NCBI GenBank assembly: GCA_029959195.1
Contig: CP114123.1
Coordinates: 1,364,001 to 1,428,000, forward strand
DNA length: 64,000 bases
Direction of reading: 5' to 3'
Source of the DNA: Dictyophora rubrovolvata
Taxonomy: Eukaryota > Basidiomycota > Agaricomycetes > Phallales > Phallaceae
The notes beneath the pieces were generated by a model that was not told where the DNA came from, made no database searches, and saw only the letters and a list, made by a program, of their open reading frames with translations. Below, piece after piece: positions 1-64,000 of this stretch; the first letter of the stretch is position 1, and each line of letters begins with the position of its first letter. Position numbers and translations under genes: made by a program.

Positions 1-348
1 ACGTCATGATTGGCAGGTGCCATGTGGCAAGGCCGTGTCCGCTGTGTCTTCCTCGACTATTCCCAATCAAGAACCAACGATGGCTCGTACGGGAGAACTT
101 CGCCCATATGTATGTTATCCAAAAAGCAACGAGCGAGTGACGTAAGACGGGGGCTGGTTCCGAGGCTACAGCGATGGCTGGTGGTATGGTACTTGGCTAT
201 ATATTGTTTTGTGATATAACATGTCCAACCAATGAGCATGAACTAACTCCGAACACTTCGATCAATTTTGAGTTGCGTTAGGACTCTCCATCTAAAACCA
301 TGTTTAACTTTTCATATAAGTACAAGACAAATTTGTACCCCACGGCTA
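1..348. other. No gene seen
   Basis: I see no supported gene here. It is the 3' flank of the exon relic at 349-712, which lies on the minus strand. Confidence 0.6.
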
Positions 349-712
349 CTAAACGTCAACGACCATTGCGCTTCGCAGCAGCATTTGTTTGACATCATTG
401 AACGAATATGTGACCGCAGAGGGACATTTTCGCAGTTGAACCTCATACGACTCAATTGATGGAGTCGTCGGAGAATAGTTCGCGTCAATAATTTTATAGC
501 ATTCACAGCTATCCGTGTCCCAAAGAATCTTGTGATGAAGTTTTGAAAAGTTTTCCAGAAACTCGTCGACTTGCACAAGGTGAAGTTGTATGAGCTGCGT
601 GTTTTGACCAATTGGAGGGAGAACCGGTAACCGCTGGGTACCAGTAATTTGGCCGGGTCCGGCAGCTGCTGGCGTGACCGTGACCGTTTTAGTTTGCCAG
701 TCTCCATACGCC
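349..712 (-). pseudogene. Lone last exon of the three-exon small-gene family (copy E)
   Basis: The minus-strand frame reads LPVLPPIGQNTQLIQL, then VDEFLENFSKLHHKILWDTD, then ANYSPTTPSIESYEV, and ends QMLLRSAMVVDV plus stop. This matches the third exon of the copies at 25560, 23815 and 27079 almost residue by residue. A plausible acceptor (TTAACAG on the minus strand) lies just above 712 and the exon itself is open. I find no exon 1 or exon 2 in the next 500 bases on that strand, so this looks like a detached exon rather than a gene. Function of the family is unknown to me. Confidence 0.75.
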
Positions 713-1159
713 TGTTAAGTAATAAACGCGTACTACTCTCAATGCCTTGTAAATATTATTTTTTCTTTCAGGAGTGTCTTTTGTGCAGTAGTTGTATGAA
801 TAAATCTTACGAATGTGTGGATGAACCAAAGTTTGAATAAAACTGGGTGCATTCAATATGCCGATGTGACAACAACTTGAATGCCGGTTGAGATGCATTC
901 AATGGTCTCGCGCTGAGCCCTACTAGTCCTCAAGAAAACCAGACGCATATGGGAATTTTAATTTACCAATCAAAAGAGTCTCAAGTAAAAATCTTTTTTC
1001 GCGTTCTTCCGGACATTATGCATTAAATTCATGCTCCTTTAGTAGTGCTTGACGTCGACGACCATATCCACAGCAACATGAGCCTCAGGCCATTCACTGT
1101 GCGTTCAAATGCTCTGCTTAAAAACTACAGGAACCTTCTTTTGAAACCTGAAATTTCAG
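713..1159. other. No gene seen
   Basis: This would have to hold exons 1-2 of copy E on the minus strand or the first exon of the acetyltransferase on the plus strand. I could not identify the former. For the latter, an ATG at 1078 followed by an open stretch and a possible donor is one option only. Confidence 0.4.
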
Positions 1160-1171
1160 AAAACGAACGGT

Positions 1172-2026
1172 TTGACTGCCAATGCGAGTGATACTGCTAT
1201 TCCGAACGAGGAGACAGAAGTCACTTACAGAGGTTATATCGGAGAAGGAGAGCTTCCCGCTATCATGGGCTTGGTGGATACCGAACTCAGTGAACCATAC
1301 GTGATATACACGTATCGATATTTCCTACATCAATGGTACGCTTCCATAACTTGCGAAAATGAAATTTAACAGCAGTTTCAACGTCAACTCCTAATTTCCT
1401 TTCATCCCTTCCCAGGCCTCATCTTGCATTTTTAGTAACTTCACTCTTCCTTTCCTTCAACTTTGTGTTAATATTAAAAAAATGATCACCTAGGCCATTG
1501 ATTCTCACAACTCTCCTATAGGCACTGTAGTATGCAAACAAAGTCGTCATCGAAACGGTGCTGAGCGTGGTTATATCGGTATGCTTAGCGTTCAAAAGGG
1601 CCGGAGAAAGAAAGGGATAGGTACGCGCTTTTATTCAAATCTAATCGTAATAGGCCCAAAGTTCCGAGTTAAAATGACCGTTTTTTTAGCCAAGACATTG
1701 GTGCAGTTATCCATTGAAGCTATGGCAAACCACAAAGCTGACGAGGTGTGTTTATTGTTCTCTTCTCTCAGCTCATGATAATAATTATATATCACCGCGT
1801 TCAGGTGGCACTGGAAACTGAATACGATAACGTAGCTGCACTGGCACTATACGAAAGTCTAGGTTTTATACGTGAAAAGAGACTGTTCAGATTCTACATG
1901 AACGGAAAGGATGCGTTCAGGTTGGTTCTTAGGTTGACGGAATTGAGTCCAGGGTTTATTCAACAAAACGGTGATGAAATGGGGAATTCGAATGACGAAC
2001 TTGTTGAAGATTCGGATACTGTGTAA
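1172..2026 (+). CDS. MAK3: N-alpha-acetyltransferase 30 (NatC catalytic subunit, MAK3/NAA30)
   Basis: A GNAT-fold acetyltransferase, the catalytic subunit of NatC, which acetylates protein N-termini of the Met-Leu/Ile/Phe type at the ribosome. Exons read by frame: about 1160-1335, a 19-nt exon near 1415-1433, 1494-1620, 1690-1745 and 1805-2026. Joined, they give [14 protein letters not shown], then [20 protein letters not shown], the acetyl-CoA loop RRKKGIG, and a tail [10 protein letters not shown] ... [16 protein letters not shown] typical of NAA30. The protein would be about 200 aa, normal for the family. The 5' end is not settled: no ATG opens the first exon, which follows a CAG acceptor near 1159, so a short upstream exon probably carries the start. 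The gene is otherwise whole. Confidence 0.88.
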
Positions 2027-2653
2027 CAACACGAAAGAAATGAATATTAATCCCCCTTTCGTTACCGCATGTTACAAGACATTGTACGAAAATCGGAGAC
2101 GTTTTCTCTCAAGAACTGGCCACTCGAGTCTTTCCTTTTTTGTGCCGGCTCTGGATGAAAATAGTTATGAATTTGTACCGGAAACCCGACTCGATACATG
2201 ACAACAGTTTATCCGACATTTCAAAGCACCTTGGAGTTAAAAAAAAACCGTAAACTCAACCTATTGGGTATGTAGGATTTTCACGCTTTTACTCTCGCAG
2301 ATTCAAAACTGAAGTTATTCCACTGCGGGGCCTTTTTCCCCAGCGGCCCGAATACTTGGAGGAAGATACCGTTATCCAATAAAGACGCTAAATGACAGAT
2401 TGAGCATAGAGTCTTAGCATTGCACGCACGGGAAAGGGGAGCATTAACATGGAATGGTTTGATTCGAGCGACGGTTTATTACCCCCGATTGGTTTGATAT
2501 TGGAAGGCGGCTCGTTTTACGAACTGAGGTGGTTATTTATATTTCATAGCAAAGGTTTTCTGGCTATTATACAGACATAACGAGGTATCATATTGACGTG
2601 TGAAATAAATTCAACTCAGAGTTCGGTCATAGAGGGCATTTGCGCGCTGAAGG
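2027..2653. other. Convergent intergenic region
   Basis: The 3' ends of the acetyltransferase and the FunK1 kinase face each other here. I see no further gene or repeat. Confidence 0.6.
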
Positions 2654-4894
2654 TTACTCCGCTATGGTAGACAGTTTTCTCTTCTTTGTGGCGGGTTCGA
2701 CAGCGATATGCTTAACAAGCTCTGATGATCCTTTCATAAGCGCTATTTCAGGGGGTTTCTGTATTTCGTTCTCTTGCGCCGCGTCATCTTTTGGCCATGG
2801 TTTGCGCTCCAAATAAGCGCGAAAGATATTGATCATCCCCTCGGACGTTTTTAGCTCCTCCAATTTCTTCTTATACTCTGTGATGGACTCTTCTTTGCGG
2901 GCAGAAAAGAGGCCCTCAGACTCATCGGACATATCGATGTAACGGACGGCAACGGCTTTTTTGGTGTCCAGCAGCAAATAATGAAGCGCTGGGTTTACGG
3001 ATTTGATCTTGGCCTCCAAAAGAGGGCGGTCTGTGGTCAGATATGATTCCTTCGCTTCTCCGCCTTTTCGATTGCGCCCGACCCGACGATTTGCCTCGAA
3101 AATGCTGTACATGTGGAAGTACAGATCTTCAGGTGAGAAGGCAACTTTAGTGTAGCGGAAAGCGACCCATGTCAAGACATGCACAAATGATTCAAGATCA
3201 TCTTGGAGAATGTGTGGCAAGCTTTGGGAAGGATTCGCTAGTAAACGTGCGGCTGCAAATTGCCACGTTCCCTTGAAGCATACATAAATATATAACATGA
3301 GGAATAGACAATGGTGAAAAAAATCTCACCGTTCTTTCTTTCGCGGGAGGAGACTGATCATCTTGAGATCTGGCCATATCCCAATCAACGAGAAGTGCCG
3401 TCCGAATTCCTCCTGCATCAGCTTCACCCATCATGATATTCCCTACACTAATGTCCCTGTGCAGAATCTTAGCTTCTGTGTACGCTAGAGCATGCGCTAG
3501 ATACTTCTTAGTCAATTATTAATTTACCGAAATGTGACTACATAATCACCTTGTAATGCCTGGTACAAGATCGTCACTAACTCTTTCGTCGACGAAAACT
3601 CCGTAAGTGGTGTTCCCACTTCTTTGAGGATAAGCCGATAATGTTGAAAACTGCGAAGTCCTTGCGGCGCTTTCTGGGCCCATGACGGGCCTTCCTCACA
3701 TAGCTTTTGCACGATAGTCTCCTGATCTTGAATGTCTAGCCATCGTAAAACGCTTGGAATATAAGGCACTTTCTGTTCATGAAGTTTAGCATAAAACGTA
3801 TGCTCCTGAGGGCGGCCAAGAACTCTCCAAGTATCTTTCAGAAACACTTTCTTAGCTTGTCCTTTCAGCGTCGTCAGTTCCGAGCAAGAATATGCGACAA
3901 AGCCTCGAGTCGATCGTCCAAACGGAGACGTCCCGCCCATATAAGTTAATTGTTCCGCAACGTACAAACTGTCCGATTCAGAGGTGGACCTAGTCGTTAA
4001 CATTACCAGCCTAGCGTCTTTTGGAAATACCCGTGCACGGCGAACGACATCTAGTTCTTTTTGGCGCAAGAGACGTGCGGTTGGATCATATCCCCGTTCT
4101 TCTGCGCTCGCTTTGTTGTATCGGCCCAGGAATTCTGCAAAGAGACCGTTCGTCAGATGGAATGGTTCCGTAACGACCACCCCAGCATTGTCCCAATATA
4201 ATAACCTCGCATGTTGTTTAAAGACTAGCATCGAAAAAATATGCTTTCGAAATTGTGCCGATTTCTGTGCAGTTGCATATGATGTGATTTGACCTAAAGT
4301 GTCTTTTCCTTGCCATGTAAGTTTGGTAATATCAGCCTCAAAGGGGTTTGAAATTCCTAATATCTCATCATCATCATCATCATCATCATCATCTGGTTCT
4401 TCTTCTCCTTCTTCGGTATCTTCATCTCGACCCTCGTCTTCATCTTCCTCGTTCTCATCATCTCCATCGTGATCGTGATCGTCGTCGTGCGCACAGTCTG
4501 GTTCTCCAACCATCAGCTCGCGGGTCTTCATATCCATTCCATCACCTCTATCCGCAGGCTTAGGGTATTCGTAAGACGATGGTTCAAGCCCATTACTATC
4601 GATAAATGCGTCATCATTGAGACTGATCTTGAACTCTGCCATCAATTCGACGGCAGAGATTCCTCTCATCTCTAACTTCGCCCATTTCTTGTCGTAAAAA
4701 CAAACATCGGGTTTTACAATTATATTGTGAAAATCTTTGAACACTTTGTCGTGTGTAACATATGGAGGGAAATTAGGACATAGATCTTTCACTGCGTCAA
4801 TCTGTCCGTCGTTGAGTGATATATGCGAAATCGTCAACCTAAATACACTTACGAAGACAGGATATAAATCCTTTTCTACCGTACACGCCGCCAT
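2654..4894 (-). CDS. FunK1 fungal-type protein kinase
   Basis: A member of the FunK1 kinase family, which is expanded in multicellular Basidiomycota; substrates are unknown. The N-terminal half holds the family's WQGKDTLGQI-TSYATAQ and FKQHARLLYWDNAGVVVTEP segments. The catalytic loop ILHRDISVGNIMM (HRD present) is near 3450, the DFG-equivalent VDWDMA near 3385, then GTWQFAAARLL and DDLESFVHVLTWVAFRY in the C-lobe. At least two introns are needed: near 3507-3549 (exact sites unresolved by frame) and 3260-3345, the latter with GTGAGA at the donor. An acidic Asp/Glu tract encoded around 4366-4470 interrupts the N-terminal part. The ATG at 4894 is the longest unbroken start, but a conserved-looking extension continues upstream past one TGA (see next entry). 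It may therefore be a fresh pseudogene. Confidence 0.85.
4366..4393 (+). repeat. (CAT)n microsatellite encoding a poly-Asp run
   Basis: About nine CAT/ATC units inside the FunK1 reading frame. On the coding strand they give a run of Asp in an already acidic region. Confidence 0.9.
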
Positions 4895-5185
4895 TTCTTC
4901 GATTTTCTTTTTAAATTTGTTTCGCCGTGCTTTAGAAACAAATTCTCTTTGTCATCGATTCGGCATGAAGGTGTTGAGAAACGTTTCCAATGGCATCGGT
5001 CCGAGAATATGATCCTCCGCTTCTTCCGCTATAGCAGTCATTCTGAAATTTCTATAGACATGACCAGATGTGCAGGGATGGTCCTGTGATGTCTTCTTGA
5101 CTAGTGGCGTTGACTGAATCTGAGGTGCAGGATCTCCCGCCTGAGGTTGTCTGGGTGGGGTTTGGGGGGGATTTGGAATTTGTTG
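4895..5185 (-). pseudogene. In-frame 5' extension of the FunK1 gene, cut by one TGA
   Basis: Reading the minus strand in the same frame as the kinase gives a proline-rich segment (NPPQTPPRQPQ), then an ATG at 5041 followed by EEAEDHILGPMPLETFLNTF, then a TGA at 4952-4954, then QREFVSKARRNKFKKKIEE running straight into the ATG at 4894. FunK1 proteins usually have such an N-terminal part, so I infer that this was once coding. The frame also stays open upstream to about 5185, where Copia LTR sequence begins. Either the gene is disrupted or translation now starts at 4894. Confidence 0.6.
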
Positions 5186-5487
5186 AGTTGAAGATAGACA
5201 GCGCCACTAAGTGTGAGCGCTTGTGTAGATAGTTTTAGCTTAGTCACACACCCGCCTTGAACTCTTTAGCTATACTAGGGTGTATTATGCGCGGCAAGCC
5301 GCGCCCGCGTGCAAGGCTTAATCTGAGCTGGTGGCTTTGAAGACTATTTTTATTGTTGAAATTTAAATCTCTGTGTTCTAAATACTCCAACATTCGTACT
5401 TGGTTTCTATTGAAAAAATTCCAGACATTTGTAGTATTACATATTATTAGATAATAGAAATAAATACCTTGTGATAACATCTTCACA
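5186..5487 (+). mobile_element. Copia-type LTR (solo or partial)
   Basis: The first ~75 bases match the LTR that follows the Copia RNase H at 16505 (both have TTGAAGATAGACAGC and GATAGTTTTAGCTTAGTCAC). It ends in CTTCACA, nearly the inverse of TGTTGAAG. A short GC hairpin lies near 5290. I could not find matching target duplications. It is inserted at the 5' edge of the FunK1 frame. Confidence 0.65.
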
Positions 5488-5492
5488 TATGC

Positions 5493-5678
5493 TGTCAGGG
5501 TATGCTAATGCTATGCCCCCTATTTCCTACATATTATATTCAGTTCATACTCACAACATTCATATTTATTCCTTTCATATCATATTTCCCTCTCTTTATC
5601 CTTCGTCCCCTCTATTCACCTGCTTCCTTCTACTTGCACCTCTGGCACTCACATACCTTTAGTGCCACAGCCTATGGC
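5493..5678 (+). mobile_element. Left part of an older Gypsy-family LTR
   Basis: It begins TGTCAGGGTATGCTAATG, like the Gypsy LTR at 5679, and shares the T/C-rich body, but diverges from it. The Gypsy element starts directly at its right edge, so I read it as an older related LTR in which the newer element sits. The matching right part may be 13411-13500. Confidence 0.5.
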
Positions 5679-6084
5679 TGTCAGGGTACGCTAGCATCAT
5701 CCCTTTCATTTCTTCCATTTATCTTCAGTTCCTATCTATTTTATTTATTTCCACATTTCTCATATTTTATCCCACTCCTTATCTTCCCCTTTCTTTCCAT
5801 AGTCCCATTCTTCTCTTCAATGGGTGCTGAGCACCCATTCCCATCAGCGCCATGGCCTAGGCCCCGGCTAAAAGTCCGGGACCGGCGCGTATCCGTGCCC
5901 AGTCCATGAACCGAAGGCCGTGTATGACTGTCGCTGTTTTTCATAGTATATAGTTAGTAGCCCTAGAGGAGGGATCCCTAAGTTTGTTCTCTTAGGATCC
6001 CCTCCCTCTAGGTGAGTTAGTATTTCTACCAAATATATTTCTCTTAGGATCCCCTCCCTCTAGTCTGAGTGAGTAGCCCTGACA
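5679..6084 (+). repeat. 5' LTR of the Gypsy element
   Basis: 406 bp, with 8-bp perfect inverted ends TGTCAGGG/CCCTGACA. It has a T/C-rich left half, a GGGTGCTGAGCACCCA palindrome near 5821, and a right half with repeated GGATCCCCTCCCTCTAG blocks that can pair with CTAGAGGAGGGATCC. Confidence 0.85.
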
Positions 6085-6248
6085 GTAGAACAAACTTCTA
6101 CCCCGGGACCGGTCATTTCTATCAACGTTCACCTTCGGAAAATTGTCCTTGACAATGACTCGTTCCATCTCGAGTCCTTCCTTGTGCTCTGTCTATAACT
6201 TGACCCTTCCCATCCTTCTTACTGTGCACCTAGCCTATTTTTACTATC

Positions 6249-9200
6249 ATGGAACCCAACCAGGCTACTCTGAATCTAGAGCAATGCCTCACAGCTATGG
6301 AACAAAATTTCCTTACATGCAACACTCGACTCGAACAACTCCTATCTCATCTTGAACCGTTTCTTCAACCTCAACTCCCATCTGACTCTCCGTCAGAACC
6401 TCCAGTAAACCCTCAATCCACCGATGTTCCCCCAGTCCGAGCATCGGCTCCACCTTCCATGCGAGATTCACAAAATTCTCATAATACTCGTCCCGCAGTG
6501 CCTCAGTCCTTTGATGGTGATAGAAACAAAGGACGCATGTTCTGGAACTCTGTCCAGATCTATATGAGTGCATGTAGCAAGGATTTCGCGACCGACCAAG
6601 AAATGATCATTTGGACACTATTGTATATGAATGACGGCCGCGCCCACGTTTTTGCCAATAGCCTGCTACAGAAGTACCTCGCAGGTATCATTCCTTTCAC
6701 GACATGGGGGGAATTCCGACTCAAGTTCGAAGAGGAGTTTCTGCCCTTAACCGAATGCGATGACGCTCTCAACCTCCTCCTATCCGGCAGATATGCTCAA
6801 GGAGGTCGAACTGTAGAGGATTATGTGGACTCTTTCAATGTCCTCATAGAGCGTGCTGGCTTCACAGATGGCTTCGCCATCACAATGCATTTTCGGCAGG
6901 GATTAGACCCGACAATTCAGTCCAAGGTTGCTACCATGCAGAGCCGACCCACATATGAGGATTTCGAAGGCTAGGTCAAGGCTGCACATATTTTTGATCA
7001 AGATAGAAGAGCAAACGAAGCCTTCAGTGCCACTCGACATCGACAACTCCCAACCCCGTCAGTTCCTAGCTCCTTGATGATGGCTCCTATGTCTCGTCCT
7101 AGACCAGTACCCTGCCTACCTTTGAGACCCACTATCCCCCAGTATCAACCACCTCCATTCCCGCCTCCTAGGCCTGTTGCTCCTGGGTTTGCTGCTGCTC
7201 CGCCTAGGCCATCAATTCCGGTTCAACCTCCTCAACAATGTCAAGACCCGATGGACGTTGATGCCACACGTTGACGGATGACCGCGGAATCCACTAGATG
7301 TTACCGTTGTGGACAAGCTGGGCATCTCATGCGTGACTGTCCTCACACGCATGACATTCGTTTCGTGAACACAGATGAGATTGACAACCTTGTCGAACTG
7401 CTCCTTGCCCAAAAGGACATTGCAGAAGCGCAGAGTCGTGCAGGGCCTGGACCAACAGAGGAAGAAGAGACTCCTGCATTGGTAGCAACAGGGGATTTTC
7501 AGGAAGGCGGCAAGTGAAGGATACACCCTTGTTGCCGACATTTAATAGATTCGACGTTTTGTACATAGATCGTGAACAAAATGATGATAGTAATTCGAAT
7601 CCTATTACCCCTGCTGTATCTCCTAAAAAACCCCCTCTCCCTACACCCTCTTCTACGCCGCCACCTCCACGACTTTCGACTTCAAAGCAGAAGTCATTAC
7701 CCTCCGAATATCGACTCGCAGCCACCACCAGTACTCAGAAACTTGAAATCTCAGTAGAGCTCCAGAGTACTGACACAGGAGATTTGATCACCAGCAAAGC
7801 CATGCTTGATATGGGTGCTAGTGGTATGTTCCTGGACCGCGATTTCGTTGAGAGACATCGATTCCCGACTGTCAAACTCCCGAAACCTATTCCCGTATTC
7901 AATGTTGATGGTACACCCAACCAGGCTGGTGCCATCACACATGTGGTCGATCTGGTTATGAGGTATTGGTCCCACTCTGAATGCGTCCTATTTGCCATTA
8001 CCGCACTTGGGAAATATCCCGTATTACTGGGGCTACCTTGGTTCAAGGCCTACAACCCAGTGATTGATTATACTGCTGGAGAGGTGGAACTGACGCGTTG
8101 TAGTCCCCAATATCGTTCCTGTGCGCCCAGCTGGCCTTCGGGTCATCGCACTAAACATTCCTTTCGACAGATCCGAATGTCTGCAGACATGAAGCTTGAC
8201 AACACCGAGGCTGAAGATCCTGACATGCCTGATCTGGTAGACATGGAGGACGAGCTCCAACTAGAGGACGGCGATCAACTCTTTGGTATTTTGATGGTTG
8301 ACGCTAGACCCGAGGTCCACCATGTTGGTGCAACCGAGACCATCTCACAGAGACTTGCTCAAGCTCATGCCAGGGACTCAGATGCTCCAGCCCCCAAGGG
8401 TTTTCGTGATATCGTGCCTGAACAATTCCATGACTTTGATGACATCTTTTCCAAAGAATCCTTTGATTCTCTACCGATGTCAAAGAAATGGAATCACCCG
8501 ATAGAACTCGTCTCTGGTTCAGAGCCCAAATCCAGTAAGATCTATCTGCTGTCACCGAAGGAACAGGCCAAGTTGGATGTGTTTCTAGAGGAAAACCTTA
8601 AATCAGGACAGATCCGACTCTGGAAATTGCCAATGGCCTCACCAGTCTTCTTTATCAAAAAGAAGGATGGTTTCCTTTGTCTCATCCAGGATTACTGGGC
8701 TCTGAATGCAATGATGATCAAGAACCGCTATCCATTGCCCCTTATCCCAGAACTCGTCAACAAGTTGCAGGGTGCCTGCTACTTCATGAAGCTCAATGTT
8801 CAATGGGGCTACAACAATGTGCGGATAAAGGAAGGTGATGAGTGGAAGGCTGCGTTTCGTACTAACAGAGGCCTTTTTGAACCTTTGGTGATGTTCTTCG
8901 GCCTTACTAACAGTCCGACCACCTTCCAGACGATGATGAACAAAATCTTTGAGGACATGATCTCGGAAGGTGTCATCGCCGTGTATATTGACGATATCCT
9001 CATCTATACATGAGATTTGGAACAACATCATCGTATTACTCGACGCGTACTCGAACAGCTTCGTGAGCACCAGCTATACCTTAAGGCGGAGAAATGTGAG
9101 TTCTGCAAGACCAAGATTGAGTACCTTGGGATGGTCATATCCGAGAATGCTGTCGAAATGGATCCTGCAAAGGTCTCGGGTGTCAAAGACTGGCCTGTCC

Positions 9201-9790
9201 CAAGAAACGTCACCGAAGTTCAATCCTTCCTCGGTTTCGCTAACTTCTATCATCGTTTCATCAAAGACTTCTCTTGTATTGCACTCCCAATGTTCGGTCT
9301 GACCAAAAAGGACACCTTGTTCGTCTGGTCCGACAATTGTCAGCAAGCCTTCGATGCACTCAAGCTCTCAATCACTTCGGCTCCCATCTTGCTCATCCCA
9401 GACCCTGCTAAACCCTACAAGGTTGAGGCAGACAGCTCCGACTTTGCTTCTGGCGTGGTTCTCTCGCAGCTATCGGACGAGGATGGTAAATGGCACCCTG
9501 TCGCGTTCTTCTCAAAAGCCCTGAGCCCCGTAGAATGCAACTACGAGATTCATGACAAGGAAATGCTGGCAATAATTCGAGCCTTGGAAGAATGGCAACA
9601 CTTTCTCGAAGGCGCAAGTCACCCCATCAACATTCGCACTGACTATAAGAACTTAGAGTACTTTATGACCGCTCGCAACCTCAATCATCGGCAAGCTCGG
9701 TGGTCAGTCTATCTTGCTCGATTCGACTTCACCCTCCAGCACATCCCAGGTAAGTCAATGGGGAAGCCTGACAGCCTCTCTCGACGTGCA
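6249..9790 (+). pseudogene. Gypsy gag-pol remnant (gag, zinc knuckle, protease, RT, RNase H)
   Basis: Gag begins at the ATG at 6249 (MEPNQATLNLEQCLTAMEQ) and has a retrotransposon-gag core around 6480-6970. A CCHC zinc knuckle CYRCGQAGHLMRDCP is near 7295. The protease motif LDMGASGMFLD is near 7806. The reverse transcriptase holds the YIDDIL active site near 8985. An RNase H domain follows to about 9780 and includes KVEADSSDFASG. This is a fossil, broken in several places; it is not a functional gene. Confidence 0.88.
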
Positions 9791-10197
9791 TGTCAGGGCT
9801 ACTCACTCAGACTAGAGGGAGGGGATCCTAAGAGAAATGTATTTGGTAGAAATACTAACTCACCTAGAGGGAGGGGATCCTAAGAGAACAACTTAGGGAT
9901 CCCTCCTCTAGGGCTACTAACTATATACTATGAAAAAATGGCGAAGGCCATACGTGGCCTTCAGTTCATGGACTGGGCGCGGATACGCGCCGGTCTCGGA
10001 CTTTTAGCCAGGGCCTAGGCCATGGCTCTGATGGGAACGGGCGCTCAGCACCCGTTGGAGGGAAAGAAGGGAATACAGAAGGAAGGGGGAATGCAGGAGA
10101 TGGGATAAAATATGAGAAATAAGGAAATAAATAAGATAAACCAGAACCGAAGATAAAATGAAGGAAAATGAGGGGACAACGCTAGCGTACCCTGACA
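9791..10197 (-). mobile_element. Reversed solo LTR nested in the Gypsy element
   Basis: A complete 407-bp LTR of the same family in the opposite orientation, bounded by TGTCAGGG and CCCTGACA. Its left half looks closer to the 3' LTR at 10740 than to the 5' LTR at 5679. Flanking bases (GTGCA and CCGAG) do not match, so no target duplication is visible. Confidence 0.8.
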
Positions 10198-10739
10198 CCG
10201 AGTATAAGATTGGTGACAAGGTCTACCTTGATGCCAGTGACATTCGCACCACCAGGCCTTCAGTGAAGTTGTTCCATCACTTCCTGGGGCCTTTTCCTAT
10301 AGCAGCAAGAGTCGGCTCTCATTCATATCGTCTACTCCTACCTAAATCAATGTCACGGCTCCACCTAGTCTTTCATGTCATGAAGTTACGTCTGAGACCA
10401 GAAGACACCATCCCAGGTCGTCATTCTCGAGTCCCTCCTCCTCCCGAGATTCGTGATGATGGAGAACATTATGTTGTGGAAGAGGTCTTGGATAGTCGAG
10501 TCCAACAGAGCAAACTCGAATTTAAGGTTCGTTGGGAAGGTTATGGCCCGGAGTATGATCAATGGGTACCAGAGAAGGACCTGGCAGCCCCCGATCTCTT
10601 GGATAAATTCTATCAAGAGCATCCTGATGCACCACATGCGATAAATGGTCTGTTGTTCTGTCCACGGCCAATCCGACTTTGGGAGAGACTACAGGTGTCG
10701 GATCGACACCTGGTTGAAGGGGGGGGTGGTGTCAGGGTA
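10198..10739 (+). pseudogene. Gypsy integrase C-terminal region with chromodomain, and purine tract
   Basis: It reads KIGDKVYLDASDIRT ... SYRLLLPKSMSRLHLVFHV, the usual integrase tail, then YVVEEVLDSRVQ and the chromodomain signature KFKVRWEGYGPEYDQWVP-like (KVRWEGYGPEYDQWVPEKDL). A G-rich polypurine tract immediately precedes the 3' LTR at 10740. Part of the fossil element. Confidence 0.85.
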
Positions 10740-10890
10740 CACTAGTGTCGTCCCCTTATTTTCCTTCGTTTATTTTCGGTTCTGGTTTATCTTATTCATT
10801 TCCTTATTTCTCGTATTTTATCCCATTTCCTACATTCCCCCTTCCTTCTGTATTCCCTTCTTTCCCTCCAACGGGCACTGAGCACCCGTT
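10740..10890 (+). repeat. 3' LTR of the Gypsy element, left part
   Basis: It starts TGTCAGGGTACACTAG right after the polypurine tract and runs to GAGCACCCGTT, where homology to the other LTR copies stops. Homology resumes at 13161 with CCGTTCCCATCAG, so the LTR is split by the intervening insertion. Confidence 0.8.
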
Positions 10891-11018
10891 GTCGCGCACC
10901 AAAATCTTCCTAATAAGGAAACGTTCTGATTTTTGGTTCAAAGCGGAGTGTCAAACTACCAAAAACTTAACCGATACACCACAGCCTCTCGAAATCAAAA
11001 CCCTTACAAAAAAAAAAA

Positions 11019-11651
11019 ATGGCCGCATTTTCATTTCACTATACATTATCAATCTCTTTGCCCATTCCAGCATCTCCCACCGAGTCATTACCCCCCTCCG
11101 ACAATGAATCTATATCACCTTTTCGTTTTTCGCCTTCCAGTCTAAGGACGTACGATTTGGATCTGCATACGACTCTTTATATCTATAGTTCCCAATATGC
11201 GAGTCTCGACATCGACGAAGAAACATACCTCCCGAAGTTCCCTCCACCTCTTATTATTCGTCAATGCAGAAGTTCGGATTTGGTTCACCCCGGTCTCATG
11301 TTTGGAGAAAAGGTTTATATCGAGGAACGATTAGACTGGTTTACAATTATCAATGTTTATTCTACACCCGAATCAGCCGTTAAAGACTCATATCGGATTT
11401 GGTTAGTGACACAAGAAGGGTTCGAATTTACATTCCTGGTTCTAGATGTGCCAAGTCGTTGGGTTGTCATGAAAAACATAAAAACGCAAAAACATAGCCC
11501 ATATAGACCAGCCAATCTTGTTCCTGTAGATCCTCAAATGTCTCGTTTTTCACCCCATTCGCCAGAACCAATATCTCTCCCCTCTTCTCCATCCAAACGA
11601 TTCTTCCGAAAGATCCGATGCGTTTGCTCAAACCTTCTTGGACAAAATTAG
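11019..11651 (+). CDS. Unrecognised 210-aa protein, first of a paralogous pair
   Basis: An uninterrupted ORF starting at an ATG after an A-rich stretch (AAAATGGCC). The N-terminal ~45 residues are Ser/Pro-rich. The middle (residues ~45-155) is a compact region with LDIDEETYLPKFPPPL, GLMFGEKVYIEERLDWFTI and DSYRIWLVTQEGFEFTFLVL. The C-terminus is basic (SPSKRFFRKIRC). The middle aligns by eye with the next ORF: the order I-Y, D-I-D, L-P, P-L, IWLV and a terminal hydrophobic strand recurs with similar spacing. No transmembrane segment or known catalytic motif is seen. It lies in the insertion at 10890-13160. I do not know its function. Confidence 0.6.
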   Translation: MAAFSFHYTLSISLPIPASPTESLPPSDNESISPFRFSPSSLRTYDLDLHTTLYIYSSQYASLDIDEETYLPKFPPPLIIRQCRSSDLVHPGLMFGEKVYIEERLDWFTIINVYSTPESAVKDSYRIWLVTQEGFEFTFLVLDVPSRWVVMKNIKTQKHSPYRPANLVPVDPQMSRFSPHSPEPISLPSSPSKRFFRKIRCVCSNLLGQN

Positions 11652-11757
11652 GACAAAAGGCTTGATTAGGATAAGCGATTAGATTTGTATTTCATCTCCT
11701 TCTTTCTTTTTGGGCATTTCATTAGTGCTTAAAAATTTTTGGTTAACTCATATCATC

Positions 11758-12336
11758 ATGTCGGACAATAACGATACTCCTACTTCCCCTATTCCCCTTT
11801 TTCAACTCCCTTTCTTCCCTTTTGAATATCGTTCTTCTCTCAGATTCGGACCCAACCCTAATTTCCTCTCACGACTTCGCATTTACAATACTCTTGTTTC
11901 TGAAATTGATGTCGACCCCTCCACAATGCTTCCGATTACTCCACAGCCACTAATGGAGATTACTATTCCTTATGACGATCTGGAGATAGGATATCCACGA
12001 GCTTTAACCCTGTACGAACGAACCAATGTCAATGTCATGGACAAATCGTATGAGTTTGTCGAGTTCCTTTCAACAAATCGTCAAGAAGAATCAATCTGGA
12101 GACTGGTCTTTCTTCATCAATTTCGAAGTTATACTCAATTCTTATTCATAGACGCACCCCTATCTGCCATCCCATCCCCTCCCGACTACTCTGTTGGAAA
12201 TCAAACCCTCCCTTCCTATTCCGATCTCCAATCCAATCTCGTTCAAGATCTGGTATTGTTAAGCGTTGCCATAGCTATTATTATTGCGCCACAGCCACGA
12301 AGAAGAAGATCTCGTCAACAAGAACCAGATCAGTAA
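11758..12336 (+). CDS. Unrecognised 192-aa protein, second of a paralogous pair
   Basis: Start chosen at the ATG at 11758 (MSDNNDTPTSPIPLF). The middle resembles the preceding ORF: RLRIYNTLVSEIDVDPSTML, PQPLMEITIP, ALTLYERTNVNVMDKSYEFV, ESIWRLVFL and TQFLFIDAPLS. Unlike its partner it ends in a hydrophobic stretch (LVLLSVAIAIIIAP) followed by basic PRRRRSRQQ, so it may be tail-anchored. It lies 106 nt after its partner in the same orientation and has no evident intron. Tandem duplication inside the insert is the likely origin; function unknown. Confidence 0.6.
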   Translation: MSDNNDTPTSPIPLFQLPFFPFEYRSSLRFGPNPNFLSRLRIYNTLVSEIDVDPSTMLPITPQPLMEITIPYDDLEIGYPRALTLYERTNVNVMDKSYEFVEFLSTNRQEESIWRLVFLHQFRSYTQFLFIDAPLSAIPSPPDYSVGNQTLPSYSDLQSNLVQDLVLLSVAIAIIIAPQPRRRRSRQQEPDQ

Positions 12337-13160
12337 GAAGTTTGGGATGGTAAGATTATAGTTTTGGGTAAGAGGTAGCGCGAGAAGTGCCAGATGGTGA
12401 TTTTGGTAAAGCTATGCTGGGAATCCGGTTTCATTGTTTTCTTTTGATCTCTTTTTGTTTCTCTTTTGTTTCTCTTTTGTTTCAACATATTTCTCCTATT
12501 CCCCCTAACCACATATGCGATTCCCCTTTTTCTGTAATTGTATCCTCCATCGTTTTCTCCGTTTTCTTTTGTTTCTTTGTTCTCTTTTTGTTTCCTTTTG
12601 TTATCATGGCGAATGATGAGTGATCATTCTGCTTTCCTTTATATTTCCAAATGGTATATATACTGCATGTAAATAATTGTAACAGCAGCAATCTACCGGA
12701 ACGGTTGTCTCAAGTTTAGTTCAGTTTAAGTCAAGTTCAAGTCAAGTTTCGTCTCTAGTCTATTTCTACGCTCACATCTATTTCTTTGGATTACTCTGAG
12801 TGAGGCCTCGGAGTATAAACTCAACGATTCGTATTGTCGTTGAAGCCTTACTAACTTTAAAACAGATTATCATCGCTGTATTATCGACAGTGTATTGACT
12901 CACCATTTTATCGCAACTCACATTTATCGTCCCCCTCACACACACACGATCTTAGGATCATCATTTTTTTGTTGTTGTTGGTTTTATATCGACGCACACA
13001 CACTCGCTAAATATCATATTATTCCCCCACCCTCCTCCTTACGAAATCAGCACCAGGACCCACTCCACAGAGACTAGATGGCCTCAAACCAAATATCTTC
13101 GTAGTTTTTCCAATTGTATATATAGCTACGACATTTAGCTATTATCTTCGGATCGTTACA
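12337..13160. other. Right part of the insertion, no ORF
   Basis: A T-rich tract (repeated TTTGTTTCTCTTTTG near 12450), a TATA-like site near 12653, short AGTTCAAGTCAAGTT-type direct repeats near 12720-12755, and a CA-rich stretch near 12930. It could be promoter and leader of the inserted element. No coding sequence is supported. Confidence 0.5.
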
Positions 13161-13410
13161 CCGTTCCCATCAGAGCCATGGCCTAGGCCCTGGCTAAAGT
13201 CTGGGACTGGTGCGTATCCACGCCCAGTCCATGAACCGAAGGCTGCGTATGGCCTTCGCTGTTTTTTCATAGTATATAGTTAGTAGCCCTAGAGGAGGGA
13301 TCCCTAAGTTTGTTCTCTTAGGATCCCCTCCCTCTAGGTGAGTTAGTATTTCTACCAAATATATTTCTCTTAGGATCCCCTCCCTCTAGTCTGAGTGAGT
13401 AGCCCTGACA
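13161..13410 (+). repeat. 3' LTR of the Gypsy element, right part
   Basis: It continues the LTR from CCGTTCCCATCAG through the repeated GGATCCCCTCCCTCTAG blocks to CCCTGACA at 13410, and is very close to the right half of the 5' LTR. Confidence 0.8.
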
Positions 13411-13500
13411 GATCCCCTCTCTCTAGGTGAGTTAGTATTATTCCTAGAATATATTTTGCTTAGGATCCCCTCCCTCTAGTCTGAGTGAGTAGCTCTGACA
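13411..13500 (+). mobile_element. Right tail of an older Gypsy-family LTR
   Basis: A second, variant copy of the LTR tail (GGTGAGTTAGTATTATTCC ... GCTCTGACA) abuts the Gypsy 3' end. Its variant bases match the reversed LTR at 13840-14181 better than the Gypsy LTR, so it belongs to another subfamily. Confidence 0.65.
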
Positions 13501-13839
13501 CTAATATGGGAGCAATGGTAGAGGACTATGAACATTTACTGCTGCAACACGGTATAAACTTTGATGCTGTTAACTCACAAGTCATGTAAGAGTATTTCAT
13601 GTTTTTTTTTGACTGTTACAAAATGAATTCTATGTTACAGATGTTTTCTGCATACCCTTCATCTGGCAGTCAATGCTTTAATGGATGTACTAACTGCTGC
13701 TGAGGCTTGACAAAATACAACAGCGGACTTTGTCTCCCCAGCTGAGGAGCCATGCTATCTTGACTTGCAGGAACTTGAGGATGCTCTGGAAAGAGATTCA
13801 ATGGCCATGGCACGTGATATTATCAACACTATCTGGAAG
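13501..13839 (+). pseudogene. hAT-type transposase fragment
   Basis: A frame reads VEDYEHLLLQHGINFDAVNS, then a short intron (GTAAGA to TTACAG, about 13588-13640), then CFLHTLHLAVNALMDVLTAA. The latter resembles the C-x-x-H-x-x-N/L-x-V-x-x-x block of hAT transposases and their domesticated relatives. A TGA follows near 13708, after which the frame continues PAEEPCYLDLQELEDALERD. Both edges are LTR sequence. It is a small fragment, so the family call is an inference. Confidence 0.45.
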
Positions 13840-14181
13840 TGTCAGGGCTACTCACTCAGACTAGAGAGAGGGGATCCTAAGTAAAATATATTCTGGGAAT
13901 AATACTAACTCACCTAGAGGGAGGGGATCCTAAGAGAACAAACTTAGGGATCCTTCCTCCAGGGCTACTAACTATATACTACGAAAAATGGCAAGGTCAT
14001 ACACGGCCTTCGGTTCATGGACTGGGCGCTCAGCACCCGTTGAAGGGAAAAATGGGAATACGGAAGGAGAGGGAAATGTAAGAGATGGGATAAAATGCGA
14101 GAAATATGGAAATGAATAAAATAGACCAGAACCGAAGATAAACAGAGGAAAAGAAGGGGATGATGCTAGCGTACCCTGACA
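13840..14181 (-). mobile_element. Reversed Gypsy-family solo LTR
   Basis: TGTCAGGG at 13840 to CCCTGACA at 14181, opposite orientation to the Gypsy element and shorter (342 bp) than the 406-bp copies. No matching target duplication (GGAAG against AGGAG). Confidence 0.75.
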
Positions 14182-14700
14182 AGGAGTGTGAAGAGAAGGC
14201 AGAGAACGAGAAGAGCAAATTTGGAATGAGGACATATCTTTCGTATTGAGGTTTTTGGGATAACAAAAAAAATGTTTAGACATGAGTTTCGGATAGTTGT
14301 AAGGGTGAATTTAAGCTCCGAGGGACATATCATGGGATTAGGGAATCTTTGGAATGTTTTACCTTAATTCTTGCCAAATATAGATTTTGGTACGCGACAG
14401 CAGCCACATAGTATTCAAAACAAAGAAAAATGGCAATGGTGAAGTTGTTATGTAACCACTTCACCTCTCTCACCAAAAACACGAAGATAATGTCTCTGAC
14501 AACAAAACCGAAAAAACACAACAGAAAATCAGCAAAACCAAATTAACTCAGACTTCTATGCTTTTTGTCTTTCACTTCTACTTCTTTTCTAATCCTTTTT
14601 GCCGATAACATCATACACGACACAATTGGGAAAAACACTTTAACCAAAGGAAAATAGTAGGAAAAAGGTTACGTTTATTCAGGCTCATCTATTTTTCCTT
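14182..14700. other. No gene seen
   Basis: AT-rich sequence between LTR copies. Short ORFs on the minus strand here have no recognisable features. Confidence 0.5.
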
Positions 14701-14968
14701 TGTTATTATTTACATCATTATTGTATCATGTATTGCATCATTACGATGTAACAAGTAGAATTAGTTTAGCCCTAAACATGTATAAAAAGGGCTCTAAAAA
14801 GCATGTATCTAGCATCCTTTTATTGCAACAGACACACAGTGTTAGCTAATACAGCTTATTAAACAATAAAAGGGTCACATTAGTTTCTCGTGCTCTCAAA
14901 CCTCTTATTTAATACTATCTGAGACTTGTCCACAAGTCTCACTCTAATACTATACTTACTCACTAACA
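14701..14968 (+). mobile_element. Possible LTR of a separate family
   Basis: A 268-bp stretch bounded by TGTTA and TAACA, with a TATA box (GTATAAAAAGGGC near 14780) and a downstream AATAAA-like AACAATAAAAGG near 14865. These are typical parts of an LTR. I found no second copy in the window, so this is tentative. Confidence 0.35.
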
Positions 14969-15065
14969 GTTATATAGATTGGGAACTCTCTAAAGAAGAT
15001 TGGATATTCCTAGCCTATCTTTTGTTAGCAACGAATCTAGACAAATGCTTAACAAGTAATTATGT

Positions 15066-16504
15066 GTGATTCTATTTGATTGCCACACATCAAGGAGTTA
15101 CATAACAGAAGTGACGAAGTGCAAAGTAAGAATTGTTGCCAAGGGCTTCTCGCAGGTACCTGGTCTTGATTTCTCAGAAACATTCTCCTCCATCGCAAAA
15201 TTCACAACCCTTCGTGTTTTGTTGTCAATTGTTACACATGAAGACTTGGAGCTGCATCAAGTGGATGTTATTAGCACCTCTTCAAGGTGAACTGGACGAA
15301 GAAATTTATATGAATGTACCTGATGGAGTGAAGGAAGAGGGAAGAGAAGGCTGGTCATAACAACTTAAAAAGACGTTGTATGGATTGAAACAAGCTGGAC
15401 GCTAATGGAAGCAGAAGCTTGATAGAATACTCTCAGAGCTTAAATTTGAAAAAAGTGCTGCAGATGACTGCCTGTACATTTTGAAGGAAAATGGGGAAGA
15501 TAGCATTGGTTTAATTGTTAGGGCAACTCAGGGCACACACCTAGAGGAGGGAAAACCTAAGAGAAAAAGCTTAGGGATCCTCCTCTAGAGAGAACAACTA
15601 TATATCTACAAGTACAGGTGCTTGGTCAATCCCCATGGGATCCGCAGTGATAACAAATGAAAACAAGTGAGAACGAGAATTCGGTCGAAGACTGAATTTG
15701 AGAGAACAAGTTGAAAATAAGAAATAGACAGAAATATGAGAAATTGAGGAAGGATGGAATAAACACAGAGAGCATGAATACAGGAGAACGGGAAAACGGG
15801 AAAATGGAAAGTGTCGCTAGCATACCGTAACAGTCAGCTCCTTGTTGTTTGCAACACAGACCTGACTGGACATCCAGTTTGCAGTCAGTTTGGTCTCTCA
15901 GTTCAGCGGTAACCCTGGAAAAATACATTTAGAAGCCGCAAAAAGGATTTTGAGGTATCTGAAAGGGACCGCTGAATTTAGACTAACCTTTGGATCCAAC
16001 ACTGAGTCCACCATTGATGTTGTAGGGTGGAGCAACTCAGATTGGGCTCAAGATCTGGATGATCGCTGCTCAATAGCAGGCTTCATTTTCAACATAGCAG
16101 GCAGTGCCATCTCCTGGTCATCGAAAAAGCAACCCACCATCACTTTATCAACCATTGAAGCCAAATTCATGGCCACATCGACTGCCGCTAAGGAGGCCAT
16201 CTGGTTGTGTACCCTACTCATGGATCTTGGATATCCACAGTTAAAAGCATCAATTCTACATATCAACAACCAGAGCTGCATCGCCCTTGCACGAAATCCA
16301 ATAGTGCACAGCAGAGCAAAGCACATCGACATCCAGTATCACTTCATCAGAGAGTGAGTGGAGATGGCAGAGATTGCAACTAAATATGCATTGACAAAAT
16401 ACATGCTGGCAGATATATTCACAAAGCAACTGCTGTGTGAAATGTTTGAAAGGTTCCAGAGTGAATTGGGAGTGGGAGTGACGAGTTAGTGCACTGAGTG
16501 GGAG
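15066..16504 (+). pseudogene. Copia retrotransposon remnant (RT and RNase H parts), interrupted by an LTR
   Basis: Recognisable reverse-transcriptase segments VAKGFSQVPGLDFSETFSS, ELHQVDV, DEEIYMNVPDG and LKKTLYGLKQAGR. After the inserted LTR at 15516-15832 come the Copia RNase H segments LEAAKRILRYLKGT, ISWSSKKQPTITLST and SIEA-like TIEAKFMA, ending near the 3' LTR at 16505. The remnant is a fossil with at least three breaks; gag and integrase parts are not seen. Confidence 0.85.
15516..15832 (-). mobile_element. Diverged Gypsy-family LTR inserted in the Copia remnant
   Basis: A 317-bp segment with ends TGTTAGGG and CCGTAACA. It contains CACACCTAGAGGAGGG, GCTTAGGGATCCTCCTCTAG and CGCTAGCATACC, all recognisable variants of the Gypsy LTR in reverse orientation. 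It is the most diverged copy in the window, so probably the oldest subfamily. Confidence 0.65.
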
Positions 16505-16650
16505 TGTTGAAGATAGACAGCACCACTAAGTGTGAGTGCTTGTATAGATAGTTTTAGCTTAGTCACACACTTGCCTAAAGGTTCAAGGCTTCGCCTTGAA
16601 CTCTTTAGCTATATTCTGCTGCTTATAATATAAGCTATATTACCCTAGCT
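16505..16650 (+). mobile_element. Copia 3' LTR, start
   Basis: TGTTGAAGATAGACAGCACC follows a purine-rich GAGTGGGAG and matches the LTR at 5186. A hairpin GGTTCAAGGC/GCCTTGAAC lies near 16580. The right boundary is not clear. Confidence 0.65.
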
Positions 16651-17452
16651 GTTGTTAGAGTCTGATGCGAGCATAGAGTGCGTGATGTTAAAGGGCGTGA
16701 AGATGAAGAGTCACTAGGTTTGGGTGGCATTGGCAAATATACTTTCAAAAGGCAAACAGTAGGAAATGACAAGCAAAAACACACACTTGTCACTTTATAT
16801 GTCATGTGTTTTGGCCTTCGTGATGGATGCCAGGACTATAATAAGTCCTGTGTGGACACAGACTGTAATTCCAAATCAACGAACAGATTTGTACAGTCAT
16901 GCTCAATATTAAGTTTTGACGTTTATACCAAAAGCTTGTATCATCGGTGCACGCCGGCTGACTATCTATCTCAATCTGAAAACCAACGTATTAGTATCTG
17001 GAGATACCAATAATTCTTGTAGTAAGCCATGTCGTTGACATTGTCCAGTAAATTGTTATACTTTGATGTCTGCATCGCTTGTCGTCACCTATGGGACATA
17101 CAATTGTCAACTCCATCCCTGGCCCATCGGGACAAACTTGAGGAAATCAGTGTCAACACTTCAGATTATTCTGTTCAACTGACCTCTCAACCAGATTATT
17201 ATCATTACACAAGGTTAATCATGTGCTCCATTAGAATGCAATAAAAACTGACAGTACGACACCTAACAGCCTAGGCCGCTTAACAAGGAATGTTACCCCT
17301 CCTTGTCTTCGTCGCTGCATTATACCTGTTTTCGGGCCTTTCCTTGGCTACCTCAAATCTCGGCTTTCCTTTCAGAACTTGTGTCATCCAGCATTAAGAT
17401 GGCACAGATGATGTGCCTGTACTAAAAGCTCTAATTCCAGAATGTTCAACCA
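16651..17452. other. No gene supported
   Basis: Two short plus-strand ORFs (16678-17013 and 17029-17244) have no recognisable domain and no convincing splice context. I leave them uncalled. Confidence 0.45.
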
Positions 17453-17505
17453 GTATTTCCCTCTAGGGAACGCAACACGGTGTTGCGTTCCCTAGAGGGA
17501 AATAC
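17453..17505. repeat. 53-bp near-perfect palindrome at a rearrangement edge
   Basis: Arms 17453-17478 and 17480-17505 are 26-nt exact reverse complements with one spacer base. The right arm, read on the minus strand, is the intron 2 acceptor (TTTCCCTCTAG) and first exon 3 bases of gene relic copy G. The left arm is that same piece inverted, and beyond it homology to the gene family stops. Confidence 0.9.
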
Positions 17506-17808
17506 ATACAGTCAGAACTGGTATAATCTATGTTTTTTGCGCATGAAATAACTTACATATAATCTCCGTGGGCTTCTGCAAATCTCACATCAACAACTTC
17601 CCAGTGGGCCCGCTCTGAGAGGTAACTATATTCACAACTGACGAGTGCAGCGTTCAAGCCCATTGCCATCTTAGCAATAAGCATATGCCTGAAGATGCAT
17701 AAACTAACAGGAAACCAGGAGGAAAAGAATCTTACTCAGAAGGTGTTTGAGCATCCGCGGTGAGTGCAGACTTGAATTTCTCAGTAGCTCCGCTTCTAGT
17801 GAACATCC
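17479..17808 (-). pseudogene. Small-gene family relic, copy G (end of exon 1, exon 2, start of exon 3)
   Basis: On the minus strand the tail of exon 1 reads EKFKSALTADAQTPSE and ends at a GTAAGA donor at 17736. Exon 2 (17688 down to 17557) reads HMLIAKMAMGLNAALVSCEY, then SYLSERAHWEVVDVRFAEA, and is open. It is closest to exon 2 of the copy at 25560. A GTAAGT donor and the intron are followed by a CTCTAG acceptor and ~12 bases of exon 3, where the palindrome begins. Exon 1 is cut near 17808 by unrelated sequence. Both ends are lost. Confidence 0.8.
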
Positions 17809-18660
17809 CTATAGCCAGCACCAGGCACTACCAGGCACCAGCTACCTAGCTACTAATAGCCATTGGCTACATCATGTACTACCTAAATTTAATAGTCACC
17901 GGTAGTCACCAATGTCTAATAATAAATTTTATTGGAACAGCTTGTCGAAACCAGTGGCTATCATTAGATTTTAATGGAGTCTTATCCTGCAATTCCACAG
18001 AAAGTCTGCATATAAGTAACTATCCCTATCTTGTTTTCCAACCCTAATTTTGATTATGTTGTAGATGCTTTCTGAACCCTCTACACTAAAATTTCTGTGG
18101 TTGGTGAGGGCGTTGTACATACTTATTGCTGTTTGCAAAATAGTTTTCCAGCTTTAGTTTCACACTAAAACTTCAAAGTTGAGCAAAAATTCTCAAACCA
18201 CTTGTAAAAATTAAAGAAATTTATACAATGAATTTTAGAACAAATATCATTTTATATAATAATTTTTTAGATGAGAAATTATCTATGTGACTATACTTCA
18301 GATACTGAACTGTATGTACTTTTCGAAGGTTCCTCATTCATAAAAATTATTACAGGTATCAAACATGTACTAAAATTCATTGTATAATTTTCTTTGATTT
18401 TAACAAGAAATTTTGGAATTTTCACTTGATTTTGGGATTTTGGTGTGAAACTGAAGCTGGAAAACTATTTTGCAAACAGCAATAATACACCTTTGCTTAT
18501 GACAGGTAGTTTTAATGTGTTTTTGGTACATAAATTATTTTTTCATCCATTGCCAATAACACTTGACATAGTTCTGGAGTCATGTCCATGTCTGCCATTG
18601 GCTCCAGAGTGAAGCATTCAAGTCAGCAAGATCTCAAAATTAGATCCAGTACTACTAGTA
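17809..18660. repeat. AT-rich insertion containing a ~360-bp fold-back
   Basis: 18125-18483 folds on itself: the left arm ATTGCTGTTTGCAAAATAG returns as CTATTTTGCAAACAGCAAT at the right. Similarity continues inward for ~120-170 bases with mismatches. The outer parts contain short repeats (AGTCACCGGTAGTCACC near 17893, GCCATTGGCT at both sides). A MITE-like DNA element is likely. The left edge cuts exon 1 of copy G. No coding capacity. Confidence 0.6.
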
Positions 18661-19046
18661 GCACCCAGTGGATGTCACTGGATTCGACTCGCCGTGCAAG
18701 ACCGTACCAATAGTTCAAGGCCGAAGCGTAATGTGTGTCACTAGCGCCCATTATTGGATGCCAGTGGACAGTGGGACGTTCACTAGAAGCCATCGTACTC
18801 GAATTTCCGGTAGTATTCTTCCATGTTCGTACCCACGGGCGGTGTTCACGTGTGACGTAGAACCGTAGTCACATTGACATGTACATAGAGTGGGTCACGG
18901 ACCGTTATCGGGGATTCTCTCTTGCCTAGCATGTACATGCGGTTCGAGGCGCGTTGACGCGACTCGACGCGTCCTTCAGTGCAAGCCAAGGCAGGTTCGT
19001 TTAGTACGTAAAAAGGGGAGCTCCAAACACATTTACATTTACACCA
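18661..19046. other. 5' flank of copy A
   Basis: It holds a version of the family's promoter box (TTTAGTACGTAAAAAGG near 18998). Nothing else is recognised. Confidence 0.5.
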
Positions 19047-19253
19047 TTGAACGTGTTGATGGGTAATACTTATCATGCCACACCATCTGCGGATGAAGAG
19101 GCTCTCGTCGATTCTATCGTCAGGCGAAAAGTCCGTTTCTCAGTTTTGTCTGAGCAGCACGCCGCCGTGGCTCGCTCCAGAGGACCTGAAGTTTTCTCGC
19201 AAGCTTGCGCTGATGCCTCTAGAGCCCTCGCTCCAAAACAGGTCGAGAAATAA
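19047..19253 (+). pseudogene. Small-gene family relic, copy A (exon 1 only)
   Basis: The frame reads ADEEALVDSIVRRKVRF, then EQHAAVARSRGPEVFSQACA, then DASRALAPK, and stops. It matches exon 1 of the other copies (EEEAILVDSIVKRKLR ... EEHADVVRSKG). The ATG at 19075 in the family's start position is one base out of frame with this. Exons 2 and 3 are not found before hut1. The promoter box upstream is recognisable. Confidence 0.75.
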
Positions 19254-19570
19254 TATACCCGCTGAAAAAGAGAGCCCGGAAAAAAGTCTCCTAGCACTAG
19301 AAATTATTAATTATTGATCATTTTCTATACACAAAATAAAAATGATCATATGCAAAAGCCCCGAGTCAGCGATAACAAGAGGCAGTGAGCGTCTAAACAT
19401 CGCGAATGATCCTGCGCCACGTGACATACGTGACAGGTGTACAGATTCCAGATTCCAGAATGACACGTACATGGCCGTAAAACGTCAGAACGTGCGCCAA
19501 TATTTCCTTTAATTATATAACGCTTGCATCTAGAGGACTGGTTCAGTCTTTTCTTCAGCTGTATTGACCC

Positions 19571-21018
19571 ATGGGATTTCTCAGGTAAGGCATTGTTATT
19601 TCGAGGAGTCGATGAATTCAGATTTGTTAGGTTGGCGGTGTGTGTAGGAGGTGTTTATTCGATGTTCCTGGTAAGCAATGCCATATTAATTCCCAAATTA
19701 TCAGCTCTAATCCGGATATTAGATATGGGCAATAGCTCAAGAGAGGCGTACGCTATCTTTCTTAGATCATTCCCCTCTCAGCTAAAGTTCTCTCCAGTAT
19801 CAGTCCCTTTCGTCTCGAAATATGATTCCTCCCAATCAGCGAAATTCACCTCCTCTCTCGTTATTGGATTATGTCAAAGTGTACTTAGTACACTGTCCTC
19901 ATTCATTTACATCATGCTCAGGCGAAAGCCAGGAAGCACGCTTAGACAAACCTTTGGATTAGACGAAAACCGAAGCGTACATCACACCAACGGAAATGCT
20001 GCAAATGGCCATACACATCATAATGGAAACCCACTTTCGTCAAAAGCCTCTTCGTCGCGAGGGTTCGTCCTTGCTTGGTCGTATTTTCGAACTTCACTTC
20101 TCATCACCGCTGCTGCTCCGTTTGGATTTGCTGCCCTTGCGCATATTTCGTATCCAACCATGGTCCTTGGGAAATCGTGCAAACTCGTCCCAGTTCTCAT
20201 CATGAACGTTCTCCTGTATCGTCGCCGTTTTGCCCCTCATAAATATCTTGTTGTGGCCATGGTCACAGCCGGTATAACGATGTTCATGTTCTTCGGGTCA
20301 GAATCTGCAGCGGCAGCGTCCAAACATGCTTCAAAAGCGTCACAATCCGGAGGCGGTAGCAACTTTATTGGACTGTTATATCTTCTTATCAATCTAGCCC
20401 TGGATGGTACCATCAATTCAACTCAGGATGAAATATTCTCTCGCCATAAAGTTACCGGCCAGCAGATGATGTTCTTCATCAATCTTTTCGGAACATTCAT
20501 TTCGTTATTTTTGGCCTCTCTTCCTTTGCCTTATATCCCTGTCTTGCATCCTTCGCATATTCAAGAGCCGGAACTGGCGAATGCTCTCAAATTTATAGAA
20601 TCTCATCCCGGTGTCATCAAACCATTAGCGCAATTTGCTTTCACCGGCGCTCTGGGACAATTATTCATTTTCGAGACCTTACAGCACTTTGGATCGTTAA
20701 CCTTAGTGTAAGTGATCCCATAGTCTGTCGTGGTTGGTTACTGCTAATCATACTGTTTAGCATGATAACACTAACGCGCAAAATGTTCACCATGATTTTA
20801 TCGGTTGTTGTGTATAATCACTCTTTAGCTGCTGGTCAATGGTTAGGAGCAACAACAGTTTTCGCTGGAATCACTGTCGAGGCGTGGGTTAAACGAAGAG
20901 GTATTTTATATGCGAATATTTGTTTTTTGTGCCCCGAAGGCTAATGACAACCTCGACAGAAATACATGCCAAGAGAGTTTTGCAAGAGAAGGAGAAGGCC
21001 CAAATTAAACAGCTCTAA
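19571..21018 (+). CDS. HUT1: HUT1/SLC35B1-type UDP-galactose transporter
   Basis: A multi-span nucleotide-sugar transporter of the ER membrane; HUT1 is linked to UDP-galactose transport and ER folding. Six exons join in frame to 395 aa: 19571-19584, 19631-19670, 19723-19747, 19798-20707, 20761-20900 and 20960-21018. The joined start [20 protein letters not shown] followed by AIAQERLSVPF is the family N-terminus. Family motifs [20 protein letters not shown] and [13 protein letters not shown] follow, and the last membrane segment reads [20 protein letters not shown]. The first exon is 14 nt and the third 25 nt, so automatic callers may miss them. The gene is intact and sits between family relics A and F. 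Confidence 0.92.
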
Positions 21019-21093
21019 AATTACATAGTATAAAACAAATATTTCAAACGCCCAAATACCACAATGGCGCATGATGTTATTAGATGTACTAAA

Positions 21094-22038
21094 TTAATAT
21101 AACATTTCCGTATCTGTCTCCGTATCACCCACTGTCCGTTGTTGCCCCAAACCTTGCAATGCACGTCTCCGCTCCTCAGCCCTGCGTACAAATCAGGTCA
21201 GGCGTATGCTCCATAGCTTTCGACTCATGGCACTGAGGGAAAATCTTACCTTGAAATCTCATCTTCGTGGTCATCGTCTATTTCCCGTTTTCTTCGAGCG
21301 GCCGTATTTAAATTCACGTTAGGCTGAGAAGCAATTGCATGACTGGCGCGATAAATGGATTCATATTCCTATTTTTTTTTAGGAAAGAAACGATGACGAT
21401 GACGGTTACGAAAGTATAGCATTCACGTACTTTGATTTGTGTTAAAAAACCTGAGTTCGGCGAGATGCAATACCGCCGATTTTGCACAAGATGTAGAGCA
21501 TCCTCGTGATTTAAGTTATAATGCTCCATCACGAACATTATTACGAACGACGGCGACAGTGAAATACCCCCTTTTAGAATTCAGCGACTTGGAATGAACA
21601 GTAGCCTTTACCGAGAGAAAGAAAGATCACTTACCATTACAGTGGACTAGTACACGACCGCCGTTTCCGATCGCATTATATATGAACTGCTTCGCACTGT
21701 ATTATGTATTAGCAAAATTGCCCACTCACACGACAAGGTATAAACTCACTTTGGAAAAATTTGAATCAGATTCTGTTCCTCCGTATCTTGTACATCTAAC
21801 ACCATATATTGAAACTGATCGGGGAAACGGGGCTTTACAGAAAAGGCTTCTTTCGAATCTCGGATACAAACACTGATCGGGGCAGATGAGACGTGGTATG
21901 GTGACAACTTGAAGGAGAAGCGAGGAGTTTCTCATACATATGTGTAATTCCGAGTTGTTTTAGGGTGTCTAGTGACTTTGAGACAGCGAAAGGGCCTAGA
22001 AATAAGCTGGGTATGATTTCTTGACATTCGCGCCTCAT
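21094..22038 (-). CDS. STYX-like pseudophosphatase (dual-specificity phosphatase fold)
   Basis: Six exons join in frame to 210 aa: 21938-22038, 21750-21872, 21635-21696, 21431-21570, 21250-21368 and 21094-21181. It starts MRRECQEIIPSLFLGPFAVS. STYX-like order follows: GITHIVCIRDSKEAF, FQYMVLDVQDTEEQNLIQIF, the P-loop region GGRVLVHCNGGISLSPSFVI, RRYCISPNSGFLTQIKEYES. In active enzymes the loop is H-C-x5-R. Here Cys94 is kept but the Arg position is Leu (residue 100). Mammalian STYX instead replaces the Cys with Gly. I infer a catalytically dead binder of phosphoproteins. The C-terminal ~45 residues are charged (RRKREIDDDHEDE). Tail-to-tail with HUT1, 75 nt apart. Confidence 0.85.
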
Positions 22039-22699
22039 TTCATATCTAATGTGTATTCAGCGGGAAAGTCACGGTTCATGTTCGTGTTCATGCATTGAAA
22101 TAATCTACCCGCGCGCACCTCCATTCGAGTTCACCCGGGGCCTTAATAAGGTCCCTTATTTCTTGCTCTGATGTCGGAATAATTGCCTCCATCACCATAG
22201 TATCTTTATGAAAGATCGAAGAATGGGTAGCACTGCAGAGTTGAAAAGAGGCGATCTATGAATAGACGCCCGCAATTGCTAGCTGACCAGGCTTAACCTC
22301 AGGCTCGTGAAAAAGACCGAATCACGCCAATTGGACGATTAATCATCATACTGGACAATGCTCCTCGGACGCTTCAGCGACAACGCTGTAAAGGTACGTA
22401 TTCATCTTTCGCAAAGTTCCTCGCTGTCTCTTTTCGAGACCTACGGCGGGCGGCTTTTTCGACACGCCAGATGCCCACAAAAGATTTTTAACGAGGTCTT
22501 AAACTGTGTTTTTGGAAAGTTGAAATACAAGTCGGCTCGCAAACAAGCTCGCGGACGCAGCAATGGGATTTATTGATAGAAGAGGATGGCTTATGTCGCG
22601 TGGTTCACCAACGACGAGATATTTTGAGGCTAGTTCATGCTTCGAAACCCGGTTTAGGAATGAATAACGTATCCGTTCAGAGGAACCAGCATGTGGAAG
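22039..22699. other. No intact gene
   Basis: Upstream of the STYX-like gene. An ORF at 22358-22576 has no recognisable domain. It may be degraded sequence in front of relic F, but I cannot show that. Confidence 0.4.
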
Positions 22700-22830
22700 A
22701 AGAGCTTGTTCCCACTGATACTCCTCTGAGTAAGACCCCCCCTCTTTGACTTATTTTATCCCATTGTTCACGCATCCCCAGCCACATGTATATTGCGTTA
22801 GTGGCAAGAAGTTCATTGGAGCCTGTTGTA
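22700..22830 (+). pseudogene. Highly degraded small-gene family relic, copy F (intron 1 region)
   Basis: GAGTAAGACC, a T-rich stretch, CCATTGTTCACGC, then an acceptor-like CCCCAGCCACATGTATATTG and GCGTTAGTGGCA closely follow intron 1 and the start of exon 2 in the copies at 23815 and 27079. The frame upstream (RNQHVEEEL, TDTPL) is only loosely like the end of exon 1. No other part can be traced. Confidence 0.5.
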
Positions 22831-23737
22831 AACGCGTCCAAAACAAGTCAGGTACGAAGTTACTGCCATTGATCAAAGCTACAGTAGAATCATTTGTAAG
22901 TGGTCCTGTACACAAAGAGCTCACACGTCATAATTTTGAGTGCACACCTTGTCACCCAGTGGGCAAGCAGCCCAAAGTAATGATTTAATCGATTCTACCC
23001 TCAGCCGACGAACTTAAACCTTCAATGAGGTGCGAAGCAGACTTGCCATATATATCTCTCCCAGGTCCTTGTAATTCACGCATTTAGATAATCGGACAAT
23101 GATGTATATTGAGACAAATAGATACATGAGAACAAATCCTTTCATATATGCAAGACTTGCAGCCTACTGTTTAATTTATATGAATGCCGTTCGTGGCTCA
23201 GGCTGGGTTTGTTTGCGAACTTTCGCCCTGGCCACGCTGTGCATCTCTTTGTTGCTTCGTGATCTCCAGCGAATCACCTTCCCCGGAGTCTGCCATCTCT
23301 TCTTTAGATTCCGGGCGGCGGGAAAATCTGCCTACCAACTAACTGTTAGTGGAGACTGGAGAAAGTGCCACACGGATCTATAAAATTTGAGATATTGAGA
23401 ACTGGTGCAAGATAAATCATCATCTGAGACGCCAAATATTATGCGATTGAGCGTTTCGTGACCGAAGTCATGCCATGCTTGCTGGCATTGCATGCTTCCG
23501 AGGGGGGTGGCCTCTTGAACGTCTGGATGCCATCGGCCGTAATTGGGACAATACAGACTTGCAATGGATGGACCATTCAGTGGACGATCGGTTGAGTGAA
23601 TGTGCGCACACATTGATCACTTCAATGAAGATGCAACGATACGCGAGAAGGACTGGGCAACAGGCAACAACAGGCGTCATCATGTTTTCTTCTTTCTTTT
23701 ACGTCCACTTCATAACTAAGACATTACCCATCACATT
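22831..23737. other. 5' flank of copy B
   Basis: No gene recognised. From about 23560 the sequence resembles the 5' flank of copy D (near 26800), both containing ACGATACGCGAGAAGGAC, so the duplicated unit begins here. Confidence 0.5.
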
Positions 23738-23814
23738 TAGTACACAAAGGGAGAGCTGGACCATATTTCGCCCAAACCTACACTTCCACAATCTCACAAA
23801 CTTATTGAATAGTC
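23738..23814 (+). promoter_or_regulatory. Family promoter box, copy B
   Basis: CATTTAGTACACAAAGGGAG followed by AGCTGGA and ATTTCGCCCAAACC, ~75 nt before the ATG. It recurs before copies C and D and, weaker, A. Confidence 0.5.
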
Positions 23815-24657
23815 ATGCCACGAAAGAAGTTATCCAAGGAAGAAGAAGCTATACTAGTTGATTCCATTGTCAAGCGGAAACTCCGTCTTATAGATTTGGG
23901 TGAAGAACACGCCGATGTGGTTCGTTCCAAAGGACGCGAATTTTTGGAGAGAGCCTACCATGAAGCCTCTAAAACTATCGGACCGAAGACTGGCCGAGAA
24001 ATAATGTATCCACCTCGGGGTACTAACATGGAAGAGTACTACCAGAAATTCGAGCCTGCACTCACCGCAAATGCTCGGATGCCTTACGAGTAAGACCTTT
24101 CCTTTCTTGATTTGTTTATTCCGTTGTTCATTATCTTTCAGGCATATGTATATCACATTAGTGGCAGCGGGTTTGATTGCAGTCATCAACGCTTGTGAAT
24201 ATGCCTACCTCCCTGAATGATTGCAGTGGGAAATTGATATCAGAATGGGAAAAGCTACGATAATAACTCCGTATGTGATGTCGTAAACAAAATGTATTCA
24301 CTGTTTGTGACTGTACAAATCTCACTCTAGTAATCCACTTAACAACAACGCAATTATCGGGCCACAAGCCCAAATCAATGTCGAAGGACTCCAAGTTCTC
24401 CCACCCATTGACCCATACGCGCAGCTCGTACAACTAAACCACGAGCAAGTCGACGAATATTTGGAGAATTTTTCCAAGGTTCATCATAAGATCCTTTATG
24501 ACGGGAGTGGCATATGCTACAGGATTATTGGCGCAAACTATTCCCAGACGACTCCAACAATCGACTCGTATGAGGTTCAGAACGTAACTGTGCCGTCACA
24601 TATTCGTTCAATGATGTCAAACAGATGTTACTCCGAAGCTCAATAGTCTTGGGGTAG
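23815..24657 (+). pseudogene. Small-gene family, copy B, degraded
   Basis: Exon 1 23815-24089 is open (MPRKKLSKEEEAILVDSIVK start, PPRGTNMEEYYQKFEPALTA). Exon 2 24142-24270 contains a TGA where copies C and D have CGA (YLPE-stop-LQWE). Exon 3 from 24331 reads QVDEYLENFSKVHHKILYDG, then loses 7 nt relative to copy C after SYEVQ, which shifts the frame. The original stop position is at 24655. Introns keep GT and AG. It is a recent pseudogene by the look of it; a shortened product from exon 1 is possible. Confidence 0.8.
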
Positions 24658-24929
24658 CATTTTGCTGTCTCCTACGTAAAAGTCAAGACTGAACGTCTGG
24701 CTGAAGCGTAATACTTTGCTGGTGCGCATACTAAACTGGTACTTAGAATTGGTAATATTGTAGTGATAAGCGGGATGTACGTCGAGATCCATTTAGCATA
24801 AACCAACCCCGAGTTTGCGTGAATCACAACCACCCCATACCTAATTATTTAAATGCATCATTCAGGAGAAATGAAAGAGTCTTGCTAGTACTATTTCTCT
24901 TTGGAACGACAAAAATGTAGCTAAGTCTA

Positions 24930-25470
24930 CTAGGGTAGGTTCGTATGTATCTCTGACTTGTATACAAGATAGTTAGCTGGATTACGGCTCTCAAGGTTGT
25001 TTCTAGTATCGATGGGAGGCAGGACGTTATGTGGCGGCATGTGGGGATGACCACCACCAACGCCTCGTATGGCCAAAGGGTTGTGTGGATTGAATGGGAC
25101 TAGTGATCGAGGGATTGGCCCGTACAGTCGAGTAGAAAAAGGACCACCAAGACTAACTGCCTCAGTCACATTCCAGCCCTCATCAGCCGCAAAGAACATT
25201 GCCAAACCCCCGACTGTCGTGGACATTTTGCCATAGTGCATCATGGTGAGCATGACGTCCCATGTCTCATCGCCTGAAACCAATCTTGGAAAAAATGTGT
25301 AAAGACTATATTGTCGTCTCTCATAACCTCGCCTCAAGAGGGAAAGAATAAGTCGACGATACGTCCTCGCTGTTTTCTATGTTAGCATTCACAAGTAACC
25401 TTGTATCAATAATGGATCCAACCTCTGGGAGAGTCCCAGCCAATTGGGAGAGGGTCCGAGTCCATTGCAG
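24930..25470 (-). CDS. Unrecognised partial gene, 3' exons only
   Basis: Minus-strand exons join in frame across two short introns: a piece near 25425-25470 (RTLSQLAGTLPE), then 25330-25379 (KTARTYRRLILSLLRRG), then from about 25280 DETWDVMLTMMHYGKMSTTV, FFAADEGWNVTEAVSLGG, and a Gly/Pro/His-rich tail HPHMPPHNVLPP ending SEIHTNLP at 24930. Splice sites are consensus. Upstream coding stops where the 5' flank of copy C begins, so the gene appears cut there. I do not recognise it. It could instead be a short gene with a start I cannot see. Confidence 0.45.
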
Positions 25471-25477
25471 TCAGGGC

Positions 25478-25559
25478 CATTTAGTACACAAAGCGAGAGC
25501 TGGAGTATATTTCGTCCAAACGTACACCCACACAGTCGAACACATTACTTGCCAAGATC
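25478..25559 (+). promoter_or_regulatory. Family promoter box, copy C
   Basis: CAGGGCCATTTAGTACACAA, then AGCGAGAGCTGGAGTATATT, ending ~55 nt before the ATG at 25560. It is the same box as in copies B and D. Confidence 0.5.
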
Positions 25560-26407
25560 ATGCCACGAAAGAAGTTGTCTGCGGAGGAAGAGATCCTAGT
25601 CGAGGCCATCGTCAAGCGGAAATTACGTTTTATGAGTATATCTGAAGAACATGCGGAGGTGGCTCGGAACAGCTGCAGACCTGATCTTTTCGAACAAGCC
25701 TACAATGAAGCCACTAGAGCACTCGCGCCGAAGACTGGTGATGAAACAATGTATCCACCCAGGGGTACGGACATGGAAGCGTACTATCAGAAATTCGAGT
25801 CTGCGCTGACCGCGAAGGCTCGAACGCCTTTTGAGTAAGGTTCTTTGCGTCCCAGGGGGTTTCTATCCCATTAATTTACGCGTTTTCAGGCATATTCTCA
25901 TCGCCAAGATAGCCTCGGGCTTAAACGCTATCCTTGTCAGTTGTGAATACGCTTACCTCTCAGAGCGAGCCCAATGGGAAGTTGACATAAGATTTACCAG
26001 AGCCAGAGCAGCTACGTGTGTCATTCCATTCGCAAAAAAACATATATAACCAGTTCTGATTGTATATACTTTCCTTTAGCCAAGGCAGAGTAGACACCGA
26101 GCGACCCAGCCAATTTACCACTCAAAGATTACCGTTTCTCCCGCCAATTGGTCAGGGCGCGCAGCTTATCAAACTTCAGCCCATACAAGTGAACGAATTT
26201 CTGAGAAACTTCTCCGAACTTCATCACAAGGTTCTTTGGGACGCGGATAGCCGCGAATGTTACAAGATTATTGGCGCGAACTATTCTCCGACGACTCCTG
26301 CAATCGAATCGTATGAGGTTCAGCTGCAGGAATGTCCCTCTGCAGTTAAGTATTTGTTCGATGATGTCAAACAAATGCTACTCCGAAGCTCTCTTGTTGT
26401 CGGTTAG
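25560..26407 (+). CDS. Small-gene family, copy C: the one intact member (242 aa)
   Basis: Three exons, 25560-25834, 25890-26015 and 26080-26407, join in frame to 242 aa. Exon 1: MPRKKLSAEEEILVEAIVKR, a charged helix-rich domain with EEHAEVAR, ending PPRGTDMEAYYQKFESALTA. Exon 2: a hydrophobic or amphipathic stretch (ILIAKIASGLNAILVSCEYA) then LSERAQWEVDIRF. Exon 3: a linker LPFLPPIGQGAQL, then NEFLRNFSELHHKVLWDADS, ANYSPTTPAIESYEV and a C-terminal LLRSSLVVG. No signal peptide or catalytic motif is evident. Introns of 55 and 64 nt have GTAAGG/TTTCAG and GTGTGT/CTTTAG. Conservation of protein sequence across copies despite decayed members suggests past selection. Function unknown. Confidence 0.75.
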
Positions 26408-26999
26408 CTTGCTTGTTTAAATGCTTTTCACTGTGCAGTTATCTCTGTCACGTAACGAAATGTACTCCCTCTTTGGATACATGAATAAACTACAAATTGT
26501 GTCGCGTCCCTCGAAACCTTTTTATGTATATCATTTTTCGCGTTCAACCGTTTGATTTCAGCACGCGATTTTAAGGTTCAATGTAGACGCGGCCGTATGG
26601 CCGGTTTGCTCACATCTGCAATGACTCACATTTGCCAGTGCATGAGTTACATCCCAGCCTGCATGCATAAAACAATGCTAAGTCCCTACTAATCGTCCTA
26701 GGAATTTTGTCATGAGTATAGTGAGGATAGTTATAAACAGATTCAAATTCAGACATCGGACAATTCCGCGCCGAATACACACCAGCCTGGCCTGCAATAG
26801 AGGGACGGATTGGACAATCGGTTGTGTGCACGCACTTCGATGGCTTGATGGTATGTCAGCTACTACCTTGGTCAACTTACTCTACAGCAACAACGATACG
26901 CGAGAAGGACCGGTATTAACAACAGGTGTCATTACGTTTTCTTTTTTCTTCTCCGTCCATTTCATAACTAAGACTTTGACCATCACGCGGTCAGGGTCA
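26408..26999. other. 3' flank of copy C and 5' flank of copy D
   Basis: The first ~160 bases match the 3' flank of copy D; the last ~200 match the 5' flank of copy B. No other gene is seen. Confidence 0.55.
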
Positions 27000-27078
27000 T
27001 TTAGTGCATAAAGGGAGAGCTGGAGCATATTTCGCCCAAACCTACACTTCCATAATCTCACAAACTTATTGAATAGTC
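27000..27078 (+). promoter_or_regulatory. Family promoter box, copy D
   Basis: CATTTAGTGCATAAAGGGAG then AGCTGGAGCATATTTCGCCC, nearly the same as copy B to the ATG. Confidence 0.5.
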
Positions 27079-27926
27079 ATGCCACGAAAGAAGTTATCCA
27101 AGGAAGAAGAAGCTATAGTTGATTCCATTGTCAAACGGAAGCTCCGTTTTGTAGCTTTGGGTGAAGAACATGCCGATGTGGTTCGTTCTCAAGGACGCGA
27201 AGTTTTTGAGTGAGCCTACCAAGAAGCCTCTAGAGCTATTGTGCCGGGTAGTGGTCGAGAAATAGTGATTCCGCCCAGGGGAACAAACATGGAAGAGTAC
27301 TACCAGCAATACGAGCCTGCACTCACCGCAAGTGCTCGAACACCTTCCGAGTAAGACCTTTCCTTTCTTGATTGATTTGTTCCGTTGTTCATTGTCTTTC
27401 AGGCACATGTATATTACATTAGTGACAGCGGGTTTGATTGTAGTCATCAACGCTTCAGAATATGCTTATCTCCCTGAACGATTGCAGTGGGAAACTGACA
27501 TCAGAATGGGACGAACTACGAGAGCGCCTCCGTATGTGATGTCGTAAACAAAATGTATTCACTGTTTAACTGTACAATTTTCGCTCTAGCAATCCACCCA
27601 ATAGCAACGCACTTACCGGGTCACAAGCCCAAATCAACATTCAACGACTCCAAGTTCTCCCGCCAATTGGCCCAAACGCGCAGCTTATACCACTTAACCA
27701 TGGGCAAGTCGACGAATATCTGGAGAATTTTTCCAAGCTTCATCATAAGACCCTTTGGGATGCGTTCAGCCACGAATGCTACAAGATTATTGGCGCGAAC
27801 TATTCTCAAACGGCTCCAATAGTTGAGTCATTTGAGGTCCAGTTGCAGGGATGTCCCTCTGCAGTTAGATATCCGTTCAATGATGTCAAACAAATGCTAT
27901 TCCGAAGCTCTCTTGGTATTGATTAA
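27079..27926 (+). pseudogene. Small-gene family, copy D, broken by one stop
   Basis: Same three-exon layout as copy C. Exon 1 reads MPRKKLSKEEEAIVDSIVKR and contains a TGA near 27210 (VFE-stop-AYQEAS) where copy B has AGA. Exon 2 (YLPERLQWETDIRMGRTTRA) and exon 3 (QVDEYLENFSKLHHKTLWDA ... MLFRSSLGID, stop TAA 27924-27926) are open, and the splice sites are kept. One codon of the E-E-E-A-I-L block is missing relative to copy B. The 5' half is closest to copy B, but the 3' flank is closest to copy C. Confidence 0.8.
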
Positions 27927-30900
27927 CTTTACCATCTGTAATTTCTCGAATAGTTTTGTCAAGTTTGCTAAATGCTCTCCATTGTGCAGTTATCTCTGTC
28001 ACATAACGAAATGTACTCCCTCGTTGAATACATAAATAAACTATAAACTGTGTCGTGTCCTCCGAAACCTTTCGATGTGGATCAGTTTTCGCGTTCAACC
28101 GTTCGATTTAAGTCAAAAAACACAGATCTTAAATTGATAGCCAATTCAAATGCTCGTCTGAATCCGAAGGCATATCAATGACTAGTGATAGCATATTAGT
28201 GAGAGAGATTCTTTCTTGGAGCACCGTAAAGGAGTTCTCGTCTCCACCTGTTCCATTGAGGCTGACGAGGTCGTACGCAAACTTGATTAAGCGTTAGATC
28301 CTATCTGTAGATTTCGTCCATAAGGAATAACGAGACTGTGAAGCTTCATCTACACCCTCAGATCGACAGTAGGCGCTCTTTACTTTAGATCGGAGGATTC
28401 TAACAAGTGGAAAAAATAGTATGACAAAGATACCATTCATACAGCGATACTTAGGTGGTCTAAAAAATTTCCATCAATTCACGGTTGCGGCGAAATTTCT
28501 GCCCGATGAATTAACGCTATGGATAACGCTATGGATAACAGTGTCTGTATAACTCGAGTGATGAGATCAGTAGTACGAAAATGTCCTGAAAGAAGAGAAA
28601 AAATAACTTCAATGGACTTCAAAGTTCTCGCGGGGAAAATCATTACCGATCTGGTTTTTTTTAATATGAAGAACACATTAGATATGTCAGAACTGTCATC
28701 CGGGTTTGAGCGTTATAATAAACGATTCTTTTTCAATTCTCAACTGCGACCACATGAAAATTTCTCGTGGATCGGCCCGAGACGGAGAAATGGCGAGGGA
28801 ATATATGAATACATATTTGCCTAGCCTTCGAAGCTGTGCTTTCTCTGTTGAAAGACATAACAAATTCCTTGGATATGAACTGCTCCAGATTTGTGGATGA
28901 TGTATCAAACGCTTGAACTTTATTGTCTTGTATTTGAACAGCCTTTGAAAAAAATTGAAAATTAATTAGGGGCTGAATGTCGCGGTTATAATGACAGTTT
29001 TAGACTTCGAATTTACTAATTAGATCGGAGCTGACAGATACGCCAGGTAATTAATACCTAGATAGATAACTATTTCAATTTTTGTTATTTCAGTAAAGCT
29101 CGAAAACGTTATTAATAACCAATTAGTCCCGATTACTGCCTAACACAATCATCAAAAAGGTTTCTGACCCGGGGCCGCAGTTATACGATTCTGAAGAACT
29201 TTCTAACACCGCGTCATTAAGAACCTAAGTTACCACGCAAAGGCCAATGCATGTACAGTTTTGCCTTAAACCGAATCCGAATGCTCAGGGAATCTGTATC
29301 TGGGCGGATTGGACGAACGAATATGTCGGTCGTCGGATGCTAGCAAGCCAATTTCAAATTCTGAGATCAAAATTCAATAGGGACTTACTGATGCCACAAA
29401 ACAGATCTTCTCTATGCCCTAACGCCCATCAACCCAGGCTCGTAGTAGTTCACCGAGGCCCAAACATCACGTTGAAAGCATAACGAGAGTCAGTGTCGGC
29501 CAGGATCGGTACATCGAGACATTGATGAACCATCCACATGATATTTCAGTTTCTTTTTGTCTCAGTTCAGAGTTACTTCAGTTGAGCAAATTGCCTCTGC
29601 GGCACGCTGGAACATAGTGTCACATCCTCATCGACCCATCGCGTCTAATTTGTTAATCTTTGTTTGTAGATCATCGAAACTTGTCCGCGCATGCAAGACA
29701 CCAAGCGCTTCGTACGGCGAGTCATAGCTGCAAGTATGATCCTGACAGAAATCAGGATGAAGCTGAAGAAGCTTTAAGCTGCATGCGAGAGTCTGCACAA
29801 ACGACGATGCTGAAGCGCCGAAATTTCGGATTGCCGCCCTCTATTACATAACTCTGCTGACTCACTTGCACGCAAGGCCGCTCTTGTCGAGTTATCAGTT
29901 TAAAACGTGCTCGGCGAACTCATTTCGCTGTTTAGATGAGCTTTATTTTGCGCTAGGCCATCCAAACTTAAATCCTTTACATCCTCCGTCACCGCGTCAT
30001 CCCGGATCCGTGCACGACGGTGCTTTTGTTTGTAGTTTTGGATTCAGCGATGTCTGCATTTTGAGGCATAAACTTGGTAAAGGGGTAGTCAAGCGTTGTA
30101 AGTTTTCTCATAGACGTTCCTTTTGTTTGCTTCAATATTACTCCTCAGGAAGTCTGTTTGTGTCAAACATGATGCTGACGTCCGGCTTTTCTCGCCGTCC
30201 TGCAAGCCCTGCCCTGCACCGTGTTCAATCCAAACACGAAACGAGCATTTTGCCAGAATTAGGAGTCTGAAATAACATTCGCGTTACTGAGAACATTGCA
30301 GATTGGGAGTGCTGGCGAGTATTCGCCTATGCCAGGAGAGTCATCATACATGTCTTCACAAGACATTTTCGAGACACTTAGAAAGTTTTCTCCATCATCG
30401 TTTGAAGACCCGGATCGCACTCTGCTCTCGTTCAAGCGAGTTGTTGCAGACACCTCGTCTTTGTCACTGCTATATAGCAGAATTTCATCGGGACTCGGGG
30501 GGGCATGATGCAAAGTCCGCATTGGCAGCTTAGAATTTTGGCGCGCGAGCTAATTATCAAGCTGGCATTGCGTTGTTTTGCTGGATGCGGTTTTTGCTGA
30601 GGTCCTTCATCAGCACCACCCTCACCTGTCTACCCCAGATCAACATGTCTTGCACCGTGTTCGACCTAGACAGCTCCGCACTCAAGGCGGAGGTCTCATT
30701 CTTCACCCCGATCGTGGTAGGAAACTCGAAGAAGCGGGCTTTTTCATTGTCTTCACCCCGTCGGCGAACTGAGTGATGGATTCAGTCTCAGGACAGAAAT
30801 AATGGTCGCACGGCAAATGCAGTCCGAGCGCAGTAGTATTCGTCAACAATACACATACATATAGAGACATGGATTTGTGTTGACATTTAAGACTGCTATG

Positions 30901-32816
30901 CACATCTCGATCTGGATTTTTGTCGTGATCTATTTGATGGATGTCTTTGGCCGGAATACTTTTTTGTCCAATTAACTATGGACTGAATTGTGCATAGCAA
31001 CTCGAGGAACGGGAACAGGTTATGAATCGTGTTAGCGCTTATTTTCCAACGGGACACGACTCTGCGGCTAAACCGACCAACAAAATTCCCGCGAATATAG
31101 GCATGACTGAGGTCGTTAGCGAATTTATCGTACCTCGCTAACCCTAGACCCTAGCCTGAGTCCAACCTTGATGCTTGAGCTTGATGCATGATGCATGATG
31201 GGTCGCGTCCTTGTGCGTCTTTACCTTGGCTTGTCAAATTTCTCTAACTTCTTCTTTAGGAATAACATCACGCGCGAGAATCTGTTTTACATAGCTGAGA
31301 TCTCGTGCCGGTACATGGCAAAGTCAAAAAGAGAACTTGCGAATGATTGATTAAAACACCCATGGACTTTGAATTAAATAGAAACGCAACAAGACGTCAA
31401 CGTACATCATGCCGCACATACCACTTTACGCTTACTCACACTCATTTCTGGTCCGGTCTTATTTCACCAACGTTCCGTTCCAACAACTCCTTGGTAGCTT
31501 TAACTGTTTTATACAACCACGGAGAACTGAGTTGATAAATCGTAAGGAACCAAACGACAAGCTTTGGTAATGAGATGGTAAGCCCAAGTTTTTCGTTCAG
31601 CTCATGACTGCGCGTCCAAAGTTGGTTTGATGATTCAGAAGGCTGTAGGCGGTTTCACTGAAGCGGGAGTGTCATTAGGCTTGCCTGTAATATTCCATCT
31701 GGCTCAAAGTTGTATAATCTTACCGCATCCCAGCCTCTGTTCCACTTCGAGAAAAAGCATTGAAACTTGCTTGCGTGTGCGACACGTGAAGAGCGCATCG
31801 ACCAAATACATCTCGTACTGCCCCAAACACAGGCGAAATTCGATAATTTCACCAGGTTCTTTGCCACAAAACTAGATAGGTAAAGCCGCAGCCATAGTGA
31901 CGCTGTCACGAGATTTATTCCGAAAGTACTTAACAAGAAACTTCGAAGGGGGAAAAGGTGATGATTATTGCCGTGAAAGAGGGGAAAACGGAAAATTTCA
32001 GCCAAAAAAAGGAACAAAACGAGGAAAATGCAATGCGTTGTACCGCAGATTCCCCGAGTCAAGCCAGAAAGCGTAGCTCGCTAGAACGGGTGCCTCGGGG
32101 TGGCACCGGCCATAACTTGCTCAATTACTTGTTTTTGTCCCCGTCGTCGAGTCGTATCGTTTATTTATATCGAATCGCCACAGTAAACCTGCATATATGA
32201 GTGTCAAAGTCCAGGAACGGTATTCTATTCTCGAACGAATCTCCTCCATGTCTTCAGCCAGAGAGCTGTGTACGCGTTGCGCAGTTACGGACGGTCTCAA
32301 TTGCGGTTTTCTCTTGTAAGCCGTTCGCATTCTCAACCCTTTCTCACTACTCGTTAGTTCCGCCCAGTTTTGAGTCTAAACGTTTGTCGTTTACCTCTAC
32401 TAGTACAAACTTCAAAGCACCATAAAATTCAACCCCATCCCGAATGATCAACTGCATCGGTTTTCCTTACGTACTATATTACACATACGAGTTCGCACGG
32501 GTGGGCATTTATACCCGAAACTTATCTGACGTGTAAGTATCGATAATTATAGGTTATGCGTGCAGCGGAAGCTACCTAAATTACAGGACTCAGCATACAC
32601 TCCCAGTTACATCGTTTCATACCATGAAAGTTGTGTCGGCGCTATTGTACTGTGGGATGTGGAGAGGACCTATGTTGGGACATCACGCCCGCGGGCATCC
32701 ATGCATCACAGCGACGAGGCCATACATTCCTATGCGGGTCACCGTATGCGATGCAAAGAAACGGCGAGCTCCGATTCAACTCAATGCCAAACTCCCCACC
32801 TTCTTCTTTTTCTCTT
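27927..32816. other. Gene-poor accessory stretch with unassigned ORF relics
   Basis: 27927-28115 is shared 3' flank with copy C. On the minus strand 28127-28290 has an open, coding-like end (LIKFAYDLVSLNGTGGDEN ... SDEHLNWLSI) without a start. Plus-strand ORFs at 28519-28824, 29247-29483, 29660-29851 and 29866-30270, and a Ser/Asp-rich minus-strand ORF at 30259-30522, have no recognisable domain. 31136-31200 has short TAGACCC/GATGCATGAT repeats. I see no tRNA, no element end and no complete gene in this stretch. Confidence 0.5.
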
Positions 32817-34737
32817 ATGTCCTATCCACTTTCAATGATTTTGTCAATTTTTGCTTTTATTTTACTTCTCAATGCCGTCTTAGGTTCGCCTTCACCACCA
32901 CCTTCTCAAGTAACAGACTCTTCGGTTTCGGTGTCCGATATTCGCCGTATCAAGGCAACTGGCAGAATGGATGAGGCAATTGAGGTGAGAGGCAGAGAGG
33001 CAGTATTGTATTAACATATTCATGTGTAACCAAAGCCACACCCTCAAGCCGACCTGGAGGCTAGACAAATGCCCATAAACGGAACTGTCACCATCCCCCA
33101 TGGTGTGTGATAATGTAAACTTATTATTTTTTTTTCGTTTCTACTGTCTTCTTAACCCGAATGCACACCGTTCCACTAAGCTTGGCTGCGTAACTCGGCT
33201 TGGCATCGGTATGCCCATTACCTGATATTACGTTACGGTAACTACGTAAATACTCCCGATGTTTACATTATTGGGCAGGTATTAATGCTATCTTGATAAT
33301 GCAGTGCCATATCGAACATCTTGGTGGGAGCCGACTTCTTCGTTTCAACTTCAAACACAGTTTCAACTGGCCAAAACTTGACAATCCCTCCACTCTCGTG
33401 AGTATTGACTTCTATTTACCGACCGCCGTCTCACTGATTCCGTAAAGTCTGGAATTGAAGGTATGCCCCGTCATCTTGGTTCTACGATTAGTAATACCCT
33501 CTTCAAGTTAATGATACAGTTACACTGATACCGGGCCTTGACGTCGTCAACGAACAAGACATTGGCGTTACGGATACTGCACCCTTCGGAGGTAAGCCTT
33601 ACTGGCTTTCCCAATACCTGAAAATATTGAATGCATTAATCGAAGGTCTCACTGGAAGTCTTAGTCTTGGTTCGTTACCAGTAAAACTTCCACATGTGAA
33701 CATCCACCAAACAATATATAGGACGTACTGAGCTCAGTAAGGGCACTTTGAGTCCGAATTCAGACGCTGTGGTTCCTACTTTGGTTGACGTAAGTTTTCC
33801 AATAATCCCAAGTTGATCAGAAGTTAACATTACGGCGCAGAATCTCCGAAACCAAGATCTCCGTTATAATCTTGTCAAACCGCTAACGTCAATAACGCAA
33901 AGTTTCTATAGGTATCATTAGTTCGCGTATGGTTAGCTTTATCACCCAACCACCTGGCATGTCCGACTCTGTTCCTGGTGAACTCATTTTCGGTGGCACC
34001 GATTCAAGTAACCTTACGTCTGACATTGACTTCTTTCCCGTCACTCTGTCACAAATTTCGAGTGCAAGTGAAACCTGGGCGATGGATATGGAAATCAAGT
34101 GCGTAATTTGAGACAAACTTGGCTCCATCAGTATCGACGTTTTGAATAGATACGGCGCAACCAGTCTCCTGTCAAACGGGCCTGTTACCATAAGTAAGAC
34201 TTGTATTTGTTGTCCTGAGAATTCTATGTGACATTTCCAAAGATACTGAATTCCCCGGTCTTTCACTAGCTAGTGATGTTTTCGCAGCTTATCAGAAAGC
34301 AACGGGAGGTGTACTCGATGGAAACGGGCAGCTGAGGATTACATCTAAACAGTTCGAAAACCTCCTACCTCTCAGTTTCATAGTCTTCGAGGTAAGTGCT
34401 CCTCTTCTTTCTCGTATCTCATCATTCAGCTAGATTATCCCAAAGAGGGTGTACTCTTTGTCGCTGAATGCGCAAATACAGCCACGCAAAGCTGGTGATG
34501 ACCGAAATAACATTACTTTGGTCGCGACCGCCTCGACCACCTCCAGCAACGAAACCTTTGGTGCCGTTCTGGGTACCACTTTCGTGTACGACAACATTTA
34601 TATTCCCATAATATTTTACATTACTCAAATTTTTTTGTGCGCGTTCCTTTAGCCAGTATTTCTATACTGTTTTCGACTCCGACAAAACTATGGTTGGAAT
34701 AGCTGAGACCAAGTTTACGAATTCTGCTGTTAATTGA
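32817..34737 (+). pseudogene. Polyporopepsin-like secreted aspartic protease, decayed
   Basis: It opens with a clear signal peptide (MSYPLSMILSIFAFILLLNA). Family segments follow in order across many short introns: SNILVGADFFVSTSNTVSTG, LTIPPLS, GLTGSLSLG, KGTLSPNSDAVVPTLVD, ISSRMVSFITQPPG, GELIFGGTDSSNLTSDIDFF, YGATSLLSNG, SDVFAAYQKATGGVLDGNG and a final FYTVFDSDKTMVGIAETKF. These match A1-family polyporopepsin. Both catalytic motifs are damaged. The first DTG-S region is out of frame by one base near 33295 (LDNAV or stops, depending on frame). The second reads DTEFPG instead of DTGTT. It is a dead or dying gene with its exon order preserved. Confidence 0.8.
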
Positions 34738-35181
34738 CGTCGGAACTACTAAATCGTTTATTGATGTAAAAAAGTCTATTGGAACATTATATATATAACT
34801 TATTAGCTACTGGCACTATTCGAACGTCTACGTTATGTCGAGAAGAAGCGGTAGCTGGTGGTTGTGCTGAATGTTCATTTGGAAGAGTTCAGGACAAAGA
34901 ACTCGCGTTAACTCACTTTTCGGTAACGCTTCATTCGACAGCCTCCCAAAGGTTAGGGTTTAGGTTTAGTGTCAACAGGGACGGTGCCTCTCAGCTGGCG
35001 CTCCTACTGCATAATACACGGACGTAAACGTATGCGGGTAATAGAACTAGTCTTGCTAGTAATTTTGGCTATGATTGTGCCAAATTTCGCATTTATATTA
35101 TGAAGATTTAGGCGTGATCAATATTACCAGTTAACATTTAAAGACTTTACAAAATTACTCTGAACCATAAACATACACCAC
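34738..35181. other. Convergent intergenic region
   Basis: Between the protease relic and the VIP1-like gene. A TTAGGGTTTAGGTTTAG patch near 34955 is too short to be a telomere array. No gene seen. Confidence 0.6.
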
Positions 35182-36328
35182 TCAGTTCGTCTTTTTATCA
35201 GAAGCTTCTGCGGCCTGGAAAGTACCACCACTAGGGCCAGGCGTTGACGCACCTTGAGTTTGACGATGCTTGGAGATACGTCTGGCTTCTTCGTGGATGT
35301 CAATAATTTGTTTAGACGTGGTCGTGTAGAAATCGAAACTAAACAGAGTCAATATGGAAATCCGGTTATACTTGCAATGAGCCAAACTACGTACATTCTC
35401 CTGCCAAGGGGGTGTCGAAGAGCGTGTTGATAGTACTTTGATAAAATGAGTATCATAATATCAAGATAGAGAAACTACATACACTTTCAGCAGTCGTTGA
35501 TAATCCTTTCTGTTGGTCTATCTCTTTCGCCTTGGCATGGGCATCCGTTAAAGCTTCCTGGACTTTGCCGGATATAGTCTGCTCAGGTCCGACAACCTGT
35601 GAGCCTAGTTTAGTGTCCAATGTTTTGAAATAGCTCAGGAAGCGTTTGGAAATTCCTTGTTTGGCTTTTGGTAGAAATTAGAGCATGAACCTTCAGAAGA
35701 AAACCACTCAGATATGAAACCCACAATCTATCTCGATAGCACGCTGCAAGACGGAATCGGACAGTGTATATCCACTTGCTAAGTACTCAGCGACGACTTG
35801 TAGATCATATAAGTAAATCTAAGATAATCGAATTAAAGATCGACGACGTACTTCCTGCCTTAGGTTTGTCGGTCTGGTCAATCCCATGGCCATCATGATG
35901 CGGGGCGGTGTGTTCTCCATGTGTGTCTGGTTCATCTGGATGAACAGTATCACTGGTGACATTGAGATGAGCACCATCTAGAGTGCCTCCATTTAACATC
36001 AATGCTGTCTTCGCCGCTGAAGGTTTCTCAAAATTAATGATCGCCGATCGTGCAGTCGTATCATGTTGAATAGACGTAATTCTTTGCAACGATAAGATAT
36101 CAGTGGGATATGCTACAAGAAACCAACGCACTTCCCACAAAACCTATAATTTATGAGCTGTGATCAAAATTGCATATCAGTGATTCTGTTTATAGGCTCA
36201 CGAGAAAAAATCTTTAAGATTGCTTTCTGTAGTTTCAGTTGAGAGATCCGATACCTAGATATGTGATTTAACCTCTAACACAACGAAAAAGAGTTGACTA
36301 GAAAACTCACTTTGACGGTATATGACAT
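35182..36328 (-). CDS. VIP1-like RRM protein
   Basis: An RNA-recognition-motif protein related to fission yeast Vip1 and similar fungal proteins annotated as actin-cytoskeleton linked; its molecular role is not well defined. Starts MSYTVK at 36328. Exons join to VSDLSTETTESNLKDFFSFC-GK (RNP2-side of the RRM), then ITSIQHDTTARSAIINFEKP and AKTALMLNGGTLDGAHLNVT (RNP1-side and the last strand). A His/Asp-rich linker follows (HHDGHGIDQTDKPKAG). Later exons carry the helical C-terminal half, ending TTTSKQIIDIHEEARRISK and ASDKKTN. At least six short introns. The order and ending match the family; the gene looks intact. Confidence 0.85.
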
Positions 36329-36499
36329 GGTTGTAAAGGTCAATCCAGATAGGAGCAAATCAAGGGCTTATAAAGGGGAAGGGCGATCGTCATAAATGGA
36401 AATTCTCTGACGTCAATTCAAATTCAACTCGAGCCGTTGCGTCACAAAATCACGTGTCTCCGGGTCTCAGTAGTTCTCGAGCGAGGAATCAAAAATATG

Positions 36500-38010
36500 T
36501 CAGATATCATTTTTTCTTGTATTCAGGATAGCATGCGCTACGCTTCCGGGTACCGTACATCGGAAAGGTATCTTACTGACATTGTCCGACACCAAAAACC
36601 CGTTTTCGCTGGCTATCGTGAGATTGCCGAGTGTTTGAATATCGTCCGAATCCACGGGTATGCGCTCATCTACAAAACGCCAGTCTTCATCTTTTTCGGT
36701 ACAAACGAAATTGATAGGCCCTGGCGAGGAGTATAATGTAGACTCGGATTCCGCTGCCGGTGGTTGCAAGACGTAAAACTATGGAGTTCAGCTTGTACAA
36801 AATCCTGTCCTATAAAGGCTAAGAGACACGTACCTGGACAAAATCACCAGTTCTTAACGAAGCATCTCCTTCCAAGGCCAAAGCTCCACGCGATTGACCA
36901 CCCGCAACGATTCGATATACCTTGCGAACCTTGTTAATTGGTGTAAGTATTGGAAAAGTATCGGATATATGGAGACAACTAACAGGTGAGGTTGTATCAG
37001 AAGAAGGATGCCCCAGATAAAGTGAATTATCTTTGTGATCAGCTAGTAAAGCAGGCTTGGTTTCGATAGCCTTCAGGAGTAATGCCGTAGGGTTCAAGTC
37101 ATCTAATACGTGCACAAGGTTGCCGTCGACTCTAACTGCATCATGAACACCCATTCTGGATGGATGCATAAGAGTAAGGGATTACCGATTAATTCTCATA
37201 GGTTCTGAGAGCCGTAAAAGCCTTGAATAGCTGATAGATGTCAAGTTCGTTCCGTGTGGGTTTCTAAAAGCTACTCCAACCGCTCCAGACGAAACTTGCT
37301 TTCCATTATAAAACATAGTGAAAGGCAGCCCCGTTATAAATGGTGTACTGGAGGCAAAAATTCCGAGCTGAAAACATTATGAGTCTACCAGAGGTTCAAT
37401 GTATAAAATAGGTACCTGTTTTATATCTGACAGGTGGTTTAGAGCTCCTATCAAACCTTCGGGAGCATTGTCCGTGAAGTATACGATTGAATTCAAATCT
37501 CTGAGCAGTAACATCAGAAACCTGGTACAAAAATGATAGGAAAAACGAGACGGAGCCCTCATACCGAGTACTAGCCAGACTAGACAGTGGTTCTGGTAAT
37601 ATCTGGGGTTCATTTGGATTCGTCCATAAAGACACGTCTTGCGAGAAATCGGGCAGCCGGTCGTTATAACGCGACGACTCTGATGATGTGCGAGTTAGCC
37701 ATCGTCCAACTTGTACTGGCGACTTTCCGGGAATTGTGGAGCGAAAGGGTACACAGTCTTTTGCATTCAGGTATCCCACCGAGCAAATTGCGCGATCTGG
37801 ACATCGGGAAATGGGCGCAGAAAGACATCCGATAGACTGTGCCGCAGAATTCGACAGGTATGAAACAACATTTTCCAAGTCCGGAACGTTCGTTGAAACG
37901 GAAAACAGCAATGTAGAATTAGTTTTTGAAATTTTGAGATTTTGAAGCGTTTTTAGCAAAAGAGGTGAAGAGGATTTTGCACAAAATTGGTACGTGCGGA
38001 AACATTGCAT
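36500..38010 (-). CDS. FIST-domain protein
   Basis: A protein with FIST N and C domains (F-box and intracellular signal transduction family), thought to be a small-molecule sensor module; the fungal role is unknown. N-part: TNVPDLENVVSYLSNSAAQS then IGCLSAPIS, FRSTIPGKSPVQVGRW and SQDVSLWTNPNEPQILPEPL. Middle: RDLNSIVYFTDNAPEGLIGA, LGIFASSTPFITGLPFTMFY and GAVGVAFRNPHGTN. C-part: NLVHVLDDLNPTALLLKAIE, KVRKVYRIVAGGQSRGALAL and RTGDFVQ. Several introns. Start taken at the ATG at 38010 (MQCFRTYQF), which precedes the conserved part by ~30 residues as in related proteins; this start is not certain. The last exon ends LNTRKNDI at 36500. Confidence 0.7.
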
Positions 38011-39387
38011 TGATTATCTCAAGTGCCTGTGAGGCGCACCTGAAACTTGATATAGAAGAACTTGAGTTCCTAGTTAACTGGTCCGATGCGACGATGAAAT
38101 CTGAGATTTGATCTCGGTAATTGGAGAGGACACCGGCCACCATCGCCTAAGAAAATAGTACAAAAATAGTATTAAATAACATCAAATTACAAAGGGCTCT
38201 GCCCAATCATAAAGCGTGATGACTGATGAAGCTCCACTGAAACTTCGTACTTAGGAATGAGTAATATACTGGGCAATAAAAAAGGCTTCCTGACATGAGG
38301 AAACAATTGTGAATATAAGAGTAAAAAAAGCAGGAAGGATAAGATAGACAGAGGAGCATTAGCCGGAGAAGGAAGAAAAGACTGAAAAAAATAAGGCAGA
38401 GAAGGAGTCGAACCGACGACACAATATCCGGGTGGGATACACTGTACCACTCAGACACGACGTACTTTGCGTACTTGCTCCTATCAACTGTATGATAATG
38501 CACTCACGCTGTTGGAACATTGAAGGCCCCATGTGATATATTCATTCGTATTTTCCTGTCCTCAACCTCAGAAAACAAATCAATATATCAGTTACTTTTT
38601 TTGAAATGATGTCTAGCCAGCGCTTTCACAATCTGTGGCAGCACGAAATGTTTGCACAGTCTTATGGCTTTCTCATAGGGTGCAGACCTGTTCAGTGGAC
38701 AATCTTAATCATGACTCATCGACGTCGTAGGGCTTTGCATCGCGGGTTCGTCTCCCTGTTATGTCACTTTTCTGTGACTTTTCAGTCACATTACTTTTTT
38801 TTTCGGCTAAAAAACCATCGTTATCGAGTGGATCCTATTGGTTTGTGATGCTCTAGTTCTCCCGCTTAATTATTTGTTACCTTTTCTAAGTTCAGATTTG
38901 TATATTTAGAACGTCGCCTATTTACAACAATTTTTTAGGTTACTGGGGTCCTCCATCCCAAACAGGCAATCGATCTCATTTCACTAAGCGGGATCGGACC
39001 AATCGACTGAACACTGAAGAAGTTGAACATCGACGGAAGGCCCCGACTAAGAACTCCGACTGAGCATGGTTGACTGTACATTACTCGTCCTAGTATAACG
39101 CTGGTGATGCACGATGATCAACATTCGTGGATAAGTGGCAACATCGACTACTTTTTTCTCATACAATATTAAAGCCTACCGGTAGATAATCTTCCATGTT
39201 GCAATTATATAGGGCGAGGTGCAGCGAGCTGCTCGTCGGTGGAGAGCACTTGATCCATTACCCGACTGAAAAGCATTTCTGTAAGAATGGAAAATGGTGT
39301 TGGTGAGGATGAGAGTAAATGTGTTATAATAAACTCTTATACATTCTACCACCCATAAAATACACACGAACAATTACGTCTACAACC
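38011..39387. other. Intergenic, with tRNA-like pol III sequence
   Basis: No protein gene is supported between the FIST and ISY1 genes. See the tRNA-like unit at 38385-38470. Another GGGTTCGTCTCCC B-box-like site is near 38743. Confidence 0.5.
38385..38470 (-). repeat. tRNA-like pol III unit (pseudo-tRNA or SINE head)
   Basis: On the minus strand an A-box-like TGTCTGAGTGG (38447-38457) and a perfect B box GGTTCGACTCC (38404-38414) are ~32 nt apart, followed by a T7 run at 38385-38391, a pol III terminator. An anticodon-arm-like stem GTATC/GATAT exists. The acceptor and T stems do not pair, so it is not a working tRNA. Confidence 0.4.
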
Positions 39388-40652
39388 TTACTCTGGACCG
39401 AAATATTCAGACAACAAAGCCTTTTTCCTCAGTTCCAGCAACGCAATCTCCATTTCTTGCCGTGTAGGCAACTTTGGTGGCTTAAGATCCTCAACAGACA
39501 AAAACGGAATAAGTGAAACAGCCGCTTTTATGCCGTCTTCAGGCAACGGTAAAGTATTCTCTGTTGTAGCACCATCCAATGTCGTAGCTGGATCTGATCC
39601 AGTAGTCCGAGCACGTTTAACGTCTTCTTGCCCGTCGTTCGATTTTTCGTTGTCAACAGTGCCGCCACCGTCAGTGCTAGAGTCGGGTTCTTTTCGTTTG
39701 CCATTGCCAGACTGCAGACCATTACCATTGGGTTGCGGTAGGGGCTTATAGTACTTGGGCATTTCTGGCACCGGTTTTTCGCCTTGATCAAGTGCTTTAT
39801 ACAACAACTTATGCATACCTTCCCATTCTGAAAAAAAAAAAAAAAACAGGTAGTTTGCTAGTTTCTGAAGAAGCCGAGCGCAGGGCGAGAACATACCAGC
39901 TTCCGCATTAGCATACTCTTCTTCCAACAAATTCGGGTTTTGTGTCTCATCCAGGTCGCCAAAGTAAAATGGCCCTTGTCCCATGAATTTCTTATAATGC
40001 GTGAACATGAGGTTTTCTTCCTCTGCTTCTTTTTTCTTGCTTTCAAAGAGTTCACGGACGCCGGGAAGATCTTTGGCACGTCCAAAGTACCTAAAGGTAG
40101 GGGAAACAACGTTCGTTTATTAGCCATCAGAGGGAGAATAAAAAAACACTAAGGCGCATACTTGTATCCTTTCGTGCCCGGAACTTCACGGCCGTCATCG
40201 TCAAGCATTGCAACATTCCGACGATAATTTGCTCCACCCAGAGCAACAATCTGATTTTCCCAGTGTCTTTTCTCTCGCATCAACTTGTTAATTTCATCGT
40301 TCAAATCTCGAACTTCGTAATCCGTCAGGCCAGCTAACATATCCGGATGATCAACGACAAGGTATAACACAACATGAAGAAACTACTTTACCATCTTGAA
40401 TTTTAGACACTTTTCTACTAATTTCTCTGAGCAACTCTCCTCTCCATCTCTCGCATTCCCTTAGGCTTTTACACGAGCTCGCCATCTTGGGCCTTTTGTC
40501 TCCCCTGGTTCCGAGACCCAGTTCAGCCGCTTGGGCTTCTCGGAAACGATAGAGCATTGACTGAGCCTTTTCCTCATTACGAGCCTAAAAGAACACAAGT
40601 AAATAAACAAATCTCGTCGGGGTAGGTATTCAGGAAGGAAAAGACGTGCCAT
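39388..40652 (-). CDS. ISY1: Pre-mRNA-splicing factor ISY1
   Basis: A component of the Prp19-associated spliceosome complex, acting in the nucleus around the first catalytic step. Joined exons give M-ARNEEKAQSMLYRFREAQA, RECERWRGELLREISRKVSK, GLTDYEVRDLNDEINKLMRE, HWENQIVALGGANYRRNVAM, DGREVPGTKGYKYFGRAKDL, PGVRELFE, a match to ISY1 from its first residue. The first coding exon appears to be just the ATG (40650-40652). The next exon starts at 40584 with GCTCGTAAT, so the intron would be GC-AG (ATG|GCACGT ... TTTTAG). C-terminal part is Pro/Asp-rich and ends EYFGPE. Divergent from the DUF4203 gene, 257 nt apart. Confidence 0.92.
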
Positions 40653-40909
40653 GGTAGTAGTTGTGGTTGTTGGTTGAGTTCGGCAGGAGCTTCCGAGCTA
40701 AGCTTGTGACACGAGCGAAGTGTGTGACATGACGCAAAGCCGTGCGGCTTCATTATCGAGCGATCACCCTTTTCGTCGTTGAGTCAAAGCTCAACGGCCC
40801 AGAGCTGTTAGAACTGGGGTCGTTGTCTGATATTTCATTCATTTAATTTATTCTAATATCATTCTTGAACCTACGACGTCGACACCCCCTCTTCTGAGCT
40901 TTCTTCATA
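40653..40909. promoter_or_regulatory. Divergent promoter region, ISY1 and DUF4203 gene
   Basis: The two start codons are 257 nt apart and diverge. A GTCAAAGCTCAACGGCCCAG stretch and CAAC-rich leader are present; no TATA box is obvious. Confidence 0.4.
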
Positions 40910-42662
40910 ATGACTGCTGAATCACCAAAACCCTCCGATATCACTTGTGAGATTCTATGTATACGTATGACTCCTCTGTTCCTGTACTCATTAATTGTAA
41001 CACCGTAGTACCCTCAATTATATCTGGTCATGCTGATTTGGTTTATGCCGTGCCTTTACTTCTCGTTTCCCTTGTATTGACGTTCGCTGGCGCATTCTTA
41101 ACTCTCGATCGTACTCGAAGCTTCGCGTCGAAACAAAGCGATGAAGAGGCTGTTGTGGGAATTTCTCCATCTTCAACCAAATCCAAACTTTTCTCATGGT
41201 GGGTATTTGAAGGAGGTGTCGGTGGATTATGTGGTGCTTGGGCATTCGCTGGTACGACTTTCATACATGCGTTCTTCTAAAATCGGTCCTGATAATATGG
41301 ACATAGCGCAATCTGTTACTTTGATCACTCTCTTTCTGGCCAATCAAACGAGCTCTGCGCCTCTCTCGACAGCTGAATTTCTGGTTGTATACCTCATGTC
41401 CTCGACTCTTTGCACTCTACTAGCTGGTCGCTTCAAATTCGTGGCACTGATATCCATTGGATTAACTGGTGGCTTCGCATTTGCTATGATACTGTCCGTT
41501 GTACTCCATCCTTCTCTTGTTACCCGTCAAGTCTTTGTCGCATTATTCACTCCTCTTACCGCCATCATGTCGTCTCTTCCTATAATTCGTACCCAACATG
41601 GTGCTCTCCGCTTCGCCTCTGCATCATGTGGAAGTTTTGGTGTAGTAATATCCATCACGTTCTTGGCACACAACTCTTCGTGGCAAAACGTTTGGGAGCG
41701 ATTATGGTTACCCTCTAGCTTGAATGATGATTGGGGGACGGGTGTCGAACACGGATTTAGTGCCTTAGCTTGTCTGCTATTGATTCTGGGCACTGTCTCG
41801 GATTGGTTTTTGAATAGAACATTTGGAGAAAATCCTGATGAGGTAATTGCTTTTCCTCTGAATACGCATATTCATTCCTAATTGTTCAACATAGAAGTGG
41901 AATGCGTATCTCTCCAAATACTCGAAGAGTGTTTCCAATGCCAGCGACCGTGCAGGGTTTTTTGAGCATAGCAAGGGTTGGTGGGAACGGCTCTTCCAAC
42001 GTAATAGTGGTTCGGGATTCCCTTCAGAGTCTCCTAAAACACCGGTTCCTCCGGCACCGCGTCCCAAACATCATAAGAAGAAAGACCGGTCGAAGCGTTT
42101 CAAAGTCCAATTTCGTCCACTCGGTGATTACTCCGATTCGGATTCAGAGTCTGAATTTGATGACAACTCCGCTCTCAATACGCCACACGAAATGCTTTCG
42201 CTGCCATCTCGACCATGGTTGCACAGTCCTACTTCACCATCTTTGTCGGGTCCCACACTGTATGGTAGTGACGATGAATTGGAAAAATTACGTCCATCGA
42301 AAAACTACGACATCAGTATTGATTATGATTCAGACTCGCAAGATATAACGGACACTCACCGTATTGCGTTACCTTCTCACCGTGACGAACCGGGATGGAA
42401 ACCAGGTTTTCTCAAAAATCAAGAACCAACGGCACCTGCACCTGCACCTGTACCTGTATTCGGAGCAGTCCCGATGACACCTAGCCTTCTACGAGCAATC
42501 GATAGGATTAGGGTTGCTCAGTCGGAGGTTTACCCTTCCGCGGTACGTTCCTCATCGTCGCCGACTCTATCGACATCGCCACCTCGTGAGGTGCCACGAG
42601 AACATGACAACAAATGGCAAACTTTTTGGAACAAAGTTCACCACCAATCCTCACAGACGTAA
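40910..42662 (+). CDS. DUF4203 (TMEM198-like) multi-span membrane protein
   Basis: Starts MTAESPKPSDIT at 40910. Introns at 40944-41008, about 41251-41300 and 41842-41894 keep the frame. The membrane half reads LVYAVPLLLVSLVLTFAGAF, WWVFEGGVGGLCGAWAFA, AEFLVVYLMSSTLCTLLAGR, FVALISIGLTGGFAFAMILS, ALRFASASCGSFGVVISITF and ACLLLILGTVSDWFLNR: six or more hydrophobic spans, with the Gly-rich pattern of DUF4203. After FGENPDEKWNAYLSKYSKSV comes a ~230-residue cytosolic-looking tail rich in Ser/Pro/Asp, with a PAPAPVPV repeat from a CACCTG microsatellite near 42436. Function is not known; a membrane location is inferred. Confidence 0.8.
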
Positions 42663-42876
42663 TTCTATTTGCTTATTTACCATCAATTTTGTACTTCACG
42701 ACTTTATGACGAGTTACGATACATGCTACGACTTCCATTCTGTATTGAAAAAAAATTTTGTATTGTTACCACGAGAAATATATTCCCCATTATAATAATG
42801 GTACAATAGGACTGCGAAAAGGGTATGGCTTAATCGATGACAATCATTAGTAACGTCTCTTAAGGTACCACTAGAA

Positions 42877-45800
42877 TTACATTTCCATGATGTCATTATC
42901 TTCTGGCTCTGCTGTGACAGGATCTTCAGTCCATAATTCTAAAAACTGAAAAAAGAATTAGTTGAAATGCAGTTAACTGAAGCTTAATTGAGACGAACTC
43001 TAGCTGTTTGAATAATTGCGTCGTCTTGCGTTCTTACAGGCAGTACAGCATAAGACATTTTATCCCAGAGCAAAGGTATTTCTTTTCGTTTGACAACAGG
43101 CTTATCGCCAATGGCGCTTTTCTTTCCAGGAGCCCATTTAGAGCATTTACTATCGATCGGAATAAGCATTTACAAAAAATAGTAAGAAACACAAACTCAC
43201 TCTTCAGTTAAACCGTACAGTGTTTTCAGGTGTGATTTCAATATTAAGATCAGTCCAACTGCGACAGAACATCGAGCCAGAGCAATGGGATCGGTAGGCG
43301 TCTTTTTGGGTTTTACGATTACATCTACGTAAAGCAACCTTAAAAACAGAACGACGCGAAACCCGCGGAAAAGTTACCTTCGCCCACTACAATATTTGGA
43401 TCCGGCAAGGTCTTGTTAGTATTATTATGTGCATCCTCCGTCTATACCAAATGAATGAGCAAGCGATTCCCAAAAAGATAAGAGGTACGCACTAGCTGAG
43501 ACCCTAAATCATACCCTTCATCGTTCAACGTCGTAGGCGCAATGGTTTCCACTAATGCCATCCCCACCACCGATAATACGGAAGTGAGGTGTCGGATCAC
43601 TGTGAAAACTTCTTCCTGCGTTTTATAGTCAAATGCCGAAATGTTTTCTGCTATGTAGCGAACAAAATCAACATCGTCCTATGGGAGACGTTTGACCAAA
43701 TAGGCGTTATGAATATTGTGTGACATACCTGGGTTAGCGCAAGTTCTGCTGGATCAAGATCAAACGCTCTCATCAATGTCTTCAGGAAATCTTGACGTGT
43801 TACGCGCTTCTCGCGTACAAGAGTGTACCATCTATGTAACAGCGCTGTAGGATTTGGACTCAAACGATAGCCTAATAGACACAGTAAATCACTGTCATCC
43901 ATCACAATGGAATATACCAACCTTTAACACTTCCCGGAGTCATCTTCCGTTGATAGTTGAAGGAAGCTCGTGCGCATTCAAGATGCCGGGTGTTCATTAG
44001 AGAATGGTGCTTGTTATAGAGAATGGCATGTAGGCCACTACTCCTGTTGCTTAAATAAGGATTGGGACTAGTTTCTAAAGCTACAATGACAGGGAGACAC
44101 TATGTCACAATTAAACAACGTGCTAACAAGTCAAGAAGCTTGAGTGGTATGACGAACCTGTAAAGGGTGTGCAAGACCCTGTTTAACCGTGAAGCCTAAG
44201 ATGTCAACCGCGGCAGACTGCATTTGGACATTTCGTGCAGTGGCTGCTTCTAGGATTTGAGGAAGATATCGCTGAACGATAGCGGAGCTAACCCTATTCT
44301 CATCTAAGCATCCGGATTGTGACGGTGAAAACTAGAACCAACCCTGAATCGGCAAAGCCCACGGTATTGCCTACAAGCTCTTCTAAATTGACTTTTGTTT
44401 GCGTAGTCTTTGTTTTGTCAATAGCTACAAAAATGTTACCAACATAACGTGGGCGGGATTGACCAAATGTTACCTTTTTCATGGGCCGATTGCTTCACTG
44501 CTTCGGTTATTAAGAAATCTTGCATAATTTTCAACAGTCGCCCTCGAGCCTCTTCTTCGGGAGAAGCAAAAATAGCATCCATAATGGTCGCCGAAGTATT
44601 CAAAGTCATGAGTGTGGGGTATGCTCGGAACAGGAAGCCTTGAACGTTTCCATAAATAAGCATGCGCATACAATACACAAACGGGAGCCATACCAAGACA
44701 GTCCAGGAGACGAGCCCGCACTGTAGGATCAGTGAATTTCTCATGCATGCGAAGCATAACGTTATATATATGTTCATTTATAGAATCCTAGTTAATATAT
44801 AATTAGATCGGCTAGTAGATGAACGAAAGACATACCCTCGAGATGGATGTGAGATCTGCTGCAGGCACTAGGTGCAGGTTTAATGAATGCTAAAAAAGAC
44901 CTATAAATACATACCTGTCCCATCAGCTCTTAGTTTATCGAAATTACAATGCTCGCATAGGAGGGCAGCGATAAAAACCTGCAAGTTCATTTTCTTTTTG
45001 GTGGCAGGATCCATTGGCTGACCGGCAGGACGAGCGAGGTGCTCTCTCATACGGGCTAATTTGGTCGGTTAAGTCGAGAGAATGAAATCAAATAACCAAG
45101 CTCAAACCATTGCAAGACTTGAGTAGGGCCACCAGAAGGTGAAAATCATGCGTAAGGTACTGGACCACGCTGCAGATGCAAGCAACACTTTCTTGTAAAG
45201 TCTAGAGCATTGAGACATAACACAATATTCATGTACACGAGAAAAAAGGACATACTGCTACCCAGTTTGGACCACTAGGTTTAACTAGCATTTGCTGCAA
45301 AATAGTCTGCAGTTCATGAGCGAACTTGGTGGCAGTTTTCGGCATCCCGGGTGTACAGGTCCTGAAAATCTTCAGCAAATAATCCGAGGTCAGTTGCTCT
45401 TCCGCCTATTCAAATATTAATATCAATATGTTAATTGAGGAAAATAAGCAGACTGTAGTTGCATTTTTCAGGTATGGCAATAGGGTAGTTGCTTGGGGCG
45501 TCGAAATGATTGCTGGATGAGCTGATACGAATAGATAGATCGTTTTAATGCAGTTGACAACGGTAAAACCGGGCAGTTCTTGATCATCTACAAGGCAGTC
45601 GATTAGCTCGTTTCCGATTTCCATATAGCGATCATGCAACAACTGCGCCTCCTTTCCTTCCTTATCCGCAATAACCTGCTACATAATGAGCATGATGAGT
45701 ACTTAGCGATAGCAGGGTGCTGACTTTATGCAATAGATCTTCCAAAGGGGACTGACGATCTCGAAATTGCGAAGAAACTCCCATGATAACAGAAACCTTG

Positions 45801-48800
45801 GCAAGAAGTTGAGCTTTCCCGCTCATGGGACTAGTATCAGCTGGTCCAGCTGACTTCGTGGGTGTTGATTCTTGGCCCTCGACCGCACCAAACCATATAT
45901 CTTCAATAGTTTTCATAGCCAGGTCCTATAGACATGTTACTCGGTAAATATTCTAAGTGATATTATAACGCACCCTGACAGATTCATCCTCGTCGTTCAT
46001 GCGAAGAACCAGTTTGGTACATACATCGACACGTCGTTCCTGTTGAGAAGAAACTTGATAGAAAGTTCTCAACAGTTTGATAACGCGTTTGCGAACCGCT
46101 AAACCGGTATCCTAGTTGAGATAGCTGAAATTTAACAAACCAAAAAAAACCAATCAATTTTCGTACAGCAATACGGTCAGCGATCTGCTCATAATATTCT
46201 CCGGCAACTTCGGGTATTGATGCGACGTATTTTCCAATGAGTTCCACTGCAGCATCTCGCACCTGAGGAGAGCTGTCCAACAAATGGGCCTCGATTGCCT
46301 TGCGTACATTTGCCTACTTTTTCGTCAGTAAGGATACCAACAGCGGCTATTGATTTTATTTTACGTGTCCTAGTATACCAGGGTCCGCCGTGACAATTTG
46401 TCCTAAAGCTCGCAGTGCTTTGGTTCTCATAAACACTGCAGTCGCATCCAAAGAGACAAGGATGACATTAAGCATGGCATCAAAAGCATTGCTCAGACTT
46501 TGCGTTGTACCGAGTTCCTCAGATAGGCGATCGATGCGCGTAACATCCTCTTGGGACCTAGACAGACTGTGAAAAAAATCGACACCCAAAAAGCACGCAA
46601 TTTACCCAATATCAAAAACATCGTGAGCTGCCTCTTTCCATACGTCTCTGAGGGCATTTTTAATAGCTTCTGCCAATTTTGAATACTCGTTGCGGTTACG
46701 ATCATCTCCCTCCGCTCGCTTCATCATAGAATTGCACTGTAATAAAGCATTGGCTAGGTCATGGCCCCAGGTCACAGCGAGAAGTTCACGGGCGCTCTAC
46801 AGAAATTTGAATCAACTATTGCATGTATACTTTCAATCTTACATCACAAGCTTGATCCTCCGATGCACGCTTGGAGAGATGGTTTGATACGTCTTGATGA
46901 ATGGCTATCAGCTTTTTGAGACGAGATAGATCATTTTTGGCCATAATCTGTAAGGGTCTTAAGCGCGGAATAACATATATACTTCAGCGGACGAACGCTT
47001 TCCAACCCCTTCAGTCCATCTCGTCGTTCATTTCCTTCTGTCTTTCGGAACTTGTTGCTACTCGTAACTATTTTTGAAGCAATGATTCCGAGATGATCCA
47101 AAGCAAGAGTTTTCGCCGCATTATTGTCCGCATTATTCGCAGCTTTGTCCGATAATGAGGAAATCTAATGGGCTATAAGTCGTGGTCAACTAATAATTAG
47201 AACGCAGTTCCTTACCATATATCCACAGATAATTTTGAGCAGAAGGGCTGCACCAGGCCATTCCGGCCAGTATAAGACTGTTAGCAAGTCAGATATGAGA
47301 TTATCAAAAATAGCACGATATTCTGCTTCGTTAGAACTTTTTGTCGCTTTTCCTTTCCCAGACCTAGTCAGGTAAATATTAGCGAGATGCAGTACCCCTG
47401 GCGTTTCGTAAAATTCACCTTTGCGTCAGAAAAAGGACGATAGTCTTTGCGGCCTTAGAAGCCGAGTCCAGCCCAGTGGTGTACAGCTGAATTTCCTGAT
47501 TGTTCGAGTGAAAAAAAATACCCGAAAAACCCCGAGCTGAACTTACCTCATGATCTCTCTCGTTTAAGAATGGTTCGTTAAAGTTATGTTGACTTGCGTT
47601 TTGACTTTCAGGTTTCATGACAAACGACTGCTGGCGACTGAGAGAAACGCGTTTAGCCTTCAACCGAACGTCGTGTACAGACGTCTGCACTAGCTGCAGG
47701 AGAAGTGCGGAGACAGTATGGATAAAGCGGCCATCGCGGAGCCTGCAAAGTAGAAAGAAGCTCTAAATCAAACTAATCGACTCCTTTAAACATATTTACC
47801 TAAATTGACCGCTCTTCTGTTTCAAATCTGGCAGCTTGATAAGAGAAGTAAGAATTTCCTCTATAATCCAGGAACGCTGATCTTCATGATTCGCGAAAAT
47901 CTAGAAAAGCCAGACGATCAACAGAGAATCACAAATGCAAAACCTCACGCTTACACTTCGGATCAAACTTAATGCTTCTAATCTGAGAGCTCTCATTGCA
48001 CCTCTTCCGCCAAGCGTATTCAATACCATGCTGTTACCACTATCCCCTTTCTTGCTTCGACCCTCAACACCCGGATCAACGACAAAAAAGGGACCGATAG
48101 CAATATACACAGCTTGGATGACAATAGAGTCCGACATAGCGACTTCAGAGCCAATCAAGGCATTGATTCTTGGAAAGACGGCTGTGATGGCTTGAAACGT
48201 ATTTCGAATCGAATCTCTGTAGAATTGGCAAGAAGGATTATTCGACCTGGCAACGTGCAGGAGAAGGGGCGAGTAGTTCATATGAATATCCCCAGCTATC
48301 CCAAAAGAGACTTCTACGAATGGATAAATTACTTTTATTAGTTGATTTTTTACGGCAGATAAGCATGATGTAATAAGTTCCTCAGAATATAGCTGTATGA
48401 AATTAGTAGGGTACGAAACGAAATAAGCTTTCCATACCTGTTTGGGAAGTTTGTCAGCTGCTAGGAAAGCAATGCAACAATCAGCGGCGAGCACGCTCTC
48501 CAAAGCTATCTCAAGGAGTTTCTCCATCTTTTGAAGGTTCTCTTCTGTCAACACATCTTCTTGTCCTTCATTCTCTGCGTTCTCCACTTCACCATAAATT
48601 GGTTCTGATCCTTCCTTGTCTTTGCCTTTGGCCGATTTACCCTTGGTGTTTTTTTGAGTTCTCGGTTTCTTGTCACCGTTGATCAGCGGAACGTGTCCGA
48701 AAGGGTCCACAGCTTCTCCTGCCTTTACGCTTCGTTCCAGGATCTTCAAAATTCTGTTGAGGGACCCCGTTTCCACCTCAGCTAATCCGCCAGTTACCTT

Positions 48801-50387
48801 CCGCGGCGCATCCCGAGACAAGCGTACACGCTTACGAGGCCTTGCGACTTGGGAAACCAATTTGGTCAACTTTCGTATGATTGGAACGGCAAGGTAAGGA
48901 TGTGCGGCCTCTGCAGTATGGATGGAGAACCATTCGTGAGGAATGGAAGAAACACTTGTAGATATGTCTGCTGGAAGCGAATCCTCATTTTCAAAAATAT
49001 CATCGATAAAAGCAGTTAGCTTTTCCAGGGGAACTAATGTTGTCAAATGTTGGCCCAAGATCATTTGGCACTAAAAGAAGGAATGAATACCTCGATCATC
49101 CCTATCACCGGTTCGCTTCCCACTACTTTTGCTTACACTCCTTTTAACTGAACCTTCTTCGTCCCATTCGCTATCAGGCGGACTGAACCCTCCAAGATCC
49201 TTCGATGAAGGAGCTGATTTGGAGCGACCTGAAGTACTTGGAGTAGAGAATCCTTTCGGTGGGTGGGGGATTTCAACGCCCCAAAAAAGTTTCTTAGGCC
49301 TGATTGTGCCACCCGGGGTGAGTTGATCGGAAGATGTGGATGTCTGGGAGGATTGTCGTGATATAGCAATGGATAAATTACTAGAATTAGTACGCTTGAG
49401 ACTGGGAGATACCAGCGGAACTGGTTTTCTTTTGCGAGGGGTGATAGAGTCGGACCCACTTGGGAGAAAAGCGAGAGGATCTGGACTTGATGTTATGGGG
49501 GTGTTTGGCAATTTCGAAGGTGAAGTAGAAGGGACAATTGTTTCCACAAAGGGGTGACGAATAGCTAATGGGTCTGGACTTGATAGCGTAGAGTCCGGGT
49601 CTGAAGGTTTGATCGGCGTTTTGAATTCCGATACCGACTGCGGGGGTGGCGTCGAGGGTCTGACTTTGGCGTCTGAGGTAACAGGCGGAGGTTGGTGTAC
49701 AGGAGTGATAGGTTTGTTGTGTTGGTACGCAGAAGACAACATGGAATGAGTTTTATGCGGATCGCCGAGAGCCATGGCAATCGACGAAGAGGATTGATTA
49801 ATTGGAAGCCGTATATGTGAGCTCGAAGCTGAATTTGACGAGTAGGATGACACGTTCCATGGATTTGAGGAAGGAGGAGGGAATGGTCTGCTCAATGAGC
49901 GTTGTGAGCGCATACATACGTTTTGTAAAAGAAAAATGCAATCACACTCGCCTGCTAGTTGGGAGAATGTCGATATGCGCGTTCTGCATTGAATCCCAGG
50001 ACTGACCCGCTATTCCAGAGTAGGACATGGTCTTGAGAGAGTCGTCAGGGTATTCTGAGTAAGGAGGCGGGTTCACAGGAGGCTGCGGCTGGTAATGTTG
50101 GTCTTGAAGGTAAGACGAAACAGGTGCGGTCATTGTCACCGTTTCAATGCGCCTCGTTACTAGATGCACATTCAACCAGTGATAAACAAAAGGAATGAGG
50201 AGAACATTCTACCATTTACCGAAGCCGTCGGGAACGAATATTCAGGGAAACCAGTTTGAAGATCAGTTAGTGACGGGTTAAACGGCTGATTTTCAAGCGC
50301 ATATGAACGATTTGCCTGACTAAAGTACGTATTTTGCTGAGATTCTTGTTGCTGTCGATGCTGTCTGTGATACCAAGCACGGTCCAT
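42877..50387 (-). CDS. SCC2: Sister chromatid cohesion protein SCC2 / Nipped-B (cohesin loader)
   Basis: The HEAT-repeat subunit of the cohesin loader, which acts on chromatin. About 7.5 kb with many short introns. It starts [20 protein letters not shown] at 50387. The first ~450 residues are disordered, Ser/Pro/Gln-rich, with repeated SPDPLA motifs (49913-49071). The conserved body begins near 49064 ([18 protein letters not shown]) and includes [60 protein letters not shown]. Family hallmarks follow: [20 protein letters not shown] then [28 protein letters not shown], and [20 protein letters not shown]. It ends [20 protein letters not shown]. Exons could not all be fixed by eye, but no disruption was seen. 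Confidence 0.88.
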
Positions 50388-50958
50388 CGCTACGAGCAAC
50401 TTGCAATTTGGCTCTTTATAGAGCGCGGTGTGCGCGTTGCGGAGTTTTAATTCCCCCGTCCGTAATCTGACTCAGACGTCTGTCTGTTCAAGTGTTTACA
50501 GTTTCTGAGTTTTCTATATAATATATACTTTTCTTTCCCTAATAATATCTTCTGGTCTTTTGACGATTTTTACTCTTTTTGATTCAGCCCGCGCGTGCTT
50601 TTTGCGATTGAATGTTCCACCGATCTGGAATATTGACAGGCTTATGGATTCAGTGATTGTTGCAGCTTGGTTGCAACACGGTAATATTCTTTTCTGGTAG
50701 GTCTCTCCAAGGCTAATCCTGACATTTCGTGTTGTGTCTTCGGTTTTATATCTTCTTATACCAATGGTTAATTCGTCGTCAAACACTTTTGGCCCGCCCC
50801 CGGTTTAGGAGGTGATCGAATGTGCTTGCCACAAATATCTGCAGCCTTAGGGGGTGGCTTGCATTTTGGCTCCCGCCACCACCGTCAGTCTGCGTTAGAG
50901 AAGACGGTAGTTCAATTCCGGCTGTACTGTAGCAATTACTGGCCGCTTTGTGGCTCAA
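50388..50958. promoter_or_regulatory. Divergent region between SCC2 and an F-box gene
   Basis: GAGCGCGGTGTGCGCG near 50427 and T-rich tracts to 50600. No ORF is supported. The upstream part of the F-box mRNA may lie here. Confidence 0.4.
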
Positions 50959-52563
50959 ATGGACGCCCAAGGCTTGTTATATGGCCTAGCCAACAGAGAC
51001 CGCTCACAGAAAGACTTAAACGAATCCCCGGGAGATAGCACTTACCAACAGCTTGCAGGAAATACATCTCTTTTTGACGGTACGTATGTTTAGTTCGCTT
51101 TTCTAGCATCTCACTCAGCATATACTATTCCAGTTTCTCCGATTCGGAGTCTTCCCACCGAATTGCTGACCTCGATATTTCTTGAGTGTCTACATTGTAC
51201 AGGCTCTACAAACAAACATCCGACCACGCCAATTACACTGAAAAAAGTCTGCCGTTCATGGAAATCTATCATCTGTGATCTACCCGATGCCTGGAAGAAC
51301 CTTAACCTGCATCAATACTCTTTCGCAGATCTAGAGAGCGTCATGAATGATTACTTTCGCTATCGAGGACAGCATGGGCTGAAGGTGGACATTTCTATGT
51401 ACAGCGACATTGAGCACACCTATCCTTCTAAACAAATGAAACCTCTCGATATTATCCGAGACAATTTCAGATATTTCGAAACGATTACCGGACGTATCAA
51501 CCCCACAGTGCTACATGAGCTGTTCGGAAGAGAATATGAGTACGATATGGCCACCATACGCACTCTGGACCTGGAAATATCATCATGGAACTTTGGCCAC
51601 AAGCCCCCATTTCTCTGCTCGCCTAGCTTTCAGCTGGAAAATATGGAGACTTTGAAGCTCTATAATCTTGGATACTTGTTGTATAGTTCGAACGTCAAAA
51701 GCTCCCTTCCTTTCCTAAGTCTCCTTTTCTTAAATGGCGATCACTCGGACTATTTGCTAGATCATTCTATGATACTCACAATCCTCTCGGTGGCTTGTAA
51801 TCTTCAAGAATTCTCCTGGACCCCTAGTCAAGATTCCGGTGAAAGGCCCCTTGTGACAGCAATCGAACTACCCAAGTTAACAAAGCTTCACGTCAATTTG
51901 CGACCATTTTCTGCTGATATCACTCCAATAATGATTGCATTAGAAATGCCTCATCTAACGGAATATCATATTGATGGCTACGATCATTCTATGACGGACG
52001 ACTATATACATCTAACGCTGGTCCATTTCATCTCATCTCGCGGAAACTGTATCCAGGAATTGTCCTTGAATAATCTCCCCATAAATTCAGAAATCTGGGA
52101 ACAGCATGCACACTGCATGTCTAACCTAAAAAGCCTCCAGATCGAGGGAGAAATCGGAGACAGATTTTTTCAGTGCTTAACCGACAGTTCGACTTGCCTC
52201 AAACTCCCCGAGTTAGAATGTTTAACAATGTCCAGACGCGTCTTTAGTGACGAGGAACTAGAGCTGCTCTTGGAATTTGCGAAAAGTCGGAAGGACGCAA
52301 TCAGGAATTGCGCTCGATTGAAGACACTGCATATCAATTACACAGCATGTGATAGCCCGAGCTATTCTGAATTCCAAAGCCTTGCGAGCGAACATATGGG
52401 TCTCGACTGGCGGGTGGGTTTGCTTCATTTAGCACCGCAAAACCGGAAGACGTTAGGTTCGTTGACTCGACATATTTCAATGTACAAGCTAACACAATTT
52501 TGTAATTGCAGACATACATTTTATGCAACCACCCCAACGCGGACGTCTGGCAAATGTTTCTAG
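50959..52563 (+). CDS. F-box protein (516 aa)
   Basis: Two exons, 50959-51079 and 51134-52563, join in frame. Exon 1 gives MDAQGLLYGLANRDRSQKDL. The F-box begins at the junction: VSPIRSLPTELLTSIFLECL, then TLKKVCRSWKSIICDLPDAW. F-box proteins are substrate receptors of SCF ubiquitin ligases; agaric genomes have many. The remaining ~400 residues are a divergent LRR-like region with alternating hydrophobics (LKLYNLGYLL, LPKLTKLHVNLRPF, LPELECLTMSRRVF). Near the end, an alternative intron at about 52459-52512 (GTTCGT to TTGCAG) would replace the last residues and move the stop to 52619. No substrate can be inferred. Confidence 0.8.
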
Positions 52564-53461
52564 GTTCACAACTGTCGTGCACACCAGCCAGCAGTGCTTC
52601 AATGACGCGTACACATAGACGTTCGAGAACCTACAGCCCCGCTTTTTAGGTATTCCAGTCAGCTGTTAAGTATGCGGACTCGGAATTCCACGCAGCAACG
52701 AGAATAAGGCAACGTCCTTTAGAACTATTTCCGACACTGGCGAAAAACTCATGAAACAAGATGACGGTGTTACAAGTTGTTGTGCTTTGGCTACTTCATC
52801 CATCTTTACTTTCAGTAGAATAATGAAGAATGGACTTTTCTTTACAAATCCCATGACAAACAAATGCAAAGTTCCTCTAATTATGTATCCTTACATCTAT
52901 CTTCCTCCCTTTCATGGAAACGAGTTTGTGAATCGGACTTCATCAATTGTCCAAAACACGCGTTCAGATATTCACGCATGGTCATCCGCAATCTAAGCTG
53001 ACAATATAAAATTTCCGTCAAATTCAATGAAGCAGAATAAATGACTTAGTGTTATCAGGTTAGACGTGTTACCTCATCTGATGGATGACTACTTCAATTG
53101 TTGTAGAGGTAACCAGAATAAATAGGTCAACCAAGGAAAACGTTTTGCGAAACTGGAACGTCTCAAGTTCCGTGCACATGGTGAAGGTCGGATACTCATC
53201 TCGCATGAAAGAATAAGATTAGTAATTGGTCAAACTCGCGTTCACTTTAAATTACTTGGTCGGATGCTCACAAAATGTATTTATGCAATGATACGTCATC
53301 TGTTTTCATCTAGCGATGTCGACCATAATAAAGGAACGATACACTAACCAATGATCAACAGCGTCTATAAGACCATTAGAAAAGAATGCGAAATTAGACC
53401 CAGCATTACATAACATAAAATAAGGATGGTAAATGCGAAATGAAGGGGAATCCGATGTTTT
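52564..53461. other. Convergent intergenic region
   Basis: 3' ends of the F-box gene and the DEAH helicase. One short ORF (52751-52996) has no recognisable feature. No repeat seen. Confidence 0.6.
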
Positions 53462-56271
53462 TTATGCTGCGCGGAATTGGTAACTTGGCAGCTCAGTGAC
53501 AAACGAGACAGGAACTGAAGAGACGCCACGTGCATATGTGCGATTAGTGAACACCTAGAGAAAAATAAGGATTGTCGCGGTCAATCAGTTTACCAAATTA
53601 TCTGTACTTACCAATTCTTCATAGAATATGCATGGAACTTTGCGACTGCTTAGACTTGAGCCGGGATGAATATTGACAGCCTGTCCAACGAGTCATCGTT
53701 ATAGATAGGGATCCTCCAAAAGACTGCGAACTTACGGTACGATCCTGAATCTGTTTATACTGTCCATCCGGATGCAACAAAGCAACATTTTGATGCAGTC
53801 CTCTAACCAAACTTTTCAAAACAGGCTCTACGTCCTCTCCACACGACGCTTTCCAATCAATGCACATCCTTTCACAGATGCCTCTCAACTGTTCCAGAAT
53901 CTCTCCCGATTCTTTGATGGAACGTTCATTGATAAAATGTGATCGACACCATTCTCTTCGTGCATGGGCTGACTCCTGCTTTGAAATATCATGATATGCG
54001 TGTAGGACATTGAGATAGGTGATATGATCGCCCGAAGGGTGAACGAATTTTTGCCTGGCTGAATAAGCAGCCTCTCGGGTTTGGGAAGAATCAATAAATA
54101 ATTTTGCAGAGGCGGAGGTTATGGAAATCACACTCAGAACTTCGTTCGTGCAACCGTGTTCTTGTGATGCTAAGAGCGAACGAGCAAAGGATGTCTCTAG
54201 GGGCAGCGATGCCATTTTGCGACCGATATCAGTTACAGCCCCTTTGTTGTCCAAGGCACCCAAGCCGAAGAGATTCAATAATGAGACTTTGACTTCAAAA
54301 ATCATGAGAAAAGCGGAGAATGATTGGGCTAAAAAAATGGACGTACCATAATCAGGATCTGGTGGATCCATGAAATCGACATCTTCCGGATTTTGACCTA
54401 GGCATTTTAATTGAAGTATGGAGGATGAGAGATTACATCTCTGTATTTCAGGTAACGCGGTGTCTCGAAGTCGATTATAAGCGTTTTCAGTGTACAGCCT
54501 GAAACATACACCCTCGCCCTGTCATACTAATTAATATCGACATGATACTTCGAAGCTGAACTTATCGCACCAAACGACCTGCACGACCTGCACGTTGTGT
54601 AGCAGATGACTTGCTGATAGGTTGTGTTATTAATGATTCAATGGCTATAAGAACTTTAGATAACTGAAGGACAAAGATTGATAAAAGCCATACCACTCCC
54701 ACGTTCTCGAGCAATGTACGATTTCTCCTTGCAAAATCCAGTGTCAATGACATATTTAATTCCGGGAATGGTTATAGAGGTTTCAGCAATATTAGTTGCC
54801 AAAATGCACTTCCGCGCGTTTGATGGTGTCAGGGCGAATACTTTGCTTTGAAGGGCGGGGGACAGAGAAGCATACATCGGGCAAACGATGATCTTTGGGA
54901 ATCGTGAGTTGAACTCATTATTAGTAAAAGCAATCCCTACCTGCATCTTATCTGTAGGGAGATCGCTGCCATACATCTTAATGGCTTGTTGAAGGCTTTC
55001 AATTTCTTCCTGTCCTGGAAAGGCATTAATAAAACTAGGTATATTATAGCAGCAGGTTAGGTTTTACCCGGTAGAAAAATTAACACGTCGCCAGGTGGCT
55101 GGCTCACATGAATCTGAAAGAATGCTTTGAGAACAGCTTCCGAGAAGTCTTCTTGAGGCTGAGCCGTATAATATATTTGGACTGTATGCTGTCGCCCTTT
55201 GATGTTTAGAATCTTGGCACTACGAGAATGTCAACTTGAGCAAGGGCTGAGATAACGCCAAAAAACATACTTATTGTAATAATGACTAAATCGTTCAGCA
55301 TCCAACGTAGCGCTCATAATGACAATTTTCAATGGATTCTGTTTCTGAGACATCGTTGGTTTACTTCCGTTTCTTCGCTTCTGAATATCCTTTAAACTCG
55401 CAAGTAGGAAATCTGTTCGTAGCGTCCGCTCGTGGGCTTCATCGATGATGATAACGCTATATTTAGATAGCAGAGAATCTCCGAGAAGCTCCCTCACTAG
55501 CATACCATCCGTTAAGTACTTGATTTTGGTTTCCGGACTTGATCGTTCGTCAAACCGAACCGCATAGCCTACTGTCGTGCCTATAGCAACACCTTGCTCT
55601 GCAGCTACTCGTGCAGCTAGAGACGTCGCTGCCACTCTTCGGGGTTGTGTACATGCAATAATACCATTTTTTGCAAAACCAGCTTCCAAAAGAAATTGTG
55701 GTACCTCTGATTAAATTGTATTACAACCGGGCAGGATAGTTGACGTTGTGCAAGAACCTTACGTGTGGTTTTTCCAGAGCCAGTTTCTCCCAGAATGACT
55801 ACAGTATCATTGTGGCGAATTTCCTTTATCAAAGTTTCGCGGCCTTTCCGAGGCTATCGTATTAGACGGGTGTTTGAAAAAGAAAAAGCTTCGGAACGCA
55901 CCTGTCCAGATGGGCAATCCTTTCCGCTGCTTCAATAGATCTTCAGCCTTAGCTTTCCCGCTTAGCTTGGCCTTTTTTTTGGGTTTTTTAGAACCATTTA
56001 ACATAGGCGGAGGGGGGGCTAAGCTGGTTCCATTAACATGAGGAAGGGAAACATCCGATTCATCCTCCGAATCAACCATATCCACCACTTTTCGTTTCAT
56101 CGTTGTTATTCTCGTAATACCATCTTTCATGTTCGACTTCCCATTACTTTGGGGCATAGCGGAAGATAAAGTCCTAGTGTGTGAGACTGGTCTTGATTGG
56201 AGACGCAGGGGGGATTTGAGGACAGAATTTGATGAATTTGTTATGATGGTATTGGTGTATGCCGCCAGCAT
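53462..56271 (-). CDS. DEAH-box RNA helicase, DHX33/Dhr2-like
   Basis: An ATP-dependent RNA helicase; the closest families by eye are yeast Dhr2 and animal DHX33, both linked to rRNA maturation. N-tail is basic and disordered (KKPKKKAKLSGKAKAEDLL). Motif I GETGSGKTTQ-VPQFLLEAGF spans an intron near 55715-55770. Then TQPRRVAA (Ia), DEAH in IIIDEAHERTLRTDFLLA (II), SATLDAERFS (III), FLPGQEEIE (IV), TNIAETSITIPGIKYVIDTG (V) and SSATQRAGRAGR (VI). The helicase-associated part reads LNLFGLGALDNKGAVTDIGR and LPLETSFARSLLASQEHG. OB-fold end: HPGSSL, KVPCIFYEELVFTNRTYARG, ending LPSYQFRAA. All motifs are intact. Confidence 0.88.
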
Positions 56272-57549
56272 GATGGTTAAACAACGAGATTAAAAGATCC
56301 AGGAGCCCTTCTTCTCCCCTCGATGTCTAGAAAGACAAGCTGTAGATTTTTCTGGGTATACTAGACAGTGAAAAATAGTTTGCCGGCCGGGCGTCTATCT
56401 CGTCTTGTAAATTACAAGTTCTCTCTGGTTTATCGGGGAATACAGATTCATGGTTTGTGCTGGATCTTGCTTTTGTTTGCCGCGGTCTTATCATTTTTTG
56501 AAAACCAGTCTAGTGAACTCAGATACACTGCTAACACTCAATTGGAGCACCGTGAGAGAATACTTATTTCTTCGTTATGACCAGTGGCTGATCTGTCTTG
56601 CAGTACATGCTCGCTACATCGGTACAGGTATGTTTTCACATTGTGTTCTTTTCACTATAAAGGTTCTGACTACACTCTCAGGACACGCCGATATAAGCAA
56701 ATAGTACGTTATCTCGAAAGTAGTCTTGTTAAGCTGAGCTTAGGAATGCGTTTCGAAGTGACTGGATCACTCACCAGCACCGGGATACATTAGCTAGTAT
56801 CGCTGGTCACCCAACCTTGAATTCCTATCTTGCCATCGCTGACGGAGAAGCCATCGGAAGAGTGAAATTTGAAATGACTGAAGTTCGTCTCTTCATCTTC
56901 GTTGCGTCGACATTAAGATGCTTACGTCTCTTTCAGCGTATGCTCAGACCTTGTGGCCCACCTCCACAAAGAGACGATGATTGAAGATTAATGATGGATG
57001 ATTCATTCTCCCAGGCGGTAGTGCACCTTGCCGCATGACATGGCGGGTACTAGTCCGAGGTTGCAACCCAGTTGCAACACTCAAGTGGGCACAAACAACA
57101 GGTGTTCTTTATTTGCGGCGCATCTCTCGAAATGATACATGATATGATATAATATAATGTGATATGATATACGTTGCTTGACGAGCTGTTTTTTTTTCCA
57201 ACACAATCCTTCGTCCCACTTAGATGTACTGCGTCCTTGAGAAGTTATATTTAGTTTTTGGCCGATTTTAGTGACGAGTCTATCTGAGTCTCTTAGGCTG
57301 ATTCTTGATCTCAATGATGTGGGTTCGATTCGGAACGTGAGAGTTCTACTAATATGTGTACGTGCTCACTTTAGACAAGCTACTACCGACTTGAGCCGGA
57401 ACATCAATCCTGGTGCTAACTTTGAAGCGGCGGTAGATGGCTCTCGCTCTCATTTAGTGCCCATCAACACCCTTGTCAGTGGGCTCGTCTTGCTCATTAT
57501 TAATTTGGACTTGCCCTATTTGTTATTTCATCCTTGTGCAGAACAAGAT
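56272..57549. other. No gene supported
   Basis: Upstream of the helicase and of the next F-box gene. 57130-57172 holds a degenerate ATGATAT microsatellite. Short ORFs at 56368-56793 and 57271-57573 lack recognisable features. Confidence 0.55.
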
Positions 57550-58576
57550 ATGCCAACGTCATTAGCAAGGTAAATTCATAGAGCAGCTGTGCTTTTCTTC
57601 GGTTCAAAATTACTTATATCTCATTATCAGTGACCCCTCCCGGTTCGATAGACTACCTGTGGAAATCGTTCGGCTTATATTCGAATATGCCGCATCCAAC
57701 TCTCGCTCGACGTCCCACAAGCTCATTTGCGTGTCCAAAGCAGTGAAACAATGGATCCTACCCCTTCTGTATCAACACATTATACTTGAATCAACCTCAA
57801 GCTTGTTTCTATTTGGCAAGGCGGTTTCAACCCTCAAAAGTCGTCCTGGCGATTACACAAGGGTGTTATATATACCACATTGCCAACATCCCATGATAAA
57901 GCTTTCCTTTCTGGCCCATTTTCCGGCGCTGGAACATTTAGCGATGAATAGCTCTCTCCTGAATTACCCTAACCCGAATTCAGATCCGGATATGTACCCT
58001 TGCCCTACCAGCATCTCAATGACCGGTTCTTTGAAACGCGCTGTATTCGAGCACCCATTGTTCCGACGCTGCACCCATTTGTATTTTCCGGACGACATTC
58101 CGTCGGCATCTTACTTCAAAACCGATTTCTTCCCCCAACTAACTCATTTAGCATGTGCTTACCGGCATGGAAGAAGTAGCACTACAGCCTTTACATGCCT
58201 TCCCCTCCTTCTATCGCATAGGCTTAATCTAAATGAATCCTTCATCCGGGACACTAGTAATTTATCGGTACTACGGTCGACTGGATCTTACCATGTCGAA
58301 CTCGAGGTGCTAATTGTAGATATGTACATGTCAAATGGATCCCCAGATGAAAAGGGATTTGTGTTGGAGCGTTTAGGACTCGGAGTGCCCGCAAACCAGC
58401 GTCGAATTTGCGTTGATCCTCGGCTTTTCTTGCGACCAGGGGAGCCCTTCACGACTGCTCGGTGGGAACGTGACATCGTAAACCAGGTCATGTGGATTAA
58501 TGTCGAACAACATATCGAATCGCGAAGGTACGTTAATATGTTTGTTTCAGCAACTAAGCGGTTTATGAGTTTCTGA
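57550..58576 (+). CDS. Short F-box-like protein (321 aa)
   Basis: Two exons, 57550-57569 and 57631-58576, join as MPTSLAS-DPSRFDRLPVEI then VRLIFEYAASNSRSTSHKLI and VSKAVKQWILPLLYQHIILE. The LP-x-E-I-x-x-x-I-F pattern followed by VSK-x-x-x-x-W-x-x-P-x-L-Y is the degenerate F-box of basidiomycete proteins. The rest has scattered leucine-rich segments (FLAHFPALEHLAMNSSLL, PQLTHLACAYRH) and no other known domain. The first exon carries only seven codons and was chosen because it splices in frame and gives a single ATG. Likely an SCF adaptor by family; partner unknown. Confidence 0.7.
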
Positions 58577-60066
58577 CCTAAAAATCTTGAACCCTTAGGA
58601 GGATTTTGAATAGTGTAGGTATCACTTGACCTTAACTCACGCGCCTGGGTTCTAGTTGGCTTCTTTGGGACTATGGGCGCACCATTTCAAAAGAAATAGG
58701 TTCTGCATTTTGATTGAAGTCACCTGCGTTTCATTAACAAGGTTTCCTTCACTCTAGTTCTTTGATGTATGCTTGGCGTGCTTATGTTTCAAGGTACACC
58801 TGATGGTATCTTGACACTTTAGGGGGCGCCTGCTTTTGGAAAGTTTCTGTGGAGAGGCGTACACATTGTGGGTCAAGTGCATGTGGATATGATGTGACCC
58901 ATTGTGTAGATTTTTTTTTAAACGTCAATTTTGAGAGATTCAATCGGTGGTGCGCTAGTCAACAGTTAAGCTAAATTCAAAGATCGTTTGAAAATTCGGA
59001 TTTGAGTTTGCTCAAGAGACTTGACACGAAAGCGACAAAATATCTCACGTTAAGGCCTAGCTTTAACTGTGTAACGGGTGGATGAAGTGAAGAACAAATT
59101 GGCGCAAACGGTTGCACGCGAGCGGGGAGTCTTACCAACCCTCAATCAAGTCTTCGTGATAAGTAGGCTTGCTTGCCTTTCACAATCCTATCCGATCTAT
59201 TGGATTCTGTTAGGTGGCAGAGTCCAATCAAGAGTGAGTTCTTTGAAAACCTGGAAAAATGGAAGAACCTTGAAACCGGTCAGAACCAAAAGAGGGACAC
59301 TGTTTGACAAAACGGAGAAGGTGACGAGTAAATTTGGCTGAGAATTCGAAGTGTCCATAAATATATGATTTACATGACGGGAATCGAATCGACGTGGAAA
59401 ATATTGGGTGTTGGGACACGTCAGGACATGAACACACTGTGGAGTAAGCATCAAATCGAAAATGCCCTGGATAACCTTGTTTTTTTCTGTGTTGATACAC
59501 AATATCAGCTTACGACTGCGTTCGGAATCACACTTGCCATTTGATGGAGATGAGTGAGACCGAGTTTGATCAGTCACTAGTCATCGGCAACTGATTGAAG
59601 TCTATGACGCGTCCATGACGGCGTCGACGTCGCCTGGGAATCCAACACAGGTCGCCAGAAGGAATCCCGCCGTCCACCCTTTTCATTTGCGAAGTCCTTC
59701 TCGTAGTATTTACTATGAAAAGTATATGATACACTCGTGTCGGCCACAGCCGAGCGAGGCGTTCGCCAGCTAGCCGGATGAAGCCAAGATCAGTTCATAC
59801 CTGTTATGCCTCTTTTGGACAATATCCCCCCATCGACCGTCGTGTATATATATACATGACAGGACAAATGGACGGGCCACCATTTCCTTGTTTGTGCCTT
59901 GACTAACATCAAAAATAAAATAAAATAAAATCAAAAATAACGAAAAAAAAAAAACTAAACCACACCGCCTATCATCTCCCGTCAGACCAGCTCAGGCCTC
60001 AGCCTCATTTTCCCTTTAAATACTGGAGACTCTCATTTCATTCATGACTCATTTCTTCTCTCTAGA
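58577..60066. other. Intergenic, no gene supported
   Basis: An ORF at 59078-59341 has no recognisable domain. A (TAAAA)n and A-rich patch at 59908-59957 precedes the next gene by ~110 nt and may be part of its promoter. Confidence 0.55.
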
Positions 60067-61675
60067 ATGTCTCCCTTCCCCGCTGCTTCCACATCATCAA
60101 TCTCATCCCCCAAATCGCCAGCGTACGATGATTTCGAAGACCAAGGTGTCTACATATCCGGTGCTCCTCTAACGCGGATGATAGACTGGGAATGTCTCTC
60201 CGTCTCCTCACTGGACGACGAAACAGATTGTTGTTCTAGTGACGCCTTTTATGACCATATCAATCTCGTCGATGATGAATTGAGTCTTTCTGACTATTTA
60301 TCGAATGCAAGACGGACCGCCGACGTTGACGGGCAAGACGACTCTTATTTACACCCCCCGACAGCCCAACTACACCTTCAACAGGCCATTGAAGACATTG
60401 CACAACATGCTGATAACATTTCCAACCCTCGTGTAAGTTACATACTGTATCACTAAAATATTATATTGTCTGACGGAACCAAATCCCCTTTGAACAGTGG
60501 CTTCTTCAACAAAGCACAGTTTCCATGTCTCCTTCCACCACAAAAATTCTTATCAGGCATCTGCCATCAACCTCACGGTCATCCAGAGAATTGTCTATAT
60601 GGCGCTTTCTCAACCAGCCTCACGTCCGCCGGGACCCTTGGAATCCTGCCCCTCCCGTGCTGTCTCTTATCGAACGTGAAGTGGGCTTGTCAGCTTCTGC
60701 GCGATTCGCCCGACTCGTGGAATTCGGTCTTGACCAGGACAATCAAAAGGAGTTTGAAGCTTTCATTGCCATAGAACGTTTGCATCCTCTCCATGTCAAT
60801 CCATTGGAAACGAGAAACGATTGGGTTGATTTCACAAGGCAAATGCTGCAGGTGAGTCGCTTTTTCTCCTGTTCATTTCGTCTATAAATGACATTCATTC
60901 TTTTTATCCCCTTTGATTTATTTTAGAGCCTTGTTTTTCTCCATGAGCACAATATCGCCCGAGTTAAATTTAGTTCGTCGAACGAAATCACTTCACCAAC
61001 CATCATGATGGATATTGGTCTTGCTCCGCAGCATACCAAATTCTCTCGTTCTGATTATCCCGTAAAATATTACTTTGTCGATTACTCCGAGGCTATCCGA
61101 CTAGAAGTTCAAGAGCACGAACGAGAAACACGCCGTGGAAGATCTCGAAATGTGGTCAGATTGTCTGCTTCCCGATTAGAACACTTCCATCGATCGCCGC
61201 CCAACGACGATTTCACCCCTTACGACGACAAACCACACGCACGGCAAATATTATTTCCGTCCCATCACATCAGCTCCAATCTATCACCGTTTAAGGAAAT
61301 CCGAAAACGTAATTCTTCCTCGCCAGGAGTTATTTCTGCGAAGCTGATGAATGACTTGTCTGATCCCGAGACGGACTCAGGGTCGGATGCATTTTCCTCG
61401 GACGATGAAGACGATGCGTTGAGGCGTGTTCCTTCGTCAATAAGGTCTTTGGCCTTTGGCTTGGACCTTAAAGCTTTCGCTGATATGTTGGAAGAGGCTT
61501 TGCCTCCCGTACGCCCACTTTTTGCTTTCTTTTTTCCCTTCCCTTCTAATTTATAAATGTACTTTTGCAGATGGACTTGGCAAAATCACTTGCGCCTTTA
61601 TTCAACTCTATTCGCCAGGGCACTGGGAGTGCCGCGGTGGCGCTTAGTGTCTTTGAAAAATGTGTTCGTTATTGA
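60067..61675 (+). CDS. Protein-kinase-like protein lacking the HRD motif (probable pseudokinase)
   Basis: Four exons, 60067-60432, 60498-60851, 60927-61508 and 61571-61675, join in frame to 468 aa. Residues 1-120 are acidic and disordered. The centre resembles the agaric kinase-like family: ERLHPLHVNPLETRNDWVDF then MLQSLVFLHEHNIA. Where relatives carry H-x-D-x-x-x-x-N-I-M-M-D, this has RVKFSSSNEITSPTIMMD. The DFG-equivalent region reads PVKYYFVDYSEAI where relatives have YYFIDFG. A long Ser/Asp-rich segment (SDPETDSGSDAFSSDDEDDA) and a helical end (MDLAKSLAPLFNSI) follow. Loss of the catalytic Asp is inferred from this alignment by eye. The frame is open, so it is probably still expressed. 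Confidence 0.65.
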
Positions 61676-63281
61676 GGATGCGAAAGGAATGTGCCGATGT
61701 CTGGAAGATCTCACCTCTCATTATTTTTTTCGAAATTCGGGACCCGGGTACTTATTAGAATCGACTACCAGTCCATTACTATGTATGGTGGTCTGGGCTA
61801 CCATATTCCTTGAATGGGACTCACGAGTCATACAATTGAGCACGTCAGGAACGGGGACGAAGGCCCGAATTTCAGCAAATTCAAGCACGTTTGTTGTATA
61901 AACAAAATCAACGGAAACCTTCCCTGGCTTTGTATACTCTGTGTATAAAATCGATCATCGGCCTGTGGCGTTTTTTCAGGTCTGTCTCGAAGAAACGTAA
62001 GGTTAGTAATTTATAGACTGGGCACGGTCTAAGCTCAGCGAACTAGAGGGTATATTATTAGGTATTCGTTTAATGTAATTTTGTTTATCCACATTTAACG
62101 TGCCCATCAGCCCTCCCTGCATACTCCGTAAGAGGTGAAATAGTTAAAAAAACGTGTCTGTTGCTGCTACCTTATTCGAATGGCGCGTGAGCCGGTATGC
62201 ATCGATATGCTGGACAGGCGTTTTTATCCCGTCATGTACTCTATCTATCTAATGCCGATATGGAAACGTCGTCATTATGAGCACTAGAAGCGATCTGTTG
62301 ACTCATGATCATCTATTTGGACTGCCATATAATCTCTATCCCCCCCCGTGTTCAACAAGTGCCGGGTAACATGTCTGAATTCGTCTATTATTAATCAGTG
62401 TTTGTGAAGAGGACCCCTAATAACAAAGAACGTTCTAAGTGGGATATGGGGTTATTTTTATCTTAGCGAGTCCTGTTCGTTTTGATCAATGATAAAATCT
62501 CCCAACCTTTCGTAAGTCGATTCTTTGTCCAGATCTATCCAGTGTCGAAGCATATAAAGAAAAGTCTACCATGTGGCCGTTCGATCTATTAATCCGTTTG
62601 GTTCAAACATTCTGAGATACAGCTTGTAGCTTCGTAAGCCTTTTAATGCAGCACGAGCTCAAAAAGTATCTATGTAAAAGCCAATCATAATTCAAACTTT
62701 CAAAGCACCGGAGCTGTGTTTTCATTGGCTATTAGTGAGGATGCAAACTTCGGTAGGTCAGATCTTCAGAACTCAGGTGCTACTGCCACTGATACCGGTG
62801 TTTCTATGTCGAGTGAATGCAAATCTGCATGATGTGAAGCTTTTACATATCACAGCGCACTTCGGCCTTTCGGGACGTAAAACTCTATGTGATGATTTAA
62901 TTGTTGTTCACGGGCGAAAAGAAAAACAACTAGTTTAAATTTAGTTAGGCCGATATTCGGTCTTTCCAGTGTTTATTACGATATGAAATGGATACCGGTA
63001 GGTGAGCGATAGTATTTTTTTCAAATTCTTCGAGGGGGATCTTCGATATGATAAATATGCCTTGTGAATTCTGCTTTAGGGTGAAAATTTTGTCTGGTGA
63101 CTTCATTGATTAGTCGAACTTGATGGCCATTCAAAAACTGGGATGTCATAGGATTCATACATGTACCGGGGGACTTAAAGATTCCACTTCTTACAACTTA
63201 GTAACGCTCAGTGTCAATCAAAGGTAGTAAGCAGTACAAATATGTCATAGCCGGGAATCATTCGCAATGAAAAATAAACAT
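61676..63281. other. Intergenic, no gene supported
   Basis: AT-rich. One ORF at 62735-62938 has no recognisable feature. No repeat or RNA gene seen. Confidence 0.55.
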
Positions 63282-64000
63282 TTATGGCATATTGAGAGAA
63301 GAAGCTGCTAGTGCTTGTTCTTCACCATGACCATGACCATGACCAATTAGCGATCCAAGTAGGAAAGGAAGCAAGACACCCCCAATGAGTAGTATCAGAC
63401 GCTGCGTCTTGCCCAAACGTTCTTGAGGGAATTCAGCAAGGTCGTGTGAGTGTGAACCGATCGGTTGTATAACAGTGGCAACGTAGAGAAACGAGCCACC
63501 CTTGACATTTATCATTATTATTGTCTATCGATACGAAAAATCGGTCTGAACATACTGAAAGTAACAATGCTATTCCGGTGAAATTTCCAGCGAAGGTTTG
63601 GAGATAACCTATCAAGAAAAAGGAAACTAGGGCCCCAAATGGCGTAGCTAAACTGAAGACAGCAATATGTTTCCGAATTTCGGTCCTAGGGAGAGAGGCA
63701 GATAATAAAGATGTAGATAACGCTAAGGCAGTCGGTGCTATAATGAAAGTATCCGATAAGTCATTTTTTTAGAAGAATGAAAAGAGGCCGAACATTTATG
63801 GACGATAAGAGCTAGAAATACCAGTACGGATAAATTCTTTCCTTCGTCTCCTTTCACAACGGATGCACCAAGCGCTAAACCATCTGCGAGAGAGTGGATA
63901 ACCAGACTTAAAGTCAAAGGTATAGCTAGAATAGTCCTAACATTTGGTTCCGGAGGCGTAGTTCTTGCAGGATTCTCCCTAGAAGACTCCGGAGACCCGA
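63282..64000 (-). CDS. ZIP-family metal transporter, ZIP9/ATX2-like (3' part)
   Basis: Runs off the right edge of the window. Minus-strand exons give IPLTLSLVIHSLADGLALGA (the metal-binding H-S-x-x-D-G helix), VLVFLALIVHK-APTALALST (second conserved H), RTEIRKHIAVFSLATPFGAL then FLIGYLQTFAGNFTGIALLL, and GGSFLYVATVIQPIG near the C-terminus. The tail is LGKTQRLILLIGGVLLPFLL then a short His/Gly run (GHGHGHGEEQA). This order is that of ZIP9/ATX2 transporters, which move Zn or Mn across Golgi-type membranes. At least three short introns are visible. The N-terminal spans are outside the window. Confidence 0.85.

Follow-up and report, generated by a model that had tools for sequence, protein, structure and literature searches.

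The 64-kb stretch of DNA analysed here (the window) carries a small gene family with three exons, of which one member, copy I, is intact. Spliced translation of copy I at 25560-26407 (+) gives a product of exactly 242 aa, its introns have clean GT-AG ends and all splice sites are sound. The intact three-exon gene claimed in an earlier note on this DNA could thus be confirmed. Copy I lies between two full-length sister pseudogenes, C and D. All three stand head-to-tail in the order C, I, D with start-to-start spacings of 1745 and 1519 bp, and an eroded scrap is found at ~22730. These features are:

25469-25559, + strand: 5' flank of copy I, common to other copies, a candidate promoter/5'UTR
25560-25834, + strand: exon 1 of copy I from the spliced translation, start codon at 25560
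25835-25889, + strand: intron 1 of copy I (GTAAGG...TTCAG)
25890-26015, + strand: exon 2 of copy I, hydrophobic/amphipathic, top 19-residue Kyte-Doolittle mean 1.44
26016-26079, + strand: intron 2 of copy I (GTGTGT...TTTAG)
26080-26407, + strand: exon 3 of copy I, TAG stop at 26405-26407
26408-26561, + strand: 3' flank of copy I, common to copy D (87% over 144 nt) and not to copy C
23815-24657, + strand: pseudogene C, exons 23815-24089, 24142-24270 and 24331-24657
27079-27926, + strand: pseudogene D, exons 27079-27350, 27403-27531 and 27590-27926
~22570-22838, + strand: scrap related to C and D, running from the middle of exon 1 through intron 1 into the start of exon 2

According to their spliced translations, copy C is broken twice, by a TGA within exon 2 and by a frameshift near the end of exon 3, and copy D by one in-frame TGA in exon 1 and no other stop. 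Both have kept their splice sites; their exons follow in the same order as in copy I, are spliced at the same positions and encode a similar protein, and the homology among the full-length copies takes in the flanks. A tblastn search of the window with the 242-aa protein gave per-exon bit scores of up to 136 for C and D, compared to a best score of 24.6 over 20 shuffled queries, so that the common gene structure proposed earlier for these copies is borne out by translation and search alike. The scrap is also genuine and longer than previously stated, as it aligns to C and D with scores of 77 and 78 and 200 shuffles reach at most 46.

The copies that had been described at 17557 (-) and 19047 (+) turned out to be one gene, copy B, which was split once by an inversion and once more by an insertion of 1,018 bp. 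Together with a further exon 3, piece A, its parts are:

18989-19260, + strand: copy B from its 5' flank through the first two thirds of exon 1, in the opposite orientation to its other parts
18799-18842, - strand: middle of exon 1 of copy B, found by BLAST and alignment and absent from the earlier list of copies
17781-18798, no strand: insert of 1,018 bp in exon 1 of copy B, CpG-depleted and resembling a non-autonomous DNA transposon
17478-17780, - strand: copy B from the last part of exon 1 through intron 1 and exon 2 to the acceptor of intron 2, stopping at the start of exon 3
349-659, - strand: piece A, an exon 3 whose reading frame is open as far as its own stop codon

The plus-strand piece of copy B aligns to 25469-25756 of the intact copy and the minus-strand piece 18797-18842 to 25755-25800, hence these two lie in opposite orientation and overlap by 2 bp in intact coordinates. 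The remainder of B (17478-17796, -) aligns to 25776-26099, where the first bases of the alignment are the target-site repeat followed by a chance run into the insert. The insert separates the two minus-strand pieces and possesses inverted repeats of 18 nt (17792-17809/18773-18790, 94%), which start 11 and 8 bases inside its ends. It is flanked by imperfect direct repeats of 9 bp (17772-17780/18799-18807, 8/9 matching), and their site is exon-1 sequence that is present once in copy I. With inverted repeats close to both ends and a duplicated target site it has the features of a non-autonomous DNA transposon, to which no element family was assigned.

Piece A and exon 3 of copy I agree at 79% of positions (241/305). 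Piece A aligns from position 26103 of the intact copy, approximately where the alignment of B ends (26099, or 26087 by BLAST), and lies on the same strand as the B remainder and in the correct order. Piece A is thus probably the displaced tail that B is missing, as judged from these alignments. Its open frame by itself is weak evidence, since under neutral simulation with 60-80 substitutions it also stays stop-free in 8-13% of runs. Seven independent copies, one intact and six relics, can therefore be ruled out: the family and its intact member stand, and the count was inflated because fragments of one rearranged gene had been taken as separate copies. By our alignments the window would hold about five copies if piece A belongs to B and six if it is separate, with one of them intact. 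Exon profiles run against all six-frame segments of at least 15 aa revealed no further credible copy in the window.

Regarding the surroundings, pieces of retrotransposons are present in the neighbourhood of the copies. Rfam at gathering threshold gave no match in 17000-28500 and a tRNA scan of the 64-kb window found none. A suspected N-acetyltransferase exon at 1805-1957 showed no Pfam match and was dismissed.

The copies fall into two lineages, {I, B} and {C, D, scrap}. In exon 2 the grouping of B with I and of C with D is favoured by 28 quartet sites versus 1 and 2 for the alternatives, and in exon 3 the grouping of A with I and of C with D by 20 versus 7 and 3. Copy D resembles C up to intron 2, and its 3' flank resembles that of I, with D-I identities of 28/32, 44/50 and 42/50 in blocks of the 3' flank and 23/50 and 24/50 around intron 1. 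From these block identities copy D is likely a mosaic, a replaced 3' flank of C being the alternative.

In order to describe the selection acting on the family, codon models were fitted with exclusion of exon 3 of C downstream of its frameshift and of the two short exon-1 pieces of B. In the three-copy model of I, C and D the intact branch shows an omega of ~0.44, and fixing omega = 1 costs at least 7.1 units of lnL on I, compared with 1.1 for the C branch and 0.1 for the D branch. Neutrality is rejected on the intact branch and not on the C or D branch. One-omega fits gave 0.453 for I-D (2dlnL versus omega = 1 of 18.4), 0.343 for I-C (27.8), 0.393 for B-I (8.7) and 0.319 for exon 3 of A-I (14.9), where values involving pseudogenes also cover the time before inactivation; free per-branch omegas are not identifiable from two sequences and were disregarded. 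As C-D has an omega of 0.587 and exon 3 of I, C and D alone one of 0.674, for which omega = 1 is not rejected (2dlnL 2.8), the constraint is moderate.

The FunK1 (Pkinase_fungal) kinase family is typical of mushroom-forming fungi. The intact 242-aa product matches none of the Pfam families at E <= 10, in agreement with the earlier impression that it contains no known domain. No credible relative of the family was found in Pfam, NCBIfam, PHROGs, PDB, IMG/VR or the prokaryotic GTDB contigs. The protein had no pattern match in the IMG/VR viral contigs, and the exon-3 profile gave 28 pattern matches in viral contigs and 39 in GTDB contigs, none of them confirmed. PDB sequence searches returned no row, one row at E 0.96, or five rows with a best E of 0.36 (Lupus La). 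Several weak candidates were rejected, among them an NCBIfam acyl-CoA dehydrogenase (two of six alignment members, best E 0.034, intact product 0.2) and phrog_34847 (one of six members, E 0.098), which were both judged as chance, Csm1_B in Pfam (a weak row, E 0.22), and Croc_4 (E 0.0087) and CD34_antigen (E 0.064), which appear below the cut-off with the read-through of copy D and are absent in I and C. Exon-wise structure prediction suggested a helical exon 1 (mean pLDDT 54.3) and an exon 3 with the order helix-strands-helix (mean pLDDT 52.6), and owing to these weak models the domain picture is tentative. A Foldseek search with the exon-3 model gave 317 matches at E <= 10 and none at E <= 0.001; RWD, dsRNA-binding and PWWP rows were therefore set aside. 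The double-stranded RNA-binding domain has a similar helix-strands-helix order, and 2dix, 2l33 and 2nug are among the weak matches listed, but they reach only E 0.7 or worse and a TM of ~0.2 against a model of pLDDT 52.6, and Pfam gives no such match.

We also considered that exon 3 could be a diverged domain of the Mug135_C type (PF08593), which would make the gene a remote relative within a known family. Exon 3 of copy C matches this profile at E 0.042, and a 34-aa segment picked afterwards at E 0.013, with 27-28 residues aligned below threshold to profile positions 30-57; none of six shuffled segments matched it. We regard this as rather unlikely, as the match occurs in only one of four exon-3 members, its scores of 14.6 and 16.1 stay under the curated cut-off of 23.8, neither the intact copy nor a hand-made consensus matches, the whole read-through of C finds no Pfam family, and one shuffled segment matched another family at E 0.085. 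A DUF1773 gene is a row in an expression table (PMC3229568), as is mug135 (PMC2659443). A word- and name-based literature search, which was not sequence-based, found nothing on this gene family in the portions of text covered.

Taken together, homologous copies with a common exon-intron structure, an intact copy under purifying selection and several pseudogenes argue for a small protein-coding gene family of a fungus, probably of the Agaricomycete kind, in ordinary birth-and-death evolution by local duplication and decay, to which we assign a probability of roughly 0.8. The tandem sisters and broken copies agree with the local birth and death suspected earlier, and the common gene structure and the constraint on the intact lineage with a real protein-coding family. 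That all copies are neutral relics and the frame at 25560 is open by luck might be suggested by the broken or partial state of every other copy in the window and by the C and D branches, which fit omega = 1. This is very improbable given the rejection of omega = 1 on the intact branch, the sound splice sites of copy I and a neutral simulation in which, for an assumed 150-250 substitutions, the 240 codons tested stay stop-free in only 0.07-0.8% of runs. A non-autonomous mobile element, or a cargo carrying the gene around, might also explain why copies occur on both strands across 28 kb with retrotransposon pieces nearby, and why the homology of I, D and B begins at a near-equal 5' point (near 25467-25469). 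The mobile unit proposed in the earlier note nevertheless has to be considered very improbable: the full-length copies are head-to-tail, the short inverted-repeat pairs (4, 1 and 0 at I, C and D) never join the unit ends, the homology of C-D is bounded differently from that of I-D, no transposase model matches the product, and the opposite orientations within B are accounted for by its inversion. Target duplications around the I, C and D units were judged by eye only. As the copies carry introns, they are not retrocopies.

The fast turnover of copies would fit a gene that serves recognition or conflict (allorecognition, drive, host-parasite) and evolves under diversifying selection, and the comparison of C and D gives a weak and ambiguous hint in this direction, as their exons differ more than their introns (101/633 versus 8/110, Fisher p 0.019; 9/110 for the introns in another alignment) and the three codon positions differ to a similar extent (31/211, 29/211 and 41/211). 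The excess over introns is greatest at third positions (p 0.003) and not at second positions (p 0.099), unlike selection on amino acids, so that the faster divergence of exons is ruled out as proof of positive selection. Since C and D are moreover pseudogenes and both their omega and that of the intact branch lie below 1, such a gene is clearly unlikely. By analogy with an allorecognition or conflict system one could imagine an undescribed fungal gene family, present in part in the window, in which tandem copies swap segments, exons diverge faster than introns and the variants feed one active locus, but we deem this quite improbable.

Under birth-and-death evolution, the family would grow by local duplication, partly as head-to-tail tandem via unequal crossing-over, and copies would be lost through point mutation and rearrangement, the extra copies presumably being dispensable. 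The 242-aa product may be intracellular. Its N-terminal half would be helical and charged, exon 2 would supply a hydrophobic or amphipathic helix in contact with a partner or a membrane, and exon 3 would encode a compact alpha/beta domain at the C-terminus. A non-enzymatic binding or adaptor protein is a tentative guess. Lineage-specific (orphan) tandem families likewise consist of head-to-tail copies lying close together, with pseudogenes among them, possible recombination between copies, a moderate dN/dS and no known domain, a comparison that rests on one 64-kb window of the genome.

In summary, a small gene with no known domain is under selection here while its sister copies decay, and the corrected copy count reveals that pieces of one rearranged gene had passed for separate copies. 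If fungi hold many fast-evolving copies, the family would matter more.

Three full-length members of the family lie head to tail, with starts 1745 and 1519 bp apart, and further pieces are found upstream of them:

25560-26407, plus strand: intact gene (I), exons 25560-25834, 25890-26015 and 26080-26407, spliced translation 242 aa
23815-24657, plus strand: pseudogene (C), three exons as in I, interrupted by a TGA in exon 2 and frameshifted towards the end of exon 3
27079-27926, plus strand: pseudogene (D), three exons as in I, single TGA, in exon 1
18989-19260, plus strand: piece of a shattered copy (B), aligned to 25469-25756 of I
18797-18842, minus strand: piece of B, aligned to 25755-25800 of I
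17478-17796, minus strand: piece of B, aligned to 25776-26099 of I
349-659, minus strand, as the minus-strand pieces of B: exon-3 piece (A), aligned to 26103-26407 of I
22570-22838, plus strand: scrap at 22.7 kb

Using tblastn across the window the family copies were recovered with bit scores far above 24.6, the best of 20 shuffled queries. Exon profiles searched against six-frame segments of at least 15 aa in the window gave no additional credible copy, the next rows after the known pieces having E-values of 0.99 (exon 1), 0.052 (exon 2) and 4 (exon 3). Over about 250 bp the scrap reached alignment scores of 77 and 78 against C and D (at most 46 in 200 shuffles) but only 27 against I. The exon-2 stop of C (24218-24220) is TGA where D has CGA in the alignment, as expected from a CpG transition. 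A 148-aa open frame without a Pfam match at E ≤ 0.01 lies on the opposite strand between C and I (24930-25376, minus).

Codon-model fits, which did not include the exon-3 part of C behind its frameshift or two short pieces of B from exon 1, gave an omega of 0.453 for I-D (238 codons; 2ΔlnL against omega = 1 of 18.4), 0.343 for I-C (200 codons; 27.8), 0.587 for C-D (210 codons; 5.0), 0.319 for A-I (exon 3, 105 codons; 14.9), 0.393 for B-I (92 codons; 8.7), 0.383 for A-D and 0.396 for B-D. The joint fit of I, C and D resulted in 0.488, and for their exon 3 alone (0.674) omega = 1 is not rejected (2ΔlnL 2.8). In the three-copy model fixing omega at 1 lowered lnL from -1960.87 to -1968.03 on the I branch and only to -1962.00 and -1961.01 on the C and D branches, and thus the I lineage is under constraint and the C and D branches fit neutrality. 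In neutral simulations the I frame remained stop-free in 0.07-0.8% of runs; exon 3 of A did so in 8-13%, and therefore its open frame alone is weak evidence. The constraint on I and the three-exon structure common to I, C and D support a real protein-coding family.

Its product has no recognised domain, as the earlier note had stated: I matches no Pfam family at E ≤ 10, and a PDB search found no relative. Mug135_C (PF08593) was touched by one of four exon-3 members, that of a pseudogene (E 0.042; 0.013 for a segment picked afterwards), with a best score of 16.1 bits against a curated cut-off of 23.8, and a relation of exon 3 to it may serve as a lead only. Exon-wise AlphaFold models predict helices for exon 1 (mean pLDDT 54.3) and a helix-four strands-helix order for exon 3 (52.6), the latter without a Foldseek match at E ≤ 0.001. 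Exon 2 is hydrophobic to amphipathic, with best 19-residue Kyte-Doolittle means of 1.16-1.60 in four copies, making it a borderline candidate for a membrane helix.

Alignment to I also corrected the proposed number of seven copies to about five, as several of the listed pieces belong to one rearranged copy. In I coordinates the B pieces 18989-19260 and 18797-18842 adjoin to within 2 bp while lying on opposite strands, which identifies them as a single gene cut by an inversion. Between the two minus-strand pieces lie 1,018 bp with 18-nt inverted repeats close to the ends (17792-17809 and 18773-18790, 94% complementary), flanked by a direct repeat (17772-17780 and 18799-18807, 8/9, read off the flanks) of exon-1 sequence that is single in I. 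The first bases aligned for 17478-17796 belong to this target-site repeat and, by chance, to the adjoining insert. Both inversion and insertion are thereby shown. The insert is CpG-depleted (observed/expected 0.43 vs 0.93 for the window), and inside this transposon-like sequence an inverted repeat of 120 nt (84%) that encloses a 123-nt loop (18123-18485) may be another element or a foldback structure. A begins 4 bp beyond the end of B at 26099 in I coordinates, although the last bases of B depend on a 6-base gap and the BLAST alignment stops at 26087. As the strand is also equal, A is likely the displaced tail of B, now 16.8 kb away. An inverted repeat of two perfect 26-bp arms, 1 bp apart (17453-17505), sits exactly at the break of B, at the exon-3 acceptor, and one of its arms aligns with B's own gene sequence, as if the break had been repaired by fold-back.

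Of the quartet sites in exon 2, 28 group I with B apart from C and D, and the two other groupings receive 1 and 2; for exon 3, where A takes the fourth place, the numbers are 20 vs 7 and 3. D is C-like through intron 2 (C-D intron 1 identity 92%, 48/52), but in its 3' flank three blocks within 27950-28100 match I at 84-88% identity and are unlike C. From these block identities D looks like a mosaic; replacement of the 3' flank of C would look alike. The head-to-tail copies and the mixed pattern of D would be accounted for by a tandem array undergoing unequal crossing-over or gene conversion. The mobile unit considered in the earlier note is disfavoured since no inverted-repeat pair brackets a full-length copy unit. 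A role in conflict, likewise suggested there, might be sought in the C-D differences (31, 29 and 41 of 211 at the three codon positions; introns 8/110), which exceed those of the introns overall (p 0.019). Third positions show this excess most strongly (p 0.003), and it is thus not read as amino-acid selection, leaving a conflict gene without good positive support.

The window resembles a fungal chromosome, probably that of an Agaricomycete, as ten scanned ORFs include a fungal protein kinase (PF17667), a UAA-type transporter (PF08449), an Isy1 splicing factor (PF06246) and TM7S3/TM198-like genes, and retrotransposon pieces with gag, reverse-transcriptase RNase H and chromodomain are among a set of five scanned. 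The latter belong to 5679-16576, with repeated pieces in both orientations, where CpG observed/expected values of 0.69 and 0.41 in two parts (window 0.93) suggest methylation-driven decay. The neighbouring ORFs 10971-11651 (226 aa) and 11683-12336 (217 aa) have no Pfam match at E ≤ 0.01 and show weak mutual similarity (47 residues, E 0.001), possibly representing a further duplicated pair without known domain.

In summary the family is a real, small and locally duplicating fungal one with one functional-looking member, and its birth and death of copies is ordinary.
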